Assembly (NCBI RefSeq): GCF_014196925.1 | Contig: NZ_JACIEN010000007.1 | Coordinates: forward strand, 124,001-188,000 | Direction: 5' to 3' | DNA length: 64,000 nt | Source of the DNA: Chelatococcus caeni | Lineage (GTDB): Bacteria > Pseudomonadota > Alphaproteobacteria > Rhizobiales > Beijerinckiaceae | Shown: positions 1 to 64,000 of the stretch, piece by piece | Position numbering within the stretch: the first letter of the stretch is position 1 | How the letters are laid out: each line of letters begins with the position of its first letter | Made by a program: the position numbers and the translations under genes | Notes under the pieces: generated by a model | Databases searched by the model: none | What the model saw: the letters and a program-made list of their open reading frames with translations, nothing else | What the model was told of the DNA's origin: nothing

Positions 1-690
1 GCCGCCATCGCGGCGGGGCAGTCGTTGAGCGCATTCGCGCTGGCGAACAATGTCTCTCTCAGCAGCTTGCAGCTGGTCCTGCATGCCGATGGCAGCCTCA
101 CCTCGAACTACCTCCAGCAGCGGCAGCCGAGAGTCCAGCTTCAGCCGGTCACCGCGGAGGTGGTCAGGCAGGCCCAGGCTGCGGTCGCGGCCGGGCAATC
201 GCTGGACGCGTTTGCGCGAGCCAATAACGTATCCCTTCATAGTCTGCGGCATTCCGTGCGCACCAACGGGACACCAACTCTCTATGGCACGCAGCTGCTG
301 GCTGGCGGCGTGCAGGGCGGACAACTCCGGGGGGTGAACGCCGAGATCCTCCGACAGGCCCAGGCCGCCATTGCGACAGGCCAGACGCTGGCGGAGTTCG
401 CGCAAGCGAATAACATCTCGCTGAACAGCCTGCGGCATTGCATTCACTCCGACAGCACGCTGACCGTCCTTGGCGAACAGCTGGTGGCCGGCGGCGTGAA
501 AGGCGGGCACCTCAAGGGCGCCACCCCCGAGATCCTCCGGCAGGCTCAGGCCGCCGTCGCGGCCGGACAGTCACGCGATGCATTTGCGCAGGAAAACGAT
601 GTAGCGCTAACCAGCCTGAAGACCGCAATGCGCAAGGACGGCAGCCTGACCAAGCGCGGCATGCAGATGCTGGCCCGGAAGGAAGAGTAG
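1..690 (+). CDS. Tandem 62-residue repeat protein with HTH-like units (5' end outside window)
   Basis: The reading frame is open from base 1, so the true start lies upstream; 229 residues are visible. The protein is almost wholly made of near-identical units. Three full units begin at about bases 154, 340 and 526, and the tail of a fourth is at the left edge. Each unit reads as a helix (AEILRQAQAA), a turn-rich stretch (GQSL.AFA.ANN), a short helix (VSL.SLRH), then a G-rich linker (LLAGG..GG). The middle part resembles a helix-turn-helix of the transposase/regulator type. The residue after VSL varies between units (S, H, N, T), as if a recognition position differed. The last unit ends in a charged tail (ARKEE). 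I do not recognise the family. It could be a modular nucleic-acid-binding protein or a secreted effector; the first is only an inference from the HTH-like motif. Confidence 0.75.
   Translation, partial: AAIAAGQSLSAFALANNVSLSSLQLVLHADGSLTSNYLQQRQPRVQLQPVTAEVVRQAQAAVAAGQSLDAFARANNVSLHSLRHSVRTNGTPTLYGTQLLAGGVQGGQLRGVNAEILRQAQAAIATGQTLAEFAQANNISLNSLRHCIHSDSTLTVLGEQLVAGGVKGGHLKGATPEILRQAQAAVAAGQSRDAFAQENDVALTSLKTAMRKDGSLTKRGMQMLARKEE
154..687 (+). repeat. 186-bp tandem coding repeats
   Basis: Units start near 154, 340 and 526, an exact period of 186 bp (62 codons), with the last unit shortened. The spacing from the partial first unit is 59 codons, 3 shorter, because its linker is different. The repeat lies in frame inside the gene at 1-690. 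Confidence 0.8.
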
Positions 691-700
691 CCCCAGTCCC

Positions 701-717
701 TGCTGCGGATCGCAGCA
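701..717 (+). terminator. Hairpin just after the repeat gene
   Basis: TGCTGCG (701-707) pairs with CGCAGCA (711-717) around a 3-nt loop, starting 11 bases after the stop codon. There is no T-tract, so it is only a candidate transcript end. Confidence 0.35.
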
Positions 718-866
718 CAGACCGCCGCCGATCTCCTGCTTCGACCCAGCACGGCGTCTCGCCAGCGCCTCCGGTGTTCGCCGCGGCGTTTCGCGCGCCC
801 ATGCCATTGAGGGTGCCCGGTAGCGGGCCAACGTCCGCTGCCGGAAAGCTCGTCCGATGCCGGCGG

Positions 867-1334
867 TCAGGCCGGAACATTCCAGCCGCCGATGTGACCA
901 TAGATCGCGTCGCGAAGCGCCCGGACATCCTGATTGAGCTCGCCCAGGTCTGCCGGACTTTGCCCCGAGGCCGAAAGCAGCGCATCGCCCAGGCAGCCGG
1001 CCCGGGACCGGAGCGCACGACCCTCGTCGGTCAAGGCGACCACCACCTGCCGTTCATTGTCGGGATTTCGCGTGCGGCGCACGAGGCCGGCGGCTTCCAG
1101 CCGCTTGAGCAAGGGTGTCAGAGTACTCGATTCCAGCGCCAGCTTCTCGGCGATGCCGCCCACCGTCTGCCCGTCCTCGCGCCACAGCACATTGAGCACG
1201 AGATATTGCGGGTAGGTCAGCCCCAACGCGTCGAGCAGCGGCTTGTAGACGCGCTGAATGGCGATCCCCGCCGAATAGATGGCGTAACAGAGCTGATCGT
1301 CCAGCGGCAGAGGGTCGGTTGTTTTCCGGCTCAT
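867..1334 (-). CDS. MarR/OhrR-type redox-sensing regulator
   Basis: A 155-residue winged-helix regulator of the MarR family. It matches the OhrR subgroup: the N-terminal DDQLC motif holds the peroxidatic cysteine (C16), followed by YKPLLD and YPQY, which supply the tyrosines that hydrogen-bond that cysteine in known OhrR proteins. The winged HTH is at about residues 55-95 (GLVRRTRNPDNERQV wing). A second cysteine at C114 fits the two-Cys OhrR type. OhrR proteins repress a peroxide-defence gene until organic hydroperoxides oxidise the cysteine. Here the divergent neighbour is not ohr but an alpha/beta hydrolase, with palindromic sites between them, so the target is probably that hydrolase and the gene itself. 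Family assignment is firm; the inducer is inferred. Confidence 0.88.
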   Translation of the reverse strand: MSRKTTDPLPLDDQLCYAIYSAGIAIQRVYKPLLDALGLTYPQYLVLNVLWREDGQTVGGIAEKLALESSTLTPLLKRLEAAGLVRRTRNPDNERQVVVALTDEGRALRSRAGCLGDALLSASGQSPADLGELNQDVRALRDAIYGHIGGWNVPA

Positions 1335-1383
1335 GGCGGCCTCCTTCCGTAATCCATATAGCGGCCCGGCGCACGAAAATGAA

Positions 1384-1454
1384 TATCGCGATAAAAATTA
1401 TGCTGGACAGTCGGCACTCGCCGCGCTAATGATAATTATCGCGATAACAATTGT
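1384..1454. promoter_or_regulatory. Palindromic candidate operators between regulator and hydrolase
   Basis: Two copies of the palindrome ATCGCGAT lie in the 144-bp divergent gap: TATCGCGATA at 1384-1393 and TTATCGCGATAA at 1436-1447, centres 53 bp apart. The second is followed at once by another palindrome, ACAATTGT (1447-1454). The stretch is AT-rich against the GC-rich surroundings. The pair suits two dimers of the MarR/OhrR protein, one near each promoter. Confidence 0.55.
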
Positions 1455-1478
1455 CGCGCACCAGATATGGAGAGACCG

Positions 1479-2270
1479 ATGAGCACGATGACGCAAACCC
1501 TCCTGGCCGCGACGGCCCTCAGCGCTGGCATTGCCGCCGCCACTGTCGCGCATTCTTCCGAGCTTCCTGCGGACCAAGCGGTCAGAAACGTCGTCCTGGT
1601 GCATGGTGCCTTTGCCGACGGCTCCGGCTGGCGTGGGGTCTATGACGAACTGAGCAAGCGTGGATACCGCGTCACCATCGTGCAAAACCCGCTGACCTCG
1701 CTTGCCGACGATGTTGCCGCGACCAAGCGGGCTCTCGATCGCCAGGCCGGCCCCACCATCCTCGTCGGGCACTCGTGGGGCGGCACCGTCATCACCGAAG
1801 CAGGCGTCCACCCGAAGGTGGCCGGCCTCGTCTATGTCTCCGCGCTGGCGCCCGACGCCGGCGAGACGACGGCGCAGCAGTACGACGGGTTCACGACCCC
1901 GCCCGAGTTCGTCATCGACACGCAGGCGGACGGCTTCGGCTTCTTGAACCTTGAGACATTCCAGGCCGGCTTCGCTCATGACGTCAGCGATGCCGATGCC
2001 GCGTTCATGCGGGACTCGCAGGTGCCGATCAACATGTCGGCCTTCGGCACCCGCCTCGAGCATGCGGCCTGGAGGACCAAGCCGAGCTGGGCGGTCATCG
2101 CCACCGAGGACAAGGCCTTCGACCAGAAGATGCTGTTCGGGATGGCCAAGCGGATCGGCGCGACGATCACGGAAGTCGCGGCCAGCCATGCGGTCTTCAT
2201 GACGCAGCCGGAGGTGGTCTCCGGCGTCATCGACCAGGCCGCGCAGAGCGCCGGACGCGCCGTGCGGTGA
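1479..2270 (+). CDS. Secreted alpha/beta hydrolase
   Basis: 263 residues from ATG 1479, chosen over ATG 1467 because GGAGAG lies just upstream of it and the product then opens with a signal peptide (MSTMTQTLLAATALSAG, cleavage near residue 24-28). The oxyanion-hole motif LVHGAFADGSGW is at residues 40-51, the nucleophile elbow GHSWGG puts Ser99 in place, and the C-terminal ASHAVF supplies the catalytic His. This is the esterase-like alpha/beta hydrolase group often annotated as EstC or salicylate-esterase-like. Exported location is inferred from the signal peptide. It is divergent from the OhrR-like gene, which likely controls it. The substrate is unknown. Confidence 0.85.
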   Translation: MSTMTQTLLAATALSAGIAAATVAHSSELPADQAVRNVVLVHGAFADGSGWRGVYDELSKRGYRVTIVQNPLTSLADDVAATKRALDRQAGPTILVGHSWGGTVITEAGVHPKVAGLVYVSALAPDAGETTAQQYDGFTTPPEFVIDTQADGFGFLNLETFQAGFAHDVSDADAAFMRDSQVPINMSAFGTRLEHAAWRTKPSWAVIATEDKAFDQKMLFGMAKRIGATITEVAASHAVFMTQPEVVSGVIDQAAQSAGRAVR

Positions 2271-2288
2271 TCGGCAGACCGGGCGGCA

Positions 2289-2330
2289 GCAACAGGCAGG
2301 CGGCGTCTTCGGGCCCCGCCTGCCTGTTGC
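2289..2330 (+). terminator. Strong hairpin after the hydrolase gene
   Basis: A perfect 15-bp stem: 2289-2303 pairs with 2316-2330 around a 12-nt loop, 18 bases after the stop codon. There is no clear T-tract; it would work on either strand and separates the hydrolase from the converging efflux genes. Confidence 0.6.
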
Positions 2331-2395
2331 CCTATAGCCGCATAGCCGGCCAGGCACCTGGTGCCTTCGCCGTGTCGTTCGATTGCATAGCTGCT

Positions 2396-2554
2396 TCAGC
2401 CGAGATCGGCGGTGGCGCGATCGAAGATGGCCGGATCGCCCCGTGCGCTGGCCAGCAGGATCGCGCCCGCGAGCGTCGCTAGCACCTGGATCGCACGCTT
2501 CTCGGTGAGGTCGCCGGCGACCAGTCGGACGATGCCCGCCAAGAACCACGGACT
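2396..2554 (-). pseudogene. C-terminal remnant of a TetR-family regulator
   Basis: In the minus frame ending at 2396 the peptide runs SPWFLAGIVRLVAGDL, TEKRAIQVLATLAGAIL, LASARGDPAIFDRATADLG, then a stop. This is the typical end of the ligand-binding domain of TetR regulators. No start codon or DNA-binding domain precedes it; upstream the frame runs into proline/arginine-rich noise and the 3' end of the RND gene. It is therefore a roughly 53-residue remnant of a gene about 190 residues long. It points in the same direction as the pump genes and was probably an extra local regulator. Confidence 0.6.
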
Positions 2555-2563
2555 TCCCCAACG

Positions 2564-2582
2564 TCCGCGGGGCCCCCGCGGA
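2564..2582. terminator. GC hairpin behind the RND pump gene
   Basis: TCCGCGGG (2564-2571) and CCCGCGGA (2575-2582) form an 8-bp stem with a 3-nt loop, 25 bases beyond the stop codon of the minus-strand pump gene. It is GC-only with no T-tract, so it is a candidate rather than a classic terminator. Confidence 0.4.
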
Positions 2583-2607
2583 GGGTGACGCCTCCGCAGG
2601 TAGGGCT

Positions 2608-5600
2608 CTACTCCGCAGCCATCGCCGCTTGCAGTTCCGGTTCCCCGATCGAAACCTCATGGCTCTCGTCCGCGGTCGGCTTGATGCGGAACCATGCGGC
2701 GTAGAGCGCAGGAAGGAAGAGCAGGATCAGCACCGTGCCGACCGCCGTGCCGCCGATCAGCGTGTAGGCCATGGAGCCCCAGAAGACGGAGTGCGTGAGC
2801 GGGATGAAAGCGAGCACGGCGGCAAGCGCGGTCAGGATCACGGGCCGCGTGCGCTGCACGGTGGCCTCGATGACGGCGTGATAATCGTCGAGGCCGGCCG
2901 CGCGGTTCTCCTTGATCTGCTCGGTCAGAATCAGCGTGTTGCGCATCAGGATGCCGGCGAGGCCGATCAGCCCCAGGATGGCGTTGAAGCCGAAGGGCTG
3001 GTTGAAGATGATGAGGGCCGGCACGACGCCGACAACGCCGAGCGGCGCCGTCAGCATGACCATGGTCATCGTCGAGAAGGACCGCACCTGCAGCATGATG
3101 ACGATGAGCGTGGCGGCAATCATGGCCGGGAAGACCTTGCCCAGCGCGGCGTTGGCCTTGCCGGCCTCCTCGATCGATCCGCCCGTCTCGATGCGATAGC
3201 CCGCCGGCAGCGAGGCGATCAGCGGCTGGAGCGCCGTCATGACCTCTTTGGAGACCTCCGGCGGCTGCGTCGCCTCGTTGATGTCCGAGCGGATCGTGAT
3301 GACGGGCGTGCGGTCGCGACGCTTCAGGATCGGCTCTTCCACACGGATTTCCGAATGGCCGATCTGGTCGAGCGGAATCGAGCGTCCGCTCCGGCTCATC
3401 AAGGAGAAATCCGCCAGGCGCGTCGGATCCAGCCGCTCGCCGCCGGCGCTGCGCGCCACGACGGGGACGTTGCGGATGTCCTCGCGAACCTGCGTGACGG
3501 CGACGCCGGTGAGGAGGAACTGCAGCTGCTGGCCCACCTCCGCCGGCGAGAGGCCGATGAGGTTCAGCCGGTCCTGATCCGGGACGAAGCGCAGCATGGG
3601 TGTGCGATTGCCCCAGTCACGGTTGGCCTGCCGCACGTCCGAAACGCCCCGCATGATCTCGAGGGCCTTCTCGGAGATGCTGTAGAGCTGCGCCGGATCG
3701 GGGCCCATGACGCGGAACTCGACCGGGAATGGCGTATAGGGGCCGAACACGAGCTGCGTGACGCGGACATAGGCCTCGGGGGCGAGCCCCTCCGCCACCG
3801 CCGCCCGGAGCCGGTGCTTCAACGCCTCGCGCGCCTCGGCGTCCGGGGTCAGCACGACGATCTTGGCGAAGGCGGGATCGGGCAGCTCCGGCGCCATGGC
3901 GAAGAAGAAGCGCGGTGCGCCCTGGCCGACATAGCTCGTGACGATCCTGGCCTCGGGCTGGCTCTCCAGCCAATGTTCGAGCCTCTCGACCGTGGCGGTC
4001 GTCGTCTCGATGCTGGAGCCTTCCGGCAGGCGGACCTCCACCAGCACCTCGGGCCGGTCGGACGTCGGGAAGAACTGCTGCTTGACGGCGCCCATGTCGA
4101 CGCCGGACAGCGCGAAGGCGATGCCGACGATGGCGCAGGTCACGAACTTGTGGCGCACGGCGAAGGCGATGAGCCGCCGCAGGCGCCGATAGTTCGGCGT
4201 GTCGTAGATCGCGTGGTGGCCGCCCTCGACCGGCTTGATCGCGGGCAGCATCTTGACGCCGAGATAGGGCGTGAAGACCACCGCGACGATCCAGGAGACG
4301 ATGAGCGCGAAACCGACGACCCAGAAGATGTTGCCGGCATATTCGCCGGCCGTCGAGCGCGCGAAGCCGACCGGCAGGAAGCCGGCGATCGTCACGAGCG
4401 TTCCCGACAGCATCGGCGCCGCGGTGTGGCTCCACGCATAGGCCGCCGCCCTGATGCGGTCCATGCCCTCTTCCATCTTCACCACCATCACTTCGATGGC
4501 GATGATGGCGTCGTCCACGAGCAGGCCGAGCGCCAGGATGAGGGCGCCGAGCGTGATGCGGTCGAAGAACCGGCCGGTCTCCAGCATGATGAGGAAGACG
4601 ACGGCGAGCGTCAGGGGCACGGCGGCCGCCACCACGATGCCGACGCGCCACCCCATGCTAACCAGGGCGATCAGCAGCACGACGCCGAGCGCCATCGCGA
4701 ACTTCATCATGAATTCGTCGACCGCCGAGGTGATGTTGACGGCCTGGTCGGTGACCTTGTCGAGCGTCATGCCGAGCGGCAGCGTCTGCGCGATGGCCGC
4801 CGTCCTGTCCTCCAGCGCCTTGCCCAGCGCAAGGCCGTCCCAGCCCTCCTGCATCACCGCCGCGAGCATGATGGTGGGCTCGCCCTGGCGCCTGATGAGG
4901 TAGGTCGGAGGATCTTCATAGCCGCGGCGAACCTCGGCGATGTCGGAGAGCTTCAGCGTCCGCCCCGCCGCGACGATCGGCGTGTCGGCGATCGCCTGGA
5001 CGCTGTCGTAGGCGCCGTCGACCCGGATGAAGACGCGCGGCCCGCGCGTGTCGATCGAGCCGGCCGGGGTGACGGTGTTCTGCCGCTGCAGGGCGGCGAC
5101 GATGTCCTGCGCCGACACGCCGAGCGTGGCCAGCCTGGCATGGGAGAACTCGACGAAGATCTGTTCGGGGCGCTCGCCGAGAATGTTGATCTTCTTGACG
5201 CCGGGCACGTGCAGCAGGTCCTGGCGGATCACCTCGGCCTGCCGCACCAGTTCGCGCATCGGCATGCCCTTGGCCTTGAGCGCATAGAGGGCGAAGCTGA
5301 CGTCCGAATATTCGTCGTTGACGAAGGGGCCGTAGACGCCGGACGGCAGGTTGCGGGCCTCGTCCGCGAGCTTCTTGCGGGCCTGATAGAACTCCTCCTG
5401 CACGGCCGAGGGCGGCGTGCTGTCCTTCAGCGTGACCGTCATATAGGCGTAGCCCGGCCGCGTGGTCGTCTCGACCCGGTCATACCAGGTGAGCTCCTGC
5501 AGCCGCTTCTCCAGCGGCTCGGCGACGAGGTCCTGCATCTCGCGCGCCGTCGCGCCCGGCCACGCCGTCGTGACCGTCAGGGTCTTGATGGTGAAGTTCG

Positions 5601-5721
5601 GGTCCTCCGCCCGGCCGAGCATGAGGAAGGCGTAGGCGCCGGCGGCCACCAGAAGGAGGATCGAGAAGAGGGTGACGGCGCGTTCGCGGACGGCGATCGC
5701 GGAAAGGTTGAGGCTCATCAC
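2608..5721 (-). CDS. RND family multidrug efflux permease
   Basis: 1037 residues, the usual length of an inner-membrane RND pump. It opens with the first membrane helix (AVTLFSILLLVAAGAYAFLML), followed by the conserved PNFTIKT...PGATA start of the periplasmic porter domain. The proton-relay helix TM4 reads LGLLVDDAIIAIE (near residue 400), with the paired aspartates needed for proton coupling. A second half repeats the layout, with a TM cluster near residues 860-1010 (ILGLIGLAGILMRN, then a helix ending in LPALYAAW). It would export drugs, lipids or other amphiphiles with the adaptor encoded just upstream, which overlaps it by 4 bases (ATGA). No outer-membrane factor gene lies here, so a shared TolC-like channel is implied. 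A divergent TetR gene probably controls it. Confidence 0.95.
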   Translation of the reverse strand: MMSLNLSAIAVRERAVTLFSILLLVAAGAYAFLMLGRAEDPNFTIKTLTVTTAWPGATAREMQDLVAEPLEKRLQELTWYDRVETTTRPGYAYMTVTLKDSTPPSAVQEEFYQARKKLADEARNLPSGVYGPFVNDEYSDVSFALYALKAKGMPMRELVRQAEVIRQDLLHVPGVKKINILGERPEQIFVEFSHARLATLGVSAQDIVAALQRQNTVTPAGSIDTRGPRVFIRVDGAYDSVQAIADTPIVAAGRTLKLSDIAEVRRGYEDPPTYLIRRQGEPTIMLAAVMQEGWDGLALGKALEDRTAAIAQTLPLGMTLDKVTDQAVNITSAVDEFMMKFAMALGVVLLIALVSMGWRVGIVVAAAVPLTLAVVFLIMLETGRFFDRITLGALILALGLLVDDAIIAIEVMVVKMEEGMDRIRAAAYAWSHTAAPMLSGTLVTIAGFLPVGFARSTAGEYAGNIFWVVGFALIVSWIVAVVFTPYLGVKMLPAIKPVEGGHHAIYDTPNYRRLRRLIAFAVRHKFVTCAIVGIAFALSGVDMGAVKQQFFPTSDRPEVLVEVRLPEGSSIETTTATVERLEHWLESQPEARIVTSYVGQGAPRFFFAMAPELPDPAFAKIVVLTPDAEAREALKHRLRAAVAEGLAPEAYVRVTQLVFGPYTPFPVEFRVMGPDPAQLYSISEKALEIMRGVSDVRQANRDWGNRTPMLRFVPDQDRLNLIGLSPAEVGQQLQFLLTGVAVTQVREDIRNVPVVARSAGGERLDPTRLADFSLMSRSGRSIPLDQIGHSEIRVEEPILKRRDRTPVITIRSDINEATQPPEVSKEVMTALQPLIASLPAGYRIETGGSIEEAGKANAALGKVFPAMIAATLIVIMLQVRSFSTMTMVMLTAPLGVVGVVPALIIFNQPFGFNAILGLIGLAGILMRNTLILTEQIKENRAAGLDDYHAVIEATVQRTRPVILTALAAVLAFIPLTHSVFWGSMAYTLIGGTAVGTVLILLFLPALYAAWFRIKPTADESHEVSIGEPELQAAMAAE

Positions 5722-6827
5722 TTGCCCCTGATGTCAGAAGCGGTCCGCACGCGCGCGCCCTCCTGCAGGAGGTGGGCGCCGAGCGAAACGACCGAATCCC
5801 CCGAGTCCAGTCCGGAGATCACGGCGGTCTCGCTGGTCACGCGCACCAGCCTTACGGGCCGAAAGACCACGCTCGAGGTCGCGCCGTCGAACACCCACAC
5901 GCCAGTTCTCTGGCCGTTGTCCAGGACGGCCGCGACCGGCACCTCCACCTCCGGTTGGCTCGCTTCGCTCACCAGCCGGATGGTCACCGTCGCGCCGAGC
6001 GGCGCCTGCGCCGCCTCGCCGTCGAGCACATAGCGGGCCTCGTAGGTGCGGGTCTGGGCATCGGCGGAATCCGACAGCTGCCGCAGATGCGCCGCATGGC
6101 GGCGTCCATCACCCCCGTACACGCTGGCCTCGGCCGTCGAGCCGATCGCCGGCCGGATCGTCTCGGGCAGCGCAACCACCGCTTCGCGGGGCCCCGCCTG
6201 GGCAAGCCGGACCACGGCCTGGCCGGCGGAGACGACCTGTCCCGGCTCGCCGAGCGTTTCGACCACCGTACCATCCACGTCCGCCACCAGCAGGGAATAG
6301 ATCGCCTCGTTCTCCGCGACCCGCGCATCGGCTTCAGCGGCGGCGAGCTGCGCCGCGGCCGTATCGGAGGCGGCCTTCGCCTGCTCGTAGCGCTGCCGGG
6401 AGGACCATCCGTCGCTCACGAGCTTGGCGTATCGCCGCTCGTCCGCTTCGGCCTGAACGACGGCTGCGCGCGCCGCAACAACGGCGTTGCGCTTCGCCGT
6501 GAGCGCCAGGCGGAGGTCGGTCTCGTCGATCCGCATCAGCGGCTGGCCGGCCTTGACCTGCTCGCCGACATTCACGAGCCGTTCCACGATCTTGCCGGGG
6601 ACGCGGAAACCGAGGTTGCTCTCGACCCGCGCCCCGATGATGCCGGTGAAGCCGCGTTCGGCCCCGCTCACCCGGGCGGCCGTCGCCAGCCTGACGATCG
6701 GCGGCTCCAGCCTCGGGTCGCTCACGGCCGCGGCTTCCTGCGTGCGCAGGGAAAGCGCGGCGAAAGCGGCCGCCCCAACCCCGGCGATCAGGGCACCTCC
6801 CAGCACAATGGCGGGCTTCTTTCTCAT
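5718..6827 (-). CDS. RND efflux periplasmic adaptor (membrane fusion protein)
   Basis: 369 residues with an N-terminal membrane anchor or signal (PAIVLGGALIAGVGAAAFAAL). The lipoyl half-motifs follow: GFRVPGKIVERLVNVGEQVKAG (about 73-94) and VDGTVVETLGEPGQVVSAGQ (near 205-225), flanking an alpha-helical hairpin rich in Ala and Gln (about 105-175). Beta-barrel and membrane-proximal domains complete the protein. It bridges the RND permease to an outer-membrane channel. Its stop overlaps the permease start by ATGA, so the two are translationally coupled. The start is 84 bp from the divergent TetR gene, and the shared gap holds a perfect inverted repeat. Confidence 0.93.
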   Translation of the reverse strand: MRKKPAIVLGGALIAGVGAAAFAALSLRTQEAAAVSDPRLEPPIVRLATAARVSGAERGFTGIIGARVESNLGFRVPGKIVERLVNVGEQVKAGQPLMRIDETDLRLALTAKRNAVVAARAAVVQAEADERRYAKLVSDGWSSRQRYEQAKAASDTAAAQLAAAEADARVAENEAIYSLLVADVDGTVVETLGEPGQVVSAGQAVVRLAQAGPREAVVALPETIRPAIGSTAEASVYGGDGRRHAAHLRQLSDSADAQTRTYEARYVLDGEAAQAPLGATVTIRLVSEASQPEVEVPVAAVLDNGQRTGVWVFDGATSSVVFRPVRLVRVTSETAVISGLDSGDSVVSLGAHLLQEGARVRTASDIRGK

Positions 6828-6843
6828 GGCCGTGGCCTCGTCA

Positions 6844-6898
6844 AATTAGATTGCGTTCACACTCTATATCAGATATGGATGTTAAACACAATCTAATT
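6844..6898. promoter_or_regulatory. Inverted repeat, probable TetR operator of the efflux promoters
   Basis: AATTAGATTG (6844-6853) and CAATCTAATT (6889-6898) are perfect inverted copies; extended inward (GATTGCGTT / AACACAATC) they still match with one mismatch. The spacer is 35 bp. The site fills the AT-rich divergent gap between the adaptor gene and the TetR gene and ends 3 bases before the GGAGG ribosome-binding site (6901-6905) of the TetR gene. The half-site spacing suits two dimers or a loop covering both promoters. Confidence 0.65.
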
Positions 6899-6911
6899 AC
6901 GGAGGTCGGCA

Positions 6912-7517
6912 ATGCGGGTAAGTCGCATTCAGGCGGAGAAGAACCGGCAAACCGTGATCGATGTCGCCAGCCGGCTCTTTCGGGAACACGGCTTCGACGG
7001 CATCGGCCTCAAGGACCTGATGGAAGGCGCCGGGCTGACCCAGGGCGCGTTCTACAAGCAGTTCGCGTCGAAGGACGACCTCGTGGCGCAGGCGTCCCGG
7101 CGAGCACTGGAGAGCGCCTTCAGCCGGTGGTCAGCCGCTGCCGCGGCCAATCCGCAGGACCCGCTTGGCGCGGTGATCGCGTTCTACCTCAGCATGGAGC
7201 ATCGCGCGGAAAGGATGGACGGTTGCCCGATCGTCGCGCTCGGTGCGGATGCGGCCCGGCAGGGCGCCGACGTGAAGGCGTCGTTCGAAGCCGGGATCAG
7301 GGAATATCTCGCATTGCTCGGCAGCTGGATCGGTGATGCCGGCGGCGGCGAGCCCGCCGGCAAGGCGATGGCCATTCTCTCGACGATGGTCGGTGCGCTC
7401 GTCCTCTCGCGGGCGGTCAACGACGAGCAGCTGTCGAAGCAGTTCCTGCAAGCGGCCGCCGAAAGCGTGCAGCCGGGGCTGTCCGCCGGAGACAACCGGG
7501 AAAGGCCGCTCCAATGA
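6912..7517 (+). CDS. TetR/AcrR family regulator of the efflux genes
   Basis: 201 residues. The N-terminal TetR DNA-binding domain spans about residues 8-55 (NRQTVIDVASRLFREHGFDG, then LTQGAFYKQFASKDDL, the classic recognition helix). The C-terminal part is the all-helical ligand domain. ATG 6912 is preceded by GGAGG at good spacing. It is divergent from the RND pair and overlaps the MFS exporter by 4 bases (ATGA), so one repressor probably governs both exporters through the inverted repeat at 6844-6898. The ligand is unknown. Confidence 0.92.
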   Translation: MRVSRIQAEKNRQTVIDVASRLFREHGFDGIGLKDLMEGAGLTQGAFYKQFASKDDLVAQASRRALESAFSRWSAAAAANPQDPLGAVIAFYLSMEHRAERMDGCPIVALGADAARQGADVKASFEAGIREYLALLGSWIGDAGGGEPAGKAMAILSTMVGALVLSRAVNDEQLSKQFLQAAAESVQPGLSAGDNRERPLQ

Positions 7518-8788
7518 CGATCGTCTCCCCGGCGCAGGTGCGCGACGCGGCCGCGCCTGCCTCCGCGATTCCCATCACGAGCGGCGCGCCTTCGGAGCGC
7601 CGGCTGACGGGAAAGATCCTCTTCCTCCTCGCCGGGCTGGCCGCGCTCGGCGCACTTGCCACCAACATCATCCTGCCCGCCTTTCCACGGATTGGCGCCA
7701 GCCTTGGCGTTTCTTCCCAGGAACTCGGCCTGACGTTGAGCAGCTTCTTCGTCGCCTTCGCGTTCGGGCAGCTTCTGGTCGGACCGCTCTCCGACCGTTT
7801 CGGCCGCAGATGGCTGGTGCTTGGCGGCCTTGCCGTCTTCACCGCGGGCAGTGTCGTTTGCGCCTTCGCCGACAGCCTGCCCTTGCTGGTCCTCGGCCGC
7901 GTCATCCAGGCGCTCGGGGCCTGCGCCGCCTCCGTCCTGTCGCGCGCCATCGCACGCGACCTCTTCGACGGCGAGGCGCTGGCGCGGGCTCTGGCGCTGA
8001 CCATGATCGCGATGGCGGCCGCGCCGGGCTTCTCGCCGCTCATCGGCAGCGCGCTCGACGGCCTGCTCGGCTGGCGGTTCACCTTCCTCGTCGTTGCGGC
8101 GTTCGGCATGGTGTTGGCGCTCCACTATGCGACGAGTGCCGGCGAGACCCATCCGGCCGACCGCAGGACATCCCTGGCGGCTTCGGCGGTGGCATCCGCC
8201 TATGGCCGCCTGGCGGCCGATCCGCGCTTTGTCCTTCCCGCCCTCTCGGTGAGCCTTGTCATCGGGGGGCTTTACACCTTCTTCGCAGCGGCGCCCGCCA
8301 TCCTGATGAGCGAGCTCGGCCTCACGGCCTTTCAGCTCGGATTGAACTTCGCGACCACGGTGCTGATCGTCTTCGCGGCAGGTTTTCTCGCGCCACGCCT
8401 CGCCCATCGCTGGGGCCAGCGCACCATCGGCATGGTCGGCCTCTTCATCGCGCTGGCCGGCAGCCTCCTTCTGCTCACATTCGCCGCCGCGCCGGCCTTC
8501 ATCCCCTTCACCGCGGCCATCGCGCTCTATCTGCTCGGCATGGGATTGATCAATCCGCTCGGCACCGCCATCGCGCTCCATCCTTTCGGAAGGCAGGCCG
8601 GGCTCGCGTCCGCGCTGCTCGGCTTCCTGCAGATGGGCTGCGCCGCCGTCGGCGCGGCGGTCGCCAGCATTCTGCCTCTTCAGCCGACTGTGTCCCTCGC
8701 CGTCATCCTCACGACGGGTTCGGCGCTCGCCATTCTTGCCTTTCTCCCCGTCGCCATGCGTCAGCCGAAAGCGGAGGTGCAGGCATGA
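7514..8788 (+). CDS. MFS drug exporter, Bcr/CflA type
   Basis: 424 residues with twelve predicted membrane segments. The N-terminal half carries motif A between TM2 and TM3 (GPLSDRFGRRWLVLGG, about 92-107) and a motif-C-like stretch in TM5 (MAAAPGFSPLIGSAL), both typical of drug/proton antiporters of the DHA1 Bcr/CflA group. About 30 residues precede TM1. The start codon overlaps the TetR stop (ATGA). It is co-transcribed with the TetR gene and perhaps with the fabF and SDR genes behind it. The exported compound is unknown. Confidence 0.92.
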   Translation: MTIVSPAQVRDAAAPASAIPITSGAPSERRLTGKILFLLAGLAALGALATNIILPAFPRIGASLGVSSQELGLTLSSFFVAFAFGQLLVGPLSDRFGRRWLVLGGLAVFTAGSVVCAFADSLPLLVLGRVIQALGACAASVLSRAIARDLFDGEALARALALTMIAMAAAPGFSPLIGSALDGLLGWRFTFLVVAAFGMVLALHYATSAGETHPADRRTSLAASAVASAYGRLAADPRFVLPALSVSLVIGGLYTFFAAAPAILMSELGLTAFQLGLNFATTVLIVFAAGFLAPRLAHRWGQRTIGMVGLFIALAGSLLLLTFAAAPAFIPFTAAIALYLLGMGLINPLGTAIALHPFGRQAGLASALLGFLQMGCAAVGAAVASILPLQPTVSLAVILTTGSALAILAFLPVAMRQPKAEVQA

Positions 8789-8829
8789 GACGCATCAACG
8801 TGACGCCGCCCATACACCCGGATCGATAG
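8785..8829 (+). other. 14-codon ORF mimicking the start of the downstream fabF
   Basis: An ATG overlapping the MFS stop (ATGA at 8785-8788) opens MRRINVTPPIHPDR and a TAG stop, 8 bases before the fabF start. The following gene begins MRRIVVTGIG, so the tiny peptide repeats its first seven residues with one change. It looks like the scar of a lost upstream ketosynthase gene or a coupling leader. Confidence 0.4.
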
Positions 8830-8837
8830 GACAATAG

Positions 8838-10136
8838 ATGCGACGGATTGTTGTCACAGGCATCGGTGCGGTCACGCCGCTTGCCGCCGATGTCGAAACC
8901 TCCTGGACGCGCCTCCTGGCCGGGCGCTCCGGCATCCGCAGGCTTCCGGACGAGGTGGTGGGAGACCTGCCGGCGAAGGTCGGCGGCGTCGTGCCCACCC
9001 TGGAGGAAGACCCTGACGCCGGCTTCGATCCGGATGCCGTCATGGCGCCGAAGGACCAGCGCAAGGTCGACCGGTTCATCCTCTTCGGGCTCGCCGCTGC
9101 CCAGGAGGCACTCACCCAGGCAGGGTGGGCGCCAACCTCGGAGGCGGAGCGCCTGCGCACGGCGACGATCATCGCTTCGGGCATCGGCGGCTTTCCCGCC
9201 ATCACCGAGGCGGTGCGCACGGTCGACCAGCGCGGTGTTCGCCGCCTGTCGCCCTTCACGATCCCCTCCTTCCTCGTGAATCTCGCGGCCGGTCATATCT
9301 CGATCCGCCACGGCCTCAAGGGGCCGCTCGGGGCGCCGGTGACGGCCTGCGCCGCCGGCATCCAGGCGATCGGCGACGCCGCCCGGCTCATCCGTGCCAA
9401 CGAAGCCGATATCGCCGTCTGCGGTGGCACCGAAGCCTGCATGAACACCGTCAGCCTCGGCGGCTTCGCCGCGGCGCGTTCCCTGTCCACCAGCTTCAAT
9501 GACGAGCCGGCAGAGGCTTCACGCCCCTTCGACATGGCACGGGACGGCTTCGTCATGGGGGAAGGCGCCGGCATCCTCGTCATCGAGGAACTGGGCCACG
9601 CGCTGGGGCGCGGCGCGAGGCCGCTCGCCGAGCTCGTCGGCTACGGCACGACGGCGGATGCGCACCACGTCACCTCCGGCCCGGAGGACGGCGACGGTGC
9701 GCGCCGGGCCATGGAGATCGCGATTGCCCAGGCCGGGATCTCGCCGCGCGCGATACGCCACCTCAATGCGCATGCGACCTCGACGCAGGTCGGCGATCTC
9801 GGGGAAATCGCGGCGATCAAGCGGGTTTTCGGCATGGATTCCGCCATCGCCGTCAGCGCCACCAAGTCGGCGACCGGACATCTGCTCGGCGCCGCCGGCG
9901 GGCTCGGCGCCATCTTCGCGGTCCTGGCGCTCAGGGATCAGATGACGCCGCCGACGCTCAATCTGGAGGCGCCCGATCCGGCCGGCGACGGGATCGACTT
10001 CGTCGCGAACGCGGCCCGGCCCTTGGCGATGGACTACGCGATCGCCAACGGCTTCGGCTTCGGCGGCGTCAACGCCAGCGCACTGTTCCGGCGCTGGACG
10101 GAAGGCGGCGCGAGCGCCCGAAGCGCGCAACACTGA
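8838..10136 (+). CDS. fabF: Beta-ketoacyl-ACP synthase II (FabF-like)
   Basis: 432 residues, full length for KAS II. The catalytic triad is visible: the nucleophile C171 in GAPVTACAAGI, the first His in LNAHATSTQVGD (about 313) and the second in KSATGHLLGAAGG (about 350). The C-terminal glycine loop GFGFGGVNA is intact. It condenses acyl-ACP with malonyl-ACP. There is no acpP, fabD or fabG cluster beside it; instead it sits behind a TetR/MFS pair and before an SDR. It is therefore probably a second, specialised copy that modifies a lipid or polyketide-like compound, not the housekeeping gene. That role is inference. Ribosome-binding signal is weak (AGGACAAT). Confidence 0.9.
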   Translation: MRRIVVTGIGAVTPLAADVETSWTRLLAGRSGIRRLPDEVVGDLPAKVGGVVPTLEEDPDAGFDPDAVMAPKDQRKVDRFILFGLAAAQEALTQAGWAPTSEAERLRTATIIASGIGGFPAITEAVRTVDQRGVRRLSPFTIPSFLVNLAAGHISIRHGLKGPLGAPVTACAAGIQAIGDAARLIRANEADIAVCGGTEACMNTVSLGGFAAARSLSTSFNDEPAEASRPFDMARDGFVMGEGAGILVIEELGHALGRGARPLAELVGYGTTADAHHVTSGPEDGDGARRAMEIAIAQAGISPRAIRHLNAHATSTQVGDLGEIAAIKRVFGMDSAIAVSATKSATGHLLGAAGGLGAIFAVLALRDQMTPPTLNLEAPDPAGDGIDFVANAARPLAMDYAIANGFGFGGVNASALFRRWTEGGASARSAQH

Positions 10137-10231
10137 AACCTCGTTCCGCTTTCGGACCCATCAAAAGCCGGCAACGGGCAGGCCAGGGACGAGCGGCAAG
10201 CGATCCATCACATTCGCCAACTAGGAAAGAC

Positions 10232-11056
10232 GTGACTTCCATGGACAAGACCAATCCCGGCGTCGCCCTGGTGACGGGCGCGTCCTCCGGCATCGGACTC
10301 GCCACGGCCAAGGCCCTGCGGAATGCCGGCTATCGCGTGTTCGGAACCAGCCGTCGCGCGGCTACCGAACGCTCCGACGGCATCACCATGCTGACCTGCG
10401 ACGTGACGGACGACGCGTCCGTTACGACGCTGGTCGATGAGGTGCTGGCCAGGGCCGGACGCATCGACCTCGTCGTCAACAATGCCGGCATCGGCCTCGT
10501 CGGCGGCGCGGAGGAATCCTCGCTTGCCCAGGCTCAGGCACTGTTCGACGTGAACGTCTTCGGCGTCCTGCGCGTGACCCGCGCGGTGCTGCCGGCCATG
10601 CGGCGCCAGCAAAAGGGCCGGATCGTCAATGTGAGCTCGGTGCTCGGCTTCATTCCAGCGCCCTATTCCGCGCTCTATGCAGCGACCAAGCATGCCGTCG
10701 AAGGCTATTCCGAATCGCTCGACCACGAACTGCGCCCGTTCGGCATCCGCGTCGTGCTGGTCGAGCCGGCCTATACCCGTACGTCGTTCGACGACAATCT
10801 CGTCCGGCCGGATCAGTTGCTCGATGTCTACTCTTCCGCGCGCGCCGGCATGGATGTGATCATGCGGAAAGCGATCGCAGCAGGCGATGCACCCGAAATC
10901 GTCGCCGGAACAGTCCTGGAAGCCGCGACCGCTGCCGTTCCGAGGCGGCGCTACGCGGCGGGAAAAATGGCGCGCCAGGTCAGCTTCCTGCGCCGCTTCG
11001 TCCCCGAGGCCGCATTCGACAAAAGCCTGCGGAAGCAGAACGGGCTGCCGGCCTGA
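10232..11056 (+). CDS. Short-chain dehydrogenase/reductase
   Basis: 274 residues from GTG 10232, which AGGAAAGA (10223-10230) precedes very closely; ATG 10241 three codons later is an equally good start. The classical SDR features are all present: the cofactor loop TGASSGIG near the N-terminus, NNAG (about residue 86), the catalytic Ser in VSSVLG and YAATK with the catalytic Tyr and Lys. The basic residues after the second strand (GTSRRA) favour NADP(H). Located 95 bp behind fabF on the same strand, it may act on the product of that ketosynthase; the substrate is not shown by the sequence. Confidence 0.9.
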   Translation: MTSMDKTNPGVALVTGASSGIGLATAKALRNAGYRVFGTSRRAATERSDGITMLTCDVTDDASVTTLVDEVLARAGRIDLVVNNAGIGLVGGAEESSLAQAQALFDVNVFGVLRVTRAVLPAMRRQQKGRIVNVSSVLGFIPAPYSALYAATKHAVEGYSESLDHELRPFGIRVVLVEPAYTRTSFDDNLVRPDQLLDVYSSARAGMDVIMRKAIAAGDAPEIVAGTVLEAATAAVPRRRYAAGKMARQVSFLRRFVPEAAFDKSLRKQNGLPA

Positions 11057-11211
11057 CAACGCCCTGCTTCGCCGGGCGCGGGCGAGCGTTGCGAGCCACC
11101 TCCTATGCGATGATCGGCGGTCTTTGGCGCGCGGCTGTCGACGAAGACGAGCGCGACTTTCTGGGTGAGGTCGTGCCGTAACAAGGCAGTTGCGCACCCT
11201 TCGGGATGCGC

Positions 11212-11230
11212 AGGGCGAAGGCCGCCCTTT
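11212..11230 (+). terminator. Weak terminator candidate behind the SDR
   Basis: AGGGCG (11212-11217) pairs with CGCCCT (11223-11228) around a 5-nt loop and is followed by TT. It is about 155 bp after the SDR stop, between converging genes. Confidence 0.3.
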
Positions 11231-11245
11231 GGAAAGGAGCAGCGT

Positions 11246-11581
11246 TCATCCAATGGCATCCCACCTGGTCGGCCGGTAGGCTCGGTCGAACTCCTCCCTT
11301 AAGCGCTCGATTTCCTCCTGATAGAGAGGGTTCGGATTCCGACGCACCCAAGCCCGCAGAAGGCGCAGGTGTTCCTTTTCCGCTTTGTCGGCGGACGCTG
11401 GGTTCGGGAACTTCCTCTCAGCCTCAATCTGGAACTCGAAGCTCGCAGCATCGCGCTTCTCGCGCCACTCATGGTAGGCCGGGTGAGTGTCGAACAAAAA
11501 ACGCCTGAAGGCATTCTCCCGGGCCTCGGACTGGGCCCGGGTCGTCACAGGTTTGGGCCGGGTACGCAGGTCGTTCAGCAT
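11246..11581 (-). CDS. Conserved-looking hypothetical protein, highly charged helical
   Basis: 111 residues, not recognised. The sequence is rich in Arg, Glu, Ala and Lys with repeated helical patterns (ARENAFRRFLFDTHPAYHEWREKR, shortened: FRRFLFDTHPAYHEW) and no membrane segment or signal peptide. Heptad-like runs such as EKEHLRLLRAWVRR suggest a small helical bundle. It is a free-standing minus-strand gene with no partner in an operon. A real product is likely, because the amino-acid use is natural and the other frames are poor. Confidence 0.5.
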   Translation of the reverse strand: MLNDLRTRPKPVTTRAQSEARENAFRRFLFDTHPAYHEWREKRDAASFEFQIEAERKFPNPASADKAEKEHLRLLRAWVRRNPNPLYQEEIERLREEFDRAYRPTRWDAIG

Positions 11582-11653
11582 GGCTTTCTCCAGCTCAGCC
11601 CATGGATGAACAACTCCGAAATGGACGTCGTGGTTTCCGCTCCGCCGACGACC

Positions 11654-11884
11654 TCAGGCAAATTTGATGAGCAGCGCGACCATCAGGACGAAGAGGGTCA
11701 TGATGGCGACGGTCATCGGAACGAGCGCGCTGCGGTCACGTCGATCGGAGCGGTTCGGGCTACCATGAGGCCCGCTCCGGCCCGAACCAGTCGACGCCGG
11801 CCTGTAGCGTCGCGGTCCCGCGTCAGTCCGAATTGAAGATCGCCCCCGGCCTGGCATCACCGGGAGGTCCGGGCGGGACGACAT
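11654..11884 (-). CDS. Possible small membrane peptide
   Basis: The C-terminal 22 residues (ALVPMTVAIMTLFVLMVALLIKFA, one part) form a clear membrane helix ending at 11654. The upstream part, up to 11884, is Arg/Ser/Pro-rich and overlaps the end of the lipase-like gene by about 60 bases in another frame, so the real start is uncertain; it may be the internal ATG that begins MTVAIMTL. This may be a short one-helix protein co-transcribed with the lipase-like gene, or chance. Confidence 0.25.
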   Translation of the reverse strand: MSSRPDLPVMPGRGRSSIRTDAGPRRYRPASTGSGRSGPHGSPNRSDRRDRSALVPMTVAIMTLFVLMVALLIKFA

Positions 11885-13115
11885 CGTGGCACTGAGACTT
11901 CGCCTCCCCGCCTTCGATCACGGTGCGCGCGAAGGCAAGCGCGTCCGCAAACGATCCATGCAGGACACCATCGTGCGTCAAACCTTCGTAGCGATGCCAG
12001 GCGACGATATTCCGGGACGCGCATAGGGCCAAGACCGCGGCATACTGCCGATGCGGAGGGAGCGTGGTGTCGGCCAATCCCGTCCCGATGAACAGCGGGA
12101 CGCTCAACGATCCCATCGGCATATCGGTGACAGGAATACGCAGATCGTCCAATTCCTCCTGCGAGATGGAGAGGGTCTCGGCCAGGGACCGAACCTTCAG
12201 TTCGCGAGCGAGTTCCCCCATCTGCCTGCTGCAACCGCGCCGCGCCATATCGAGGAGTTGTTTTCCCGCAGGACTTACGATGTCGTCGATCCGCGGCCCG
12301 TCGTCATGAAGACCACCGGCCACGAGGCTCAGGAACATGTTGCTGGAGTTGCGGACCGGAAGCGACACAGGGCCTTCCGGAAAAGTGGTGTTGAGCGCGG
12401 TTGCGACGGCCCCCAGGATGTTGAGTTCGGGCGCATAGTCACGCCAGATCGTCGCAGCACCCAGGGCAGCACCGGATCCTTGCGAGTGCCCAGCGACCAG
12501 CACCTCATTCGCGATCAGGCCTGGCTTCGCCCCAAGCGCTGCACGGACCGCGTCCAGCAGGGAACGGGCTTCTGCCCCCCAATGCAGATAGGGATGAGGG
12601 CCGGGCCCTCCGAGACCTTGATAATCGGTCGCGACGACTGCAAAGCCCGCCTCGAGCCAGCGATTGATGTACGAAGCATCCCGCGGCTTGAAGCCCGTCC
12701 ACGACGGGGCGCATATGTCGGCTATGCCCAGCGTGCCATGCCCCCAGGCGACGAGCGGCCAGCCTCCCTTCGGAGCAGCACCGTCGGGAAGATAGAGCAT
12801 GCCGCTGACCGGGATGCGTCCGGAATGCCAGCGCGCATCGCTCGAAGCATAGAGGATACGGAACGCCTCCTTGGCTGAAGTCATCTCCGGCTGGCTCGCC
12901 ACCGCTTCCTCACGCAGCATCGCGCCGGGCTTGGCGGGGAATGCCGCAGCCCATCGATAGAACGGCGACAGGTCCATATCGCCCGCTGTCGGGCCGGTTG
13001 GAAGCGTCCCGCCCGTTGCGAGGTTCCCGCCAACATCTTGTGCCGGCGATATCGCGGGCATGAGAAGAGCACAGACACAAACACGAACAAGTATATTGAC
13101 AGCTTTTGCGCTCAT
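11823..13115 (-). CDS. Secreted alpha/beta hydrolase, LIP-type secretory lipase family
   Basis: 430 residues from ATG 13115, preceded on the minus strand by GGGGAA; an ATG one codon earlier and a longer form from 13166 are possible. A signal peptide opens the protein (VNILVRVCVCALLMPAISPAQ). Family traits are the strand-turn motif VAWGHGTLG and the nucleophile elbow GHSQGSG with a Ser in the centre, embedded in a fold like that of secretory lipases (PF03583). An Asp (TGLADTTLPPHRQY) and a His (EGLTHDGV) complete the likely triad. It probably hydrolyses esters in the periplasm or outside the cell. No operon partner is clear. Confidence 0.82.
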   Translation of the reverse strand: MSAKAVNILVRVCVCALLMPAISPAQDVGGNLATGGTLPTGPTAGDMDLSPFYRWAAAFPAKPGAMLREEAVASQPEMTSAKEAFRILYASSDARWHSGRIPVSGMLYLPDGAAPKGGWPLVAWGHGTLGIADICAPSWTGFKPRDASYINRWLEAGFAVVATDYQGLGGPGPHPYLHWGAEARSLLDAVRAALGAKPGLIANEVLVAGHSQGSGAALGAATIWRDYAPELNILGAVATALNTTFPEGPVSLPVRNSSNMFLSLVAGGLHDDGPRIDDIVSPAGKQLLDMARRGCSRQMGELARELKVRSLAETLSISQEELDDLRIPVTDMPMGSLSVPLFIGTGLADTTLPPHRQYAAVLALCASRNIVAWHRYEGLTHDGVLHGSFADALAFARTVIEGGEAKSQCHDVVPPGPPGDARPGAIFNSD

Positions 13116-13445
13116 CATTTCCCCGATCCGGACAGCTAACTCAGGCACGGAACGGAAAGGAATCAACGCAACTCAGGATCTTCACGTCGCGCCAAACCCG
13201 ACCACCGTCATGGCGCATCGTGTCACTTTGCCGCCCTGCGAGGGCATGTCCTTTTATTAAATTGTATTGCGGCCGATCCCATTCGCCAGCTGTCGCTGCC
13301 GGCTGGCAAGCCATCGGGCGCAGAACCTCAACCGCCTCATCCTGGAGGCACGGGGCGTTCTGCAACGCTGCAACAAATCTTAATATACCGAAACACGCGC
13401 ACTCTGGTCGATGCGTGCATCATATGGGACAGGGCAAGAGGCTTC
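13116..13445. other. Divergent intergenic region between lipase-like gene and response regulator
   Basis: About 330 bp without a convincing gene. It includes AT-rich patches (near 13250-13265 and 13376-13390) against a GC-rich background, which fit promoters for the two divergent genes. No palindrome stands out. Confidence 0.5.
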
Positions 13446-14168
13446 ATGCACCCGGCTATGGACAACGCGCAGATCCTGATCGTTGAAGATGATCCTGAAA
13501 TCGCAAACCTGCTCGCCCTGACCATGCAGGACAACGGCATGATCCCGACCGTTGCCGAAGATGGCCGGGTGATGCAATCGCTCCTGCGCAACGGTTCATT
13601 TGATCTCATCATCCTTGATGTCATGCTGCCGGGAGAGGATGGGCTGAACATCTGCAGGAAAATTCGCGCCGAGAAGACCACCCCGATCATCCTGTTGACG
13701 GCGCTTGGCGAGGAGGTCGACAGGATTGTGGGACTTGAGGTCGGCGCTGACGATTACGTCACGAAGCCGTTCAGCCCCAGGGAGGTCGTCGCGCGTGTGC
13801 GCAGCCTGTTGCGGCGTGCGTCCTATGGGCTGGTCAAGAATACCAGCCAACGAAGGCTGCGGTTTGACGGCTGGCAACTCGATCCCATGCGCCGCCAGCT
13901 TCACGACCCCAGCAATGCCCGCGTCGCGTTGACGACCACGGAATTCGACCTCCTGCTGGCCTTTTGCCGGAACCCGGGCCGCGTCATCACGCGCGAGGAA
14001 CTTCTCTCGCTGACGCATTCGGGCCTCGCCGGACCGATCGAACGCAGTATCGACGTCCATATCAGCCGTCTTCGACAGAAGATCGAGATCAACGCCAGAG
14101 CGCCAGCGCTGCTGCAGACGGTCAGGCTTGGTGGCTATATGTTCACGGCGGCGGTCGAAGAAGCGTGA
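13446..14168 (+). CDS. OmpR-family response regulator
   Basis: 240 residues (ATG 13446; ATG 13458 is an alternative). The receiver domain holds the acidic pair near residues 14-16 (VEDD), phosphoacceptor D58 in LIILDVMLPG and K107 in YVTKPF. The C-terminal winged-helix effector domain (about 140-235) contains the family signature RSIDVHISRLRQKIE and ends with VRLGGYMF. It is convergent with a histidine kinase whose stop lies 42 bp away. The kinase and the MipA-like outer-membrane gene are the obvious partner and target. Confidence 0.93.
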   Translation: MHPAMDNAQILIVEDDPEIANLLALTMQDNGMIPTVAEDGRVMQSLLRNGSFDLIILDVMLPGEDGLNICRKIRAEKTTPIILLTALGEEVDRIVGLEVGADDYVTKPFSPREVVARVRSLLRRASYGLVKNTSQRRLRFDGWQLDPMRRQLHDPSNARVALTTTEFDLLLAFCRNPGRVITREELLSLTHSGLAGPIERSIDVHISRLRQKIEINARAPALLQTVRLGGYMFTAAVEEA

Positions 14169-14210
14169 GCGGCGACTGGCGGCTCGCGGACCTGGTGCAC
14201 GGTCCACGCC

Positions 14211-15536
14211 CTAACGCGTGGGCAGCATCAGTCTGACGACAAGACCGTTGGGCTGGCGGTCGCGAAGCTCCAGTTCGCCCCCATGGGCCTGCACGATCTC
14301 GGCGACGATCGAAAGCCCCAGCCCGAAGCCGCTGTTCGCATCATTGCGGGCGGCATCGCCCTTGAAGAACGGTTCCAGCACACGCCTCCGGTCCGCTTCG
14401 GGGATACCCGGGCCATCATCGACGACATCGATGATGACCTTTCCGGCATGCGTTCCCAGTTCGACCTTGACCGTATTCGCGAACTTGGTCGCATTGTCGC
14501 AGAGGTTCGTAACGGCACGCGTGATTGCGAGCGGCTTGCAGTCCACGACCAGCCTTTTCGCCCCCCGATAGGTGACATCGAAGCCGACGTCGGCAAATTC
14601 ACTACAGATCGTCTGCAGGGTGCTGGCGATGTCCGTCCGCTCGACATCCTCTTTCCGATAAGTGTCGCGCAGATAATCGAGGCTTTCCCCCAGCAGCCGG
14701 TCGATATGGCTGATATCGGAGAGCATTGCGTCCCGAGCGGCGTCCGCCGGCAAGCGTTCAGCCTTGAGGCGTAATCGCGTCAGCGGCGTCCGCAAGTCGT
14801 GGCTGATGCCACGCAACATGCGGGTTCGGGATTCGACCATGATGGCGATCCGCTTGCGCATGCTGTTCAGAGCCTTGGCCAACGCCACGATCTCGATGCT
14901 GCCGCGCTCTTCGAACACCTCTCCGTCCTGCGAGATATCGGCATTCATGGCTGCCAGGGATATCCGCCGGAGCGGCAGCATAATCGCCCAGACGGCAAAG
15001 GCGGAGAAAAGGAAGATCAGGGTGACCAGCGCGACCAGGTAATATGATCCGCGTCCGATGAAGTCGCTCGTCAGAAACGGGTCGGACGAAATGGGCGCAA
15101 CCAGCATCGTTGCATCGTCCACCTGCATCGCCACGACGCGATTTCCGTTCAGAAAGGTTCTCCAGCCCCCCAGCGGGGAGATCGAACTATGGGGAGGAAA
15201 CAGCCATTCGATGGCCCGATCCCGGATGGCCTCCCGAGGCGACGACGTCGTGAATTCCTGGCTGAGAGACAAAGGCTGCAGCGTCGTTTCCCAACCCGCC
15301 CGCCGGGCGGCGCCAAGGATGACGTCTCTTTCGTCTGGTGCCGCGACCGCCAAAAGCCCGCTTATGGCCTGGATATGTTCAGCGACCTGTTCAATATCCA
15401 GCTCCCTGTCGTCATTCCGAACCCAGCGCTCGAGCATGGGCCCCGCCAGGGCGACGATGATCAGCAGAGCGAGTATGGCGAGAGCCGTGATCTGCCCATG
15501 GATGGTCCTCAGGCCGGGAGGCACACGCAATCTCAC
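14211..15536 (-). CDS. Membrane sensor histidine kinase
   Basis: About 441 residues from GTG 15536; the open frame reaches 15896 but the extra N-terminus is not protein-like and covers a promoter-like stretch. TM1 (ITALAILALLIIVALAG) and TM2 (YYLVALVTLIFLFSAFAVWAI) bracket a sensor domain of about 135 residues in the periplasm. A HAMP linker follows (PLRRISLAAMNADIS), then the H-box RGISHDLRTPLTRLRL with the phosphoacceptor His, the N-box AVTNLCDNATKFA and G-boxes DDGPGIP and SGFGLGLSIV. All catalytic parts are present. It faces the response regulator tail to tail, so the two are not in one operon, and it is divergent from the MipA-like gene. Confidence 0.88.
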   Translation of the reverse strand: MRLRVPPGLRTIHGQITALAILALLIIVALAGPMLERWVRNDDRELDIEQVAEHIQAISGLLAVAAPDERDVILGAARRAGWETTLQPLSLSQEFTTSSPREAIRDRAIEWLFPPHSSISPLGGWRTFLNGNRVVAMQVDDATMLVAPISSDPFLTSDFIGRGSYYLVALVTLIFLFSAFAVWAIMLPLRRISLAAMNADISQDGEVFEERGSIEIVALAKALNSMRKRIAIMVESRTRMLRGISHDLRTPLTRLRLKAERLPADAARDAMLSDISHIDRLLGESLDYLRDTYRKEDVERTDIASTLQTICSEFADVGFDVTYRGAKRLVVDCKPLAITRAVTNLCDNATKFANTVKVELGTHAGKVIIDVVDDGPGIPEADRRRVLEPFFKGDAARNDANSGFGLGLSIVAEIVQAHGGELELRDRQPNGLVVRLMLPTR

Positions 15537-15850
15537 GACCCCTTCGTCGGCTGCCCGCTTCTTCGGAAAAGCTCGGGCTTTATAGCACGACGGGTTCGCG
15601 CCCGAGCGAGGATGGTTGTTAAGTTTTATTTCGAGGCCGGCCGCTGACCTCATGAATGCGTGGGCCGCCTGACTGAAGCACGCGGAACGGCAGAGCACGC
15701 CTTGCGACCCGCTGGGCTCGGCCTCCGATTTCTCCTTCGCAACAAAGCGAAACATAAAGACACGCTTGGAGCGGGTGCCCCGTGAAAAGTGATGTCGCGT
15801 GTCGCCGCCGGTGGAACCCGTGCGGCACGGCATCTCGCTTTGGAGCACCC
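15537..15850. promoter_or_regulatory. Divergent promoter region of kinase and MipA-like gene
   Basis: 314 bp without a supported gene. On the minus strand TTAACA and, about 35 bases on, TATAAA (near 15581) make a plausible promoter for the kinase, which starts about 45 bases downstream. The other side leads to the MipA-like gene, the probable target of the two-component system. Confidence 0.35.
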
Positions 15851-16705
15851 ATGTCCTTGATCGTTCGGAACAATTGGCGCCTGTCGTCTCGTGCATTCGG
15901 CCTTGCGGCAGGGGTCATGGGGATGGCGGCCGGCGCAACGGCCGCCGATCTTCCGGGACGGGCACCGGAACCGGTCTTCGACCAGGAACGGTTCAACCAA
16001 CGCCCCGTCCAGAAGCAGACCAGCCGGAAATGGAGCCTGATCATCGGGGGCGGCGGCGAGTATGAACCTGAATATGAAGGCAGCGGTGATTTCGAGATCG
16101 GCCCCGTTCCTCTCGTCCTTCTGACCTATGGCGAATGGCTCCAGATTGATCCCAAGGGAGTCACCGTCACACCCGTCAGGCACAGCGGCTTCTCGCTGTC
16201 CGGAAAGGTCGGCTACGAGTCGGGCAGAGATGCCGATGATTATGCCCGGCTCCGAGGCCTGGGCGACATCGACTTTGCCGCCACGGTCGGGCTCAAGGCG
16301 GCCTACAAGTGGGGGCCGCTCGAGTTCTATGCCACAGTCGATCAGACGATCGACGGCAGCGAAAGCCTTATCGGCACATTGGGGATCGGCTATTCGGCCC
16401 CTGTGACCGAAAAGCTCATCCTTGGCGCCAAAGCCGAGGCGATCGTGGCAAATGACAAGCACATGGAGGCCTATTTCGGCGTCAATGCCATGCAGGCGGC
16501 AGCTTCCGGCCTGCCCGAGTACAAGGCCAAGGCCGGCCTCAAGCGCATCAATGTCTCGGCATCCGCGACCTATCTCCTGGACGAACATTGGCTCGTGCGC
16601 GGCCAGACAGGGCTTGGGATTTTGGCCGGCGACGCCGCCGACAGCCCGATCGTGGAAAAGAAGCTGCAGCCTTCCGTTTCGGCCGTCATCGGCTACAGGT
16701 TCTGA
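15851..16705 (+). CDS. MipA/OmpV family outer-membrane protein
   Basis: 284 residues from ATG 15851 (upstream GTG at 15782 is less likely because the signal peptide begins at 15851). The signal peptide FGLAAGVMGMAAGATAA is followed by alternating beta-strand pattern: a WSLIIGGGGEYEPEYEGS start typical of MipA/OmpV, many Gly-aromatic turns and a C-terminal strand ending in VIGYRF with the terminal Phe needed for BAM insertion. Family members are outer-membrane beta-barrels, in some bacteria linked to murein enzymes. It sits next to a complete two-component system, a pairing common in this family; the system probably controls it. Confidence 0.88.
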   Translation: MSLIVRNNWRLSSRAFGLAAGVMGMAAGATAADLPGRAPEPVFDQERFNQRPVQKQTSRKWSLIIGGGGEYEPEYEGSGDFEIGPVPLVLLTYGEWLQIDPKGVTVTPVRHSGFSLSGKVGYESGRDADDYARLRGLGDIDFAATVGLKAAYKWGPLEFYATVDQTIDGSESLIGTLGIGYSAPVTEKLILGAKAEAIVANDKHMEAYFGVNAMQAAASGLPEYKAKAGLKRINVSASATYLLDEHWLVRGQTGLGILAGDAADSPIVEKKLQPSVSAVIGYRF

Positions 16706-16792
16706 CGCCCCGGCAGATCAAGCCGGCGGCCGGCGCTATCGACGAGCCGCTCGCCGGGAACGATCGGCGCGCAAATGACCTGACACCCCGTG

Positions 16793-17278
16793 CTACGTCG
16801 CTTCTCCCACAGCGGCTTCGAGGGCGGCGATGTCGATCTTCCGCATCGTCATCATCGCTTCCATCGCGCGCTTGGCCTTGGCCCGGTCCGAGCTCGTGGT
16901 CAGCTCCATCAGCCGCTTCGGCGTGATCTGCCAGGAGAAGCCCCACCGGTCTCTGCACCAGCCGCAGGCGCTCTCGGCGCCGCCATTCCCGACGATCGTG
17001 TTCCAGTAGCGATCGGTTTCTTCCTGATCCTCGGTCAGGACCATGAAGCTGATGGCTTCGTTTGCCTTGAAATTCGGGCCGCCGTTCAGGCCCAGGAACG
17101 GCCGCCCCAGCACCGTGAACTCGACGGTCAGCTCATTGCCTTCGCGGCCGCCGGGATAATCGGCCGCCGCCGCATTGACGCGACCGACGCGGCTGTCAGG
17201 AAAAGTAGCCGCGTAGAATTCCGCCGCCTTGAGTGCTTCGCCATAGTCGAACCACAGACAGGTCACGAGTTTGCTCAT
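16793..17278 (-). CDS. VOC-superfamily protein, PhnB/3-demethylubiquinone-methyltransferase-like
   Basis: 161 residues. The opening [27 protein letters not shown] and the later [26 protein letters not shown] match the single-domain glyoxalase-fold family PF06983 (older name 3-demethylubiquinone-9 3-methyltransferase). [19 protein letters not shown] gives the end of the fold. Such proteins are small metal-site or ligand-binding proteins of uncertain reaction; the methyltransferase name is historical and not shown here. AAGGAG precedes the start. An open frame just upstream ends with an ATGA overlap at its start. Confidence 0.85.
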
Positions 17279-17705
17279 CTCTCATCTCCTTGCTTCGCCT
17301 CGCGGAAAGCCGGCAGCCAGACGAAGGACAGCGGGAACGGTCCATGGAAGATCTCGACCGTTCCTGACCAGTCCCTCGAAGCCGTTCGTCGCGGCGTCGC
17401 CCGGCCATCGAGGGTCGCCTCCCTCGCCCGAACCGGCCGGCGCATGGGATCGGCAGCATCGACCAGCAGCGTAATTCGTCCGAATGATCCGCGCGGGAGA
17501 GGACTGCGATCGCAATCAGGATAGTCGTAGAATCCTTCCGCCGCCTCATTTGCGCGGAACTTGGCAGAATTCTCTGTGTTTTTGTCATTATTGCCAGCCA
17601 GCTCGCTCGCTAGGGTGCTTGAAGCAGCGGCTGTCGTGCCAGCTCCGATAGCAGAATGGCTTGCGAGACTGCATGTCGAGGTCCCTGAAAAGCGGTTCTG
17701 GTGCC
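17279..17705. other. 427-bp stretch with one doubtful minus-strand ORF
   Basis: No recognised gene. A minus-strand reading ending at 17275 overlaps the VOC start by ATGA, and its last 55 residues (including TVEIFHGPFPLSFVWLPAF) look protein-like, but its upstream part is low-complexity and no good ribosome-binding site is seen. It could be a small unknown gene coupled to the VOC gene or a remnant. Confidence 0.3.
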
Positions 17706-18188
17706 ATGTCTGCCTTCTCCCTGCTGGCGCTTCTCCTGGTGGCGGTGACAATGGGCCTCGCCCTGGCTCATGCACTCGAATTCCCTGGAAAAACCCGCCT
17801 GGACGAGCCCACCTATCGCGCGGTCCAGGCGATCTACTATCCCGGATTTACGATCGGCGGTCTGATCGGCGAGTTCGGGGGCATGCTTGCCCTCGCCGTC
17901 CTGCTCTTCCTGACGCCGGCCGCCACCGAGCGCTTCTGGTGGATCGCTGCAGCGCTCGGTTTCCTGCTGGCAGCTCACGCCGTCTACTGGGCCGTTACCC
18001 ACCCTGTGAACAATGCCTGGCTGAAGGACACGCAGCTTGTCGGCGCGGGCAAGCTGTTCTTCGGACTCTTCGCCTCGCCCGATGCAGACTGGCGGCAGAT
18101 GCGCGACATCTGGGAATGGTCGCATGTCGCACGTGCCTGCCTCGCCACGCTCGCCTTTCTGTCGATGGCCCTGGCGATCATGCGCTAG
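17706..18188 (+). CDS. DUF1772-like four-helix membrane protein
   Basis: 160 residues from ATG 17706, the point where the first membrane helix starts (SAFSLLALLLVAVTMGLALAH, shortened). Four hydrophobic helices are visible: near residues 3-23, 44-75, 80-100 and 138-158. The motif HALEFPGKTRLDEPTYRAVQ after TM1 and the YYPGF sequence match the DUF1772/anthrone-oxygenase-like family. It sits in the inner membrane; the function is not known. It is a single gene that converges on the small secreted protein at 18218. Confidence 0.7.
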   Translation: MSAFSLLALLLVAVTMGLALAHALEFPGKTRLDEPTYRAVQAIYYPGFTIGGLIGEFGGMLALAVLLFLTPAATERFWWIAAALGFLLAAHAVYWAVTHPVNNAWLKDTQLVGAGKLFFGLFASPDADWRQMRDIWEWSHVARACLATLAFLSMALAIMR

Positions 18189-18217
18189 GCAAGCCATTCG
18201 TTCTGGCCGGGCCCCGA

Positions 18218-18505
18218 TTACTCGCGCTCGACACAGAATGACGCCAGCACTTCGAGCACGGGCGTGTAAGCGATCGTGTCCTTCTCGGGGTCGCCTGTGA
18301 CGCGATCGATATGGCGAGCGGGGCCAATGAAAGCCAGCCGGCGGGTGTCCCCGGGTCTCACTAGATAGCCGAACGTTTCCTGCTCGGGTGCCGTCGATCG
18401 GGCGCCGATGTATATCGGAGCGCCCTTTGACGCATCGGCCATCGCGGAACTGGACATGACCGTGATGCCGGCGGCTACGATGGTCGCGAATGCTTCCTTC
18501 ATCAT
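18218..18505 (-). CDS. Small secreted hypothetical protein
   Basis: 95 residues from ATG 18505, preferred over ATG 18517 because AGG lies 6 bases before it. The N-terminus is a signal peptide (MKEAFATIVAAGITVMSSSAMA). The mature part of about 70 residues has no membrane segment and one Cys. I do not recognise the family; a periplasmic location is inferred. Confidence 0.6.
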   Translation of the reverse strand: MMKEAFATIVAAGITVMSSSAMADASKGAPIYIGARSTAPEQETFGYLVRPGDTRRLAFIGPARHIDRVTGDPEKDTIAYTPVLEVLASFCVERE

Positions 18506-18651
18506 GGCCAACCTCATGCGTTGTTAGGAACGGATTCGGACGGCTGTCGTCGTCCGCCCGACCGTCGACAAAGGTCCGCCATCCGCCATGGCCCGTCCTG
18601 AAATCCCTCCGAAATGATCCCGAAGTTTTCCCGAAAGCGGTATGATGGCCT

Positions 18652-20775
18652 ATGGCGTCTCAGCGCTTCTCGTTCGGTCCCTTTCTGCTCGATACAGGGC
18701 GCGGTGTTCTGCTGGAGCGCGGCGTTCCCGTTTCCCTGGGAAGGAAACCGCTGGCGCTGCTCCGGGCTCTCGCTGAAGCGCGTGGGCAGGTGGTGACCAA
18801 GTCCGCCTTGATGGACGCGGCATGGCCGAATAGCTGCGTGGAGGAGAGCAACCTCACGGTCCAGATCGCCGCACTGCGGAAGCGGCTTGGTGAGGAATGG
18901 ATCGCGACCTTCCCGAGGGTCGGCTATCGGTTCGCCGGTCCGCTTGCGGTTGAGGAAGGCGAGGTTGCGAGCACGCCTGCTCGGCCGGCGGATATTGAGC
19001 CGGACCTCTCCGCTTCACCGGGCGCGCAAATAGCCGCTGCGATTGCCGGGCCCGCGCCCATGGACCGTATGCCGACCGAGCCGGCTGTCGCCCGACATAC
19101 GATCGCCCCGGCCAGCACCATTCCGCGGCGGTGGCAATGGCGAGCGACCGCTGCGGCAATGGCCTTGGCCATGCTTTTTATGGTGGCCGGCACGGCGGGC
19201 TGGCTTCGCCCGTGGAGCCAGGATTTCGAGCCGCGCTTGCCACTGCCCGACAAGCCCTCAATCGCCGTCCTTCCGTTCACGAACCTGACCCTGGACCGGA
19301 CCGACGACTATTTCAGCGACGGAATTGTCGACGACCTGATCACGGACTTGTCCCGGGTCTCTGGTCTGTTCGTCATCGCCCGCAACTCGACCTTTGCGTA
19401 CAAGGACAAGCCGGTCGAAATTCGGGACGTCGCGCAGGAGCTCGGCGTGCGCTATGTGCTGCAGGGCAGCATTCAGCGCGCGGGCGACCAGGTTCGCGTC
19501 AACGTCCACCTTGTCGATGCTGCGACCGGCGGTCAGCAGTGGGCCGAGCGATATAGCGCTCCCGTCGCCGATATCTTTGCCTTGCAGGACAAGGTGACCC
19601 GCGCCGTCGTCAGCGTCTTGTCGCTGCGGCTGACCGACGCCGAACGCACCACCTTGCATCGGGCGGAAACCGGCGTGCCTGAGGCATACGACGCATTCCT
19701 GCAGGGCTGGAACCACTACAGGCGGACGACCCCCGAGGGTTATGCGGCGGCAGTTCCCTACTTCGAGCGGGCGATCGAGTTGGACCCCGACTATGGGCGT
19801 GCATACGCCGCGCTCGCGCTCGTCTACGCACAGGCCGCCAATGCGCTCTGGAGCTACAGACTGGGCATTCCGGCCAGCGAATCCCTGGCTCGCGCCAGGC
19901 GGTACCTTCTGGAGGCGCAGAAGCGCCCAACGGCTCTGGCGCATCAGGTGGCGGCAACCCTGCTGCAGATGAACTGGAAGCACGCGCGGGCGCTCGAGGA
20001 AATCCAGCAAGCAATTGCACTCGACCCGGGAGAGCCTTGGAACTATGCGGTCATGTCGTTGATACTGACGTCGGCCGGTCGACCGCGCGACGCGGTTCCG
20101 CATATGCGGACGGCCATGCGGCTCGACCCTCATTCTCCGCCCTATTTCTGGTTCGTGCTTGGGCTGGTGCAGTTCAGCCTGGACGATTTCGCGGGAGCCG
20201 CGACGTCTCTGGAGCGCGTCGTCGAATATAGCCCCGATGCGGAGTGCCTGCTGCTGCTGGCGGCCGCTTATGCGCATCTCGGCCGCGGACAGGACGCAAG
20301 GTCTGCGCTGTCTCGTTTCAACGATATCAGGCTGAGGCGCGGCGGCGTTCCAGTCACCATCGCCACAGCGGTCAGCTTCGACTACACCGCCTTCGGGGAT
20401 CGCGAGCGCCTCAAAGAGGGCCTGGCTCTGGCCGGTGTGCCGAAGTCTCTGGACGAACTCGCCAAGAACAGGCTGCCGCCCGCTGCAGTGCGCGACCTTT
20501 TCCTCGGTCACAGATTGCACGGACGCTCGCTCGCGACCGGCGAGGAACGTGCCGCGTCGATCACGGCGGAAGGCATCGCCACATTGTCCGGCGACTGGGG
20601 CACGATCATCAACGGCAAGGTCGAGATCGACGACGATGCGGTTTGTTACGTCTGGTCAGAGGGCGTGAGGTTTTGCGGGACCGTGGTCCACAACCCGGGC
20701 GGAACGAAAGCCGCGGAAAATGAGCTGATATGGATCGACGCGCGCGGAGCATTTGCGTTCTCGCAGGCAGACTGA
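18652..20775 (+). CDS. Membrane-anchored winged-helix regulator with TolB-like and TPR domains (CadC-like)
   Basis: 707 residues. Residues 1-95 form an OmpR/ToxR-type winged helix (LGRKPLALLRALAEARGQVV, with LTVQIAALRKRLG and TFPRVGYRF). A proline-rich linker follows, then one membrane helix (AAAMALAMLFMVAGTAGWL, about 170-188). The outer part starts with the TolB-amino-terminal-like module KPSIAVLPFTNLT...YFSDGIVDDLITDLS (about 202-330), seen in many adenylate-cyclase/CadC-like proteins. TPR helices fill about 345-560 (YFERAIELDPDYGRAYAALA is one unit). The end is an unassigned beta-rich domain. It would read a signal across the membrane and act directly on DNA. It has no adjacent effector gene, so the target is unclear. 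Confidence 0.88.
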   Translation: MASQRFSFGPFLLDTGRGVLLERGVPVSLGRKPLALLRALAEARGQVVTKSALMDAAWPNSCVEESNLTVQIAALRKRLGEEWIATFPRVGYRFAGPLAVEEGEVASTPARPADIEPDLSASPGAQIAAAIAGPAPMDRMPTEPAVARHTIAPASTIPRRWQWRATAAAMALAMLFMVAGTAGWLRPWSQDFEPRLPLPDKPSIAVLPFTNLTLDRTDDYFSDGIVDDLITDLSRVSGLFVIARNSTFAYKDKPVEIRDVAQELGVRYVLQGSIQRAGDQVRVNVHLVDAATGGQQWAERYSAPVADIFALQDKVTRAVVSVLSLRLTDAERTTLHRAETGVPEAYDAFLQGWNHYRRTTPEGYAAAVPYFERAIELDPDYGRAYAALALVYAQAANALWSYRLGIPASESLARARRYLLEAQKRPTALAHQVAATLLQMNWKHARALEEIQQAIALDPGEPWNYAVMSLILTSAGRPRDAVPHMRTAMRLDPHSPPYFWFVLGLVQFSLDDFAGAATSLERVVEYSPDAECLLLLAAAYAHLGRGQDARSALSRFNDIRLRRGGVPVTIATAVSFDYTAFGDRERLKEGLALAGVPKSLDELAKNRLPPAAVRDLFLGHRLHGRSLATGEERAASITAEGIATLSGDWGTIINGKVEIDDDAVCYVWSEGVRFCGTVVHNPGGTKAAENELIWIDARGAFAFSQAD

Positions 20776-20842
20776 GGACGTGGTCCGCGGCGGATCGTCG
20801 GGGGTATGAGGGCCGCCGTCTGCCTCAAGCACCAGAAATCGC

Positions 20843-20873
20843 GATTGCCGGGTCCTGGTGGGGCCCGGCAATC
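20843..20873. terminator. Bidirectional terminator between converging genes
   Basis: A perfect 10-bp stem, GATTGCCGGG (20843-20852) with CCCGGCAATC (20864-20873), around an 11-nt loop, between the ends of the TPR regulator and the DUF899 gene. Confidence 0.6.
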
Positions 20874-20924
20874 ACCTCATTTCTCCCTTGCTAGCCTGTC
20901 ATCGGCCACTGCTCTCCAGGACGG

Positions 20925-21617
20925 CTACGCGTAGCGATCGTGCCGGCGCACCCAGTCCATTCCCGCGACTTCATTGCGGCCCTTCGGAGCGAGGTCGAGC
21001 ATATTATAGGTGCCCATCATCACCTCGACGCCGCGCCCATAGGTGGAGTAGGTGCGGAAGACCTCACCCGCCTCATTCTTGTAGAAGGCAGTGACGCCGG
21101 GCCATTCCTCGCCAGTTTCCCGCCATTCGCCGAAGTTGTAGTCGATATGGCCGGTGGCGACCTCCTCGGGTGTGAAACTGACGCGGAAATCGTAGTTGAA
21201 GTCGTTGCCGAAGGACGACACCCATTTGAACTGCCAGCCCATGCGCCTGCGATAGCGCTCGATGTCGGCCAGCGGCGCGCGCGAGACGGCGATCATGGTG
21301 ACGTCGTGATTTGCCAGATGCACGTTCATGCCGTCAGTGTGGTCGGCCATGAAGGAGCAGCTCGGGCAGCCTTCCTTCCACCCCGGCGCGAACATGAAAT
21401 GCTGCACCAGAAGCTGCGACCGGCCGTCAAAGAGATCGGCCAGCGTGCGCGGGCCATCCGGCGTGTCGAACACGTATTCCTTGTCGATGCGCATCCACGG
21501 CAGGGCGAGCCGCTGTCGGGCGACCTTGTCGCGAAGACGCGTGAGTTCCTTCTCCGCTTTCAGGAGGTCCCGGCGGGCGGTCAGCCAGTCTTCGCGTGAA
21601 ACAACGGCGTGTTGCAT
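20925..21617 (-). CDS. DUF899 thioredoxin-like protein
   Basis: 230 residues from ATG 21617 (MQHAVVSREDW), the usual family start. DUF899 features are the N-terminal helix ARRDLLKAEKELTRLRD, the segment DKEYVFDTPDGPRTLADLF and the active-site-like loop GWKEGCPSCSFMADH in a thioredoxin-like fold. Two cysteines in a CPSC arrangement could be redox active. Family members are often called thioredoxin-family or dithiol-disulfide-like proteins; the substrate is unknown. It is preceded directly by a small membrane protein gene on the same strand (stop at 21620), so the two form an operon. Confidence 0.85.
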   Translation of the reverse strand: MQHAVVSREDWLTARRDLLKAEKELTRLRDKVARQRLALPWMRIDKEYVFDTPDGPRTLADLFDGRSQLLVQHFMFAPGWKEGCPSCSFMADHTDGMNVHLANHDVTMIAVSRAPLADIERYRRRMGWQFKWVSSFGNDFNYDFRVSFTPEEVATGHIDYNFGEWRETGEEWPGVTAFYKNEAGEVFRTYSTYGRGVEVMMGTYNMLDLAPKGRNEVAGMDWVRRHDRYA

Positions 21618-21619
21618 TG

Positions 21620-21913
21620 TCAGTCTCCTTCGGTTTGGGTGACGGGGGTGCCGGAGCGTTGCGAACGGGCGCAAAGGAGCTTCAGCCACGGCGACAGGTG
21701 AAAGACGCTCATCAGCAGGTACATCAGCGCCATGTCGTTGATCGCCACAAAGGCCGAGGCGGCGGAGCACATCGCCATGCCCGGCGAGCCGATGGCGGAC
21801 ATCGAGGCCATCAGCGCGAAGGTCGGGGCAGCCGCGAGCCCGAGCCGGCCGGCGATATCGACCGCCCGCCCGGGCCGTGGAACAATCTTCCCTGTTGCTG
21901 CAAACATCATCAT
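21620..21913 (-). CDS. Small membrane protein upstream of DUF899 gene
   Basis: 97 residues with two or three hydrophobic segments (LGLAAAPTFALMASMSAIG; FVAINDMALMYLLMSVFHLSP). Its stop is 3 bases before the DUF899 start, which implies co-transcription. I do not recognise a family. The region SPWLKLLCAR at the C-terminus is amphipathic. It probably sits in the inner membrane. Confidence 0.55.
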   Translation of the reverse strand: MMMFAATGKIVPRPGRAVDIAGRLGLAAAPTFALMASMSAIGSPGMAMCSAASAFVAINDMALMYLLMSVFHLSPWLKLLCARSQRSGTPVTQTEGD

Positions 21914-22015
21914 TTCCGGCCCTCTCGTCGAATTCGCCGTTTCCGACGGTTGCGATAGGAAGACGCTATCGCGGGCGAAGGGCCGGGTGAGAGTTACAAG
22001 TGTGACGGGATTTCG

Positions 22016-23236
22016 ATGGACTCGCTGATCACGGCCGCGGCACGCGCCCTCTCGGCCGGCGACGCGCTCGCCGCGTTGAAGAGGGTCGCATTGCGCGATG
22101 ATCCTCCGGCGCTGGCGCTACGCGGCATCGCGATGGCGCAGCTCGGCGACCTCACGCGCGCCAGGGAACTCCTGCGGCGCGCGGGCCGTACCTTCGGCCC
22201 GAAAGAGCCCGTGGCCCGCGCGCGTTGCATCGTCGCCGAAGCCGAAATCGCGCTCGTATCGCGTGATCTGGGCCGGCCCCTGCAAACGCTCGATGCAGCG
22301 CGGGCGGTGCTCGCAGCGTCGGGTGACCGAACGAACGCCGCGCACGCCGGCTATCTCGAAGCCCGGCGCCTTCTCCTGATCGGCCGCCTCGATGAGGCCG
22401 AAGAGGTGCTCGGCGAGGTCGACGTCGACATTCTGCCGCGCGCGTCGCGCGTCGGGCGCGAACTGGTGATGGCGGGCATAGCCATCCGGCGCATCAGGAC
22501 AGGGCCGGCAAGAGCCGCCCTGGAACGGGCCCGGCGGGCAGCGGACATCGCACGCATTCCCGCGCTCGCGGCCGAGGTCGACCAGGCGGCGCGAACCTTC
22601 GAGGCGCCGGCCGCGCGTTGCATCACGCGAGACGGAGCGCGGTTGCTCCATCTCGACGAGGTCGAAACGCTATTGGCCTCGGATGCGCTGCTTGTGGACG
22701 CCTGCCGAAATGTCGTGCGTGCAGGCACGATGGTCCTTCCGCTGGCTACCCGCCCGGTGCTGCTCGCCCTCGTCCGCGCTCTTGCGGAGAGGTGGCCGGA
22801 GGTTGTACCGCGCGAAACGCTTCTCGAACGTGTGTTCCGGGCGCGGCATGCCGACGAGACACAGCGTGCGCGGCTGCGTGTCGAAATCGCCCGGCTGCGT
22901 GAGGCGATCAAGCCTCTGGCGGCCCTGAGCGCGACCAAACAAGGGTTTGTCCTGCAGCCTCACGCGGCAGGTGATGTTGCCGTGCTGGCGCCGCCCGTCG
23001 AAGGCAACCATGCCGAAGTGCTCGCCTTGCTCGGCGACGGCGAAGCCTGGTCCAGCTCCGCTTTGGCGCTGGCGCTCGGCGTGAGCCCGCGTACGGTGCA
23101 GCGGGCGCTCGAAGAACTTGCCCAGGACAACAAGGTCGAGGCCTTCGGGCGCGGGCGGGCCTGCCGCTGGATCGCGTCGCGCGTGCCGGGATTCCCGACA
23201 AGCTTGTTGCTCCCCGTCGCGGGAATTTCCGGTTAG
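22016..23236 (+). CDS. Transcriptional regulator with TPR-like N-terminus and winged-helix domains
   Basis: 406 residues. The N-terminal half (1-200) is Ala/Arg/Leu-rich helical repeats resembling TPR. The middle (about 250-330) resembles the trans_reg_C winged helix (RPVLLALVRALAERWPEVVPRETLLERVF...RLRVEIARLREAI), where RETLLERVF matches the DNA-binding helices of OmpR-like effectors. A second HTH lies at about 345-390 (SSSALALALGVSPRTVQRALEEL). It is a soluble cytoplasmic DNA-binding protein. It ends 9 bp before a beta-propeller gene on the same strand, so they form an operon; the pairing of this regulator type with a small propeller protein suggests a shared but unknown role. Confidence 0.75.
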   Translation: MDSLITAAARALSAGDALAALKRVALRDDPPALALRGIAMAQLGDLTRARELLRRAGRTFGPKEPVARARCIVAEAEIALVSRDLGRPLQTLDAARAVLAASGDRTNAAHAGYLEARRLLLIGRLDEAEEVLGEVDVDILPRASRVGRELVMAGIAIRRIRTGPARAALERARRAADIARIPALAAEVDQAARTFEAPAARCITRDGARLLHLDEVETLLASDALLVDACRNVVRAGTMVLPLATRPVLLALVRALAERWPEVVPRETLLERVFRARHADETQRARLRVEIARLREAIKPLAALSATKQGFVLQPHAAGDVAVLAPPVEGNHAEVLALLGDGEAWSSSALALALGVSPRTVQRALEELAQDNKVEAFGRGRACRWIASRVPGFPTSLLLPVAGISG

Positions 23237-23245
23237 GATCGGCCC

Positions 23246-23896
23246 ATGAGACATTCGGCAGCCGAAATCATCCGGGAATATGGGCCCTTTCCCGATATCG
23301 ATGACGTCGCCGGCGTCAGCTTCGATGGCCATCAGGTCTGGTTCGCCACCGGCGACAGGCTGAATGCTCTTGATCCCGAAAGCGGAGAAGTCTCACGATC
23401 GCTCGACATCGCGGCCGATGCCGGGACCGCCTTCGACGGCGAGCACCTGTTCCAGATTGCCGATGCCGTGATCCGCAAGATCGATCCCAAGACCGGCGAG
23501 GTGATCGCCACGATACCGGCGCCCGGCAATGGCGGGGATTCGGGTCTTGCCTGGGCAGAGGGCTCGCTCTGGGTCGGGCAGCATCGCGGCCGCAAGATCC
23601 ATCAGGTGGATCCCGAGACAGGAAAAGTGCTGCGCACGATCGAGTCCGATCGATTTGTCACCGGCGTCACATGGGTCGACGGCGAGCTTTGGCACGGCAC
23701 ATGGGAAGACAGCCAGAGCGAGGTCCGCCGCATCGATCCCGAGACGGGTGAAGTGCTCGAGCGGCTGGACATGCCCCCGGGGACCGGCGTTTCAGGGCTG
23801 GAATCCGACGGCGGCGACCGCTTTTTCTGCGGCGGCGGAAACAGCGGGAAAGTGAGAGTCGTTCGCAGGCCCAGGCGGAGCCTTGAGGGGGCGTAA
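23246..23896 (+). CDS. Small beta-propeller protein (glutamine cyclotransferase/Vgb-like)
   Basis: 216 residues built from five or so blades, each with a DPETGEV or DPKTGEV turn (for instance DPESGEV, DPKTGEV, DPETGKV, DPETGEV). Blade strands such as GVSFDGHQVWFA and GLAWAEGSLWVG are typical of the glutamine-cyclotransferase/virginiamycin-lyase-like fold. There is no signal peptide, so it should be cytoplasmic. It is directly behind the regulator gene (9-bp gap). A catalytic residue set for a known reaction is not evident, so the activity stays open. Confidence 0.75.
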   Translation: MRHSAAEIIREYGPFPDIDDVAGVSFDGHQVWFATGDRLNALDPESGEVSRSLDIAADAGTAFDGEHLFQIADAVIRKIDPKTGEVIATIPAPGNGGDSGLAWAEGSLWVGQHRGRKIHQVDPETGKVLRTIESDRFVTGVTWVDGELWHGTWEDSQSEVRRIDPETGEVLERLDMPPGTGVSGLESDGGDRFFCGGGNSGKVRVVRRPRRSLEGA

Positions 23897-24227
23897 GATC
23901 GCGGCCGTCGAAGCGAGCCAGGACCTGGCGGAACGCGCTCCAAGTCGACCATTCAAGTTATGCCGCCGGATCTCAAGGAACAAGGTCCGGGAGCGGCAAG
24001 CGGCGGTTGAGCTGCTTGGCCCGCTCATCAGCGCGCGCAGTTCCGCGGCCATATCGGCGATCAGTCGCCGCATCCGTCCAGGCGATATCGCAGCATTCGG
24101 CACTTCGTGCGCAGCCATCGGTCATCGGACACCCTCGATCGCCTGGCGCGGAACCAAACGGGATGAGGCCCGTTACAGGACCCATGCCGCCACGCGTCCC
24201 CGGTGAAGCACATGGAAGGGAAAAGAC
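23897..24227. other. Intergenic stretch without a supported gene
   Basis: About 330 bp. Short frames exist on both strands but none has a ribosome-binding site, a domain or a natural amino-acid pattern. It may hold the promoter of the PPC-domain gene, whose ribosome-binding signal GGGAAAAG is just before 24228. Confidence 0.4.
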
Positions 24228-24680
24228 ATGCAGACGCGCTTGCTTAATGAACAGGCCGGTTTGCGCACCATCCTCGCCGTCTTGAAAACCGGCGAGGAGG
24301 TGATGCAGAGCCTGCGGGGTCTGGCAGAGGCTGAAAAACTCTCAGCGGCACAGCTGACGGCACTTGGTGCCTTCAGAAGCGCTGAACTCTCCTTCTTCGA
24401 ATGGGAGACGAAGGAATACCTGCCGATCCCGGTCGAGGAGCAGAGCGAGGTGGCGGCCATGGTCGGCAACATTGCGCTCGACAGCGAGCGTTCGCCCGTC
24501 CTCCACATCCACGCGGTGCTGGGCAAGAGGGACGGTACCGCCGTCGCGGGGCATCTCGCGCGCGCCGAGGTTAGGCCCACCCTGGAAGTGGTGATCACCG
24601 AGACCCCCGTCCACCTGCATCGGGTGAAGGATGAGGAGAGCGGACTTCCGCTGATCAGAACCGCCGAAGGCAGCGCGTGA
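24228..24680 (+). CDS. PPC/DUF296 domain protein
   Basis: 150 residues, one PPC (DUF296) domain, the fold of plant AT-hook proteins and bacterial relatives that form trimers with a metal site. Key marks are the start LKTGEEVMQSLRGLAEAEKL, the strand VLHIHAVLGKRDGTAVAGHL with the conserved histidines of the metal site, and ARAEVRPTLEVVI. In bacteria these are short single-domain proteins; neither DNA binding nor an enzyme reaction is established. It stands alone, with its own promoter region upstream. Confidence 0.88.
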   Translation: MQTRLLNEQAGLRTILAVLKTGEEVMQSLRGLAEAEKLSAAQLTALGAFRSAELSFFEWETKEYLPIPVEEQSEVAAMVGNIALDSERSPVLHIHAVLGKRDGTAVAGHLARAEVRPTLEVVITETPVHLHRVKDEESGLPLIRTAEGSA

Positions 24681-24795
24681 CGATCGAACCGTACCGCCGG
24701 GCGGCCACCGCATCAGGCTGAGTCACGCCTCGGATCCATGACTCCCCTTTCCGTCGGCGATTACACCCTCATGGGTGACCGCGGAATGGCCGTGC

Positions 24796-25023
24796 TTATC
24801 GAGGCCGAGGGCCCGGGGTCGCGGCGAGCGTTTTCCGGTATTCCGCGACGGGAAGACCACCGACTCCCCAATCTTCCAGCGCGACCTCCTCGATGACGAC
24901 GAAGGTGGTTGCCGGGTCCTTGTCCAACACGTTCATCAGAAGGTCGGTCACGCCCTTGACGAGCTCGGCCTTCTGTTCCGGCGTTGCGCCTTCGCGCGTG
25001 ATCTTGATGTTCACATACGGCAT
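24796..25023 (-). CDS. 4-oxalocrotonate tautomerase family enzyme
   Basis: 75 residues beginning MPYVNIKITREG. After Met removal Pro1 is the catalytic base, as in 4-OT enzymes. The sequence TPEQKAELVKGVTDLLMNVL and the C-terminal VALEDWGVGGLPV fit the small-subunit tautomerase fold that assembles as a hexamer. Arg residues expected for substrate carboxylates lie near positions 11 and 63. It sits 12 bp behind a SnoaL-like gene and a GST gene on the same strand, so a degradative or detoxifying operon is likely. The exact substrate is unknown. Confidence 0.9.
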   Translation of the reverse strand: MPYVNIKITREGATPEQKAELVKGVTDLLMNVLDKDPATTFVVIEEVALEDWGVGGLPVAEYRKTLAATPGPRPR

Positions 25024-25035
25024 GTCGCTCGCTTC

Positions 25036-25413
25036 CTATGGCTGGCGTTCGATGATCTGAAAGACCTTGGCGATGATCCGCCATCGGCCGTCCGTGCGCA
25101 CCAAGGTGAGGAAATCGACGAAATCGCGCTGGCCTATCGAGCAGCGCACACGGGCGAACGCGGTATTTTCGCCGGCCAGATCGATGGCGTCGATATGATC
25201 GCCCCGCACTTCGTTGCGGGAGGCGGGCGACTGGCGCGCGGCGACGATAGGCACATAGTCTTCCATCGTGCGATAGAGCAGCGGCGTCTCGTCAGCGGTG
25301 GCGTAGATCGCCCTAGGATGAAAGGCGCTCTGAAGCTTGTCGACGTCGCAGAAATAGAGTGCGTCGAAATAGTCCTGAAGGACTGCGCAGATGTCGTTCA
25401 AGGCCTGGGTCAT
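25036..25413 (-). CDS. SnoaL/lumazine-binding-like (NTF2 fold) protein
   Basis: 125 residues with the NTF2-like pattern: an N-terminal helix pair (DICAVLQDYFDALYFCDVDKLQSAFHPRA, shortened: YFDALYFCDVDKLQSAF), then four antiparallel strands (FARVRCSIGQRDFVDFLTLV; GRWRIIAKVFQ). This matches the putative lumazine-binding family PF12893. Such proteins bind small ligands or act as isomerases/hydratases. It overlaps the GST gene by 4 bases (ATGA) and precedes the tautomerase, forming a three-gene operon. Confidence 0.82.
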   Translation of the reverse strand: MTQALNDICAVLQDYFDALYFCDVDKLQSAFHPRAIYATADETPLLYRTMEDYVPIVAARQSPASRNEVRGDHIDAIDLAGENTAFARVRCSIGQRDFVDFLTLVRTDGRWRIIAKVFQIIERQP

Positions 25414-26039
25414 GCCACGACCTCGTCAGCGATAAGTCCTTCCTGACGCATGGCATCGCGGACAGAGGGCCGGGCCGCGATGCGCGCCACATAGGCCGCC
25501 GCATGTGGCCAGCGGGCGAGATCAAACCCGATGAAGCCCGACCAGTTCAGGACGACGAACAGATAGGCGTCCGCCACGGTGAAGCTGTCACCCAGGATGA
25601 ACTCCCTGCCATCGGCAAGGCCGTGCTCCACATCTCCCATACGCCGGGCCAGGCGTAGTCGGACCGGCTCCTTTTCCGCCTCCTCGAGCGGGTGCCCCCG
25701 GAAATAGGGGCCGAATGCCTTGTGCAGCTCGGAAGAGGTGAAGTTGAGCCATTCCTGCAGTCGGGCCCGCTCCAGGGTGCCGTAGGCGGGCGCGAGACCT
25801 GCCTGGGGATGGGTGTCGGCAAGGAACTGAAGGATCGCGGGGTTCTCGGTCAGGATGGTGCCGTCGTCCAGTTCGAGAGCCGGCACATAGCCCTTGGGAT
25901 TGACGGCACGATAATCGGCACCGGTTTCCGTCAGGCCGGCTTCGGTGTCGACCCTCAAGGCATCGTAGGCCAGGCCGATCTCGGTCAGCGCGATCCGCGA
26001 CGACAATGAACAGGCGCCGGGTTTGAAATAGAGCCGCAT
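25410..26039 (-). CDS. Glutathione S-transferase
   Basis: 209 residues, beta-class-like GST. The thioredoxin-fold half starts MRLYFKPGACSLSSRIAL, with the Cys/Ser cluster (C10, S11) typical of bacterial beta GSTs, and has the cis-proline YVPALELDDG followed by TENPAILQFLAD. The C-terminal helical domain (about 85-200) ends with ARPSVRDAMRQEGL. AGGAGG precedes the ATG at 26039. It is the first gene of the GST/SnoaL/tautomerase operon and is divergent from an HxlR regulator that probably controls it. Glutathione conjugation of an electrophile is inferred. Confidence 0.92.
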   Translation of the reverse strand: MRLYFKPGACSLSSRIALTEIGLAYDALRVDTEAGLTETGADYRAVNPKGYVPALELDDGTILTENPAILQFLADTHPQAGLAPAYGTLERARLQEWLNFTSSELHKAFGPYFRGHPLEEAEKEPVRLRLARRMGDVEHGLADGREFILGDSFTVADAYLFVVLNWSGFIGFDLARWPHAAAYVARIAARPSVRDAMRQEGLIADEVVA

Positions 26040-26083
26040 GAAAGCCTCCTTGGTTGCGGGGATCGCCGGACACTATTCAGCGT

Positions 26084-26145
26084 AGTTACCCTTGCCAACC
26101 AAGTTTCCGCTGGTTACTAAATAAACGAGTTTCCCTGCAGTAACC
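26084..26145. promoter_or_regulatory. Repeated GTTACC elements between GST and HxlR genes
   Basis: The divergent gap holds GGTTACT (26112-26118) and its inverse AGTAACC (26139-26145), with a third, AGTTACC, at 26084-26090. Spacing between the first two is 20 bp. Inverted pairs of this size are typical operators for HxlR dimers. Confidence 0.5.
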
Positions 26146-26155
26146 GGTCGAGAGC

Positions 26156-26512
26156 ATGAGCCTCAAAGTCCGCAAGAACCGAAGTGCGCCGCCGCCGCAG
26201 ACCTGTGCTTTGACCGAATGCATGGCGATCATCGCCGGAGCCTGGGCACCGAACGTGATCTGGCACCTGCGCGCGGGTCCGCGGCGCTTCAACGAACTGC
26301 GCCTCGACATCCCGCCGATTTCCGCCAAGGTGCTGTCGCAGCGGCTGCGTGAGCTGGAAAGCCGCCGTGTCATCACGCGCACCATCCAGCCAACGAAGCC
26401 ACCTTCGGTGGAATACGCCCTTACACCGCTCGGCCAGCAACTGGTGCCAGCGCTGGACGCCATCGTCGAAGTCGGCCACAAGCTCAAAGCAGCTGCGCCG
26501 CAAGAGATGTGA
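26156..26512 (+). CDS. HxlR-family regulator
   Basis: 118 residues, full HxlR winged helix. The family pattern C...IAGAWAPNVIWHLRAGPRRFNELR...ISAKVLSQRLRELE is complete, with Cys20-like residue in TCALTEC near the N-terminus and the wing VEYALTPLGQQLVPAL. HxlR proteins often respond to reactive carbonyls or quinones through that Cys. It is divergent from the GST operon and most probably regulates it through the GTTACC repeats. Confidence 0.92.
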   Translation: MSLKVRKNRSAPPPQTCALTECMAIIAGAWAPNVIWHLRAGPRRFNELRLDIPPISAKVLSQRLRELESRRVITRTIQPTKPPSVEYALTPLGQQLVPALDAIVEVGHKLKAAAPQEM

Positions 26513-26709
26513 GTTGCCGCGGAAACGGCTCCGTGACCACGCGCACCGGGACGGATCCAGAGCGGCCCGCCAGCCATGGCTGAACATTGCAACGTTCGAA
26601 CCCCCCAGCCCATCGATCGGGGAGCAATTCTGCTGCTGGACGCCAAGCGCCAAGCGTCGGATACATTCATCCTGAGGCTGCAGAAACACGATTGCGCTGG
26701 GGAGCTGCA

Positions 26710-28308
26710 ATGATCCTGTCACAGGCCGCACGAGCGCGTATTCTTGCGCGTATTCCGGGAAAGCGAAGCATCGCGAAACCTTGCGGCGGTCTGATCGCCG
26801 CCGCGTTCGCCACGCTCGCTGCCGTTCATCCGTCCCGAGCCGAAGTCACCGCCGACAAGCTGCACGCGCTCGTGCCGGAGCTCGAGAAGCAGGTTGCCGC
26901 CGGGATGGAGGCGCTCTCGGTCCCCGGGCTCGCCATCGGCATCGTCTTCGACGACAAGCTGATCTACAGCAAGGGTTTTGGCGTCAAGACGATCGGCACG
27001 AGCGATGCTGTCACGCCCGGCACCATTTTCCAGATCGGCTCGACGACCAAGGCCTTCCTCGCTACATCGCTCGCCCAGGCGGTGGATGCCGGCAAGCTGA
27101 AGTGGACCGACCCCGTCACCGATCACATGCCCGATTTCCAGCTCGCCGACCCCTGGGTCTCGCGCGACTTTCGTATTCTCGACCTGGCGGCACAGCGCTC
27201 CGGCCTCACGTCTTACGTCAACGATAGCTTGGCGCTTCTCGGCTATGACACGAAGACGTTGATCCGATCCCTGCGCGTTGCGCCGCAGACAGGCATCTTC
27301 CGCTCGGATTTTCGCTATCTGAACATCCCGCACGTGGTCGGCGGCGAAGTAGTGGCAAAGGTCGACGCCGCGGCGTCATGGTTCGCGTCGGTCAAGCGGA
27401 CGCTGCTCGACCCGCTCGGCATGACGTCGACGACGGCCAGCCCGGAAGCCATCATGCAGGCCGCGGACCACGCGACGGGCCATAGGCCCGACGAACGCCC
27501 GATCGCGATCCCCTTCCATGTGTCCTTCCCTTATGCGCTCGGCCCGGCCGGCGCCTTCAACTCCAACGTGCCTGACATGGCGCAGTGGCTTCGCCTGCAG
27601 CTCGGGCGCGGACATTTCGGGGACAAGGCTCTGGTCTCGCAGGCCAATCTCGACGTGATCTGGACGCCGCGCGTCGCGATGAACGACCGCACGAGCTACG
27701 CCGTGGGCTGGGCCGTGGCCGCCACGCCGCGCGGCCGCGTGATCTGGCACAACGGCGGAACCACGGGGTTTGGCGCCCATGTCGGCTTCCTGCCGGATGC
27801 GAAGACCGGCATCGTCATCCTGACCAACCTCGGCAGCCCGGCGATGGCGGATGCCGTTGCCCAGTGGTTCTACGACCGTGTTCTCGACAACCCGCAGGTC
27901 GACCACATTGCGCTCGCTGCCGCGGCGGCGCGGGAGAGCCGGGAGCGGGAGCGGCAGGACGCTGCGTCATCTGCCACGGGGCCGTTGCCCGCCAATGCGA
28001 ATACCCTCGCAGGCCGCTACGTCTCGCCGGTCCTGGGTACTGCGTCGGTGGCGATCGCCGAAGGCAAGCTCCGGATGACGCTCGAAGCCACGCAGGCGAT
28101 CGTCCAGCTCGACGCCAGCAAGGACGATCCGAACGTCTTTTCAGCGCGGCTGTCACCCGAGGGAGTCTATGAACCGATCATCGCCATGACCGGCGATGCG
28201 CCCTTCACCCGGATCCGCTTTGAGCGCGACGACAGAGGTGATGTCGTTGGCATGCACTGGCTCAATCCCGCACTGCCGCACGCCTTTGCCCGCGCGCCGG
28301 GTCAATAG
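26710..28308 (+). CDS. Class C beta-lactamase-like serine hydrolase
   Basis: 532 residues from ATG 26710 (GGAG at 26701-26704). A signal peptide is present (LIAAAFATLAAVHPSRA). The serine beta-lactamase/DD-peptidase motifs are S111-T-T-K114 in QIGSTTKAFL, Y-L-N in RYLNIPHVVGG and H-N-G in IWHNGGTTGF, which replaces KTG as in class C/esterase relatives. A C-terminal extra domain of about 110 residues (NANTLAGRYVSPVLG) is like DUF3471. It is exported and probably acts on a wall- or ester-type substrate; real beta-lactam resistance is not shown. It is a single gene. Confidence 0.9.
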   Translation: MILSQAARARILARIPGKRSIAKPCGGLIAAAFATLAAVHPSRAEVTADKLHALVPELEKQVAAGMEALSVPGLAIGIVFDDKLIYSKGFGVKTIGTSDAVTPGTIFQIGSTTKAFLATSLAQAVDAGKLKWTDPVTDHMPDFQLADPWVSRDFRILDLAAQRSGLTSYVNDSLALLGYDTKTLIRSLRVAPQTGIFRSDFRYLNIPHVVGGEVVAKVDAAASWFASVKRTLLDPLGMTSTTASPEAIMQAADHATGHRPDERPIAIPFHVSFPYALGPAGAFNSNVPDMAQWLRLQLGRGHFGDKALVSQANLDVIWTPRVAMNDRTSYAVGWAVAATPRGRVIWHNGGTTGFGAHVGFLPDAKTGIVILTNLGSPAMADAVAQWFYDRVLDNPQVDHIALAAAAARESRERERQDAASSATGPLPANANTLAGRYVSPVLGTASVAIAEGKLRMTLEATQAIVQLDASKDDPNVFSARLSPEGVYEPIIAMTGDAPFTRIRFERDDRGDVVGMHWLNPALPHAFARAPGQ

Positions 28309-28382
28309 CGGGGTGAGGCCCGGGGCGCGAGCCGCAGACGTGCTCGTGAGCCCAAGGCAACCGCGACCGCCCTCGCTATCTT

Positions 28383-28529
28383 TCAGCGAACGACGCCGAG
28401 GATGATCGCAAGCGCAAAGCCGAAGGCCAGTGCAAATATGCTGTAAGCGGCCACCATTCGTGCAGTCGCCAGCCAGGCCCTTCGCGCCAACCGCATGGGC
28501 CGGGGCACGCTGCTCATGAGATCAGCCAT
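28383..28529 (-). CDS. Small one-helix membrane protein (48 aa)
   Basis: An ATG at 28529 preceded on the minus strand by GGAGGACGAT opens a 48-residue frame: a basic N-terminal region (PRPMRLARRAWLATARM) and one membrane helix (AAYSIFALAFGFALAIILGVV). The ribosome-binding site is one of the best in the window and the helix obeys the positive-inside rule, so a real peptide is likely. The family is unknown. It is convergent with the beta-lactamase-like gene. Confidence 0.55.
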   Translation of the reverse strand: MADLMSSVPRPMRLARRAWLATARMVAAYSIFALAFGFALAIILGVVR

Positions 28530-28548
28530 ATCGTCCTCCAACCTCCAT

Positions 28549-28571
28549 GCAGCCCGAAACCAACGGGCTGC
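28549..28571. terminator. Hairpin upstream of the isoaspartyl peptidase gene
   Basis: GCAGCCCG (28549-28556) pairs with CGGGCTGC (28564-28571) around a 7-nt loop, followed on the plus strand by a T-rich run near 28579. It lies 205 bp before the peptidase start and just upstream of the 48-aa gene, so it could be a terminator, an attenuator or part of a promoter region. Confidence 0.4.
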
Positions 28572-28775
28572 ACGGACCTTTTGTTCCCTGAAGCATCAAC
28601 TGCCGGCCGTCGCAGGAACGCGGGCGATGAGGATCAACGCCTTCGGGCGTCGGCACTTCTGCGCGCGCAGACGGTCATGAACATCCGCGCCCGAAGTAGT
28701 ATTGTCGCGGGACGAATCGCGGCTGGCGCCCGCTGCCGGCCCTTGCCGAAAATTCATCCAACAACGAGGTCACTG

Positions 28776-29741
28776 ATGAGGCCGATCGCGCTTGCCATCC
28801 ACGGCGGCTGTGGTGTCATGGCGAAGCTCGACCTGAGCGAGCAGGAATGGGTCGCCGCCCGCGCCGATCTTGCACGGTCGTTGCAGGCGGGCTGGGCGGT
28901 CCTGGCGGGCGGCGGCAGCGCGCTCGATGCGGTCGAGGCCGCGGTGGTGGTGATGGAGGATTCACCCCACTTCAATGCCGGTCATGGCGCGGCGCTCAAC
29001 GCTGCGGGCGAGCATGAGCTCGACGCCGCCGTCATGGACGGCAGCACGCTGGCCGCGGGGGCGGTGGCGGCCGCCAGGCGCATCCGCAACCCGGTGAAGG
29101 CCGCACGCGCCGTCATGGAGAGCGGCGAGGCCGTGATGCTGGCCGGCGGAGCGGCCGACGCCTTTGCGCGCGAGGCCGGCCTCGCCGTCGTCGATCCCTC
29201 GTATTTCACCACCGAGCGGCGCCTCGAGGCGCTCGCCCGGATGAAGGCCCGCGCCGCGGCCGGTACGGCGCAACTGGCGAGCGAGGCGGAGAAGCACGGC
29301 ACGGTCGGCGCGGTGGCATGCGACGGCGCTGGCCGCCTCGCCGCAGCGACCTCGACCGGCGGCTATACCAACAAGCCCGTCGGGCGCGTCGGCGATTCAC
29401 CCATCATCGGCGCCGGCACCTATGCGCGCGACGGCATCTGCGCCGTCTCGGGCACGGGCAAGGGGGAGTATTTCATCCGCCACGCGGTCGGCCACGAGGT
29501 GGCGAGCCGCATGGCCTATCTCGGCGAAAGCCTCACGGCTGCGGCGGCCAAGGTCATCCACGAGGACCTCGCGCCCTACGGCATCGGCGCCGGCCTCGTC
29601 GCGGTCGCGGCCGATGGCTCCGTCACGGCACCCTACAACACAGACGGCATGTTCCGTGGCTGGGTGACGGCGGAGGGACGCTTCCATGTCGCGTCCCACG
29701 CAGAGGTGTTCGAGGTGACGGAAGAATTCGCCCGGCCTTGA
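28776..29741 (+). CDS. iaaA: Isoaspartyl peptidase/L-asparaginase (type III, N-terminal nucleophile)
   Basis: 321 residues from ATG 28776 (GAGGT at 28766); the product opens RPIALAIHGGCG, the usual start of this family. It is an Ntn hydrolase: autocleavage between G175 and T176 in KHGTVGAV frees Thr176 as the nucleophile. The substrate-site motif TGGYTNKPVGRVGDSPIIGAGTY is complete. The E. coli homologue splits beta-aspartyl dipeptides and, weakly, asparagine. It faces the transaminase gene at 29764 across 22 bp. Together with the transporter and peptidase genes behind that, it supports a route for unusual peptides. Confidence 0.93.
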   Translation: MRPIALAIHGGCGVMAKLDLSEQEWVAARADLARSLQAGWAVLAGGGSALDAVEAAVVVMEDSPHFNAGHGAALNAAGEHELDAAVMDGSTLAAGAVAAARRIRNPVKAARAVMESGEAVMLAGGAADAFAREAGLAVVDPSYFTTERRLEALARMKARAAAGTAQLASEAEKHGTVGAVACDGAGRLAAATSTGGYTNKPVGRVGDSPIIGAGTYARDGICAVSGTGKGEYFIRHAVGHEVASRMAYLGESLTAAAAKVIHEDLAPYGIGAGLVAVAADGSVTAPYNTDGMFRGWVTAEGRFHVASHAEVFEVTEEFARP

Positions 29742-29763
29742 GGCCGGGCGAGAGCGGGGCCGG

Positions 29764-30630
29764 TCACCGGCCCTCGAGCGCGGCCTCGATGTAGAGCTGG
29801 CGCAGCTCGCGGGTGAGCGGCCCCGGGCTGCCGCCGCCGATCGGCCGGCCGTCGATGGACGTGACCGGCATGACGAGGCTGGAAGCGCTGGTGAAGAACG
29901 CCTCCTCAGCCGCGAGCGCCTCCTCCACGGTGAAGGGACGTTCGACGAAGGTCAGGCCCTTTTCTGCGACGAGACGCAGCACGGCGCGGCGGGTCACACC
30001 CGGCAGCACGGCGTGGGACAGGGGGCGCGAGACGATCTCACCGGCCTTGGTGACGATGAAGGCGGTAGAGGAGGCGCCCTCCGTGACCGTCCCGCCCTCG
30101 ACCATCCAGGCCTCGTTCACGCCTGCGGCAGCCGCCGCGCGCTTGGCGAGCACCTGGGCAAGGAGAGAGGTCGACTTGATGTCGCGCCGGGCCCAGCGCA
30201 GGTCGGGCACGGTGATGACGGCGGCACCCTTCGCCAGCGCTGCACTGGTGCGCACGGACTTTGCCTGGGTGAACATCACCACCGTCGGCGTGAGGCCGGC
30301 GGGAGAGAGGAAGTCACGCTCGGCAACGCCGCGCGTGACCTCGAGATAGATGAGGCCCTCCGAGAGATTGTTGCGGGCGACGAGCGCCTGCTGGATCTCC
30401 GTCCACGCCTCGCGCGAATGCGGATTGGGAATGTCGATCTCGCCGAGCGAGCGCTCGAGCCGCGCCAGATGCGGCTCGTTGTCGATCAGGTGCCCATCGA
30501 GGACCGCCGTCACCTCATAGATGCCGTCGCCGAAAAGGAAGCCGCGGTCCATCACCGGGATGGAAGCGGTCTCGATGGGGAGGAAGGCCCCGTTGACGTA
30601 GACAATGCGCGGCGCGGAAGTCTCTGCCAT
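29764..30630 (-). CDS. D-amino acid aminotransferase
   Basis: 288 residues from ATG 30630. Fold type IV PLP enzyme of the D-alanine transaminase/branched-chain group: the PLP lysine is K152 in RRDIKSTSLLAQV, and the front motifs VYVNGAFLP, DRGFLFGDGIYEV and EGGTVTEGASSTAFIV are complete. The RGF...GDG-Y pattern and DIKS match D-amino acid transaminases (DAAT) better than IlvE. It would swap the amino group between D-amino acids and 2-oxoacids. It is the last gene of the minus-strand peptide cluster, 77 bp after the D-aminopeptidase. Confidence 0.9.
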   Translation of the reverse strand: MAETSAPRIVYVNGAFLPIETASIPVMDRGFLFGDGIYEVTAVLDGHLIDNEPHLARLERSLGEIDIPNPHSREAWTEIQQALVARNNLSEGLIYLEVTRGVAERDFLSPAGLTPTVVMFTQAKSVRTSAALAKGAAVITVPDLRWARRDIKSTSLLAQVLAKRAAAAAGVNEAWMVEGGTVTEGASSTAFIVTKAGEIVSRPLSHAVLPGVTRRAVLRLVAEKGLTFVERPFTVEEALAAEEAFFTSASSLVMPVTSIDGRPIGGGSPGPLTRELRQLYIEAALEGR

Positions 30631-30707
30631 GGCTGGAATGTCCGATCTGTTGGCGGGCGTGGAGCGGAAAGGGAAGATCTGCGTCCTTGCAAGGGGAATG
30701 CGGCGCG

Positions 30708-31523
30708 TCAGCGCAGCATGGTCGACATCGCCGAAAGCGAATTGACGATACGCACCGCCGCCTCGACGGTTGGCGCCTCGAAGCCGATCTCGTCGCCGGA
30801 AAGGCGGCTCAGCGTCGGCCACTGACAGAAGAGATCGGCAAGCGCCGGCGTCTGCGTGCGGATGTGCGTCTTGATGGGGCCGGGCAGACGGAACGGCGGC
30901 GCTGGCGGGCGGGCGAGCGCCTCCTTCACGCCGGTGCGGATCGCCTCGCGCGCCCGCTCCGGCGAGAGGCTGATGCCGCTGTTGCAGCCGGTGGCGCGCT
31001 TGGTCTCGACGAAGACGGTGTGCGGGAACAGCTCGCGGTTCTCGCCGATGAACACGTCATCGCCGCTCGCCATGACGACGGGCGCGCCATATTCGCCGGC
31101 AAGCGCGCCGTAGATGCCGGCCTCGCCGAGTTCCAGCCCGTTGAATGCGATGCGGGCGAAGGCGAAGCTGTTGATGGTGTGGGCGAGGATGCCGCGGCCG
31201 TGGGCCCGCGAGTGATAGCCGACGAGGCAGACGGCATTCACCCCCTCCTCGACGCCCGCCACCATGCTGAGATAGCGCGGCTTGCCCTGCACGACCCGGG
31301 CGCGCGCGTCGAGCCGCTCGGCCGGCATGTTGCGGAAACCGCCGTGGGAATCGTTGACGATGACTTCGCTCGCGCCGGCCTCGAAGGCCCCGGCGACAGC
31401 CGCATTCGCCTCTTCCGCCATCAACAGGCGAGCCCGCTCGTATTCGCCGTTGCCGGCGCGCGTCTGCTCGGGGTGGTAGACGCCGGCAACGCCCTCGATG
31501 TCGACGGAGATGAGAACCTTCAT
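30708..31523 (-). CDS. dppA: D-aminopeptidase, M55 family (DppA)
   Basis: 271 residues. The zinc ligands of Bacillus subtilis DppA are all at the expected places: D8 and E10 in ISVDIEG, H60 in VNDSHGG, H104 in VGYHSR, and E134 in LGEAG; H115 is the likely catalytic His. It cuts D-amino acids from the N-terminus of peptides and assembles as a ring-shaped decamer in B. subtilis. In that species dppA leads a dipeptide ABC operon, as here. It overlaps the DmpA-type gene by 4 bases (ATGA). Confidence 0.94.
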   Translation of the reverse strand: MKVLISVDIEGVAGVYHPEQTRAGNGEYERARLLMAEEANAAVAGAFEAGASEVIVNDSHGGFRNMPAERLDARARVVQGKPRYLSMVAGVEEGVNAVCLVGYHSRAHGRGILAHTINSFAFARIAFNGLELGEAGIYGALAGEYGAPVVMASGDDVFIGENRELFPHTVFVETKRATGCNSGISLSPERAREAIRTGVKEALARPPAPPFRLPGPIKTHIRTQTPALADLFCQWPTLSRLSGDEIGFEAPTVEAAVRIVNSLSAMSTMLR

Positions 31524-32623
31524 GCGGTGCGCTCCGAAAGGAGGGAGGGAAGATCGGGCATCAGCTCGAGCAACGCCTGCCGCCGGTGGCCATCACGGCC
31601 GGTGACCGTCTCCGCCCGCCACAGCGCATGGATGATGGCCTGCTCGGCACTGTCGGCAACGGCCTGGAACAGCGGATCGATGAGCGCATCGTGCAGCATG
31701 GCGATGGCCGGCATGGGGCGAGCCGCATCCTGCGGCAGCGTATAGGCGGTGGAGAAGGCGAGCGCGATGTCGCCGCTGCCGTGGCCGAAGACGGAGCCGG
31801 TGCGGGCGAGCCCGGCGGCGCTGCGCAACGAGAGGCGGCCGAGCTGGCGCGTGTCGAGCGGCGCGTCCGTGGCGATGAGGAGGATGATCGAGCCTTTCTC
31901 CTGTGCCTCGCCCTCCCCTCCGGCGGCGTCTTCCCTCACGGCGGCGAGCCGCTCGGCGAGCACGGGTCCGATGGCACGGCCGGCGAGGGTGAGCTGCGCC
32001 GCCCGGCCGAAATTCGCCAACACCAGCGCGCCGACGGTGAAAACGCGGCCCTTCGCCACCTCGGCGCGGCGCGAGGCCGTGCCGATGCCGCCCTTGACGC
32101 CGAAGCTCGCCATGCCGCGCCCGGCGCCGACCGCCCCTTCCGCCACATCCGGGCCGGCGGCGGCGCAGGCGTCGCGGTAATGCGGCTCGCCGACCGCCAT
32201 GGCCTGGATGTCGTTGAGGTAGCCGTCGTTGCACTCGAAGACGAGCGGATTGACCGTCGGCAGGCGCCGCCCGCATTGCGGATTGGCCGCGATCGTCTGG
32301 TGGATCTGCGCCTCGGCCACGGCGGCGACCGAGAAGGTGTTGGTGAGCGCGATTGGCGTCTCGATGACGCCGAGCTCCTCCACCTGCACGAGGCCGATGC
32401 TCTTGCCGAAGCCGTTGATCACGCTTACCGCCGCCGGCACCCGGTCGCGGTAGAAGTCCCCCGCGTGCGGGCGCACGACCGTGACGCCGGTCTGCACGGG
32501 ACCGTCGGCGAGCGTCGCATGGCCGACGCTGACGCCGGCAACGTCGGTGATCGCGTTGCGCGGGCCGGCTGTGAGCGTGCCGACATGCGGCGGGGTGGTA
32601 TCCCGGACGGACATGATGCTCAT
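31520..32623 (-). CDS. P1-family peptidase, DmpA/D-aminopeptidase-esterase type
   Basis: 367 residues. The self-processing site G244-S245 in [16 protein letters not shown] matches the DmpA precursor cut (Ser becomes the N-terminal nucleophile of the beta chain). Other family landmarks are [13 protein letters not shown] at the start, and [10 protein letters not shown] and GAVGAGRGM in the alpha chain. DmpA enzymes remove both L- and D-residues from peptides and amides, and cleave beta-peptides. Its start overlaps the end of the dppC-type gene (ATGA), and its end overlaps dppA. It is the second peptidase of a probable D-/beta-peptide pathway. Confidence 0.93.
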
Positions 32624-33525
32624 TTGCGGTCGATCTTCGGGTCGAGCGCGTCGCGCAGCCCGTCGCCGAGCAGGTTGAAGGCGAGCACCGTGAAGAAGAT
32701 GGCAAGGCTCGGGAAGAGCGCCACATGCGGCGCGTTGACCATGTCGGCGCGCGCGTCATTGAGCATCGCGCCCCATTCCGGCGTCGGCGGCTGGGCGCCG
32801 AGACCGAGGAAGGAGAGGCTCGCGGCCGTGATGATCGAGGTGCCGAGGCGCATCGTGAAATAGACCACGATGGACGAGACGGTGCCCGGCAGGATGTGGC
32901 GCACGAGGATGGTCCAGTCGGAAGCGCCGATGCTCTTCACCGCCTCCACATAGGTCATGCGCTTCAGGACCAGCGTATTGCCGCGCACGAGGCGGGCAAA
33001 GGCCGGCACGGAGAAGACGGAGACGGCGACGACCACGTTGAACAGCGAGCCGCCGAGAATGGCAACGATGCCGAGGGCGAGAAGAATACCGGGGAAGGCG
33101 AAGAGCACGTCGCAGATGCGCATGACGATGCGGTCCCACCAGCCCTCGTAATAGCCGGCGAGGAGGCCGAGCGTCGTGCCGACGAGCCCGCCGAGCGCCA
33201 CCGAGGCAAGGCCGGTGGCGAGCGAGATGCGCGCGCCCATCAGGATGCGGCTGAAGATGTCGCGCCCGAGCGGGTCGACGCCGAGCCAGTGCGACCACGA
33301 CGGGCCGGCATTGAGCTGGTCGTAGTCGAAGTAGTTCTCCGGGTCGAACGGCACGATCCACGGCGCCAGCACGGCCAGCAGCGTGAGCAGCGCCACGAAG
33401 GTGAGCGCCGCGAGCGCCACCGGCTGGCGGCGGAAGCGGCGCCAGAACTCCCTCAGGGGCGTGCGCACGGCCTCGCCCGTTGTGGCGGAAGCGGGGGAGA
33501 CGAGCTCGGTCGCGGTATCGGTCAT
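32620..33525 (-). CDS. dppC: Dipeptide ABC transporter permease (DppC type)
   Basis: 301 residues. A long cytoplasmic N-terminus precedes TM1 ([21 protein letters not shown]). It has the OppC N-terminal domain and the binding-protein-dependent transport core with the EAA-like loop [23 protein letters not shown] (shortened: [20 protein letters not shown]), which docks on the ATPase. [12 protein letters not shown] near the C-terminus is typical of DppC/GsiD. It is co-transcribed with DppB upstream (7-bp gap) and overlaps the DmpA gene downstream (ATGA). Confidence 0.94.
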
Positions 33526-33532
33526 GGCCGGC

Positions 33533-34453
33533 TCAACTGTAGCGGATGGTGGGGTTAATGACGCCGTAAAGCAGATCCACGACGAGATTGATGAGGATGA
33601 ATTCGAGCGAGAACATCAGCACCAGCGCCTGGATCACCGGATAGTCGCGCTGCGCCACGGCATCGACGAGGAGGCGGCCGACGCCCGGCCAGTTGAACAC
33701 CGCCTCGACGACGATGGAGCCGCCGAGCAGGAAGCCGAACTGCAGGCCCATCATGGTCACGACGGGGATGAGCGCGTTGCGCAGGCAATGCTTCAGGATG
33801 ACGATGCGCTCGTTGAGGCCCTTGGCCCGGGCGGTGCGGACGAAATCCTCATGCAGCACGTCGACGAAGGAGGCGCGCGTGAAGCGCGCCATGACGGCCG
33901 CGACCGCCGCGCCGAGCGTCAGCGACGGCAGGATGTAGTGCTTCCAGCTGTCGGCGCCGACGGTGGGCAGCCAGCCGAGCCCGACGGAAAAGATCTGCAT
34001 GAGCAGCATGCCGAGCGCGAAAGCGGGGAAGGAGATGCCGGAGACCGCCAATGTCATGCCGAGCCGGTCCGGCCAGCGGTTGCGATAGACGGCCGAGGCA
34101 ATGCCGATCGTCATGCCGAAGATGACGGCCCAGACCATGCTGGTGAGCGTCAACAACAGCGTCGGCATGAAGCGCTCGGCGATTTCGGTCGAGACCGGCC
34201 GGCGCGTGCGGATGGAGCGGCCGAAGTCGCCCTCGAAGATATGGGTGAAATAGGTGACGAACTGCTGCGGCAGCGGCTTGTCGAGGCCGAGTTCGCTGCG
34301 CACGAGGGCGAGCGTCTGCTCGTCCGCATCCTGCCCGGCCACGAGCCGCGCCGGGTCGCCCGGCAGCATGTGCACGAAGAAGAACACGAGCACCGAGACG
34401 ATCAGGAGTGTGGGGAGGAGCCCCAACAGCCGTTTGAGGAAATAGTGCAGCAT
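33533..34453 (-). CDS. dppB: Dipeptide ABC transporter permease (DppB type)
   Basis: 306 residues with six membrane helices. The N-terminus [34 protein letters not shown] (two parts: [20 protein letters not shown] and HMLPGDP) is the DppB/OppB signature, and [21 protein letters not shown] is the EAA loop. It forms the channel with DppC. The gap to the upstream binding-protein gene (150 bp) contains two strong hairpins; the gap to dppC is 7 bp. Confidence 0.95.
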
Positions 34454-34524
34454 GGTTCCGGATCGGCCTGGGTGGACAAGGGACGAGAAGTGTTGCGGGC
34501 GGGCGGCGCTCCCTCTCGCCGCAA

Positions 34525-34588
34525 CGGATCTCGGGCTTGCCCGAGATCCGAATTATTCTTGCGCAAGTCGGGTAAACCCGACTTGCGC
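34525..34588. repeat. Two perfect hairpins between binding-protein and permease genes
   Basis: Stem 1: CGGATCTCGGGC (34525-34536) with GCCCGAGATCCG (34539-34550), 12 bp, 2-nt loop. Stem 2: GCGCAAGTCGGGT (34561-34573) with ACCCGACTTGCGC (34576-34588), 13 bp, 2-nt loop. They are separated by AATTATTCTT. They sit 17 bases after the binding-protein stop and before dppB. Such paired palindromes in rhizobial genomes are often mobile (RIME/Pu-like) and protect the upstream mRNA part, raising binding-protein expression over permease; this is inferred. Confidence 0.6.
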
Positions 34589-34605
34589 GGGGAGGGGGCT
34601 ACCCT

Positions 34606-36156
34606 TTACTCCGAAACGGCGATCTCGCTCGCCTCGATGTTGCCGTCGGGCATGACGTAGACGCCGGAGAGACGCTTGGAGGTGGCGTAGAGGTTCTTCT
34701 CCGTCACCAGCGGCGCCCACGGCGCGTCCTTGAAGATCTGCTCCTGCGCCTTCTTGTAGAGCTCCGCCTTCTCCTCGTCCTTCACCGAGCGCAGGGCCTT
34801 GGCGATATAGGCGTCCACTTCCTCGTTGCTGTAGTAGGCGGTGTTGTTGAGCTTCGGCGGCCAGGCCTCGGTCGACAGCAGCGGCCTCAGCGCCCAGTCG
34901 GCCTCACCCGTCGAGGACGACCAGCCGGCGTAGTACATGCGCACCTTGGCCGTCTTCGGATCGGGCGCGGACTGCACCCACTCGGTGCGCTGGCCAGGCT
35001 CGAGCGCCTGGATCTGCACCTTGATGCCGACCTGCGCCAGCTGCTGCTGCAGGAACTGGATGGCCTTCTGCGCCGTCGTGGTGGTGTAGGCGCTCCAGAG
35101 GATCGACTCGAAACCGTTCGGATAGCCGGCTTCCTTGAGCAGCTCGCGCGCCTTGGCCGGGTCATAGGGCCAGGGCTGCATCTTGTGGGCGTAGAGCACG
35201 CCCTCCGGCACGATGCCTTCGGCCGGCGAGGCGAAGCCGTTGAAGGCGACCTTGGCGAGCGCTTCCTTGTTGATGGCGTAGTTGATCGCCTGGCGCACGC
35301 GGATGTCGTCGAAGGGCTTCTGCAGCGTGTTGAAGCTGACGTAGCGCTCGATGATCGACGGGCTGATCGTCACGTTGAGCTTGTCGCTCGCCTGCAGGGC
35401 CGCCGTCTGCTCATAGGGCAGCGGGAAGGCAAAGTCGGCCTCGCCCGTCTGCAGCATGGCGGCGCGGGTATTGTTCTCCAGCACCGGCTTCCAGGTGATG
35501 GAATCGACCTTGGGGAAGTCCTTCTTCCAATAGCCGTCGAACTTCTTCACCTTGACGTAGTCGGTCTGCTTCCAGTCCTCGAAGACGAAGGGACCCGTGC
35601 CGACAGGGTTAAAGGCGATGTCCTTGTTGCCGTATTTGGCAAGGGCCGCCGGCGAGATGATCGCGGCCGAAGCGTGGGCCAGCGAGTTGATGAAGGGCCC
35701 GAAGGCGTCCTTCAGCGTGATCTTGACGACGTAGGGCGAGACGACCTCGACCTTGTCGATGCGGTTGAACTGGTTGTAGCGGGCGAGCTTGTTTTCGGGA
35801 TTGAGCACCCGCTCGAACGACACCTTGACGGCTTCGGCGTTGAAGTCGGTGCCGTCGTGGAACTTGACGCCCTCGCGCAGCTTGAAGGTGTAGACGAGAC
35901 CGTCATCCGAGACGGTGTAGCTCTCGGCCAGCACCGGCCGCACCTTGAGGTCCTTATCGAACTCGAACAGGCCCTGGTAGAACGACTTGGTGACGGCGGT
36001 CGTCAGCGTCGTGTTGGTGTTGTAGGGGTCGAGCGTCTCCGGCTGACCGCCGATGGCGAGCACGACATCCTTGGCGGCGAGCGCCGGCGCGGTGCCGAGC
36101 ATGAGGGCCAGAAGGCCGGAAGCGATTGTCAAACCTCGTGGAAGTGAACTTTTCAT
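34606..36156 (-). CDS. dppA: Peptide-binding protein of the ABC importer (SBP family 5)
   Basis: 516 residues from ATG 36156, with GGGAG 8 bases before it. The signal peptide is [24 protein letters not shown]. Family 5 solute-binding features: LDPYNTNTT at the N-terminus, [20 protein letters not shown] (with the conserved HDG), then [11 protein letters not shown] and, near the end, [12 protein letters not shown]. It binds oligo- or dipeptides in the periplasm and delivers them to DppBC. The gene symbol is that of the dipeptide-binding protein and clashes with the peptidase name dppA of Bacillus. Two hairpins follow it. Confidence 0.93.
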
Positions 36157-36197
36157 TGGAACGGCTCCCGTTGCAGTGAAGCGATCAAGAGGGGCAG

Positions 36198-38099
<1,902 letters not shown>

Positions 38100-38180
38100 G
38101 GCAAGGTGAGCTCGCTCACGAAGTTGGGTGGCCGGCGAAGGCCGGGCTGGCGAAGATGGCAAGGGGGTGGTCGCGCACGG

Positions 38181-39137
38181 TCAGCGGCCCTGGCGTGGCT
38201 TCTGGCCCCGCCGGGGCGTGGGAGGAGACGGCGCCTGCCTGTCCCACGCGCTTGATGGCCTCAGCGCCCCCGCATGGTTGCCGTGCAGCCAGGGCAGCAC
38301 GGCCTCTGCCAGTTCGGCCGCCGCCTCCACGGATCGGCCGGAGGCGTGGGCGACGGCGCTGCTCAAGGCCTCGATCAGAGCCAGTGAGCTCGCCTCGCAA
38401 TTGGCGAAGAACTGGCTGTCGCCATGGGCGAAAAGCGCGACCGTGGCGAGCGAGGCGAGCGGCGAGCTGGGGCTCTCGGTGAGGGCCAGCACGTCGGCGC
38501 CCGCCTCCCGGGCGCGCCGCGTCAGCAGCAAGGTGTCCGACAGATAGCGCGGGAAGGCGATGGTGATGACGAGATCGCCGGGCTTTGCCCGGTGGAGAAT
38601 GCGGGCCGCGTGCGAAGAACCCTCCATGCTGGCGAGCAGTTGCACCCGGTCGCAGAAGAGTTCGAGCTTGCGCAGGAGAAGGCCGGCGAGCCAGACGCTG
38701 CTGCCAAGGCCGAGGATGAAGACGCGCCGGGCGCCGAGAATGGCGGCGACGGCGCGCGTGCAGGCCTCCGTATCCAGGCCCTGCCGCGTCCGGTCGATGT
38801 TGTGCGCCGTCTCTGCAAGGGTCGCGGCCAGGATGTCGGCGGCGCTCGCCGGCTGCTCCGGCTTTCCGCGCAGCTTCTCCACCGGCGCCAGCGCCGTCTC
38901 GAAGCCGAGCACCAGCGCGGTGCGGAACTGCGCATAGCCGTCGAAGCCGAGAGCGCGGGCGAAGCGGTTGGCGGTGGCGACCGACACGCCGACGATCGAC
39001 GCCAGTTCATCGATGGGCATGGCCGCGACGCGCAGCGGATGGTCGAGGACGTAATTGGCGATCTGGCGATGCGACGGCGACAGAACGGCGCGGGAAATGC
39101 GCTGCGCTATGGAGGGTTCGTCGAAAGCCGTGGCCAT
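38181..39137 (-). CDS. RpiR-family regulator with SIS domain
   Basis: 318 residues. An HTH_6 (RpiR) domain fills about 1-80 (LSPSHRQIANYVLDHPLRVAAMPIDELASIVGVSVATANRFARALGF; key parts VSVATANRFARALGF). A SIS sugar-isomerase fold follows at about 105-260 (RRVFILGLGSSVWLAGLLLRKLE; FPRYLSDTLLLTRRAREAGADVLALTES). The C-terminus is a Pro/Arg-rich tail. RpiR proteins with SIS domains sense phosphosugars or amino-sugar phosphates. It lies just upstream of the importer in the same direction, so it is the likely regulator. A sugar-phosphate sensor for a peptide system hints that the signal or substrate may be wall-derived (muropeptide), but that is inference. Confidence 0.9.
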   Translation of the reverse strand: MATAFDEPSIAQRISRAVLSPSHRQIANYVLDHPLRVAAMPIDELASIVGVSVATANRFARALGFDGYAQFRTALVLGFETALAPVEKLRGKPEQPASAADILAATLAETAHNIDRTRQGLDTEACTRAVAAILGARRVFILGLGSSVWLAGLLLRKLELFCDRVQLLASMEGSSHAARILHRAKPGDLVITIAFPRYLSDTLLLTRRAREAGADVLALTESPSSPLASLATVALFAHGDSQFFANCEASSLALIEALSSAVAHASGRSVEAAAELAEAVLPWLHGNHAGALRPSSAWDRQAPSPPTPRRGQKPRQGR

Positions 39138-39289
39138 CGCAGGTCGTTCACCTTGCCGGCGCGACCGGCGGATGATCAGAAATTTTCACGCTCGGATTCG
39201 TAGCGATATTTTTTGATCGCGCAAGAGCGTGTTGATCGCTTTCTGTCCAGGCTTGCCGAAACCGCGCTGCATGACGTCGACGAGGACGT

Positions 39290-39489
39290 CCGCCGGACGT
39301 CCGCTGGACAATCGCCGAGATGGAGGCTCAGGCTGTAATCCCCTCGACCCGCTCCCGCAAGCTCCCGATCCCGCACGACGAGACCATCACACGCAGCGCA
39401 ACCGCATCCGCTGCTTCAACAAGCTCAAGCACTTCCGCCCCTTCGCCATGGGTTACGACTGTCCTGCGCTGAATCTGGATTCGGCCTAG
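39290..39489 (+). mobile_element. IS5-family transposase remnant, frameshifted
   Basis: The first part (frame with ATC at 39338) reads TIAEMEAQAVIPSTRSRKLPIPHDETI; restoring one T after ATC near 39388-39390 continues as YTQRNRIRCFNKLKHF, then RPFAMGYD to the stop at 39487-39489. IS5-type transposases contain the block RNRIERCFNKLKHFRRF with the catalytic Glu; here the Glu is missing and the downstream end is cut. Only about 65 of about 250 residues survive, and no terminal inverted repeat is seen, so the element is dead. Confidence 0.75.
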
Positions 39490-39532
39490 CGCCCATGTGG
39501 GGTGGCGCGTTCGTTGGCGCGGCCCCTCCCCG

Positions 39533-39755
39533 TCACGCCGGCTTTTCCGCCACGTTTGGCCGCTTGATCAAGCGCTTCTCGACCATGTCGAGGATGCTGT
39601 CGATCAGGAGCACGAAGACGGCGAGGACGAGAATTCCGCCGAAAACCTCGACTGTGTCGAAAATTCCCCTCCGCCTGGGCGATGAGATGCCCGAGACCGG
39701 CGGAGAAGCCGAGGTATTCGTCGATGATAGCACCGACCACGGCAAATCCCGCCGA
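39533..39755 (-). pseudogene. C-terminal fragment of an ABC permease (SsuC/TauC type), frameshifted
   Basis: The minus strand reads FAVVGAIIDEYLGFSAGLGHLIAQAEGNF in one frame and then DTVEVFGGILVLAVFVLLIDSILDMVEKRLIKRP in the next. A run of four A at 39661-39664 (TTTT in the gene) is one base too long; removing one joins the frames exactly. The pattern (GLG.L...A, then a last membrane helix and a basic tail) is that of aliphatic-sulfonate/nitrate-type permeases. Nothing of the upstream two thirds remains. Confidence 0.7.
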
Positions 39756-39761
39756 CGTGCT

Positions 39762-40139
39762 ATGAGTAAGAACATATTCGAGATCTCATTTGACTGGTCT
39801 CAGGACTTATTAATTCCGCTTGAGCTGTGATTCACGGTCACCGTAGAAGGAGATCGAATCACGATCCCACAAATAGCTGACCTAAAGCATCTGCATGATC
39901 AGCTCTTCGCAAGGTTGGGTAGACCCGATTCCTCATCAGCGATGCTGAGAACATTCCGCGCAGCCACAGGGACGATGTTCTGGATCGAAGCGTCAAGCCC
40001 GATCACAGAGGTTGCCGAGGCGATCACCTCAACGCCGCGTGCCATCCGGGTCATTGTTCATGAAGTAGAACCGGACGCTATTCGCTACGCGTCCGAGCTC
40101 AACGCAAACGCCGACCGTTCCCGGCTTTGTCCTGGGTAA
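39762..40139 (+). pseudogene. Unknown ORF interrupted by a single TGA
   Basis: ATG 39762 opens MSKNIFEISFDWSQDLLIPLEL, then TGA at 39828-39830, and the same frame continues for 102 codons (VTVEGDRITIPQIADLKHLH; FRAATGTMFWIEASSP; EVAEAITSTPRAIRVIVHEV) to the stop at 40137-40139. Both parts have natural amino-acid use and a base composition poorer in G+C than the surroundings. A C-to-T change (CGA to TGA) would explain the interruption. The last 55 bases overlap the end of the phosphodiesterase gene on the other strand. The family is not recognised. Confidence 0.5.
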
Positions 40140-40942
40140 TCGGCAGGCAGAATGAACGGAAATGGGCCAGGTGCCCTGTTCACATTCGCCGTGTGGGTGA
40201 CAACGTCACCCTGTGCGAAGCGATGCAGGAGGAACTCCGGGGTCTCCAGCACGAAACAGGACGGACCCTCCGGCCGCAGATCCAGGGCCACCTGATGCCC
40301 GACCGAAGGCGCGATCTGGCACAGCGTGCCGCCGAAGATGTGCTGGACGGAGCGATGGACGTGCCCGCACAGGATACGCCGCACCTGGCGGTTGGCGGCA
40401 ACAATCCTTTCCAGCTGCTCAGACCCTTCCAGCAGCCGTGCCGCGTCCATATGCGCAATGCCGGTGTCAAAAGGCGGATGATGCAGCATGATGAGGGTGG
40501 GTGCATCGGGAGATCCAGCCAGGGTCTCTTCGAGGAACCTGATCGTTTCGGATCGAAGGGCGCCGTGGCTCGATCCGGCAACCAGACTGTCGAGGCCGAT
40601 GACGTGGATCGGGCCGCACCAGACAGCAAAATTCAGGGGGCCGCTTACGGGGAGATAGCCTCCTTGCGCGAAAGCCCGCCGGAAGGACTCGCGCCGGTCG
40701 TGATTGCCCGGCACCGCATAGACCGGGCATGGCATGCGGCCCAGGAGTTCCGCGACGATGGCGTATTCTTCGTCCAACCCACAGTCGGTGAGGTCGCCGG
40801 TGACCAGGAGGCAATCCGGCTTTGGGTCCAGCCGAAGCAAGGCGTGGATGGCGTGCTCGGCAAAGAGGTTGGTTTCGGAAACACCATAGGCGAGCTGACC
40901 CTTGGGCCGGATGTGCAGGTCAGAGATCTGGGCGATAAGCAT
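40085..40942 (-). CDS. GpdQ/CpdA-like cyclic or glycerophosphodiesterase
   Basis: 285 residues, calcineurin-like metallophosphoesterase. The metal ligands follow the GpdQ layout exactly: D8 and H10 (ISDLH), D50 (VTGD), N80 and H81 (PGNHD), H154/H155 (LHHPPFD), H194 and H196 (CGHVH). That set binds two metals and cuts phosphodiesters. It lies directly after the ATPase of an ABC importer (stop and start at 40942/40943), as the last gene of a LacI-led operon, so the substrate is likely the imported organophosphate, for instance a glycerophosphodiester. That is inference from context. Confidence 0.88.
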   Translation of the reverse strand: MLIAQISDLHIRPKGQLAYGVSETNLFAEHAIHALLRLDPKPDCLLVTGDLTDCGLDEEYAIVAELLGRMPCPVYAVPGNHDRRESFRRAFAQGGYLPVSGPLNFAVWCGPIHVIGLDSLVAGSSHGALRSETIRFLEETLAGSPDAPTLIMLHHPPFDTGIAHMDAARLLEGSEQLERIVAANRQVRRILCGHVHRSVQHIFGGTLCQIAPSVGHQVALDLRPEGPSCFVLETPEFLLHRFAQGDVVTHTANVNRAPGPFPFILPADYPGQSRERSAFALSSDA

Positions 40943-42019
40943 TCAGGCCTCGGTTTGGAATTCGATAATGGCAGCAGGGTCGATCTCGAAAGCGAGGATC
41001 TGGCCCGGTGTGACGGAAACATTCGACGGCAAATCGAGCTGCAGCCGGCATTCGGACGAAACCTCGGCGACCAGCCGTTGCGTCGCGCCGAAGAAGGTCG
41101 TCGCGGCAACACGGGCGCTGATGGCTCCGTTTGCGGAAGCCAGCCGCGCGGCCTCTGGCCGGAAGCAGAGCGTGGTCGCACGATCCGGGCCGCCGACATT
41201 CAGCCTCGCCATGGTTTCGCCGCCGTGGATGTTGAGCAGCCCATTTTCCACGCGCCCGGCGATCCGGTTCATCGTTCCGACGAAGTCGGCAACGAAATCA
41301 TTTGCCGGCCGATGGTAGATCTCCTTCGGCACGTCGATCTGCGCGATGCGGCCTTTCTCCATGACGGCGATGCGGTCACCGATCGCCATGGCCTCTGCCT
41401 GATCGTGGGTGACATAAACGGCAGTAATCCCGAACTCGCGCAGCAGAAGACCGATCTCAACGCGCAACCGCTCGCGCAGCACCGCATCGAGCGCGGCCAG
41501 CGGCTCATCGAGGAGCAAGACACGGGGTTTGATCGCCAGGGCCCGAGCCAGCGCAGTGCGCTGGCGCTGGCCGCCGGAGACCGCCGAGATGCGGCGATCG
41601 GCGTATTCCTCCAGGCCAACCAGAGCCAAGAGGCGACGGGTCTCGGCCTCGCGCTGCGCACGCTCCACTTTGCGCACCTTCAGACCGTAGCCGACGTTCT
41701 CGGCGACGGTCATATTCGGAAACAGCGCATAAGATTGGAAGACCATGCCGACGTTGCGCTTCTCGATCGGCACGCCGCTGACATCCTCACCGTCGAAGCG
41801 GATCATGTCCGGTCCGTCGGGCTGTTCCAGTCCGGCGATCAGGCGCAGGAGCGTGGTCTTGCCGCAGCCGGACGGACCCAGCAGGACCAGGATCTGGCCG
41901 GCGGGGATTTCCAGGTCGGTAGGGTGCAGAACCGTCGTTCCGTTGAAACTCTTGCTGAGCCGACGCGTCGCAATGGACGCGCCGCTTCGAGTGGTCACCA
42001 TAGGGGCGTGAGTGTTCAT
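40943..42019 (-). CDS. ABC importer ATPase (PotA/AfuC/UgpC-like)
   Basis: 358 residues from ATG 42019, overlapping the permease stop by 4 bases (ATGA). Walker A GPSGCGKTTLL (about 47-57), signature VSGGQRQRTALARALA, Walker B VLLLDEPLAALD, H-loop VYVTHDQAEAMAIGD. The C-terminal TOBE domain (about 270-355) is typical of sugar, spermidine and Fe/phosphonate type importers. It is encoded behind the two permeases and before the phosphodiesterase. Confidence 0.94.
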   Translation of the reverse strand: MNTHAPMVTTRSGASIATRRLSKSFNGTTVLHPTDLEIPAGQILVLLGPSGCGKTTLLRLIAGLEQPDGPDMIRFDGEDVSGVPIEKRNVGMVFQSYALFPNMTVAENVGYGLKVRKVERAQREAETRRLLALVGLEEYADRRISAVSGGQRQRTALARALAIKPRVLLLDEPLAALDAVLRERLRVEIGLLLREFGITAVYVTHDQAEAMAIGDRIAVMEKGRIAQIDVPKEIYHRPANDFVADFVGTMNRIAGRVENGLLNIHGGETMARLNVGGPDRATTLCFRPEAARLASANGAISARVAATTFFGATQRLVAEVSSECRLQLDLPSNVSVTPGQILAFEIDPAAIIEFQTEA

Positions 42020-42810
42020 GATGCGGTCCGTTTTTCGGTGAAGTCGGCGACCAGCTGGACGCCGATCAGCAGCGGGATGACCATGACCAGGAAGACGATG
42101 GTGTAGGCCGAGGCTATCTCGAGCCGCATCGAGGCATAGGCATCGGCCAGGCCCACAGGCAGGGTTTTGGTCATCGGCGTGTGCATCATCCAGGTGAGAT
42201 TGAATTCGCCGATGGAGAGCGTCACGACCGTCAGCGCCCCCGCGACGATGCCCGGCCGCACGTTCGGCAGGATCACGTCGATGAAGCGTCGCCAGGCCGG
42301 AGCACCGAGACTTGCCGCGCCTTCGTCGAGCGTGCGCCAGTCTATCGTCTCGAGCACGGCGATGACCGAGCGCATCATAAAAGGCAGGGTGAAGAGGACG
42401 TGGCCGACCACGACGAACAGCGTCGATTGCCGGAAGGCGCCCGCGCCGCCGTAGCTCAGGATAAGCGCCAGCGCGAGCGCAAGGCCGGGCACGGCGACCG
42501 GAAGCGTCACGATCTCTTCGACGGCACGCGCGAAACGGCCGCCCTTGCGCACCAGCGCGTAGGCGCCGGGAACGCCAATCAGCAGCGTCACCACCAGCGT
42601 CAGCAGCGCGACGACAAGGCTGCGCCAAACGGTATCGGCATAGAGCCCCCAGACCTGGCCTACCCAGTCGAGGGTAAATCCGGCGGAGGGCCCGCGGGCA
42701 TAGTTGACGGCCAGGCCCGCATAGACGGAAAGCAGCACGGGAACGACGAGGAACAGGGAGAGCAAGGCCGTGATGACGATGCCGGCGGTCGAGGTCCACT
42801 GGCGGCGCAT
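42016..42810 (-). CDS. ABC importer permease (PotC/PhnV type)
   Basis: 264 residues, six membrane helices, with the first at GIVITALLSLFLVVPVLLSVYAG (shortened). The EAA loop is LDEGAASLGAPAWRRFIDVILPNVRPG, key part EGAASLGAPAWRRFIDVILP, which contacts the ATPase. It pairs with the permease encoded immediately upstream (1 bp gap) and overlaps the ATPase gene (ATGA). Confidence 0.93.
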   Translation of the reverse strand: MRRQWTSTAGIVITALLSLFLVVPVLLSVYAGLAVNYARGPSAGFTLDWVGQVWGLYADTVWRSLVVALLTLVVTLLIGVPGAYALVRKGGRFARAVEEIVTLPVAVPGLALALALILSYGGAGAFRQSTLFVVVGHVLFTLPFMMRSVIAVLETIDWRTLDEGAASLGAPAWRRFIDVILPNVRPGIVAGALTVVTLSIGEFNLTWMMHTPMTKTLPVGLADAYASMRLEIASAYTIVFLVMVIPLLIGVQLVADFTEKRTAS

Positions 42811-42811
42811 C

Positions 42812-43624
42812 TCAGCCCCCCTTCACGTCGCGCATGGCGCGGTTGCGGGCAATGGCCAGCGCGGCCCAGGTGATCAGGCCGAGCGCGATGGAGATCGCGG
42901 CGGCCATGCTGGCATTGGTGGCGAGCGTGAACTCGGTGTAGATCAGCAGCGGCACCACGTCGATGTTGGTGGCAAGCGTGAAAGCGGTGCCGAAGGCGCC
43001 CATTGCCGTGGCGAAGCACAGCGCCCCGCCGGTGTACATGGCCGGGAACAGCGCCGGCAGCACGACGTCGCGCTGTATGGCGAAGGGGCTGGCGCCCAGC
43101 GAGCGGGCGGCCTCGACCAGCGAGGGATCGAGCTTCTCTGCCGCCGCGAGGATGGTCAATAGAACACGCGGCACAGAGAAGTAGAGGTAGCCGAGGAACA
43201 ACCCGAACAGCGAATAGGCGAAGACCACGTTCGTGCCGACCAGGCTTTTGGTGACGCTGCCTACAAGTCCGAGGCGGCCGCCAAACAGAATGATCATGAA
43301 GCCGACCACCACGCCTGGAAAGGCCAGCGGGAATGTCAGCATTGACAGGAGCAACCCACGGCCGGTGAATCGCCTGTTGGCAAGCGTCTGGGCGGCGATC
43401 GTTGCCACTGCCAGCGTCGCGACGGTTGTGACGATTGCAAGCAGAAGGGTCACGATCAGGCTGTTGCGAAAGCGGGCCTCGGTCAGGATGACCAAGAACC
43501 CGGCGAGACCTTGCGGCCCGCTGCCGGCCTCAGCGATCAGCCGAGCCACGGGCAGAATGAGAAAGGCCAGCGTGAAAATCGCGAGAGGCAGAATCAGGAA
43601 AAAATCAAAGCGCCTGCTGTTCAA
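42812..43624 (-). CDS. ABC importer permease (PotB/PhnU type)
   Basis: 270 residues, six membrane helices beginning FFLILPLAIFTLAFLILPVARL. The EAA loop is PSLVEAARSLGASPFAIQRDVVLP. It forms the channel with the second permease 1 bp downstream. Upstream lies a hairpin and then the binding-protein gene. Confidence 0.93.
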   Translation of the reverse strand: MNSRRFDFFLILPLAIFTLAFLILPVARLIAEAGSGPQGLAGFLVILTEARFRNSLIVTLLLAIVTTVATLAVATIAAQTLANRRFTGRGLLLSMLTFPLAFPGVVVGFMIILFGGRLGLVGSVTKSLVGTNVVFAYSLFGLFLGYLYFSVPRVLLTILAAAEKLDPSLVEAARSLGASPFAIQRDVVLPALFPAMYTGGALCFATAMGAFGTAFTLATNIDVVPLLIYTEFTLATNASMAAAISIALGLITWAALAIARNRAMRDVKGG

Positions 43625-43660
43625 CGAAGCCTCCGGCGAAAATCGATGAGAAAATCCTGC

Positions 43661-43685
43661 CGGGAAGGGACCAGCCCTTCCCGGG
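43661..43685. repeat. Hairpin between binding-protein and permease genes
   Basis: CCGGGAAGGG (43661-43670) pairs with CCCTTCCCGG (43676-43685) around a 5-nt loop. On the minus strand it comes 13 bases after the binding-protein stop and is followed by GGATTTTC, a partial terminator. It would lower permease against binding-protein mRNA. Confidence 0.6.
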
Positions 43686-43698
43686 AGGGGGTCGCCCG

Positions 43699-44724
43699 TC
43701 AGCGCACTTCCGACAGGTAACGTTCCGAGAACGCTGCCTGCGCAGCCTGGGCCTGGTCCCAGTCGATGGCTTTGGCGCGCTGATACTCGCTTGCCGGCAG
43801 GAACCGGTTCGCAATGTCCGCCGGCATTTCGACCGGGAGGACCGGACGCAGATAGGCCGTCGTCCAGAACAACTGGCCCTTGTCCGAGAGCAGGTAGTCG
43901 AGCACTTTCTTCCCGGTTTCGGCACGCGGGGCGTTCTTCACGAGCGTCATGACATAGGGAAAGGTGATGGAGCCTTCGCAGGGCAGGACGAACTCGAACT
44001 TGCCGGATTCGGTGTATTTTGCCCGATAGGCGTTGAAGTCGTAGTCCATCAGGATCGGGATCTCACCGGACACGGTGCGCGCATAGGAGGTCTGCTTGGT
44101 GACGATCGCTCCGTTTCCGGCGAGTTCCTTGAGGAAGCCGATCGCGGGCGTGAAATCGTCGAACGAGCCGCCCAGCGCAGTGTTGATGGCAACGGCCGAC
44201 GCGTAGCCGACCGCCGCCGAGGTCGGATCGAGATAGCCGACGAGGCCGTTGTATTCCGGCTTCTTCAGGTCAGCCCAGCAGGCCGGGACAGGCGCGTTGC
44301 CGAGGGCGTCGACATTGACGAAGAGGCCGAGCGTGCCCTGATGCACGGCCCACCAGCGACCCTCGGGATCCTTGAGCCCTTCGGGGATCTCGTCGAAGCG
44401 CTGCGGCTTCCAGGCCTCCACCAGGCCCTGCGCGGCGGCCGAAATGCCCGCATTGACGCCCAGATAGGCGATGTCGGCGACCGGGCTCGCTTTCTCGGCG
44501 ATGATCTGGGCGACTGCCTGACCCGAATTCTTGTTGTCGCCCGGAATGTCGATGTCGAGGTCGGCCTTGATGTTTTTCAGCATCTCGCCCCAGTTCGCCC
44601 ATTCGGGCGGACAATTGTAACAGATGGCGTCCTGCGCCTGCGCCTGCGCCTGGACAGGAGCCAAGGCGAAAATGCTGGCAGCGGCCGCCAGACCGAGGCC
44701 AAGGGAAAGAACAGTCGTCTTCAT
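43699..44724 (-). CDS. ABC importer substrate-binding protein (family 1, AfuA/FbpA-like)
   Basis: 341 residues with a signal peptide (VLSLGLGLAAAASIFALAPVQA) and a short AQAQAQ repeat at the cleavage region. The mature protein has the family 1 pattern: the hinge-domain run VADIAYLGVNAGISAAAQG and the second-domain part GYLDPTSAAVGYASAVAINTALGG. GQLFWTTAYLRPVLP near the end is typical of AfuA/phosphonate-type binders. It follows the LacI gene (28-bp gap) on the same strand. The ligand is not certain; the phosphodiesterase suggests a phosphate ester. Confidence 0.9.
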   Translation of the reverse strand: MKTTVLSLGLGLAAAASIFALAPVQAQAQAQDAICYNCPPEWANWGEMLKNIKADLDIDIPGDNKNSGQAVAQIIAEKASPVADIAYLGVNAGISAAAQGLVEAWKPQRFDEIPEGLKDPEGRWWAVHQGTLGLFVNVDALGNAPVPACWADLKKPEYNGLVGYLDPTSAAVGYASAVAINTALGGSFDDFTPAIGFLKELAGNGAIVTKQTSYARTVSGEIPILMDYDFNAYRAKYTESGKFEFVLPCEGSITFPYVMTLVKNAPRAETGKKVLDYLLSDKGQLFWTTAYLRPVLPVEMPADIANRFLPASEYQRAKAIDWDQAQAAQAAFSERYLSEVR

Positions 44725-44752
44725 TGTCGTCGCTTTCTCTATTCGGTGAGGT

Positions 44753-45769
44753 TCAAGGCAGGCGGAGGTCGCCCCGCCGGGGCGGGGCGATCGTTTCCCC
44801 CGGAAGGGAAACGACGTCCGGGCACAAGCGCTGGGGGGCTTTGTGCCCCGCAGCGATGTCCAGCAGCAGCGAGGCGGCCAGCGCTCCCATCACCTGGGAC
44901 GGCTGCCCGATCGTGTGGAGCCTGGGTGAGATCAGGCGTGCGAAGTCGATTCCGTCGAAGCCGGTGACGGAGACGTCCTCGGGAACACTCAGCCCCGCGC
45001 GGCGCAGGGACGCGATCACCGTGAACGCCAGCAGATCGTTGGAGGCCATGATTGCCGTTGGCTTGTACTCGACGAGAACCTCGGTGAGGTCGATGTCCCT
45101 CGTCGCGTCGATGAAATCGACCTCGATCGCCGGGGCCGCCGTGAGCCGGGCGGCCGTCATCGCATCCCGATAGCCTTCGTAGCGGCGGGCCGAGCGATCA
45201 GACGAGATGAACTTCCCGGCGAGAAAGAGGATGCGGCGATGGCCGAGCACAATCAGGTCTTCGGTCGCATGACGCATCGCGCCGCGATTATCGACCATGA
45301 CTGCCGCGACGCCCTCCGGTGTGTCTTCGTTGTAGACAGTCACCACGGGCAGCCCCGCCTTGCGGACGCGCTGGAGCGCCACGCTGGAGGCCGGATCGCA
45401 AACCGTCATGATCATCCCGACAGGGCGCTCGCCGATCAGCGTGGTGACGATGTCTTCTTCCTGCGCGGGGTCGTAGTTGGACTGGCCGAGTATGGTGAAC
45501 ATCCCGGCCGCCCTTGCGCGCCGTTCGATCCCTGCGACCGCCGCGGCGAACACCGGATTGGTCAGGCTGGGAACCAGAATGCTGATGACGGGGCGAGTCT
45601 CGGGAAAGGCGCGGGCAAGTGGAAAGCCGACCATCAATGCGGCTTCGACCACCCGCCTGCGCATTTCCTCGCTGACGGGGCCGTTGCCGGTGACGACCCG
45701 GCTCACGGTCGCGATCGAGCATCCGGCGCGCGCCGCGACATCTCGTATCGTGATCTGCGTTGACACCAT
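44753..45769 (-). CDS. LacI-family regulator
   Basis: 338 residues from ATG 45769, after GGGGCAGGGC; the longer frame to 45820 is not supported. The N-terminal HTH reads ITIRDVAARAGCSIATVSRVV, the exact LacI/PurR pattern, followed by the hinge NGPVSEEMRRRV. The effector domain is a periplasmic-binding fold (ISILVPSLTNPVFAAAVAGIE; GFDGIDFARLISPRLHTI). It heads the importer operon and is probably its repressor, with the imported compound or its hydrolysis product as inducer. Confidence 0.93.
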   Translation of the reverse strand: MVSTQITIRDVAARAGCSIATVSRVVTGNGPVSEEMRRRVVEAALMVGFPLARAFPETRPVISILVPSLTNPVFAAAVAGIERRARAAGMFTILGQSNYDPAQEEDIVTTLIGERPVGMIMTVCDPASSVALQRVRKAGLPVVTVYNEDTPEGVAAVMVDNRGAMRHATEDLIVLGHRRILFLAGKFISSDRSARRYEGYRDAMTAARLTAAPAIEVDFIDATRDIDLTEVLVEYKPTAIMASNDLLAFTVIASLRRAGLSVPEDVSVTGFDGIDFARLISPRLHTIGQPSQVMGALAASLLLDIAAGHKAPQRLCPDVVSLPGETIAPPRRGDLRLP

Positions 45770-46170
45770 CGCCCTGCCCCGTTCCGGCCGCTTCTTCTTC
45801 GGCCGGGTCGGAGGTAGCATGCGAACGTATTGGCTGGATGACGTTGTTTCAGTCGTTTTCAGCGCGTCGCACCCACGATTGGTCCCGCCGGCGAGCGCAT
45901 CGCCTCGGGATCTCGTGCCAGAACTCAGATGCGGTGGAAAAAGATTGCTTTGCCGAGAATGGTCGCCGCTCTCTCCAGCTAGCTCATTCTCGAGACTTCG
46001 ATGGGATTGACGTGAAGCCGGGTTTAAGCTTGAGGAAGCACGCCTCTGGTCTCACAGCAAATCCAAAGGCGACGATCGGACATGCAGTCTCATAACGGCA
46101 CGGCCGATGTTTCTAGCTCTTGGGCCTCCTCCTCATTACGAGAACATCTCACGGTCCTTGATCCGCCGCA
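45770..46170. other. Upstream region of the LacI operon and start of the decayed zone
   Basis: About 400 bp without a recognised gene. Next to the LacI start the motif TTTCAG occurs twice one helical turn apart (in 45843-45862), a possible operator half-pair. Short plus-strand frames run into the trbB remnant but show no homology I can name. Confidence 0.35.
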
Positions 46171-46338
46171 TCACGCCAGATCCTCGCGGACCGTCTCCAG
46201 GAATTTGCTCACGGCGGGATGTTCGCTGTCCCGACGGAACACGACCTCGGTGCCGATCTGGATCCGGCCTTCCAGCAATTGCGCGATCTGGGTGCTTGGA
46301 TGGAGTTCGTGCACGCCGAGTTCGACGTTGGGCACCTT
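46171..46338 (-). pseudogene. LysR regulator remnant with internal deletion
   Basis: The minus strand reads KVPNVELGVHELHPSTQIAQ, LLEGRIQIG, then at once TEVVFRRDSEHPAVSKFLETVRE and a stop. The first part is the start of a LysR ligand-binding domain; the last is its C-terminal end. About 120 residues that should lie between are missing, as is the HTH. The upstream end stops in 46339-46357, where the trbB remnant begins on the other strand. Confidence 0.6.
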
Positions 46339-46357
46339 CTGCCGGTCCGAGGCGATA

Positions 46358-47001
46358 CTTCGCGGGGCCCGCATGCTGCGGACCGCACTCGGCCCTGCCA
46401 TCGCCGGTTTCCTTGGAGACGCCAGCGTAGTCGAGGTGATGCTCAACCCCGACGGTCGTCTCTGGGTCGACCGGCTCTCGGAAGGCTTGTCCGACACGGG
46501 CGAGCGGCGGCCGATGGCGAGCGCATCGTGCGCTTGGTCGCCCACCACGTCGGCGCCTAGGTCCATGCAGGCAACCCGCGTGTCTCGGCCGAGCTGCCGG
46601 AAACGGGAGAGCGCTTCGAGGGCCTGCTGCCGCCCGTGGCGGCGGCGCCGGCCTTCGCCATCCGCAAGCCCGCCGTCGCGGTCTTCACGCTGCAGGACTA
46701 TGTCGCCGCCGGCACCATGACAGTCGAGCAGGCGGAGATCCTGCGCCGAGCCGTCGCCGATCGCCGCAACATCCTCGTTGCAGGCGGCACCTCGACCGGC
46801 AAGACGACGCTGACCAACGCGCTGCTCGCTGAGGTCGCGAAGACCTCCGACCGCGTGGTGCTGATCGAGGACACCCGCGAACTGCAATGCGCCGCGCCGA
46901 ACCTGATCGCCAAGCGGACCAAGCACGGCGTGGCGACGCTCTGCGATCTCGTCCGCTCTTCGCTGCGCCTTCGGCCAGACCGCATTCCGATCGGCGAAGT
47001 G
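46358..47001 (+). pseudogene. trbB: trbB remnant (conjugal transfer ATPase, VirB11-like)
   Basis: Blocks in order: RGARMLRTALGPAIAGFLGD, MLNPDGRLWVDRLSEGLSDTG, then after a frameshift near 46500-46515 ADGERIVRLVAHHVGA, a TAG at 46558-46560 where family members have Glu, [19 protein letters not shown], and the ATPase core with Walker A GGTSTGKTTLTNALL and RVVLIEDTREL. The homology stops at IPIGEV (47001), so the last third with the Walker B/His box is gone. This is a TrbB of a trb-type IV secretion system. It is clearly dead: one frameshift, one nonsense, one truncation. Confidence 0.85.
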
Positions 47002-47074
47002 TTCACGCGGGGCGGCCCAAGGCATCGGACCCCTCTTTGAGGGGGTGAGGCCGCCGTCTTTGTTCCGCGATATG

Positions 47075-47422
47075 CTATTCCGCTTCGGACCAGTGAGGAT
47101 ACGTGACATAGGCTGTCAGCGCGCCTTCTGCGTGGGAGCGAATGATCACGGCGTTCCCCTTCGGCATATAGATAATTTCGCCGGGACCCGCAGTCAGGGT
47201 CTCACCGTCGGCTTCAACCGACACCCTTCCTTCCAGGACCACCATTACGTCATCGACGACGATTGTGGTCTCCAAGACTTGGTCGGGGCCGTACCGTCCA
47301 TACCCGACCGTAACCGGGCCCCCTTGCCGTTGATCCGCCAAGTTCGAGGCAAAGATGTCGGCGTCCTGTCCGGGCGAGCGTTCGAATACGGCATCGGCTG
47401 GTTCAAATCTGACGACTTTCAT
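47075..47422 (-). CDS. Small cupin protein (EutQ-like)
   Basis: 115 residues, single cupin barrel. Key strands are TTIVVDDVMVVLEGRVSVEADG and AGPGEIIYMPKGNAVIIRS; the first Gly-rich turn lacks the two His of metal cupins, so a metal site is uncertain. It is similar to EutQ and to ethanolamine or alcohol-related cupins. It seems intact although the genes on both sides are remnants. Its role is unknown. Confidence 0.8.
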   Translation of the reverse strand: MKVVRFEPADAVFERSPGQDADIFASNLADQRQGGPVTVGYGRYGPDQVLETTIVVDDVMVVLEGRVSVEADGETLTAGPGEIIYMPKGNAVIIRSHAEGALTAYVTYPHWSEAE

Positions 47423-47679
47423 CTCTTTTCCTTTCTCCGTTTCGGTGCAGTCAGAGGGTTATCTCGTTCGAGGCCGGTGCCACCCGCGATGATGTCGGCA
47501 AATGTGGCAGTGGCGTCAGCGCATGTGCTCCTGCCAATGACAACATCCGCCGCCAGGCATTCTCCAGCTGCGACGAAGGCTCACGGCGCGATAAGAATAA
47601 CTATAGCTTTCGCCCCGACTCCCCGTGAATGTCGCGGAAGGCTCGGAGCTGCCGTTTGCTCACCTGCTGGCAGATCTCG

Positions 47680-47860
47680 GTTTACTGTGTTCGGCGCCGA
47701 GCCCCGCTTGCCGCCTAAGATCCAGTCGTCACCACCATCACCTCGTGCGGCGCCCGGGAGACGTTTCACGATCGGCGGCGTCCAGGGCACGAGTTGGAAG
47801 CCGAAACCGACATCGAACATCGCGACATGTCTGGAGGCGAGCGCCAAACGCCGGCGAAAC
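47680..47860 (-). pseudogene. C-terminal end of a conjugative relaxase (DUF3363-type) remnant
   Basis: In the minus frame from 47889 to 47581 the segment RRLALASRHVAMFDVGFGFQ followed by LVPWTPPIVKRL and GGKRGSA resembles the conserved end of rhizobial VirD2-like relaxases with DUF3363 (AMLDDGLGFSLVPW...). The surrounding residues are not protein-like. With the trbB remnant it marks a lost integrative or plasmid-borne conjugation module. The match is by eye and moderate. Confidence 0.5.
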
Positions 47861-47973
47861 GTGCTTGCGACCTGTTCGCCACTGTCCATGCGCTAGAAGG
47901 GCTGTCCGTCAGGCGACCTTCACCCGCATGCGTCGGGCGAACAGGATCAGAAAGCTGGTTGGAAAGCGGCAGG

Positions 47974-48198
47974 TCACTGCCGTTCTCGCTCCTCGAGTTT
48001 TGCGACTTCGGCATCGGCAAGGCCCGACATCTGTTCGCCCATGACCTTGAGGAAAATCAGCGCCCGCTCCCGGTAAACGACGTGTTTTTCTGGCGTCCTG
48101 TCCCAGGATTGCTGAATGGTGGTGCCGGGAGAGGCGATCTTCATTCCATCGCTGGCAAACAGAGCCAAAGCGACTTGGTCGATGATGCTTGATGTCAT
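47974..48198 (-). CDS. Small hypothetical protein (74 aa)
   Basis: MTSSIIDQVALALFASDGMK opens 74 residues that are soluble, acidic at the C-terminus (ADAEVAKLEERERQ) and without a signal peptide. The middle (WDRTPEKHVVYRERALIFLK) looks natural. It is a complete frame with a plausible ribosome-binding site (AGCAGGTTC). No family is recognised. Confidence 0.5.
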   Translation of the reverse strand: MTSSIIDQVALALFASDGMKIASPGTTIQQSWDRTPEKHVVYRERALIFLKVMGEQMSGLADAEVAKLEERERQ

Positions 48199-48414
48199 TA
48201 CTGAACCTGCTCGTTTGGAAAGATGAGTCAGCTAGAAGCTTCATTGTCAAATTTTGGATCCGGCCATTCGATTGAGCCTCTTCTGTCTCCAGCTTTAGGG
48301 CAATTAAGGTAGATGCCAGGGGATCACAGGTGATTGCTCTTCGCGGCGGGAAGGCACAATGGTTGGACCCTCCCGCCAATCTCGATATCAATCATCCGAT
48401 AGCTCTCTCCCGGA

Positions 48415-49305
48415 CTAGGTTTCGGTTTCGAGTTGGCGGGCGGCATAGCTGGCGCGCAGGAACTCAGCCGGCGTTGTCGGCTTGCGACCAAGGAGTTTTT
48501 CCAGATCCCCGGTCTGACCGTCCCACTCGCCAGCGTTGACGCCATGGACCCAAAGCAGCACAAAGCCGGCGGCCGGCTCGGGCAAGCCCGCTGCCATTAG
48601 GTTGGCGATGTACTCCTGATCCGAGACCGCATTGAACGGCACCGGTCTGCCGCTGATTTCGGACAGGATCTGCGCAACGTCAGGGAAAGACACAGACGGG
48701 TCGCCGTACAGCGAGTAAGTCTTGTTCTCATGACCGTCTTCGCTCAGCACGACGGCATGCGCCTCTGCCAGATCGTCACGGCAGGCATATCCTGCCCTGC
48801 CCGCACCGGCCGGCGTCCGAACACCTTTCTCCAAAGCATTCCCACCGACATAGGACGGGACATTCTCAAGGAATGGAGGATGACGGACGAGCGTATAAAT
48901 GAGGCCAGAGGTCTTCAATCTTTCTTCGACGAAGAGATCTTCTTCGGTGACCTGCGGCAAGCTGAAGGCGGAGCCTGTCTTGTGGATGACCGGCATGTAG
49001 ACGATGTGCCTGACGCCGGCCTGCCTTGCCGCATTGATGACATTCTCGTGCTGGGTATTGCGATCGGTAAAGGCGGTGGCAGACACGAGCATGACCTTGT
49101 CGATTCCCGTAAACGCGCGGACCAACCCCTCGTAATCGAAGTAGTCGCCTTGGCGAATCTCAATTCCCTTGGCGGTAAGATCTGCCGCTTTGGCCGGATC
49201 GCGCGCGAGACCGACAATGTCATTGGCGGGCACCCGGTTCAGAAGATGGTTGAGGGTCATGCGGCCGATGTTGCCGGTAGCGCCGGTGACGAGGATTTTG
49301 GTCAT
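48415..49305 (-). CDS. NmrA/QOR2-like NAD(P)-binding protein
   Basis: 296 residues from ATG 49305; the longer frame to 49353 is less likely. The Rossmann loop GATGNIG is at residues 7-13 (MTKILVTGATGNIG). The NmrA-like pattern continues with VMLVSATAFTDRNTQHENVINAARQAGVRHIVYMP (shortened: NVINAARQAGVRHIVYMP). This family senses NADP or reduces quinones (QOR2). It is the distal gene of a minus-strand group with a broken quinone oxidoreductase and a broken F420-reductase-like gene, all next to a divergent HxlR regulator. Confidence 0.9.
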   Translation of the reverse strand: MTKILVTGATGNIGRMTLNHLLNRVPANDIVGLARDPAKAADLTAKGIEIRQGDYFDYEGLVRAFTGIDKVMLVSATAFTDRNTQHENVINAARQAGVRHIVYMPVIHKTGSAFSLPQVTEEDLFVEERLKTSGLIYTLVRHPPFLENVPSYVGGNALEKGVRTPAGAGRAGYACRDDLAEAHAVVLSEDGHENKTYSLYGDPSVSFPDVAQILSEISGRPVPFNAVSDQEYIANLMAAGLPEPAAGFVLLWVHGVNAGEWDGQTGDLEKLLGRKPTTPAEFLRASYAARQLETET

Positions 49306-49385
49306 GGATTTTCCGTTCGGTTCATGGGGGGTGGCGCAGCGCAGTTGCGCCAAGCTCTGAATTGATTGGGGACGAGCTGGCTCTG

Positions 49386-49730
49386 TCAGGCGGCGATCAC
49401 GATCTTTCCGATCGTACGTCTGCTCTCGAGTTGTTCATGTGCGGTCTTCATGTTCTCGGCGGTCAGTCCGTCGAGCCGAGTCCCGACGGCGAAACCCTTT
49501 GCCTTTGAACCGACCTGGAGCACTACTCCGGCGAATTCCCAGCCCAGAATAACGCGCCCGTCTGCCCCGGCGCTGCGCACACTCCTGATCAAAGCCTCGC
49601 CGGGATTGACCCCGACCGCTCGGATGTCGACCAGCAGATCAGCATCACGCAGCTTCGGTTCGGCGACTTCCATCTCCTCGATCCCATAGGCACCGAGAGT
49701 GTGGGCCTTCTCGTAAGCAAGCGCTCTCAC
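49386..49730 (-). pseudogene. Zinc-type quinone oxidoreductase with the cofactor domain deleted
   Basis: 114 residues in one frame. The start (EKAHTLGAYGIEEMEVAEPK, then DIRAVGVNPGEALIRS and ILGWEFAGVV) is the GroES-like half of an MDR quinone oxidoreductase. After AKGFAVGTRL it jumps to DGLTAENMKTAHEQLE and TIGKIVIA, the C-terminal end of such proteins. About 220 residues with the whole Rossmann fold are missing. The reading frame is kept, so the peptide may be made, but it cannot bind NADPH. It overlaps the next gene by 4 bases. Confidence 0.75.
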
Positions 49731-50334
49731 AGCACGAACCGATCGACCAGGGTGAGGTTGAGACCCGCCAAGGGACCACCGACCTGCTGCTGCCTGCCAC
49801 CGATCGCGAGTGTCCCGAGATCGACAGCGGCGAAGCCGACCTGTTCCAGCACTTCGCTCAGCGCTTTCTTCGCACCAGCATCGTCCCCCGAGATGAAGAG
49901 GACGGTTCTGGCTTTTTCGGGCGATGTGTCATCGATCCACTGCATGGGGACTGTGTTGAACGCCTTGACCACCTTGGCGCCCACCGCCTGATCGGCAACG
50001 ATCTCGCTCGACGTGCGGCCCGAGAGGTCGCCAAGATCGCTCGGATTGTCGCGGTTGATCCGGTTTGTGGCGTCGATCAGGGTACGGCCGGACCAGTCCG
50101 GGACTGATGCGAGAGCGTCCGGGACATGTGCCACTCGACGCTCAGCACGACAACGTCCTGCTCGGCGGCTTGTTGCGGGGTCCCCGCGGACGCACCCCGA
50201 CCCAAATTTCGGACGACCATAGCGAGAGTGGCGGGCCCGCGGCTGTTGCTGATCAGGACTTCGTGGCCAAATGGCAGTATGTGGCGCGCAATCGTCTGCG
50301 CAACCACACCCGCCCCGATAAATCCGAACTTCAT
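49727..50334 (-). pseudogene. F420-dependent NADP reductase-like gene with 2-nt frameshift
   Basis: MKFGFIGAGVVAQTIARHIL starts at 50334, with the Rossmann GxGxxA motif, and runs to VVVLSVEWH; the second frame takes over with VPDALASVPDWSGRTLIDATN and ends VGGPLAGLNLTLVDRFVL. At the joint (50124-50130) the minus strand has CACATGTCC where CATGTCC would keep the frame: CA looks duplicated. Joined, the protein is about 200 residues, the normal length for the PF03807 group. It may be a recent mutation or a sequencing error. Confidence 0.8.
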
Positions 50335-50482
50335 GGAGGCCTCCTGGAAACCTGCAGCCCGCTGCGTTGGCTCGGTGATCATCGAACGCCTTGCGCGTCG
50401 ACATCGTCCAATCCAGTTAAGACAGGGCAGACTTTGGTTCCAGTACTGACTATTTTGTAAGTATAAGAATCAGGAGATCACA

Positions 50483-50842
50483 ATGACCGAGACGAAATTC
50501 CGATGTGGCTTGGAAGCGGTTCTGGCCATCCTTGGCGGTAAGTGGAAGCCGCTTATCGTTTATCATCTCGCCAGCGGTTCCAAGCGCACCGGCCAACTCC
50601 GCAGGCTCGTCACCAATGTGAGCGAAAAAATGCTGATCCAGCATCTGAAGGAACTGACGGACGATGGCGTTATTCGCCGCATCGATTTCCAGAAGGTGCC
50701 GCCGCACGTAGAGTACGAATTGACCGACTTTGGGCGAAGCTTGGCCCAGGTACTTGCGCCGCTGTGCGAATGGGGAACCCATCACATCGATGAGGTCGCA
50801 ATGATCGTGAAAAAGAGAGAACACGTAGCGAAGGCGGCTTAG
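50483..50842 (+). CDS. HxlR-family regulator
   Basis: 119 residues, ATG 50483 after AGGAG (50472-50476). The winged helix holds CGLEAVLAILGGKWKPLIVYHL, with Cys8 near the N-terminus, VSEKMLIQHLKELTDDG and the wing PPHVEYELTDFGRSL. It is divergent from the F420-reductase-like/quinone-oxidoreductase/NmrA group and probably controlled them in response to an electrophile. This makes it the second HxlR-plus-redox-enzyme pair in the window. Confidence 0.92.
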   Translation: MTETKFRCGLEAVLAILGGKWKPLIVYHLASGSKRTGQLRRLVTNVSEKMLIQHLKELTDDGVIRRIDFQKVPPHVEYELTDFGRSLAQVLAPLCEWGTHHIDEVAMIVKKREHVAKAA

Positions 50843-51017
50843 CGGGCTTTGCCGGAAAGCTGATGATTCGACAGAGCGCTCGACGCCTCCAAAGACACCC
50901 GCTCGGACTGAACCAGCAACTTATACTAGCGCAGCGTGCAGACAGCGGCTTCACTGGCTCCAACGCTGAAGAACGCCTCTGAAGCCCGGCGCAACCGGCG
51001 CGAACGCTGTCGATCCT

Positions 51018-51911
51018 TTATGCAACCCTGCTATCTCGCAGCGCGATTTTGAACAGGTCGAAGGCTGCTGTACCCTTCCGATCGGGGTAGTAGAGGTGGT
51101 AGCCGGGGAACGGCTCACACCACGGCTCCAGCAGGCGGACGAGACGGCCATCGGCGATCGGCGCTACCACCAGGTCCTCCAGGATGTAGAGGATGCCGAA
51201 CCCTTCGAGGGCGGCAGCAACCAGCAGGTCGGCGTCATTGAACACCGGGCCGCGGCCTGGCGCGACCGTCACCGCACGGCCGTTGCGCTCGAAGGACCAG
51301 GGGGACAGGTTGCCCTGCGCGTCGCGGTAGGCGATACAGCGATGCGCCGTGAGGTCGGCGGGCTCCATCGGTGCCGGATGGCCGTTCAGATAGCCGGGAG
51401 CGGCCACCACCGCGACGCGAAGCGGAGGCCCGACCGCCAGCGCGATCATGTCCTTTTCCAATCGCTCGCCGAGCCGAATGCCCGCATCGTAGCGGTCCGC
51501 CACGACGTCACTCAGCCCGTCCTCCACGCAAACCTCCACTTCGATACCGGGGTGGCGGCGTATGAAGGATGGGAGCATCGGCCACAGCACTGTATCCGCG
51601 GCGTGTTTGCCCGTCGTGATCCGGACGGTGCCGATCGCTGCCCCGCGTGCTTGGGACAACGCCTCGATCTCATCGTCCAGTCCGGCCAGTGCCGGCGACA
51701 GGGTGGCGAGCAGTCGCTCGCCCGCAGCGGTCGGGGCGACGCTGCGCGTCGTGCGGGAGAGCAGGCGAAAACCCAGCTGGCCCTCCAGTCGCTTCATGGT
51801 CTGGCTCAATGCCGACTGCGTGACGCCCAGCCGCTTTGCGGCCAGCGTGAAGCTGCGGTCGGACGCAATCGCCGCAAAGACTGCGAGGTCGCCGAATTGA
51901 TCCGGGCGCAT
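51018..51911 (-). CDS. LysR-family regulator
   Basis: 297 residues. The N-terminal HTH is FTLAAKRLGVTQSALSQTMKRLEGQLG (key part GVTQSALSQTMKRLE), followed by SRTTRSVAPTAAGERLL. The C-terminal ligand domain spans about 90-290. It is divergent from the SDR at 52015 with a 103-bp, AT-rich gap that contains TTATTTATTA-like runs, so it very likely regulates that gene. Confidence 0.92.
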   Translation of the reverse strand: MRPDQFGDLAVFAAIASDRSFTLAAKRLGVTQSALSQTMKRLEGQLGFRLLSRTTRSVAPTAAGERLLATLSPALAGLDDEIEALSQARGAAIGTVRITTGKHAADTVLWPMLPSFIRRHPGIEVEVCVEDGLSDVVADRYDAGIRLGERLEKDMIALAVGPPLRVAVVAAPGYLNGHPAPMEPADLTAHRCIAYRDAQGNLSPWSFERNGRAVTVAPGRGPVFNDADLLVAAALEGFGILYILEDLVVAPIADGRLVRLLEPWCEPFPGYHLYYPDRKGTAAFDLFKIALRDSRVA

Positions 51912-52014
51912 TGATAAATCCTGCTACTGGGGCCTATTATTTATTAGCCGGTAATTCCTATCAATTAGCTTGTCTAAATAGCCTGTGACACCGGAAGAAG
52001 CAAAGGAGCAGGCT

Positions 52015-52830
52015 ATGAGCAAGATTTGGCTGGTGACGGGCGCAAGCCGGGGGCTTGGACGTGAGATCACCCGCGCGGCGCTGGATGCTGGCGAAACGGT
52101 CATGGCAACGGCGCGGTCCATTGGTGCAGTACGCGATGCCTTCGAGGGCGAACACGATCGTCTGCACGCCCTCGCGCTTGATATCACGGACGCCGAAGCC
52201 GCGAACGCGGTCGCCGTCGAAACGATCGAGCGGTTCGGTGCGATCGACGTGCTGGTCAACAATGCCGGCTATGCCGAACTGGGCTTCTTCGAGACCTTCA
52301 CCGATGCCGCGGTGCGGCGCCAGTTCGACGTTAACCTGTTCGGTACGATGAACGTCGCGCGCGCGGTTGCCCCGCACATGCGTGAGCGTCGCTCGGGCCT
52401 CATCGTCACCATCTCGTCTGTCAGCGGGCTGGTTTCCAACAGCGGGGGCGCGGTCTACTCGGCATCGAAGTTCGCGGTCGAGGGATGGATGGAGGGCTTC
52501 GCGCAGGAGTTGGCACCGTTAGGCGTCCGCTCGCTCCTTGTCGAGCCGGGGATGCTGCGCACCGATTTCATGGACCGGAAGTCGGCGAGCTTCGGCAGCA
52601 TTGACATCCCGGACTATGCTGAGGCGATCGCGCAGTATCGTGCGTTCGTGGACGGGGCCAACGGAAACCAGCCGGGCGATCCGAAGCTGCTCGCCGCGCG
52701 GATCGTGGCGCTTGCTTCGCAGGGCGAGACACCCTCGCGACTCATATTCGGCGACGACGCCCGGCAGTGGGCCGGAGCGAAGGTCGACCAATTGCGGCAA
52801 GAGATCGCCCGATCTGCCGATCGCGGCTGA
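52015..52830 (+). CDS. Short-chain dehydrogenase/reductase
   Basis: 271 residues from ATG 52015 (AAAGGAG upstream); the frame to 51985 has no such signal. Rossmann motif TGASRGLG, then NNAG in DVLVNNAGYAE, the catalytic Ser in VTISSVSG and YSASK with Tyr and Lys. The Arg after strand 2 (TARS) points to NADP(H). It is divergent from the LysR gene. The substrate is unknown. Confidence 0.92.
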   Translation: MSKIWLVTGASRGLGREITRAALDAGETVMATARSIGAVRDAFEGEHDRLHALALDITDAEAANAVAVETIERFGAIDVLVNNAGYAELGFFETFTDAAVRRQFDVNLFGTMNVARAVAPHMRERRSGLIVTISSVSGLVSNSGGAVYSASKFAVEGWMEGFAQELAPLGVRSLLVEPGMLRTDFMDRKSASFGSIDIPDYAEAIAQYRAFVDGANGNQPGDPKLLAARIVALASQGETPSRLIFGDDARQWAGAKVDQLRQEIARSADRG

Positions 52831-53136
52831 TACAACAGACCAAAGCCGGCAAGGGAGGTGATCTCCGGTCCAGGCCGTCAGAATGACCGCTTCGGAGGAG
52901 GCGCCGGAGGCTTGGCAACGGCGTGAATGGGGTCGGACGCAGAACGGCAGCCTGCTGCTTGGCGATCCCCAGAATCGGACAGTCCCTGTCGGCCCCAAAG
53001 ACCTACAACACCTACACGTGGAGAATCCCGCGCGCGACCTCCGCCGGCACCGCTGAACTAGAAGGCACATCGGTTGACGGCAGTGGAGTCCGACAATCTT
53101 TGACGGAGTCCAAGCTCATGTGCCGTCCAACAAAAG
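52831..53136. other. Intergenic region downstream of tRNA-Arg
   Basis: About 306 bp. No gene can be supported. It lies on the 3' side of the tRNA, where integrated elements usually insert, but no integrase or repeat of the tRNA end is seen here. Confidence 0.4.
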
Positions 53137-53213
<77 letters not shown>

Positions 53214-53419
53214 TGAGCCGAAGCGGGCGCAACCTAGCCCAGCTTCGGCGTTCCTGCAATCGGGGATTGGCGCTCGTCCCCGACGATATCGGACAGGGGA
53301 CCAGTCGCGGCCGAAGCCCTGCCGCTCAATGCGCTTTCAAGCCGACAGGTCGCAAGGCTTTCTTCCAGCGGGGAAGGATCCGATCAGGTCGATGATCCAA
53401 CCTGATTGGATCCGCCCCT

Positions 53420-54763
53420 CTAGCGTCCGCCCAGGCTGCGCTCGATCCAGAGGCCCGCCGCGAGGATGGCGTCGTCGTCGCCGGAGGGGCGCGAGAACAG
53501 GGCCGAAGTCGGCAGGCCCTCGGCATCCGTGCCAGAGGGCATGGCGAGGCCCGGCATGTCGAGGAAGCTGCCGGCCATGGTCAGCGTGAGCGTGGCGAGA
53601 TTGATGCGGGCGAACAGCTCGGGATCCGCTTCGAGCAGCGCAAGCTCCGGCGCCACATGCTTGACCGTCGGGAGCGCGAACAGCGCGCCGTCAAGCTCAT
53701 CGGCGATGGAGCGCGTGAGCGTGGCCCGGAGGCCACGCAGGCGCTCGGCGGCCTCTGCCGTGATCGCCGCCGCGCCGTCGAGCCGCTTCACGACGCGCGC
53801 ATCGATGAGGTCGCGCTTCGGGCCGCTGATGGCCTCCAGATGCCAGGCGCGCGCCTCCACCGCGCCGAGCCAGCCGATCTCGGCGATAGCGCCCCGTGCC
53901 TCGCGCCAGGCGGCCACCGGCACGCGGCGCACGCGGGCGCCAGACGCTTCGAGGCGGGCGAGCACGGCCTCGAAATTGGCGCGTACGGCATCCTCGAGCC
54001 CGTCTTCCTCCAGCACGGCCGGATCGACGACAATCTCCGGTGCGGCGGAGGCGGCTTCGACGGGCCGCCCGGCGCCCCGCATGACGGCGTCGATGGTCGC
54101 GCAATCGGCGACGGTGCGTGCGATCGGGCCGAGGCTGTCGAGGCTCTTCGCCAGCGGGAAGACGCCGGCCATGTCATAGCGCTCGCCCGAGGCCTTGAAG
54201 CCGACGAGGCCGTTGAGGGCCGCCGGCACGCGCACCGAGCCGGCCGTGTCCGTGCCGATGCCGACGGGAACGATGCCGCGCTGAACGGCGACCGCCGAGC
54301 CGGAGGACGAGCCGCCGGGCACGCGGGGGGCCACCCCCGGGAAGTCCGGCGTCGGCGTGCCGAAATGCGGGTTCGGGCCGAGGCCGGAAAAGGCAAACTC
54401 GCTGAGATTGGTCTTGCCGAGCGGGATGAGGCCCACGCGCCGCGATGCCGCGACCACCGGCGCGTCCTCGCGCGCGGGCGGCGCATCGTCGCGCGTACGC
54501 GAGCCCGCGGTCGTCCGCGTGCCGGCGATGTCGAAGAGGTCCTTCCAGGCGATCGGGATGCCGTCGAGCGGGCCGAGCGCCTGGCCGTTGCGCCGGCGCG
54601 CGGCGGCGGCGCGGGCCTCGGCCAGCGCCTCGTCGGCCATGAGGGTGATGAAGACGGCGGGGGCCGCGCGGGCCTTGTCGAGCGCCTCCTCGACGAGGCG
54701 CACGGAATCCGTCCGGCCCGACGCAAGGTCAGCCGCGATGTCGGTCAAAGTCTGATGAGCCAT
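53420..54763 (-). CDS. Amidase (amidase-signature family)
   Basis: 447 residues. The Ser-Ser-Lys triad is complete: K74 in AWKDLFD, the cis-Ser in PGGSSSGSAVAV (151-153) and nucleophile S175 in GTDTAGSVRVPA. This is the amidase-signature enzyme group, near allophanate/GatA-like amidases. The substrate could be an amide or an amidated amino acid. It is the distal part of a minus-strand group with deoC, 41 bp downstream of that gene. Confidence 0.93.
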   Translation of the reverse strand: MAHQTLTDIAADLASGRTDSVRLVEEALDKARAAPAVFITLMADEALAEARAAAARRRNGQALGPLDGIPIAWKDLFDIAGTRTTAGSRTRDDAPPAREDAPVVAASRRVGLIPLGKTNLSEFAFSGLGPNPHFGTPTPDFPGVAPRVPGGSSSGSAVAVQRGIVPVGIGTDTAGSVRVPAALNGLVGFKASGERYDMAGVFPLAKSLDSLGPIARTVADCATIDAVMRGAGRPVEAASAAPEIVVDPAVLEEDGLEDAVRANFEAVLARLEASGARVRRVPVAAWREARGAIAEIGWLGAVEARAWHLEAISGPKRDLIDARVVKRLDGAAAITAEAAERLRGLRATLTRSIADELDGALFALPTVKHVAPELALLEADPELFARINLATLTLTMAGSFLDMPGLAMPSGTDAEGLPTSALFSRPSGDDDAILAAGLWIERSLGGR

Positions 54764-54804
54764 GCCGTTCTTCTGTCCCTGGATGGATATGGCGTGTGAT
54801 GGCG

Positions 54805-55464
<660 letters not shown>

Positions 55465-55522
55465 ATGTGCCGCCTCTGCCTCGCGCACACCTTATAGGGC
55501 GCGCCGCGCAGCGCCCGCAAGC

Positions 55523-57109
55523 TCAGAAGCCGAGGGCGCAGCCGTCCTTGCGCTGGTCGGAGCCGGCGTGCAGCACGCCGCGGGCATGGTCGATCCAGAT
55601 GGCCTGCCCGCCGCCCAAGGGCGAGGTGCGCGGCTTGATCGTGTGGCCCCTGGCGGCGAGCGCGGCAATGACGCTCTCGCCGAGGGTCGGCTCCACCTCC
55701 AGCACGCCGTTGAAGGCGAAGCTGCGCGGCGCATCGAGCGCCGCCTGCACGTCGAGGCCGCGGTCGAGCACGCCGGAGAGGAAGGCCGCGTGGCCGGCTG
55801 CCTGATAGTGCCCGCCCATCACGCCGAAGGGCGCGACGGTGCGCCCGCCGCGGCGCATGAGGCCGGGAATGATGGTGTGCATGGGCCGCTTGCGCGGGCC
55901 GATGGCATTGGGATGGCCCTCGACGAGGTTGAAGGACGCGCCGCGGCTGTGCAGCACGATACCCGTCTCCGGGTCGAGCCGCGTCGAGCCGAAGGCGTGG
56001 AAGATCGAATTGATGAAGGAGATGGCGTTGCCGTCGCGGTCCACCGCGCAGAGATAGATCGTGTCCCGGTGCTCCGGCTCGTGCCAGAGCGCCGGCGCGC
56101 CGGCCTGCCCCATGTCGATGCGACCGCGCAGCGCCTGCGCCACCTCGTCCGAGAGCAGTTGCTCGACCGGATAGGGCAGATGCGCGGGATCGGCGATGAG
56201 CGCATCGCGGTGATGGTAGGCGAGCTTGGTCGCCTCGGCATGGAGGTGCACGCGCTCGGCGAGCGGCAGCTTCTCCGACAGGTCGAAGCCGGCGAGCACG
56301 TTGAGCATCATGAGCGCGGCGAGGCCCTGGCCGTTGGGCGGGCATTCGTAGACGTCATAGCCGTGATAGCTGGTGGCGATCGGCGTCACGTAATCGGCGC
56401 CGTCGACCGCATCGGCGAAATCCTCGAGCGTGTGCAGGCCGCCGAGGCCGTTGAGGAAGCGCACCAGGCTCTCGGCCGTGCGGCCGAGATAGAAGGCCGG
56501 CGCGCCGTCGCGGGCGATCTCGCGGAGGCGCTGGCCGAGCAGCGGCTGGGCGTGCCGCTCGCCCTCGGTCGGCGCGCGTCCGCCGGGCAGGTAGACGGCC
56601 TTGGCGCCGGCATCGCGCGCCAGAAGCGGCACCTCCTCCGCCCAGTCGAGGGCGACGCGCGCGGTGACCGGATAACCGTTATCGGCATAGGCGATGGCGC
56701 GGGCGAAGACCCGCTCCATCGGCAGGCGGCCGTGGTCGCGGTGCAGCTTCGTCCAGGCGGCGATGGCGCCGGGCACGGTGACAGCATGGGGGCTCGTGCG
56801 CTCGATGGCGGAGACACCGAGGTCCTTGAGGCGTCCCACGCTCGCCGCCGCCGAGGCGCGGCCGCTGCCGTTGAGGGCGAGGACCTCGCCGCCGGCCGGG
56901 GCATAGAGCACGAAGCAGTCGCCGCCGATGCCGGTCATGTGCGGCTCGACCACGCATTGCACGGCAACCGCCGCGATGGCGGCATCGACCGCATTGCCGC
57001 CGGAGGCGAGGATATCGAGCCCGGCCGCGGTCGCGAGCGGATGGGACGTGGCGATGGCGGCCTCGCCCGCGAGTGTCGGTCCACGTCCCGGCCTGAAGAA
57101 ATCGCGCAT
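55523..57109 (-). CDS. Gamma-glutamyltransferase-like Ntn hydrolase
   Basis: 528 residues from ATG 57109; the long frame beyond is a shadow of the TerC gene. Family features: AIATSHPLATAAGLDILASGGNAVDAAIA at the N-terminus (part: LDILASGGNAVDAA), the autoprocessing Thr in HRDTIYLCAVDRDGNAISF, and the GPRKRPMHTIIP and GGHYQAAGHA stretches. It has no signal peptide, so it acts in the cytoplasm, unlike E. coli GGT. It could transfer or hydrolyse gamma-glutamyl compounds. It is upstream of deoC on the same strand. Confidence 0.92.
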   Translation of the reverse strand: MRDFFRPGRGPTLAGEAAIATSHPLATAAGLDILASGGNAVDAAIAAVAVQCVVEPHMTGIGGDCFVLYAPAGGEVLALNGSGRASAAASVGRLKDLGVSAIERTSPHAVTVPGAIAAWTKLHRDHGRLPMERVFARAIAYADNGYPVTARVALDWAEEVPLLARDAGAKAVYLPGGRAPTEGERHAQPLLGQRLREIARDGAPAFYLGRTAESLVRFLNGLGGLHTLEDFADAVDGADYVTPIATSYHGYDVYECPPNGQGLAALMMLNVLAGFDLSEKLPLAERVHLHAEATKLAYHHRDALIADPAHLPYPVEQLLSDEVAQALRGRIDMGQAGAPALWHEPEHRDTIYLCAVDRDGNAISFINSIFHAFGSTRLDPETGIVLHSRGASFNLVEGHPNAIGPRKRPMHTIIPGLMRRGGRTVAPFGVMGGHYQAAGHAAFLSGVLDRGLDVQAALDAPRSFAFNGVLEVEPTLGESVIAALAARGHTIKPRTSPLGGGQAIWIDHARGVLHAGSDQRKDGCALGF

Positions 57110-57234
57110 GCCTGACCCCGCCGTTCTAGTCACAGCCGCCCACGCGCGGTGCAGCGCCGCGCCGGCTGTCCGTCCCATGGCGGTAACAGTGGCGGGCGCT
57201 GCGTGCAAGGGCAGGACGTGCAAGGGCGGGGCGT

Positions 57235-58233
57235 TCAGTGCGACATCAGCTTCTGCCCCTCCCCCGCGTCCTCTTCGTCCCGCGTCTTCCACAAGGACCA
57301 GCCGATGCCGGCGCCGAGGATGGCGAAGGTCACGGCGAGCGACCATTCGGCCGGGAACTTCGTCCAGCCGAGGAGATCGGCGACGAACACCTTCGAGCCG
57401 ATGAAGACGAGCAGGACCGCCAGCGCCTGCTTGAGATAGGCAAAGCGGTGCAGCACGGCGGCGAGCGCGAAATAGAGCGCGCGCAGGCCGAGGATGGCGA
57501 AGATGTTCGACGTGTAGACGATGTAGGGATCGGTCGTGATGGCGAAGATGGCCGGCACCGAGTCGACCGCGAAGATGACGTCGGCGATCTCGATGAAGAC
57601 GAGCGCCAGGAACAGCGGCGTCAGGAACAGGAAGCTGCGGCCGTTGCCGCTGCTTCGGCGCACGAAGAAGCGCTCGCCGTGCAGGCGCCGCGTCACCCGG
57701 AAGCGGCGCTTGATCAGCCTGAGCAGCGGGTTTTGCGCGAGGTCCGTCTCCTTGTCGCCCCACCACAGCATCTTGAGCCCGGTGATGACGAGGAAGGCGG
57801 CGAAGAGATAGAGCACCCATTCGTATTGCGCGACGAGGGCGGCGCCGAAGCCGATCATGATGGCGCGCAGCACGATGACGCCGAGGATGCCCCAGAACAG
57901 CACGCGGTGCTGGTAGCGCCGGGGGATGGCGAAGAAGCCGAAGATCATCGCGATGACGAAGATGTTGTCCATCGCGAGGCTCTTCTCGACCACGAAGCCG
58001 GTGACATATTCGACGCCCGACTGGGCGCCGAGCTGCCACCACACGAAGCCGCCGAAGCCGAGGCCGAGCACGATGTAGAAGGCGGAGAGCGCGAGGCTCT
58101 CGCGAACGCCGATCTCGCGCGAGCCGCGATGCAGCACGCCGAGGTCGAGCGCCAGGAGCGCCATGACGAGGCCCATGAAGCCGAGCCACATCCACAGCGG
58201 ATGGCCAAGAAAAAGGCTGGTGAGAACGTCCAT
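57235..58233 (-). CDS. TerC/Alx family membrane protein
   Basis: 332 residues, about nine membrane helices. The family signature EKSLAMDNIFVIAMIF and the second acidic motif ALVFIEIADVIFAVDSVPAI, with its conserved Asp/Glu in the membrane, are intact. C-terminal tail is acidic. TerC/Alx proteins export Mn(II) or load metals to secreted enzymes. The 5' leader holds a hairpin that covers the ribosome-binding site. Confidence 0.94.
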   Translation of the reverse strand: MDVLTSLFLGHPLWMWLGFMGLVMALLALDLGVLHRGSREIGVRESLALSAFYIVLGLGFGGFVWWQLGAQSGVEYVTGFVVEKSLAMDNIFVIAMIFGFFAIPRRYQHRVLFWGILGVIVLRAIMIGFGAALVAQYEWVLYLFAAFLVITGLKMLWWGDKETDLAQNPLLRLIKRRFRVTRRLHGERFFVRRSSGNGRSFLFLTPLFLALVFIEIADVIFAVDSVPAIFAITTDPYIVYTSNIFAILGLRALYFALAAVLHRFAYLKQALAVLLVFIGSKVFVADLLGWTKFPAEWSLAVTFAILGAGIGWSLWKTRDEEDAGEGQKLMSH

Positions 58234-58234
58234 C

Positions 58235-58262
58235 GGTTTCCTCTCTGTCCGGAGGGGAAACC
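58235..58262 (-). promoter_or_regulatory. Leader hairpin overlapping the terC ribosome-binding site
   Basis: On the minus strand GGTTTCC (from 58262) pairs with GGAAACC (ending 58235), a 7-bp stem with a 14-nt loop, one base before the ATG at 58233. The Shine-Dalgarno GAGAGG is in the loop and stem. A manganese riboswitch (yybP-ykoY) is common before terC genes, but its conserved internal loops are not clear here, so only the hairpin is claimed. Confidence 0.4.
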
Positions 58263-58498
58263 CGGTGCAAAGCCCTGATTGGACAAACGCAGAAATCCGG
58301 ACCCTGCATCGGGTTCACCCGATACGGTCCGACATCACGATGCATCGGCATCGCCAGAGGGGCCCGGCCCGCGGCACGGCACATGGGAAGCGGCAGGGCC
58401 GATTGCAAGGCCCGGAGCGGCGACTGATCGAAATTGCCCCGCACGACCTCCCGATGCGCTAAGACGCGGGGAGGTGGAGTTCGAGGGACGGGCCGGCG

Positions 58499-59419
58499 AT
58501 GATCGATCTCAGGAACATCGAGACCTTCTTCTGGGCGGCGGCGCTCGGCAGCCTGCGCGCGGCCTCCGAAAAGCTCGGCACGACCCAGCCGGCCGTGTCG
58601 CACCGCATCGCCTCGCTCGAGGAGGCGCTGGGGGTGCGCCTGTTCGAGCGGGACGCGCGCGGCGTGACGCTCACCGCCAAGGGGCAGGAGCTGCTCTCCC
58701 ATGCCGAGCGCATGATCCAGCTCCGCGGCGACATGGTGCGCGCCGCCCAGGACCAGAACGTGATGAGCGGCACCGTGCGCATCGGCGTCGCCGAGACCAT
58801 CGTGCAGACCTGGCTGTCGCGCCTCATCGAGAAGGTGCACGCCGCCTATCCGGCGCTGGCGCTCGAGATCGAGGTGGACAGCTCCATGGTGCTGCGCTCG
58901 CACCTCATGTCACGGCAGATCGACCTCGCCTTCCTCATGGGCCCGGTGCTGGAGGAGCGGGTGGAGAACATCCACCTGTGCACCAACCCGCTCGCCTGGG
59001 TGGCGAGCCCGCGGCTGAAGCTCGGCGACGGGCCGATCACGCTGAGGCGCCTGTCGGACCGGCCGATCATCACCTATCCCTCCAACAGCCGGCCCTATCT
59101 GGTGCTGCGCGACATGCTGGCCCGCGCCGGCGTGAAGGCGCGGCTCTACGGCAGCGCCTCCCTCTCCATGGTGGTGCGCATGGCGCTCGACGGCATCGGC
59201 ACGGCCGTGATCGCCCCGGTGTTCCTCGGCAAGGAGCTCGCTGGCGGAGACTTGAAGATTATTGATGTCGAGGCCGATCCGCTGCCGGACCTGAGCTTCA
59301 CCGCCACCTGGATCAACGGCCCGGAGAGCCACGCCGCCCGCGTGATCGCCGTGATGGCGCAGGAGGTTGCTGCCCAGGCCGACAGCGGCGTGACGAGCGG
59401 TCCGGAGACAGAGAGTTGA
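58499..59419 (+). CDS. LysR-family regulator of the TRAP operon
   Basis: 306 residues. HTH: LRAASEKLGTTQPAVSHRIASLE. The effector domain (about 90-290) begins GTVRIGVAETIVQTWLS. It sits upstream of, and in line with, the TRAP transporter genes (134-bp gap), and reads in the same direction. It is divergent from terC, so it may be autoregulated and control both sides, more likely the TRAP operon. Confidence 0.92.
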   Translation: MIDLRNIETFFWAAALGSLRAASEKLGTTQPAVSHRIASLEEALGVRLFERDARGVTLTAKGQELLSHAERMIQLRGDMVRAAQDQNVMSGTVRIGVAETIVQTWLSRLIEKVHAAYPALALEIEVDSSMVLRSHLMSRQIDLAFLMGPVLEERVENIHLCTNPLAWVASPRLKLGDGPITLRRLSDRPIITYPSNSRPYLVLRDMLARAGVKARLYGSASLSMVVRMALDGIGTAVIAPVFLGKELAGGDLKIIDVEADPLPDLSFTATWINGPESHAARVIAVMAQEVAAQADSGVTSGPETES

Positions 59420-59552
59420 ATTGAATTTATACCCCCCATTCGAACATACGATTGGACATGAAAATCAATCCCGAGCTGCAATGCGGGCGGGGCGCCGGCT
59501 GCGGCCGGCCCGGCGGAAAAGCCGCCACAAGACCAGCCAGGGGACTGACACC

Positions 59553-60599
59553 GTGAAACACCTTCTTCGTGCCGCCGTTGCCGTCGCCGCGCTCGCCGGA
59601 TCGGCCGCGCTCGCCCAGGACCTGCCGAAGACGAACCTCAAGATCGTCGGCGGCCTCAGCAACCTCACCGCCTACAACGACTACGAGAAGCCGTTCTGGA
59701 CCCAGAAGGTGCCGGAGCTGTCGAACGGCCAGATCACGGCCGAGATCAAGGGCTTCAACGAGATGGGGCTGAAGGGGCCGGAACTGCTGCGCCTCATGTC
59801 CCAGGGCGTCGTCGAGTTCGGCACCGCCACCCTCTCCTATTTCGCCAGCGACAACGCCATCAACGAGGCCATCGACCTCGCCGGCCTCGCCCCGGACGTG
59901 ACGACGGCACGCGCCGTCACCGAGGCCTTTACGCCGGTCTACGCCAAGTTCTACGGCGATGGCGCCAAGGTGAAGCTGCTCGGCATCTCGACCTATCCGG
60001 CGCAGGTGCTGTTCTGCAACGCCGAGATCAACAAGCTGTCCGACCTCAACGGCAAGAAGGTGCGCACCTCGAGCCGCACCCAGGCCGAGTTCGTCGAGGC
60101 CTTCGGCGGCACGAGCGTGACGATGGCCTTCGGCGAGGTGGTGCCGGCCCTTCAGAACAAGGTGGTCGACTGCGCCATCACCGGCTCGCTCTCGGGCTAT
60201 TCGGCCAAGTGGTACGAGGTGTCCACGCACCTCTATGCCCTGCCCATCAACTGGAACCAGCAGATCCACGCCGTCAACCAGGCGGCCTGGAACAAGCTCG
60301 ACCCCAAGGTGCAGGCCTTCATCGAGACGAACGTCAAGACGCTCGTCGACGACATCTGGAAGGCCGCCGCCGAGCAGACGGAGCTGGGCTATGCCTGCAA
60401 CACGGGCTCGGATGCCTGCACCCTGCCGGTCAAGGGCAAGATGAAGCTGGTGACGCCGAGCGACGCGGACCGCCAGCAGCTGCGCGGCGTGCTGGGCGAG
60501 ATGGTGCTGCCGAAGTGGGCGGCGCGCTGCTCGGCCGATTGCGTGAAGGATTTCAACGACACCGTCGGCAAGGTGCTCAACATCTCCGTCTCGAAGTAA
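59553..60599 (+). CDS. dctP: TRAP transporter substrate-binding protein (DctP)
   Basis: 348 residues from GTG 59553, with AGGGGAC upstream; the longer frame from 59421 is not supported. Signal peptide KHLLRAAVAVAALAGSAALAQ. TRAP signature parts: FNEMGLKGPELLRLMSQGVVEFG, KVRTSSRTQAEFVEAFGG and MAFGEVVPALQNKVVDCAIT, with the Arg that binds a carboxylate in VRTSSR. The ligand is therefore probably an organic acid. It leads the three-gene TRAP set. Confidence 0.94.
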   Translation: MKHLLRAAVAVAALAGSAALAQDLPKTNLKIVGGLSNLTAYNDYEKPFWTQKVPELSNGQITAEIKGFNEMGLKGPELLRLMSQGVVEFGTATLSYFASDNAINEAIDLAGLAPDVTTARAVTEAFTPVYAKFYGDGAKVKLLGISTYPAQVLFCNAEINKLSDLNGKKVRTSSRTQAEFVEAFGGTSVTMAFGEVVPALQNKVVDCAITGSLSGYSAKWYEVSTHLYALPINWNQQIHAVNQAAWNKLDPKVQAFIETNVKTLVDDIWKAAAEQTELGYACNTGSDACTLPVKGKMKLVTPSDADRQQLRGVLGEMVLPKWAARCSADCVKDFNDTVGKVLNISVSK

Positions 60600-60606
60600 G
60601 GGAATG

Positions 60607-60657
60607 GTGCGCCGCCCCGCGCGGCGCACTCACCCGAGGCGCCGCAGCGGCGGCGCC
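60607..60657 (+). repeat. Two hairpins between dctP and dctQ
   Basis: Stem 1: GTGCGCCGC (60607-60615) with GCGGCGCAC (60621-60629), 9 bp, 5-nt loop. Stem 2: GGCGCCGC (60638-60645) with GCGGCGCC (60650-60657), 8 bp, 4-nt loop. They start 7 bases after the dctP stop and fill most of the gap to dctQ. They can slow transcription or protect the dctP mRNA. Confidence 0.6.
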
Positions 60658-60681
60658 CCCGATCCCGACGAGGTGGAGCCC

Positions 60682-61296
60682 ATGTCCCTGCATCGTCTTT
60701 CCCTCGCCGGCCTGACGCGCGGCGCGGAACGCCTGTCGCTTCTCGCCGTCTGGGCGGGCGGCGCCCTCACCATCGGCAGCGTGCTGCTGATCTCCTTCGA
60801 CGTCATCGCGCGCAAGTTCTTCGGCTTCAGCACGGGCGGCGCCGACGAACTGTCGAGCTATGCCTTCGCCATCAGCACGTCCTGGTCGCTCGCCTTCGCC
60901 ACGCTGCAGCGGGCCAATGTCCGCGTCGACGTGATCTACCAGCACCTGCCGGTGCGCCTGTCGGCGGTGCTCGACTGGATCTCCATCGTCGCGCTCGGCG
61001 TCTTCATGGCCATGCTGACCTTCTACGCCTACGACGTCGTCGCCACCTCCTGGGCCGAGAGCTCGACCGCCAACACGCCGCTGGGCACGCCGCTCTACAT
61101 CCCGCAGGGGCTGTGGCTCGCAGGGCTCGCCTGGATGTGCCTCGTCCTCGCGCTGATGCTGCTGCGCGCCTCGATTGCGCTCGTCACCGGTGACATCGAC
61201 ACCGTCAAGACCATCGCGGGCGTGCGCTCGGCGAAGGAAGAGGCGGCGGAAGAGGCGGCGGCCGGCGAACGCCTCGTCAAGGAGGCCGCGGCATGA
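60682..61296 (+). CDS. dctQ: TRAP transporter small permease (DctQ)
   Basis: 204 residues from ATG 60682 (GGAG 6 bases before it). Four membrane helices: SLLAVWAGGALTIGSVLLISFDVIAR (part), then SYAFAISTSWSLAFATLQ, LDWISIVALGVFMAMLTFYAY and LWLAGLAWMCLVLALMLLRA. An Arg/Asp-rich loop NVRVDVIYQHLP after TM2 is family-typical. It overlaps dctM by 4 bases (ATGA). Confidence 0.9.
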   Translation: MSLHRLSLAGLTRGAERLSLLAVWAGGALTIGSVLLISFDVIARKFFGFSTGGADELSSYAFAISTSWSLAFATLQRANVRVDVIYQHLPVRLSAVLDWISIVALGVFMAMLTFYAYDVVATSWAESSTANTPLGTPLYIPQGLWLAGLAWMCLVLALMLLRASIALVTGDIDTVKTIAGVRSAKEEAAEEAAAGERLVKEAAA

Positions 61297-62576
61297 TCGC
61301 GACCGCGCTCGTCCTTCTCTTCGTCCTCATCGGACTCTCCATCCCCGTCGGGGCGGCGCTCGGCGTGCTCGGGCTCATCCTCGACCCGCTCTATTCCATG
61401 CTGCCGCTGACGCGCGCCATGGGCGAGCTCGCCTGGGGCACGAACAACGAATTCCTGCTCGTCGCCATCCCGCTCTTCATCCTCCTCGGCGAAGTGCTGC
61501 TCCGAGCCGGCTTCGCAGAACGCATGTATGCGGCCATGAGCCTGTGGCTGTCGTGGCTGCCCGGCGGGCTGATGCATGCCAATATCGGCGCCTCGACGCT
61601 CTTTTCCGCCACCTCCGGCTCGAGCGTCGCAACGGCCGCCACGGTCGGCACCGTCGCCATCCCGCAGATCCGCCGCTACGGCTACAACGAGCCGCTCTTT
61701 CTCGGCAGCATCGCGGCCGGCGGCACGCTCGGCATTCTCATCCCGCCGTCGATCAACCTCGTCATCTACGGCGTCCTGACCAATTCCTCGGTGCCGAAGC
61801 TCTATCTCGCCGGCATCATCCCGGGCCTGCTCATGGCCAGCCTGTTCATGGCCGTCATCGCCGGCGGCTGCCTGGCGCGGCCCGGCTGGAGCGGCCACCA
61901 GGTCCGCGCCTCGTGGGGCGAGCGCTTCCGCGGCCTCGTGCATCTTGCCCCGCCGCTCGGCATCTTCCTGCTCGTCGTCGGCTCGATCTATGCCGGGCTC
62001 GCGACGCCGACGGAAGCGGCGGCGCTCGGGGTGCTCGGCGCCCTCATCCTCGCCGCCTGCTTCGGCCGCCTGACATGGACGATGCTGCGCGGCGCCGTCG
62101 AGGGCGCCATGAAATCGACGGCCATGATCATGCTGATCGTGATCGCGGCCGGCTTCCTCAACTTCATCATGTCGGCGACCGGCCTCACCGATGCCATCAC
62201 CGGCTCGATCAGCGGCCTCGGCCTGTCGCCCGGCTGGATGCTGCTGATCATCGTCGTCTTCTATCTCGTGCTCGGCTGTTTCATGGAGACGCTCTCCATG
62301 ATGATCACGACGATCCCGATCATCGCGCCGATCATGATCGGCATCGGCTACGACCCGATCTGGCTCGGCGTCGTCATCATCGTGCTGGTCGAGGCGGCGC
62401 TGATCACCCCGCCCGTAGGGCTCAACCTCTTCGTCGTGCAGAGCCTGCGCAAGGCCGGATCCATGGACGCGGTCATCGTGGGCACGCTGCCCTTCGTCCT
62501 CGCCATGTTCTTCATGCTCGCGCTGCTCGCCTTCTTCCCGGCGCTCGCCCTGTGGCTGCCGGGCCTGTTCGGGTGA
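61293..62576 (+). CDS. dctM: TRAP transporter large permease (DctM)
   Basis: 427 residues, eleven or twelve membrane helices. Family landmarks: FSATSGSSVATAATVGTVAIP, GGTLGILIPPSINLVIYG and the last-third VLVEAALITPPVGLNLFVVQ. The protein works with DctP and DctQ as a sodium-driven organic-acid importer. It is followed by the DUF2848 gene after 32 bp. Confidence 0.95.
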   Translation: MIATALVLLFVLIGLSIPVGAALGVLGLILDPLYSMLPLTRAMGELAWGTNNEFLLVAIPLFILLGEVLLRAGFAERMYAAMSLWLSWLPGGLMHANIGASTLFSATSGSSVATAATVGTVAIPQIRRYGYNEPLFLGSIAAGGTLGILIPPSINLVIYGVLTNSSVPKLYLAGIIPGLLMASLFMAVIAGGCLARPGWSGHQVRASWGERFRGLVHLAPPLGIFLLVVGSIYAGLATPTEAAALGVLGALILAACFGRLTWTMLRGAVEGAMKSTAMIMLIVIAAGFLNFIMSATGLTDAITGSISGLGLSPGWMLLIIVVFYLVLGCFMETLSMMITTIPIIAPIMIGIGYDPIWLGVVIIVLVEAALITPPVGLNLFVVQSLRKAGSMDAVIVGTLPFVLAMFFMLALLAFFPALALWLPGLFG

Positions 62577-62608
62577 GCGACCAAGCTTCCTACCGCTGAA
62601 GGACCATC

Positions 62609-63295
62609 ATGAGACTTGCCTTCGACATCGCCGGCGCCACGGGCGCCGGTGCCCTCGACATCGACATTGCGTCGCTCATCATCGCCGGCTGGGCCGGGCG
62701 CGATCGCCACGCGATCGAGCACCACATCGAGGAGCTCGCCGCCATCGGCGTGCCGCGGCCGAGCACGGTGCCGCTCTACTACCGCGTATCTGACAGCCTG
62801 CTGACCCAGGCGCCGCGCATCCAGGTGGTGGGCGGCGAGAGCTCGGGCGAGGTCGAGGTCTTCCTCTTCCAGGCCGGCGGCGAACTCTTCGTCAGCCTCT
62901 CCTCCGACCACACCGACCGCAAGCTCGAGACCGTCAGCGTCGCCCTGTCGAAGCAGGTCTGCGCCAAGCCGGTGGCGCGGCAGGCCTGGCGCTTCGCCGA
63001 GGTCGCCGGCCACTGGGACGAGCTCGTCATCCGCTCGCACATCGTCGAGAACGGCACGCGCGTCGTCTACCAGGAGGGCCGGCTCGCCGCGCTGCAGCCG
63101 CCGCTCGACCTCGTCGCGGGCTTCACCGGCGGCGCAGCCATGCTGCCGGAGGGCACGGCGATGCTTTGCGGCACCGTCGGCGCGAACGGGGGCATCCGCC
63201 CGGCTGCGTCCTTCGCCATGGAGCTCTTCGACCCGCACAGCGGCCGCTCGCTCAGCCACGGCTACGACATCGAGGTTCTGCCGGAAGTCGCGTGA
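62609..63295 (+). CDS. DUF2848 family protein
   Basis: 228 residues. DUF2848 pattern: AGWAGRDRHAIEHHIEELAAIGVPRPSTVPLYYRVS (part HIEELAAIGVPRPSTVPLYY) and SSDHTDRKLETVSVALSKQVCAKPV. Such proteins are about 220 residues, of unknown function, and are often near amidases and transporters. The conserved S-SDHTDR and KQVC elements suggest an active site. It is in the TRAP operon. Confidence 0.82.
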   Translation: MRLAFDIAGATGAGALDIDIASLIIAGWAGRDRHAIEHHIEELAAIGVPRPSTVPLYYRVSDSLLTQAPRIQVVGGESSGEVEVFLFQAGGELFVSLSSDHTDRKLETVSVALSKQVCAKPVARQAWRFAEVAGHWDELVIRSHIVENGTRVVYQEGRLAALQPPLDLVAGFTGGAAMLPEGTAMLCGTVGANGGIRPAASFAMELFDPHSGRSLSHGYDIEVLPEVA

Positions 63296-63343
63296 GCCGC
63301 CCGGCCAGGAGCGGCCCGGCCAAGTGCAAGAGGGACATCATCC

Positions 63344-64000
63344 ATGTCACCAGACTTCGACCGCACGGATCCCCATGCGGTGCGCCTTGCCGCCCGTGCG
63401 GGCGAGCTGACGGGGCATACGGCCAATCTCGCGCCGGGGCGCGTCCAGGCGAATCTCGCCATCCTGCCCGGGGCGCTGGCGCACGATTTCCTGCGCTTCT
63501 GCCAGCGCAATCCCAAGCCCTGCCCGCTCGTCGCCGTGTCCGAGCCCGGCGATCCGATGCTGCCGACGCTCGGGCGCGACGTCGATATCCGCACGGACGT
63601 GCCGCGCTACCGCGTCTGGCGCGACGGCGAGCTCGTCGACGAGCCGACGGACATCCGCGACCTGTGGCGCGACGACCTCGTCGCCTTCCTCATCGGCTGC
63701 TCCTTCTCCTTCGAGGATGCCATGCTCGCCGACGGCCTGCCGGTGCGCCACATCGAGCAGGGCACCAACGTGCCGATGTACCGGACCAACGTGCCGACCG
63801 TTGAGGCCGGCCCGTTCGGCGGGCCGATGGTCGTCTCCATGCGGCCCCTGACCGCCGCCCAGGCCATCCGGGCCGTGCAGGTGACGTCGCGCTTTCCGGC
63901 CGTGCACGGGGCGCCGGTGCATCTCGGCGATCCGGCCGCGATCGGCATCGCCGATATCGGCAAGCCGGACTATGGCGATCCCGTCGAGATCCGACCCGGC
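63344..64000 (+). CDS. DUF1445 protein, putative hydro-lyase/D-glutamate cyclase (3' end outside window)
   Basis: The frame is open from ATG 63344 to the right edge (219 codons). Family marks: [44 protein letters not shown] and [14 protein letters not shown], then [12 protein letters not shown] and [15 protein letters not shown]. The DUF1445 family is called putative hydro-lyase; the mammalian homologue DGLUCY is D-glutamate cyclase. Full length is about 260 residues, so roughly 40 residues are missing. With gamma-glutamyl and TRAP genes nearby, D-glutamate or 5-oxoproline handling is possible. Confidence 0.88.

Follow-up and report, generated by a model that had tools for sequence, protein, structure and literature searches.

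What is a dipeptide-type importer used for when it is encoded together with an isoaspartyl peptidase, a D-aminopeptidase, an S58/P1 aminopeptidase and a D-amino-acid transaminase? This question is raised by a locus of Chelatococcus caeni within a window of 64,000 nucleotides, by which we mean the whole stretch of DNA that was analysed. The initial annotation had listed peptidases, a transaminase, an importer and an RpiR/SIS regulator within about 10 kb, and Pfam and NCBIfam scans confirmed this list with the corrections described below. In a profile scan of the longest open reading frames, all named genes were present at 28776-39137, each above its own Pfam cut-off, with matches to Asparaginase_2, Aminotran_4, Peptidase_M55, Peptidase_S58, two BPD_transp_1 permeases, SBP_bac_5, a double ABC_tran and HTH_6 plus SIS (Table 1). 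The minus strand carries RpiR, GsiABCD, the S58/P1 peptidase, the M55 D-aminopeptidase and the transaminase, and IaaA runs towards them from the plus strand. Overlaps of 4 nt place the S58 start over the GsiD stop and the M55 start over the S58 stop. An adjacent S12 gene (26587-28308) was rejected as a member of the system, since the block shared with Chelatococcus sambhunathii stops at 28678; no S12 match of at least 30% was found at any of 80 loci chosen by S58.

Table 1. Features of the locus, with positions in the window.
Feature	Position	Strand	Evidence
iaaA, isoaspartyl peptidase / plant-type asparaginase, 321 aa	28776..29741	+	PF01112, 320.7 bits
D-amino-acid transaminase, 288 aa	29764..30630	-	PRK06680, 376.8 bits (cut-off 320)
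M55 D-aminopeptidase, 271 aa	30708..31523	-	PF04951, 307.9 bits; aligned to 1hi9
S58/P1 autoprocessing aminopeptidase, 'ECND' subclade, 367 aa	31520..32623	-	PF03576, 372.5 bits
gsiD, permease	32620..33525	-	PRK15082, 571.5 bits (cut-off 484)
gsiC, permease	33533..34453	-	PRK15081, 607.7 bits (cut-off 463)
gsiB, periplasmic binding protein, 516 aa	34606..36156	-	PRK15413, 746.4 bits (cut-off 594), longest ORF
gsiA, double ATPase, 633 aa	36198..38099	-	PRK10261, 1045.6 bits (cut-off 1077), longest ORF; two ABC_tran stretches
RpiR-type regulator with SIS domain, 318 aa	38181..39137	-	PF01418 and PF01380; loop IAFPRYLSDT
Predicted operator region, GATCAAAAAATATCG and TGAAAATTTCTGATCA	39173..39218	-	
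Block common to Chelatococcus sambhunathii, 95% DNA identity	28678..39239		blastn

The linkage of these genes was assessed at the 80 loci chosen by S58, with counts limited to testable loci. S58 was followed by M55 in 77 of 78 loci and preceded by GsiD in 77 of 78, GsiABCD stood together in 68 of 69, and IaaA lay directly before GsiA in 66 of 69. One locus, L034, was scored as an IaaA miss although its IaaA overlaps GsiA by 4 nt. RpiR was detected at 65 of the 80 loci. A strict spacing rule for RpiR held at 53 of 69 loci; among the 16 misses, 12 from Achromobacter and Bordetella still carry the gene upstream, and at the other four (L025, L026, L031 and L033) it was not seen. The transaminase followed M55 in only 7 of 77 testable loci (L004-L010), and a Methylobacterium locus (L015) has neither transaminase nor M55.

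Draws at the family, class and phylum level that were not chosen by S58 mostly upheld this linkage. Among genomes with an M55 of at least 42% identity, 17/20 carried GsiD within 1.5 kb of it, 16/20 carried S58 and 3/20 carried neither; in the phylum draw alone, the counts were 16/16 for GsiD and 15/16 for S58. The notion that M55 is always tied to the operon is ruled out by the three exceptions, which came from the class and family draws. In two genomes of one genus (G236 and G331, class draw; M55 46-49%), no operon genes were found in the 19 kb around M55, and in G019 (M55 42%) the gene is part of a different dipeptide-transporter cluster that includes neither S58 nor IaaA. A diverged locus, L182, has the order RpiR-DAAT-GsiABCD-S58-M55-IaaA at 38-65% identity and shows a gene set held together through rearrangement. 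At a congener locus (L114), S58-IaaA-DAAT adjoins a different dipeptide transporter. Rather than being scattered in all relatives, the genes are linked in alpha-, beta- and gammaproteobacteria. This gene set is a conserved operon and forms one unit, and a similar operon occurs in many other bacteria beyond Chelatococcus. No description of the exact gene combination was found among titles and abstract openings of open-licence PMC papers.

The active-site residues of the operon enzymes are conserved in alignments, from which short rows were dropped (RpiR L070; M55 L041 and L070; IaaA L032; transaminase L007). The Thr176 nucleophile of IaaA is present in 69/69 aligned rows, and the Chelatococcus protein scores below the NCBIfam equivalog PRK10226 (256.9 against 567 bits). 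It is the single PF01112 match in the whole genome. The isoaspartyl peptidase of the initial annotation is present, but it is convergent with the other genes, 22 nt from the transaminase stop, and because of this opposite orientation it cannot share their transcript. In a tree of IaaA proteins, the Chelatococcus copy is of the family type and distinct from the usual in-operon ortholog; the in-operon iaaA is missing, and the family-type gene sits at the 3' end of the operon. The 81 bp that separate RpiR from GsiA were considered as a remnant of the lost gene, since a likeness to the IaaA C-terminus (rhizobial) had been noticed there by eye. This candidate was rejected as not significant, because scores as high came from 10 of 500 shuffles and from 29 of 1500 stretches of the window.

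For M55, residues D8, E10, H60, H104, H115 and E134, which we take to be metal and catalytic residues, are kept in 77/77 aligned rows. The earlier assignment as DppA holds at the level of the M55 family and of homology to 1hi9; the match to the NCBIfam equivalog AmiPeptDppABac is partial (161.1 bits against a cut-off of 430, over residues 1-205). The name DmpA likewise stands for the S58/P1 family and not for the closer relationship, the best solved relative being Pyrococcus horikoshii 2drh (300 bits, against 178 for DmpA 1b65 and 180 for BapA). By alignment, the protein has the Ser245 nucleophile region, an autoprocessing Ser, an oxyanion Asn and a Ser/acid pair, roles that we presume for these residues. 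With DmpA of Ochrobactrum anthropi and BapA of Sphingosinicella it shares the S58 family, the Gly-Ser processing site (Asn-Ser in BapA), the oxyanion Asn and the Ser/acid pair; unlike them, it carries the ECND motif. DmpA and BapA have Tyr or Leu at DmpA position 146, whereas Asn replaces DmpA Tyr146 in 81/81 aligned S58 proteins, so that D- or beta-specificity cannot be transferred from DmpA to the operon enzyme. The transaminase passed the cut-off of the D-amino-acid transaminase subfamily (377 against 320 bits) but missed that of the equivalog TIGR01121 (234 against 277).

In RpiR/SIS sensors of sugar phosphates, the phosphate loop of the SIS domain is rich in Ser and Thr (S-x-S-G-x-T). At this position, 65/65 aligned operon RpiR proteins have PRY (PRYxxD[T/S]), where 4ivn, which we take to be a sugar-phosphate regulator, has SSSGSTKE. 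An RYL loop also occurs in 3sho, another RpiR protein. The amino-sugar-phosphate signal that had been suggested from the SIS domain is weakened by this replacement. Since the first SIS Ser is retained in 65/65 proteins, it seems likely that the ligand of the operon RpiR is altered rather than absent. The first predicted operator element, GATCAAAAAATATCG, occurs once in the genome at up to one mismatch. A related palindrome was found upstream of RpiR in other loci, and the predicted operator of the window is a degenerate form of it (11/14).

The order and strand of the importer genes invite comparison with E. coli iaaA-gsiABCD (NC_000913.3), where IaaA and GsiABCD lie in the same order on one strand, with tblastn identities of 77% (GsiC), 72% (GsiD), 69% (GsiA), 59% (GsiB) and 47% (IaaA), but without S58, M55, RpiR or transaminase. 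Among Gsi loci with GsiD of at least 72% identity, M55 was present at 10/10 outside and 0/13 inside E. coli's family as defined by the tree (f187), and S58 at 9/10 outside. IaaA was not found within 1.5 kb at 3/5 second operons of f187. Because the tree nests the 13 f187 loci and E. coli among S58-M55 operons, the lack of both peptidase genes, S58 and M55, in the E. coli branch is most simply read as loss, which suggests that the E. coli gsi operon is a trimmed descendant of an S58-M55 operon. The Chelatococcus locus had been described as joining the logic of the E. coli and Bacillus systems; for E. coli this is better reversed. In Chelatococcus, the operon was apparently acquired as a unit: beyond 28678..39239, blastn found the flanks not common to the C. 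sambhunathii locus L004 (20,967 bases). A degenerate transposase-like fragment, read by eye, adjoins the block.

We consider it probable that the genes form an operon under local regulation, for the uptake and salvage of peptides closed to ordinary L-alpha-peptidases. Going by homology, GsiB would trap short peptides in the periplasm, from where GsiC and GsiD, together with the double ATPase GsiA, would bring them into the cell uncut. In the cytoplasm, family chemistry predicts that IaaA would cut off beta-linked (isoaspartyl) Asp, M55 N-terminal D-residues and the S58/P1 enzyme small D- or beta-residues, and that the transaminase would convert freed D-amino acids to keto acids. RpiR would sit on its own promoter region and be released by some ligand. 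Spontaneous damage of Asp and Asn gives L-isoAsp, D-Asp and D-isoAsp together. As this mix would suit IaaA, M55, S58 and the transaminase jointly, peptides of dead cells that have aged, isomerised and racemised are our preferred candidate for the natural source.

The salvage of peptidoglycan, with import of wall-derived D-Ala-D-Ala or muropeptide fragments as in Bacillus dppABCDE, is an unlikely alternative. The M55 enzyme and B. subtilis DppA (1hi9) are homologues, and a D-aminopeptidase with a D-amino-acid transaminase would suit D-Ala and D-Glu. The B. subtilis genes run in the order dppABCDE, and both systems link an M55 D-aminopeptidase to a dipeptide ABC importer; the Chelatococcus locus differs in its Gsi-type importer, separate S58 and IaaA, RpiR, and an M55 under the DppA cut-off. 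A muropeptide-specific source lost ground in a general recurrence count, where any one gene family besides operon genes and their antisense ORFs was shared by at most 29 of the 80 loci. A muropeptide recycling operon would be expected to include an LD-carboxypeptidase, an L-Ala-D/L-Glu epimerase or a DL-endopeptidase, and this general count brought out no additional family common to the operons. All 65 aligned regulators have an altered SIS phosphate loop, and we know of no evident function for IaaA in the breakdown of ordinary peptidoglycan.

Use of glutathione or gamma-glutamyl peptides, in which the transporter would work as in E. coli and the peptidases digest the remainder, appears less probable still. 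GsiB, GsiC and GsiD exceed the NCBIfam glutathione-transporter equivalog cut-offs, with GsiA just under (1045.6 against 1077 bits), and GsiB is closely related to E. coli YliB/GsiB (1uqw, 651 bits). However, comparison of the operon proteins with Pfam and NCBIfam (for GsiA, its best 25 NCBIfam families) gave no match to a gamma-glutamyl hydrolase family, and we know of no action of IaaA, S58 or M55 on gamma-Glu bonds. Glutathione disulfide (GSSG) is given as an import substrate of E. coli Gsi in the part of PMC11719327 considered here, and by analogy the present GsiB may bind gamma-glutamyl peptides instead; yet the experiments concern the clade that lacks S58 and M55.

Cyanophycin (beta-Asp-Arg) use, the beta-Asp alternative raised at the outset, is very improbable. 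Beta-Asp-Arg is cleaved by IaaA enzymes, and the described utilisation loci cluster isoaspartyl dipeptidase genes (IaaA or IadA) for beta-aspartyl peptides, one containing cyanophycinase, iadA and a transporter (parts of PMC10206079). M55 and S58 would, however, be superfluous for L-Asp and L-Arg, and the Chelatococcus genome gave no match to cyanophycinase PF03575 (0/1), while 10/14 controls did. That the genes co-travel by chance or mobility without a shared function is equally remote: the block looks acquired as a unit with differing flanks, the transposase-like fragment adjoins it and M55 also occurs apart from the operon, but the set is kept in three classes and differing orders with 4-nt overlaps, and the linkage counts disfavour this explanation.

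The operon has a partial parallel in Blastomonas fulva, where genes labelled mlrB, mlrD1-4 and mlrC include a dipeptide-type ABC transporter and an M55 peptidase with adjacent locus tags, next to the gene that bears the label MlrB; the part of that report considered here (PMC9505733) names no IaaA or S58 and compares the transporter partly with D,D-dipeptide types. A wider proposal is put forward tentatively: that the E. coli glutathione importer operon is what remains, in reduced form, of an older and widespread operon for importing and dismantling damaged (isomerised and racemised) peptides, that the S58-M55 operon is a natural setting of the 'ECND' branch of S58/P1 enzymes, and that the Arg-Tyr loop of the operon RpiR serves to sense a peptide or amino acid and no sugar phosphate.

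According to the part of PMC7147457 considered here, which cites John-White 2019, it is not known what P1 peptidases act on in nature. An operon of fixed make-up, in which an importer, a regulator and partner peptidases come together, narrows this question to one binding protein and one deletion. The comparison also suggests that E. coli Gsi has been studied in a branch without the partner enzymes, and for this reason its glutathione role may be a derived or side function. In Chelatococcus and its counterparts, a relative of that importer is paired with enzymes expected to open peptidase-resistant peptides. If this is true, the operon would name a route for recycling the peptides that ordinary peptidases leave behind in nature.

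The operon is encoded on the minus strand of a 5.43-Mb genome and comprises an RpiR regulator with a SIS domain, GsiABCD (a relative of the E. coli glutathione importer), an S58/P1 peptidase, an M55 D-aminopeptidase and a D-amino-acid transaminase; an isoaspartyl peptidase gene (iaaA) is located at its 3′ end. GsiD and S58, as well as S58 and M55, overlap by 4 nt, which suggests that their translation is coupled. All gene calls of the initial annotation, which described a peptide uptake and breakdown cluster, were borne out, although its sub-family labels 'DmpA' for S58 and 'DppA' for M55 proved over-specific. The adjoining group of transporter genes is apparently unrelated to the operon.

Genes of the operon and neighbouring features (window positions)
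Feature	Position	Strand	Remark
RpiR	38181-39137	-	first in transcription order
GsiA	36198-38099	-	after RpiR
GsiB	34606-36156	-	after GsiA
GsiC	33533-34453	-	after GsiB
GsiD	32620-33525	-	after GsiC
S58	31520-32623	-	after GsiD
M55	30708-31523	-	after S58
D-amino-acid transaminase	29764-30630	-	last in transcription order
IaaA	28776-29741	+	convergent with the minus-strand genes
S12 beta-lactamase-family serine hydrolase	26587-28308	+	weak DUF3471 match; adjoins iaaA
ORF	39229-39489	+	5′ of RpiR gene
ABC transporter genes with family-6 binding protein, LacI-type regulator, metallophosphoesterase	40085-45820	-	adjoin operon

The active sites of the peptidases were inspected in alignments. M55 residues D8, E10, H60, H104, H115 and E134, whose roles we take to be those of B. 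subtilis DppA, were kept in 77/77 rows, and the Thr nucleophile of IaaA in 69/69. The S58 protein retains the Gly-Ser processing site, the oxyanion Asn and the Ser/Asp pair. However, where DmpA has Tyr146 and BapA a Leu, the operon S58 carries Asn (81/81 rows, and also the diverged S58 relatives examined). Among five solved S58 relatives, the corresponding ECND motif was found only in 2drh of P. horikoshii. The second S58-family protein of the genome (29% identity) lacks this motif.

A search of genome contigs for relatives of the S58 protein yielded 332, and the 80 best were retained as loci; linkage was counted over those with sufficient flanking DNA. The commonest order in these 80 was RpiR-IaaA-GsiABCD-S58-M55. 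M55 and GsiD were each linked to S58 in 77 of 78 testable loci, GsiABCD was complete in 68 of 69, and IaaA was found immediately 5′ of GsiA in 66 of 69. When strict spacing was required, the full set was present in 50 of 68. The transaminase was present in 7 of 77 testable loci (L004-L010), all from the order Rhizobiales; a Methylobacterium locus (L015) carried neither transaminase nor M55. No RpiR was found in four loci with sufficient upstream DNA, three from Budviciaceae and one from a Rhodoferax MAG. Two more genes recur 3′ of M55 (22/80 and 21/80 loci), in Cupriavidus and relatives (e.g. locus L014, 11933-13871).

Linkage was also assessed in surveys that were not chosen by S58. Among 398 genomes of the phylum, M55 gave 22 matches, 16 of them at ≥42% identity; GsiD was located within 1.5 kb in 16/16 of these and S58 in 15/16, and one of the remaining six (G694) carried a Gsi-like ATPase and S58 in the vicinity. 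The class survey (289 genomes) gave 13 matches, five of them at ≥42%. Three of these, including the window's own genome, carried GsiD and S58 (the others being G324 and G110), and two genomes of one genus (G236 and G331, loci L184 and L183; 46-49%) had no operon genes within 19 kb. M55 is nearly absent from the window's family (4 of 60 genomes, its own included, the others at ≤42%). In one of these (G019, 42%), M55 sits among genes of a different dipeptide transporter, with no S58 or IaaA within 19.5 kb around it. Pooling the distinct genomes of the three surveys, GsiD accompanied M55 in 17/20 and S58 in 16/20. These M55 exceptions leave the survey from the Gsi side untouched. This GsiD search of 398 phylum genomes (E ≤ 1e-100), in which at most five candidates were scored per genome so that counts are lower bounds, matched at least 24 genomes and 29 loci. 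At ≥72% identity outside family f187, which we took to be that of E. coli from its placement in the tree described below, M55 was found in 10/10 genomes and S58 in 9/10. S58 and M55 were both absent within 1.5 kb of 13 f187 copies (74-78%). Another six copies, at 57-59%, are diverged and all had S58, with M55 adjoining; five of them form a second gsi operon in f187 genomes (L174-L178, L179) that also carry the classic one, and IaaA was within 1.5 kb of the second-operon M55 in 2/5.

E. coli MG1655 has the order iaaA-gsiA-gsiB-gsiC-gsiD-pdeI. S58, M55 and RpiR are absent from its gsi locus. In a tree of GsiC+GsiD (51 rows, drawn from the midpoint, deepest ingroup fork unsettled), the 14 rows without S58-M55 (13 f187 rows, with E. 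coli placed among them) formed one clade (100/99), whose sister group consists of Budviciaceae that carry S58-M55 (100/97). The fork linking both to the next group is weaker (85/88), and the diverged copies with S58-M55 fall outside. On the simplest reading of these sequences, S58-M55 would have been lost once, on the enteric branch. Alphaproteobacterial operons were nested among betaproteobacterial ones.

RpiR proteins were obtained from 65 of the best 80 loci, and 64 of these were aligned with that of the window. All 65 rows carry PRY and D-T/S in place of SSSGSTKE in the solved structure 4ivn, and keep the Ser of the first SIS motif. The Arg of the PRY loop could bind a carboxylate; a comparable RYL loop in 3sho, a different RpiR protein, indicates that such loops are not confined to the operon. 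The palindrome TGWAAATNNATTTWCA 5′ of RpiR, derived by reading the very regions later scored, reached a mean of 12.8/14 in 66 regions vs 8.7 in 1320 shuffles; 47/66 regions and 0/1320 shuffles scored at least 13. Alphaproteobacterial palindromes are degenerate, the window's own scoring 11/14. For a second element, GATNAAAAAATATCG, the genome has a single site when up to one mismatch is allowed, so RpiR looks dedicated to the operon.

The window IaaA is only 47-54% identical to 10 operon IaaAs (C. sambhunathii set aside), which are mutually 57-89% identical; the other operon proteins, GsiD being outside the comparison, match those loci at 54-90% identity. In the IaaA tree, it is placed among the sequences from its family (15 rows, 100/99), and 21 operon IaaAs form a separate group (97/98). 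The closest named match, Chelatococcus sambhunathii (S58 96% identical; 20,967 bases of L004 compared), matches the DNA at 95% identity over 28678-39239, beyond which the identity breaks off, with the S12 gene outside. Together with the rarity of M55 in the family, these data suggest that acquisition of the operon is most likely, followed by loss of its original iaaA, with a family-type iaaA settling at the 3′ end. The latter may derive from a cluster like that of G051, where IaaA (76%) comes after a different S58 (51%) near a dipeptide transporter. IaaA matched in 20 genomes of the family. In 12 of them, its neighbours at up to about 1.5 kb included S58, a GsiB-like binding protein (27-31%) or, for the genome of the window, the operon itself. 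A congener (G058; locus L114, 8049-11025) carries an independent S58-IaaA-transaminase group adjoining a different dipeptide transporter. The ORF 5′ of RpiR, at the edge of the shared block, ends in what we take by eye to be an IS5-type transposase tail.

E. coli Gsi is described as importing GSSG (PMC11719327), IaaA enzymes as promiscuous towards beta-aspartyl dipeptides (PMC10206079), and BapA and DmpA as cleaving N-terminal beta-residues (PMC10531186). Taken together, these activities make peptides with N-terminal isoAsp, D- or beta-residues the most likely substrates that the operon would import and open. Aged protein is our preferred candidate source of such peptides and peptidoglycan its main rival; a profile search of the genome gave no match to cyanophycinase (PF03575).
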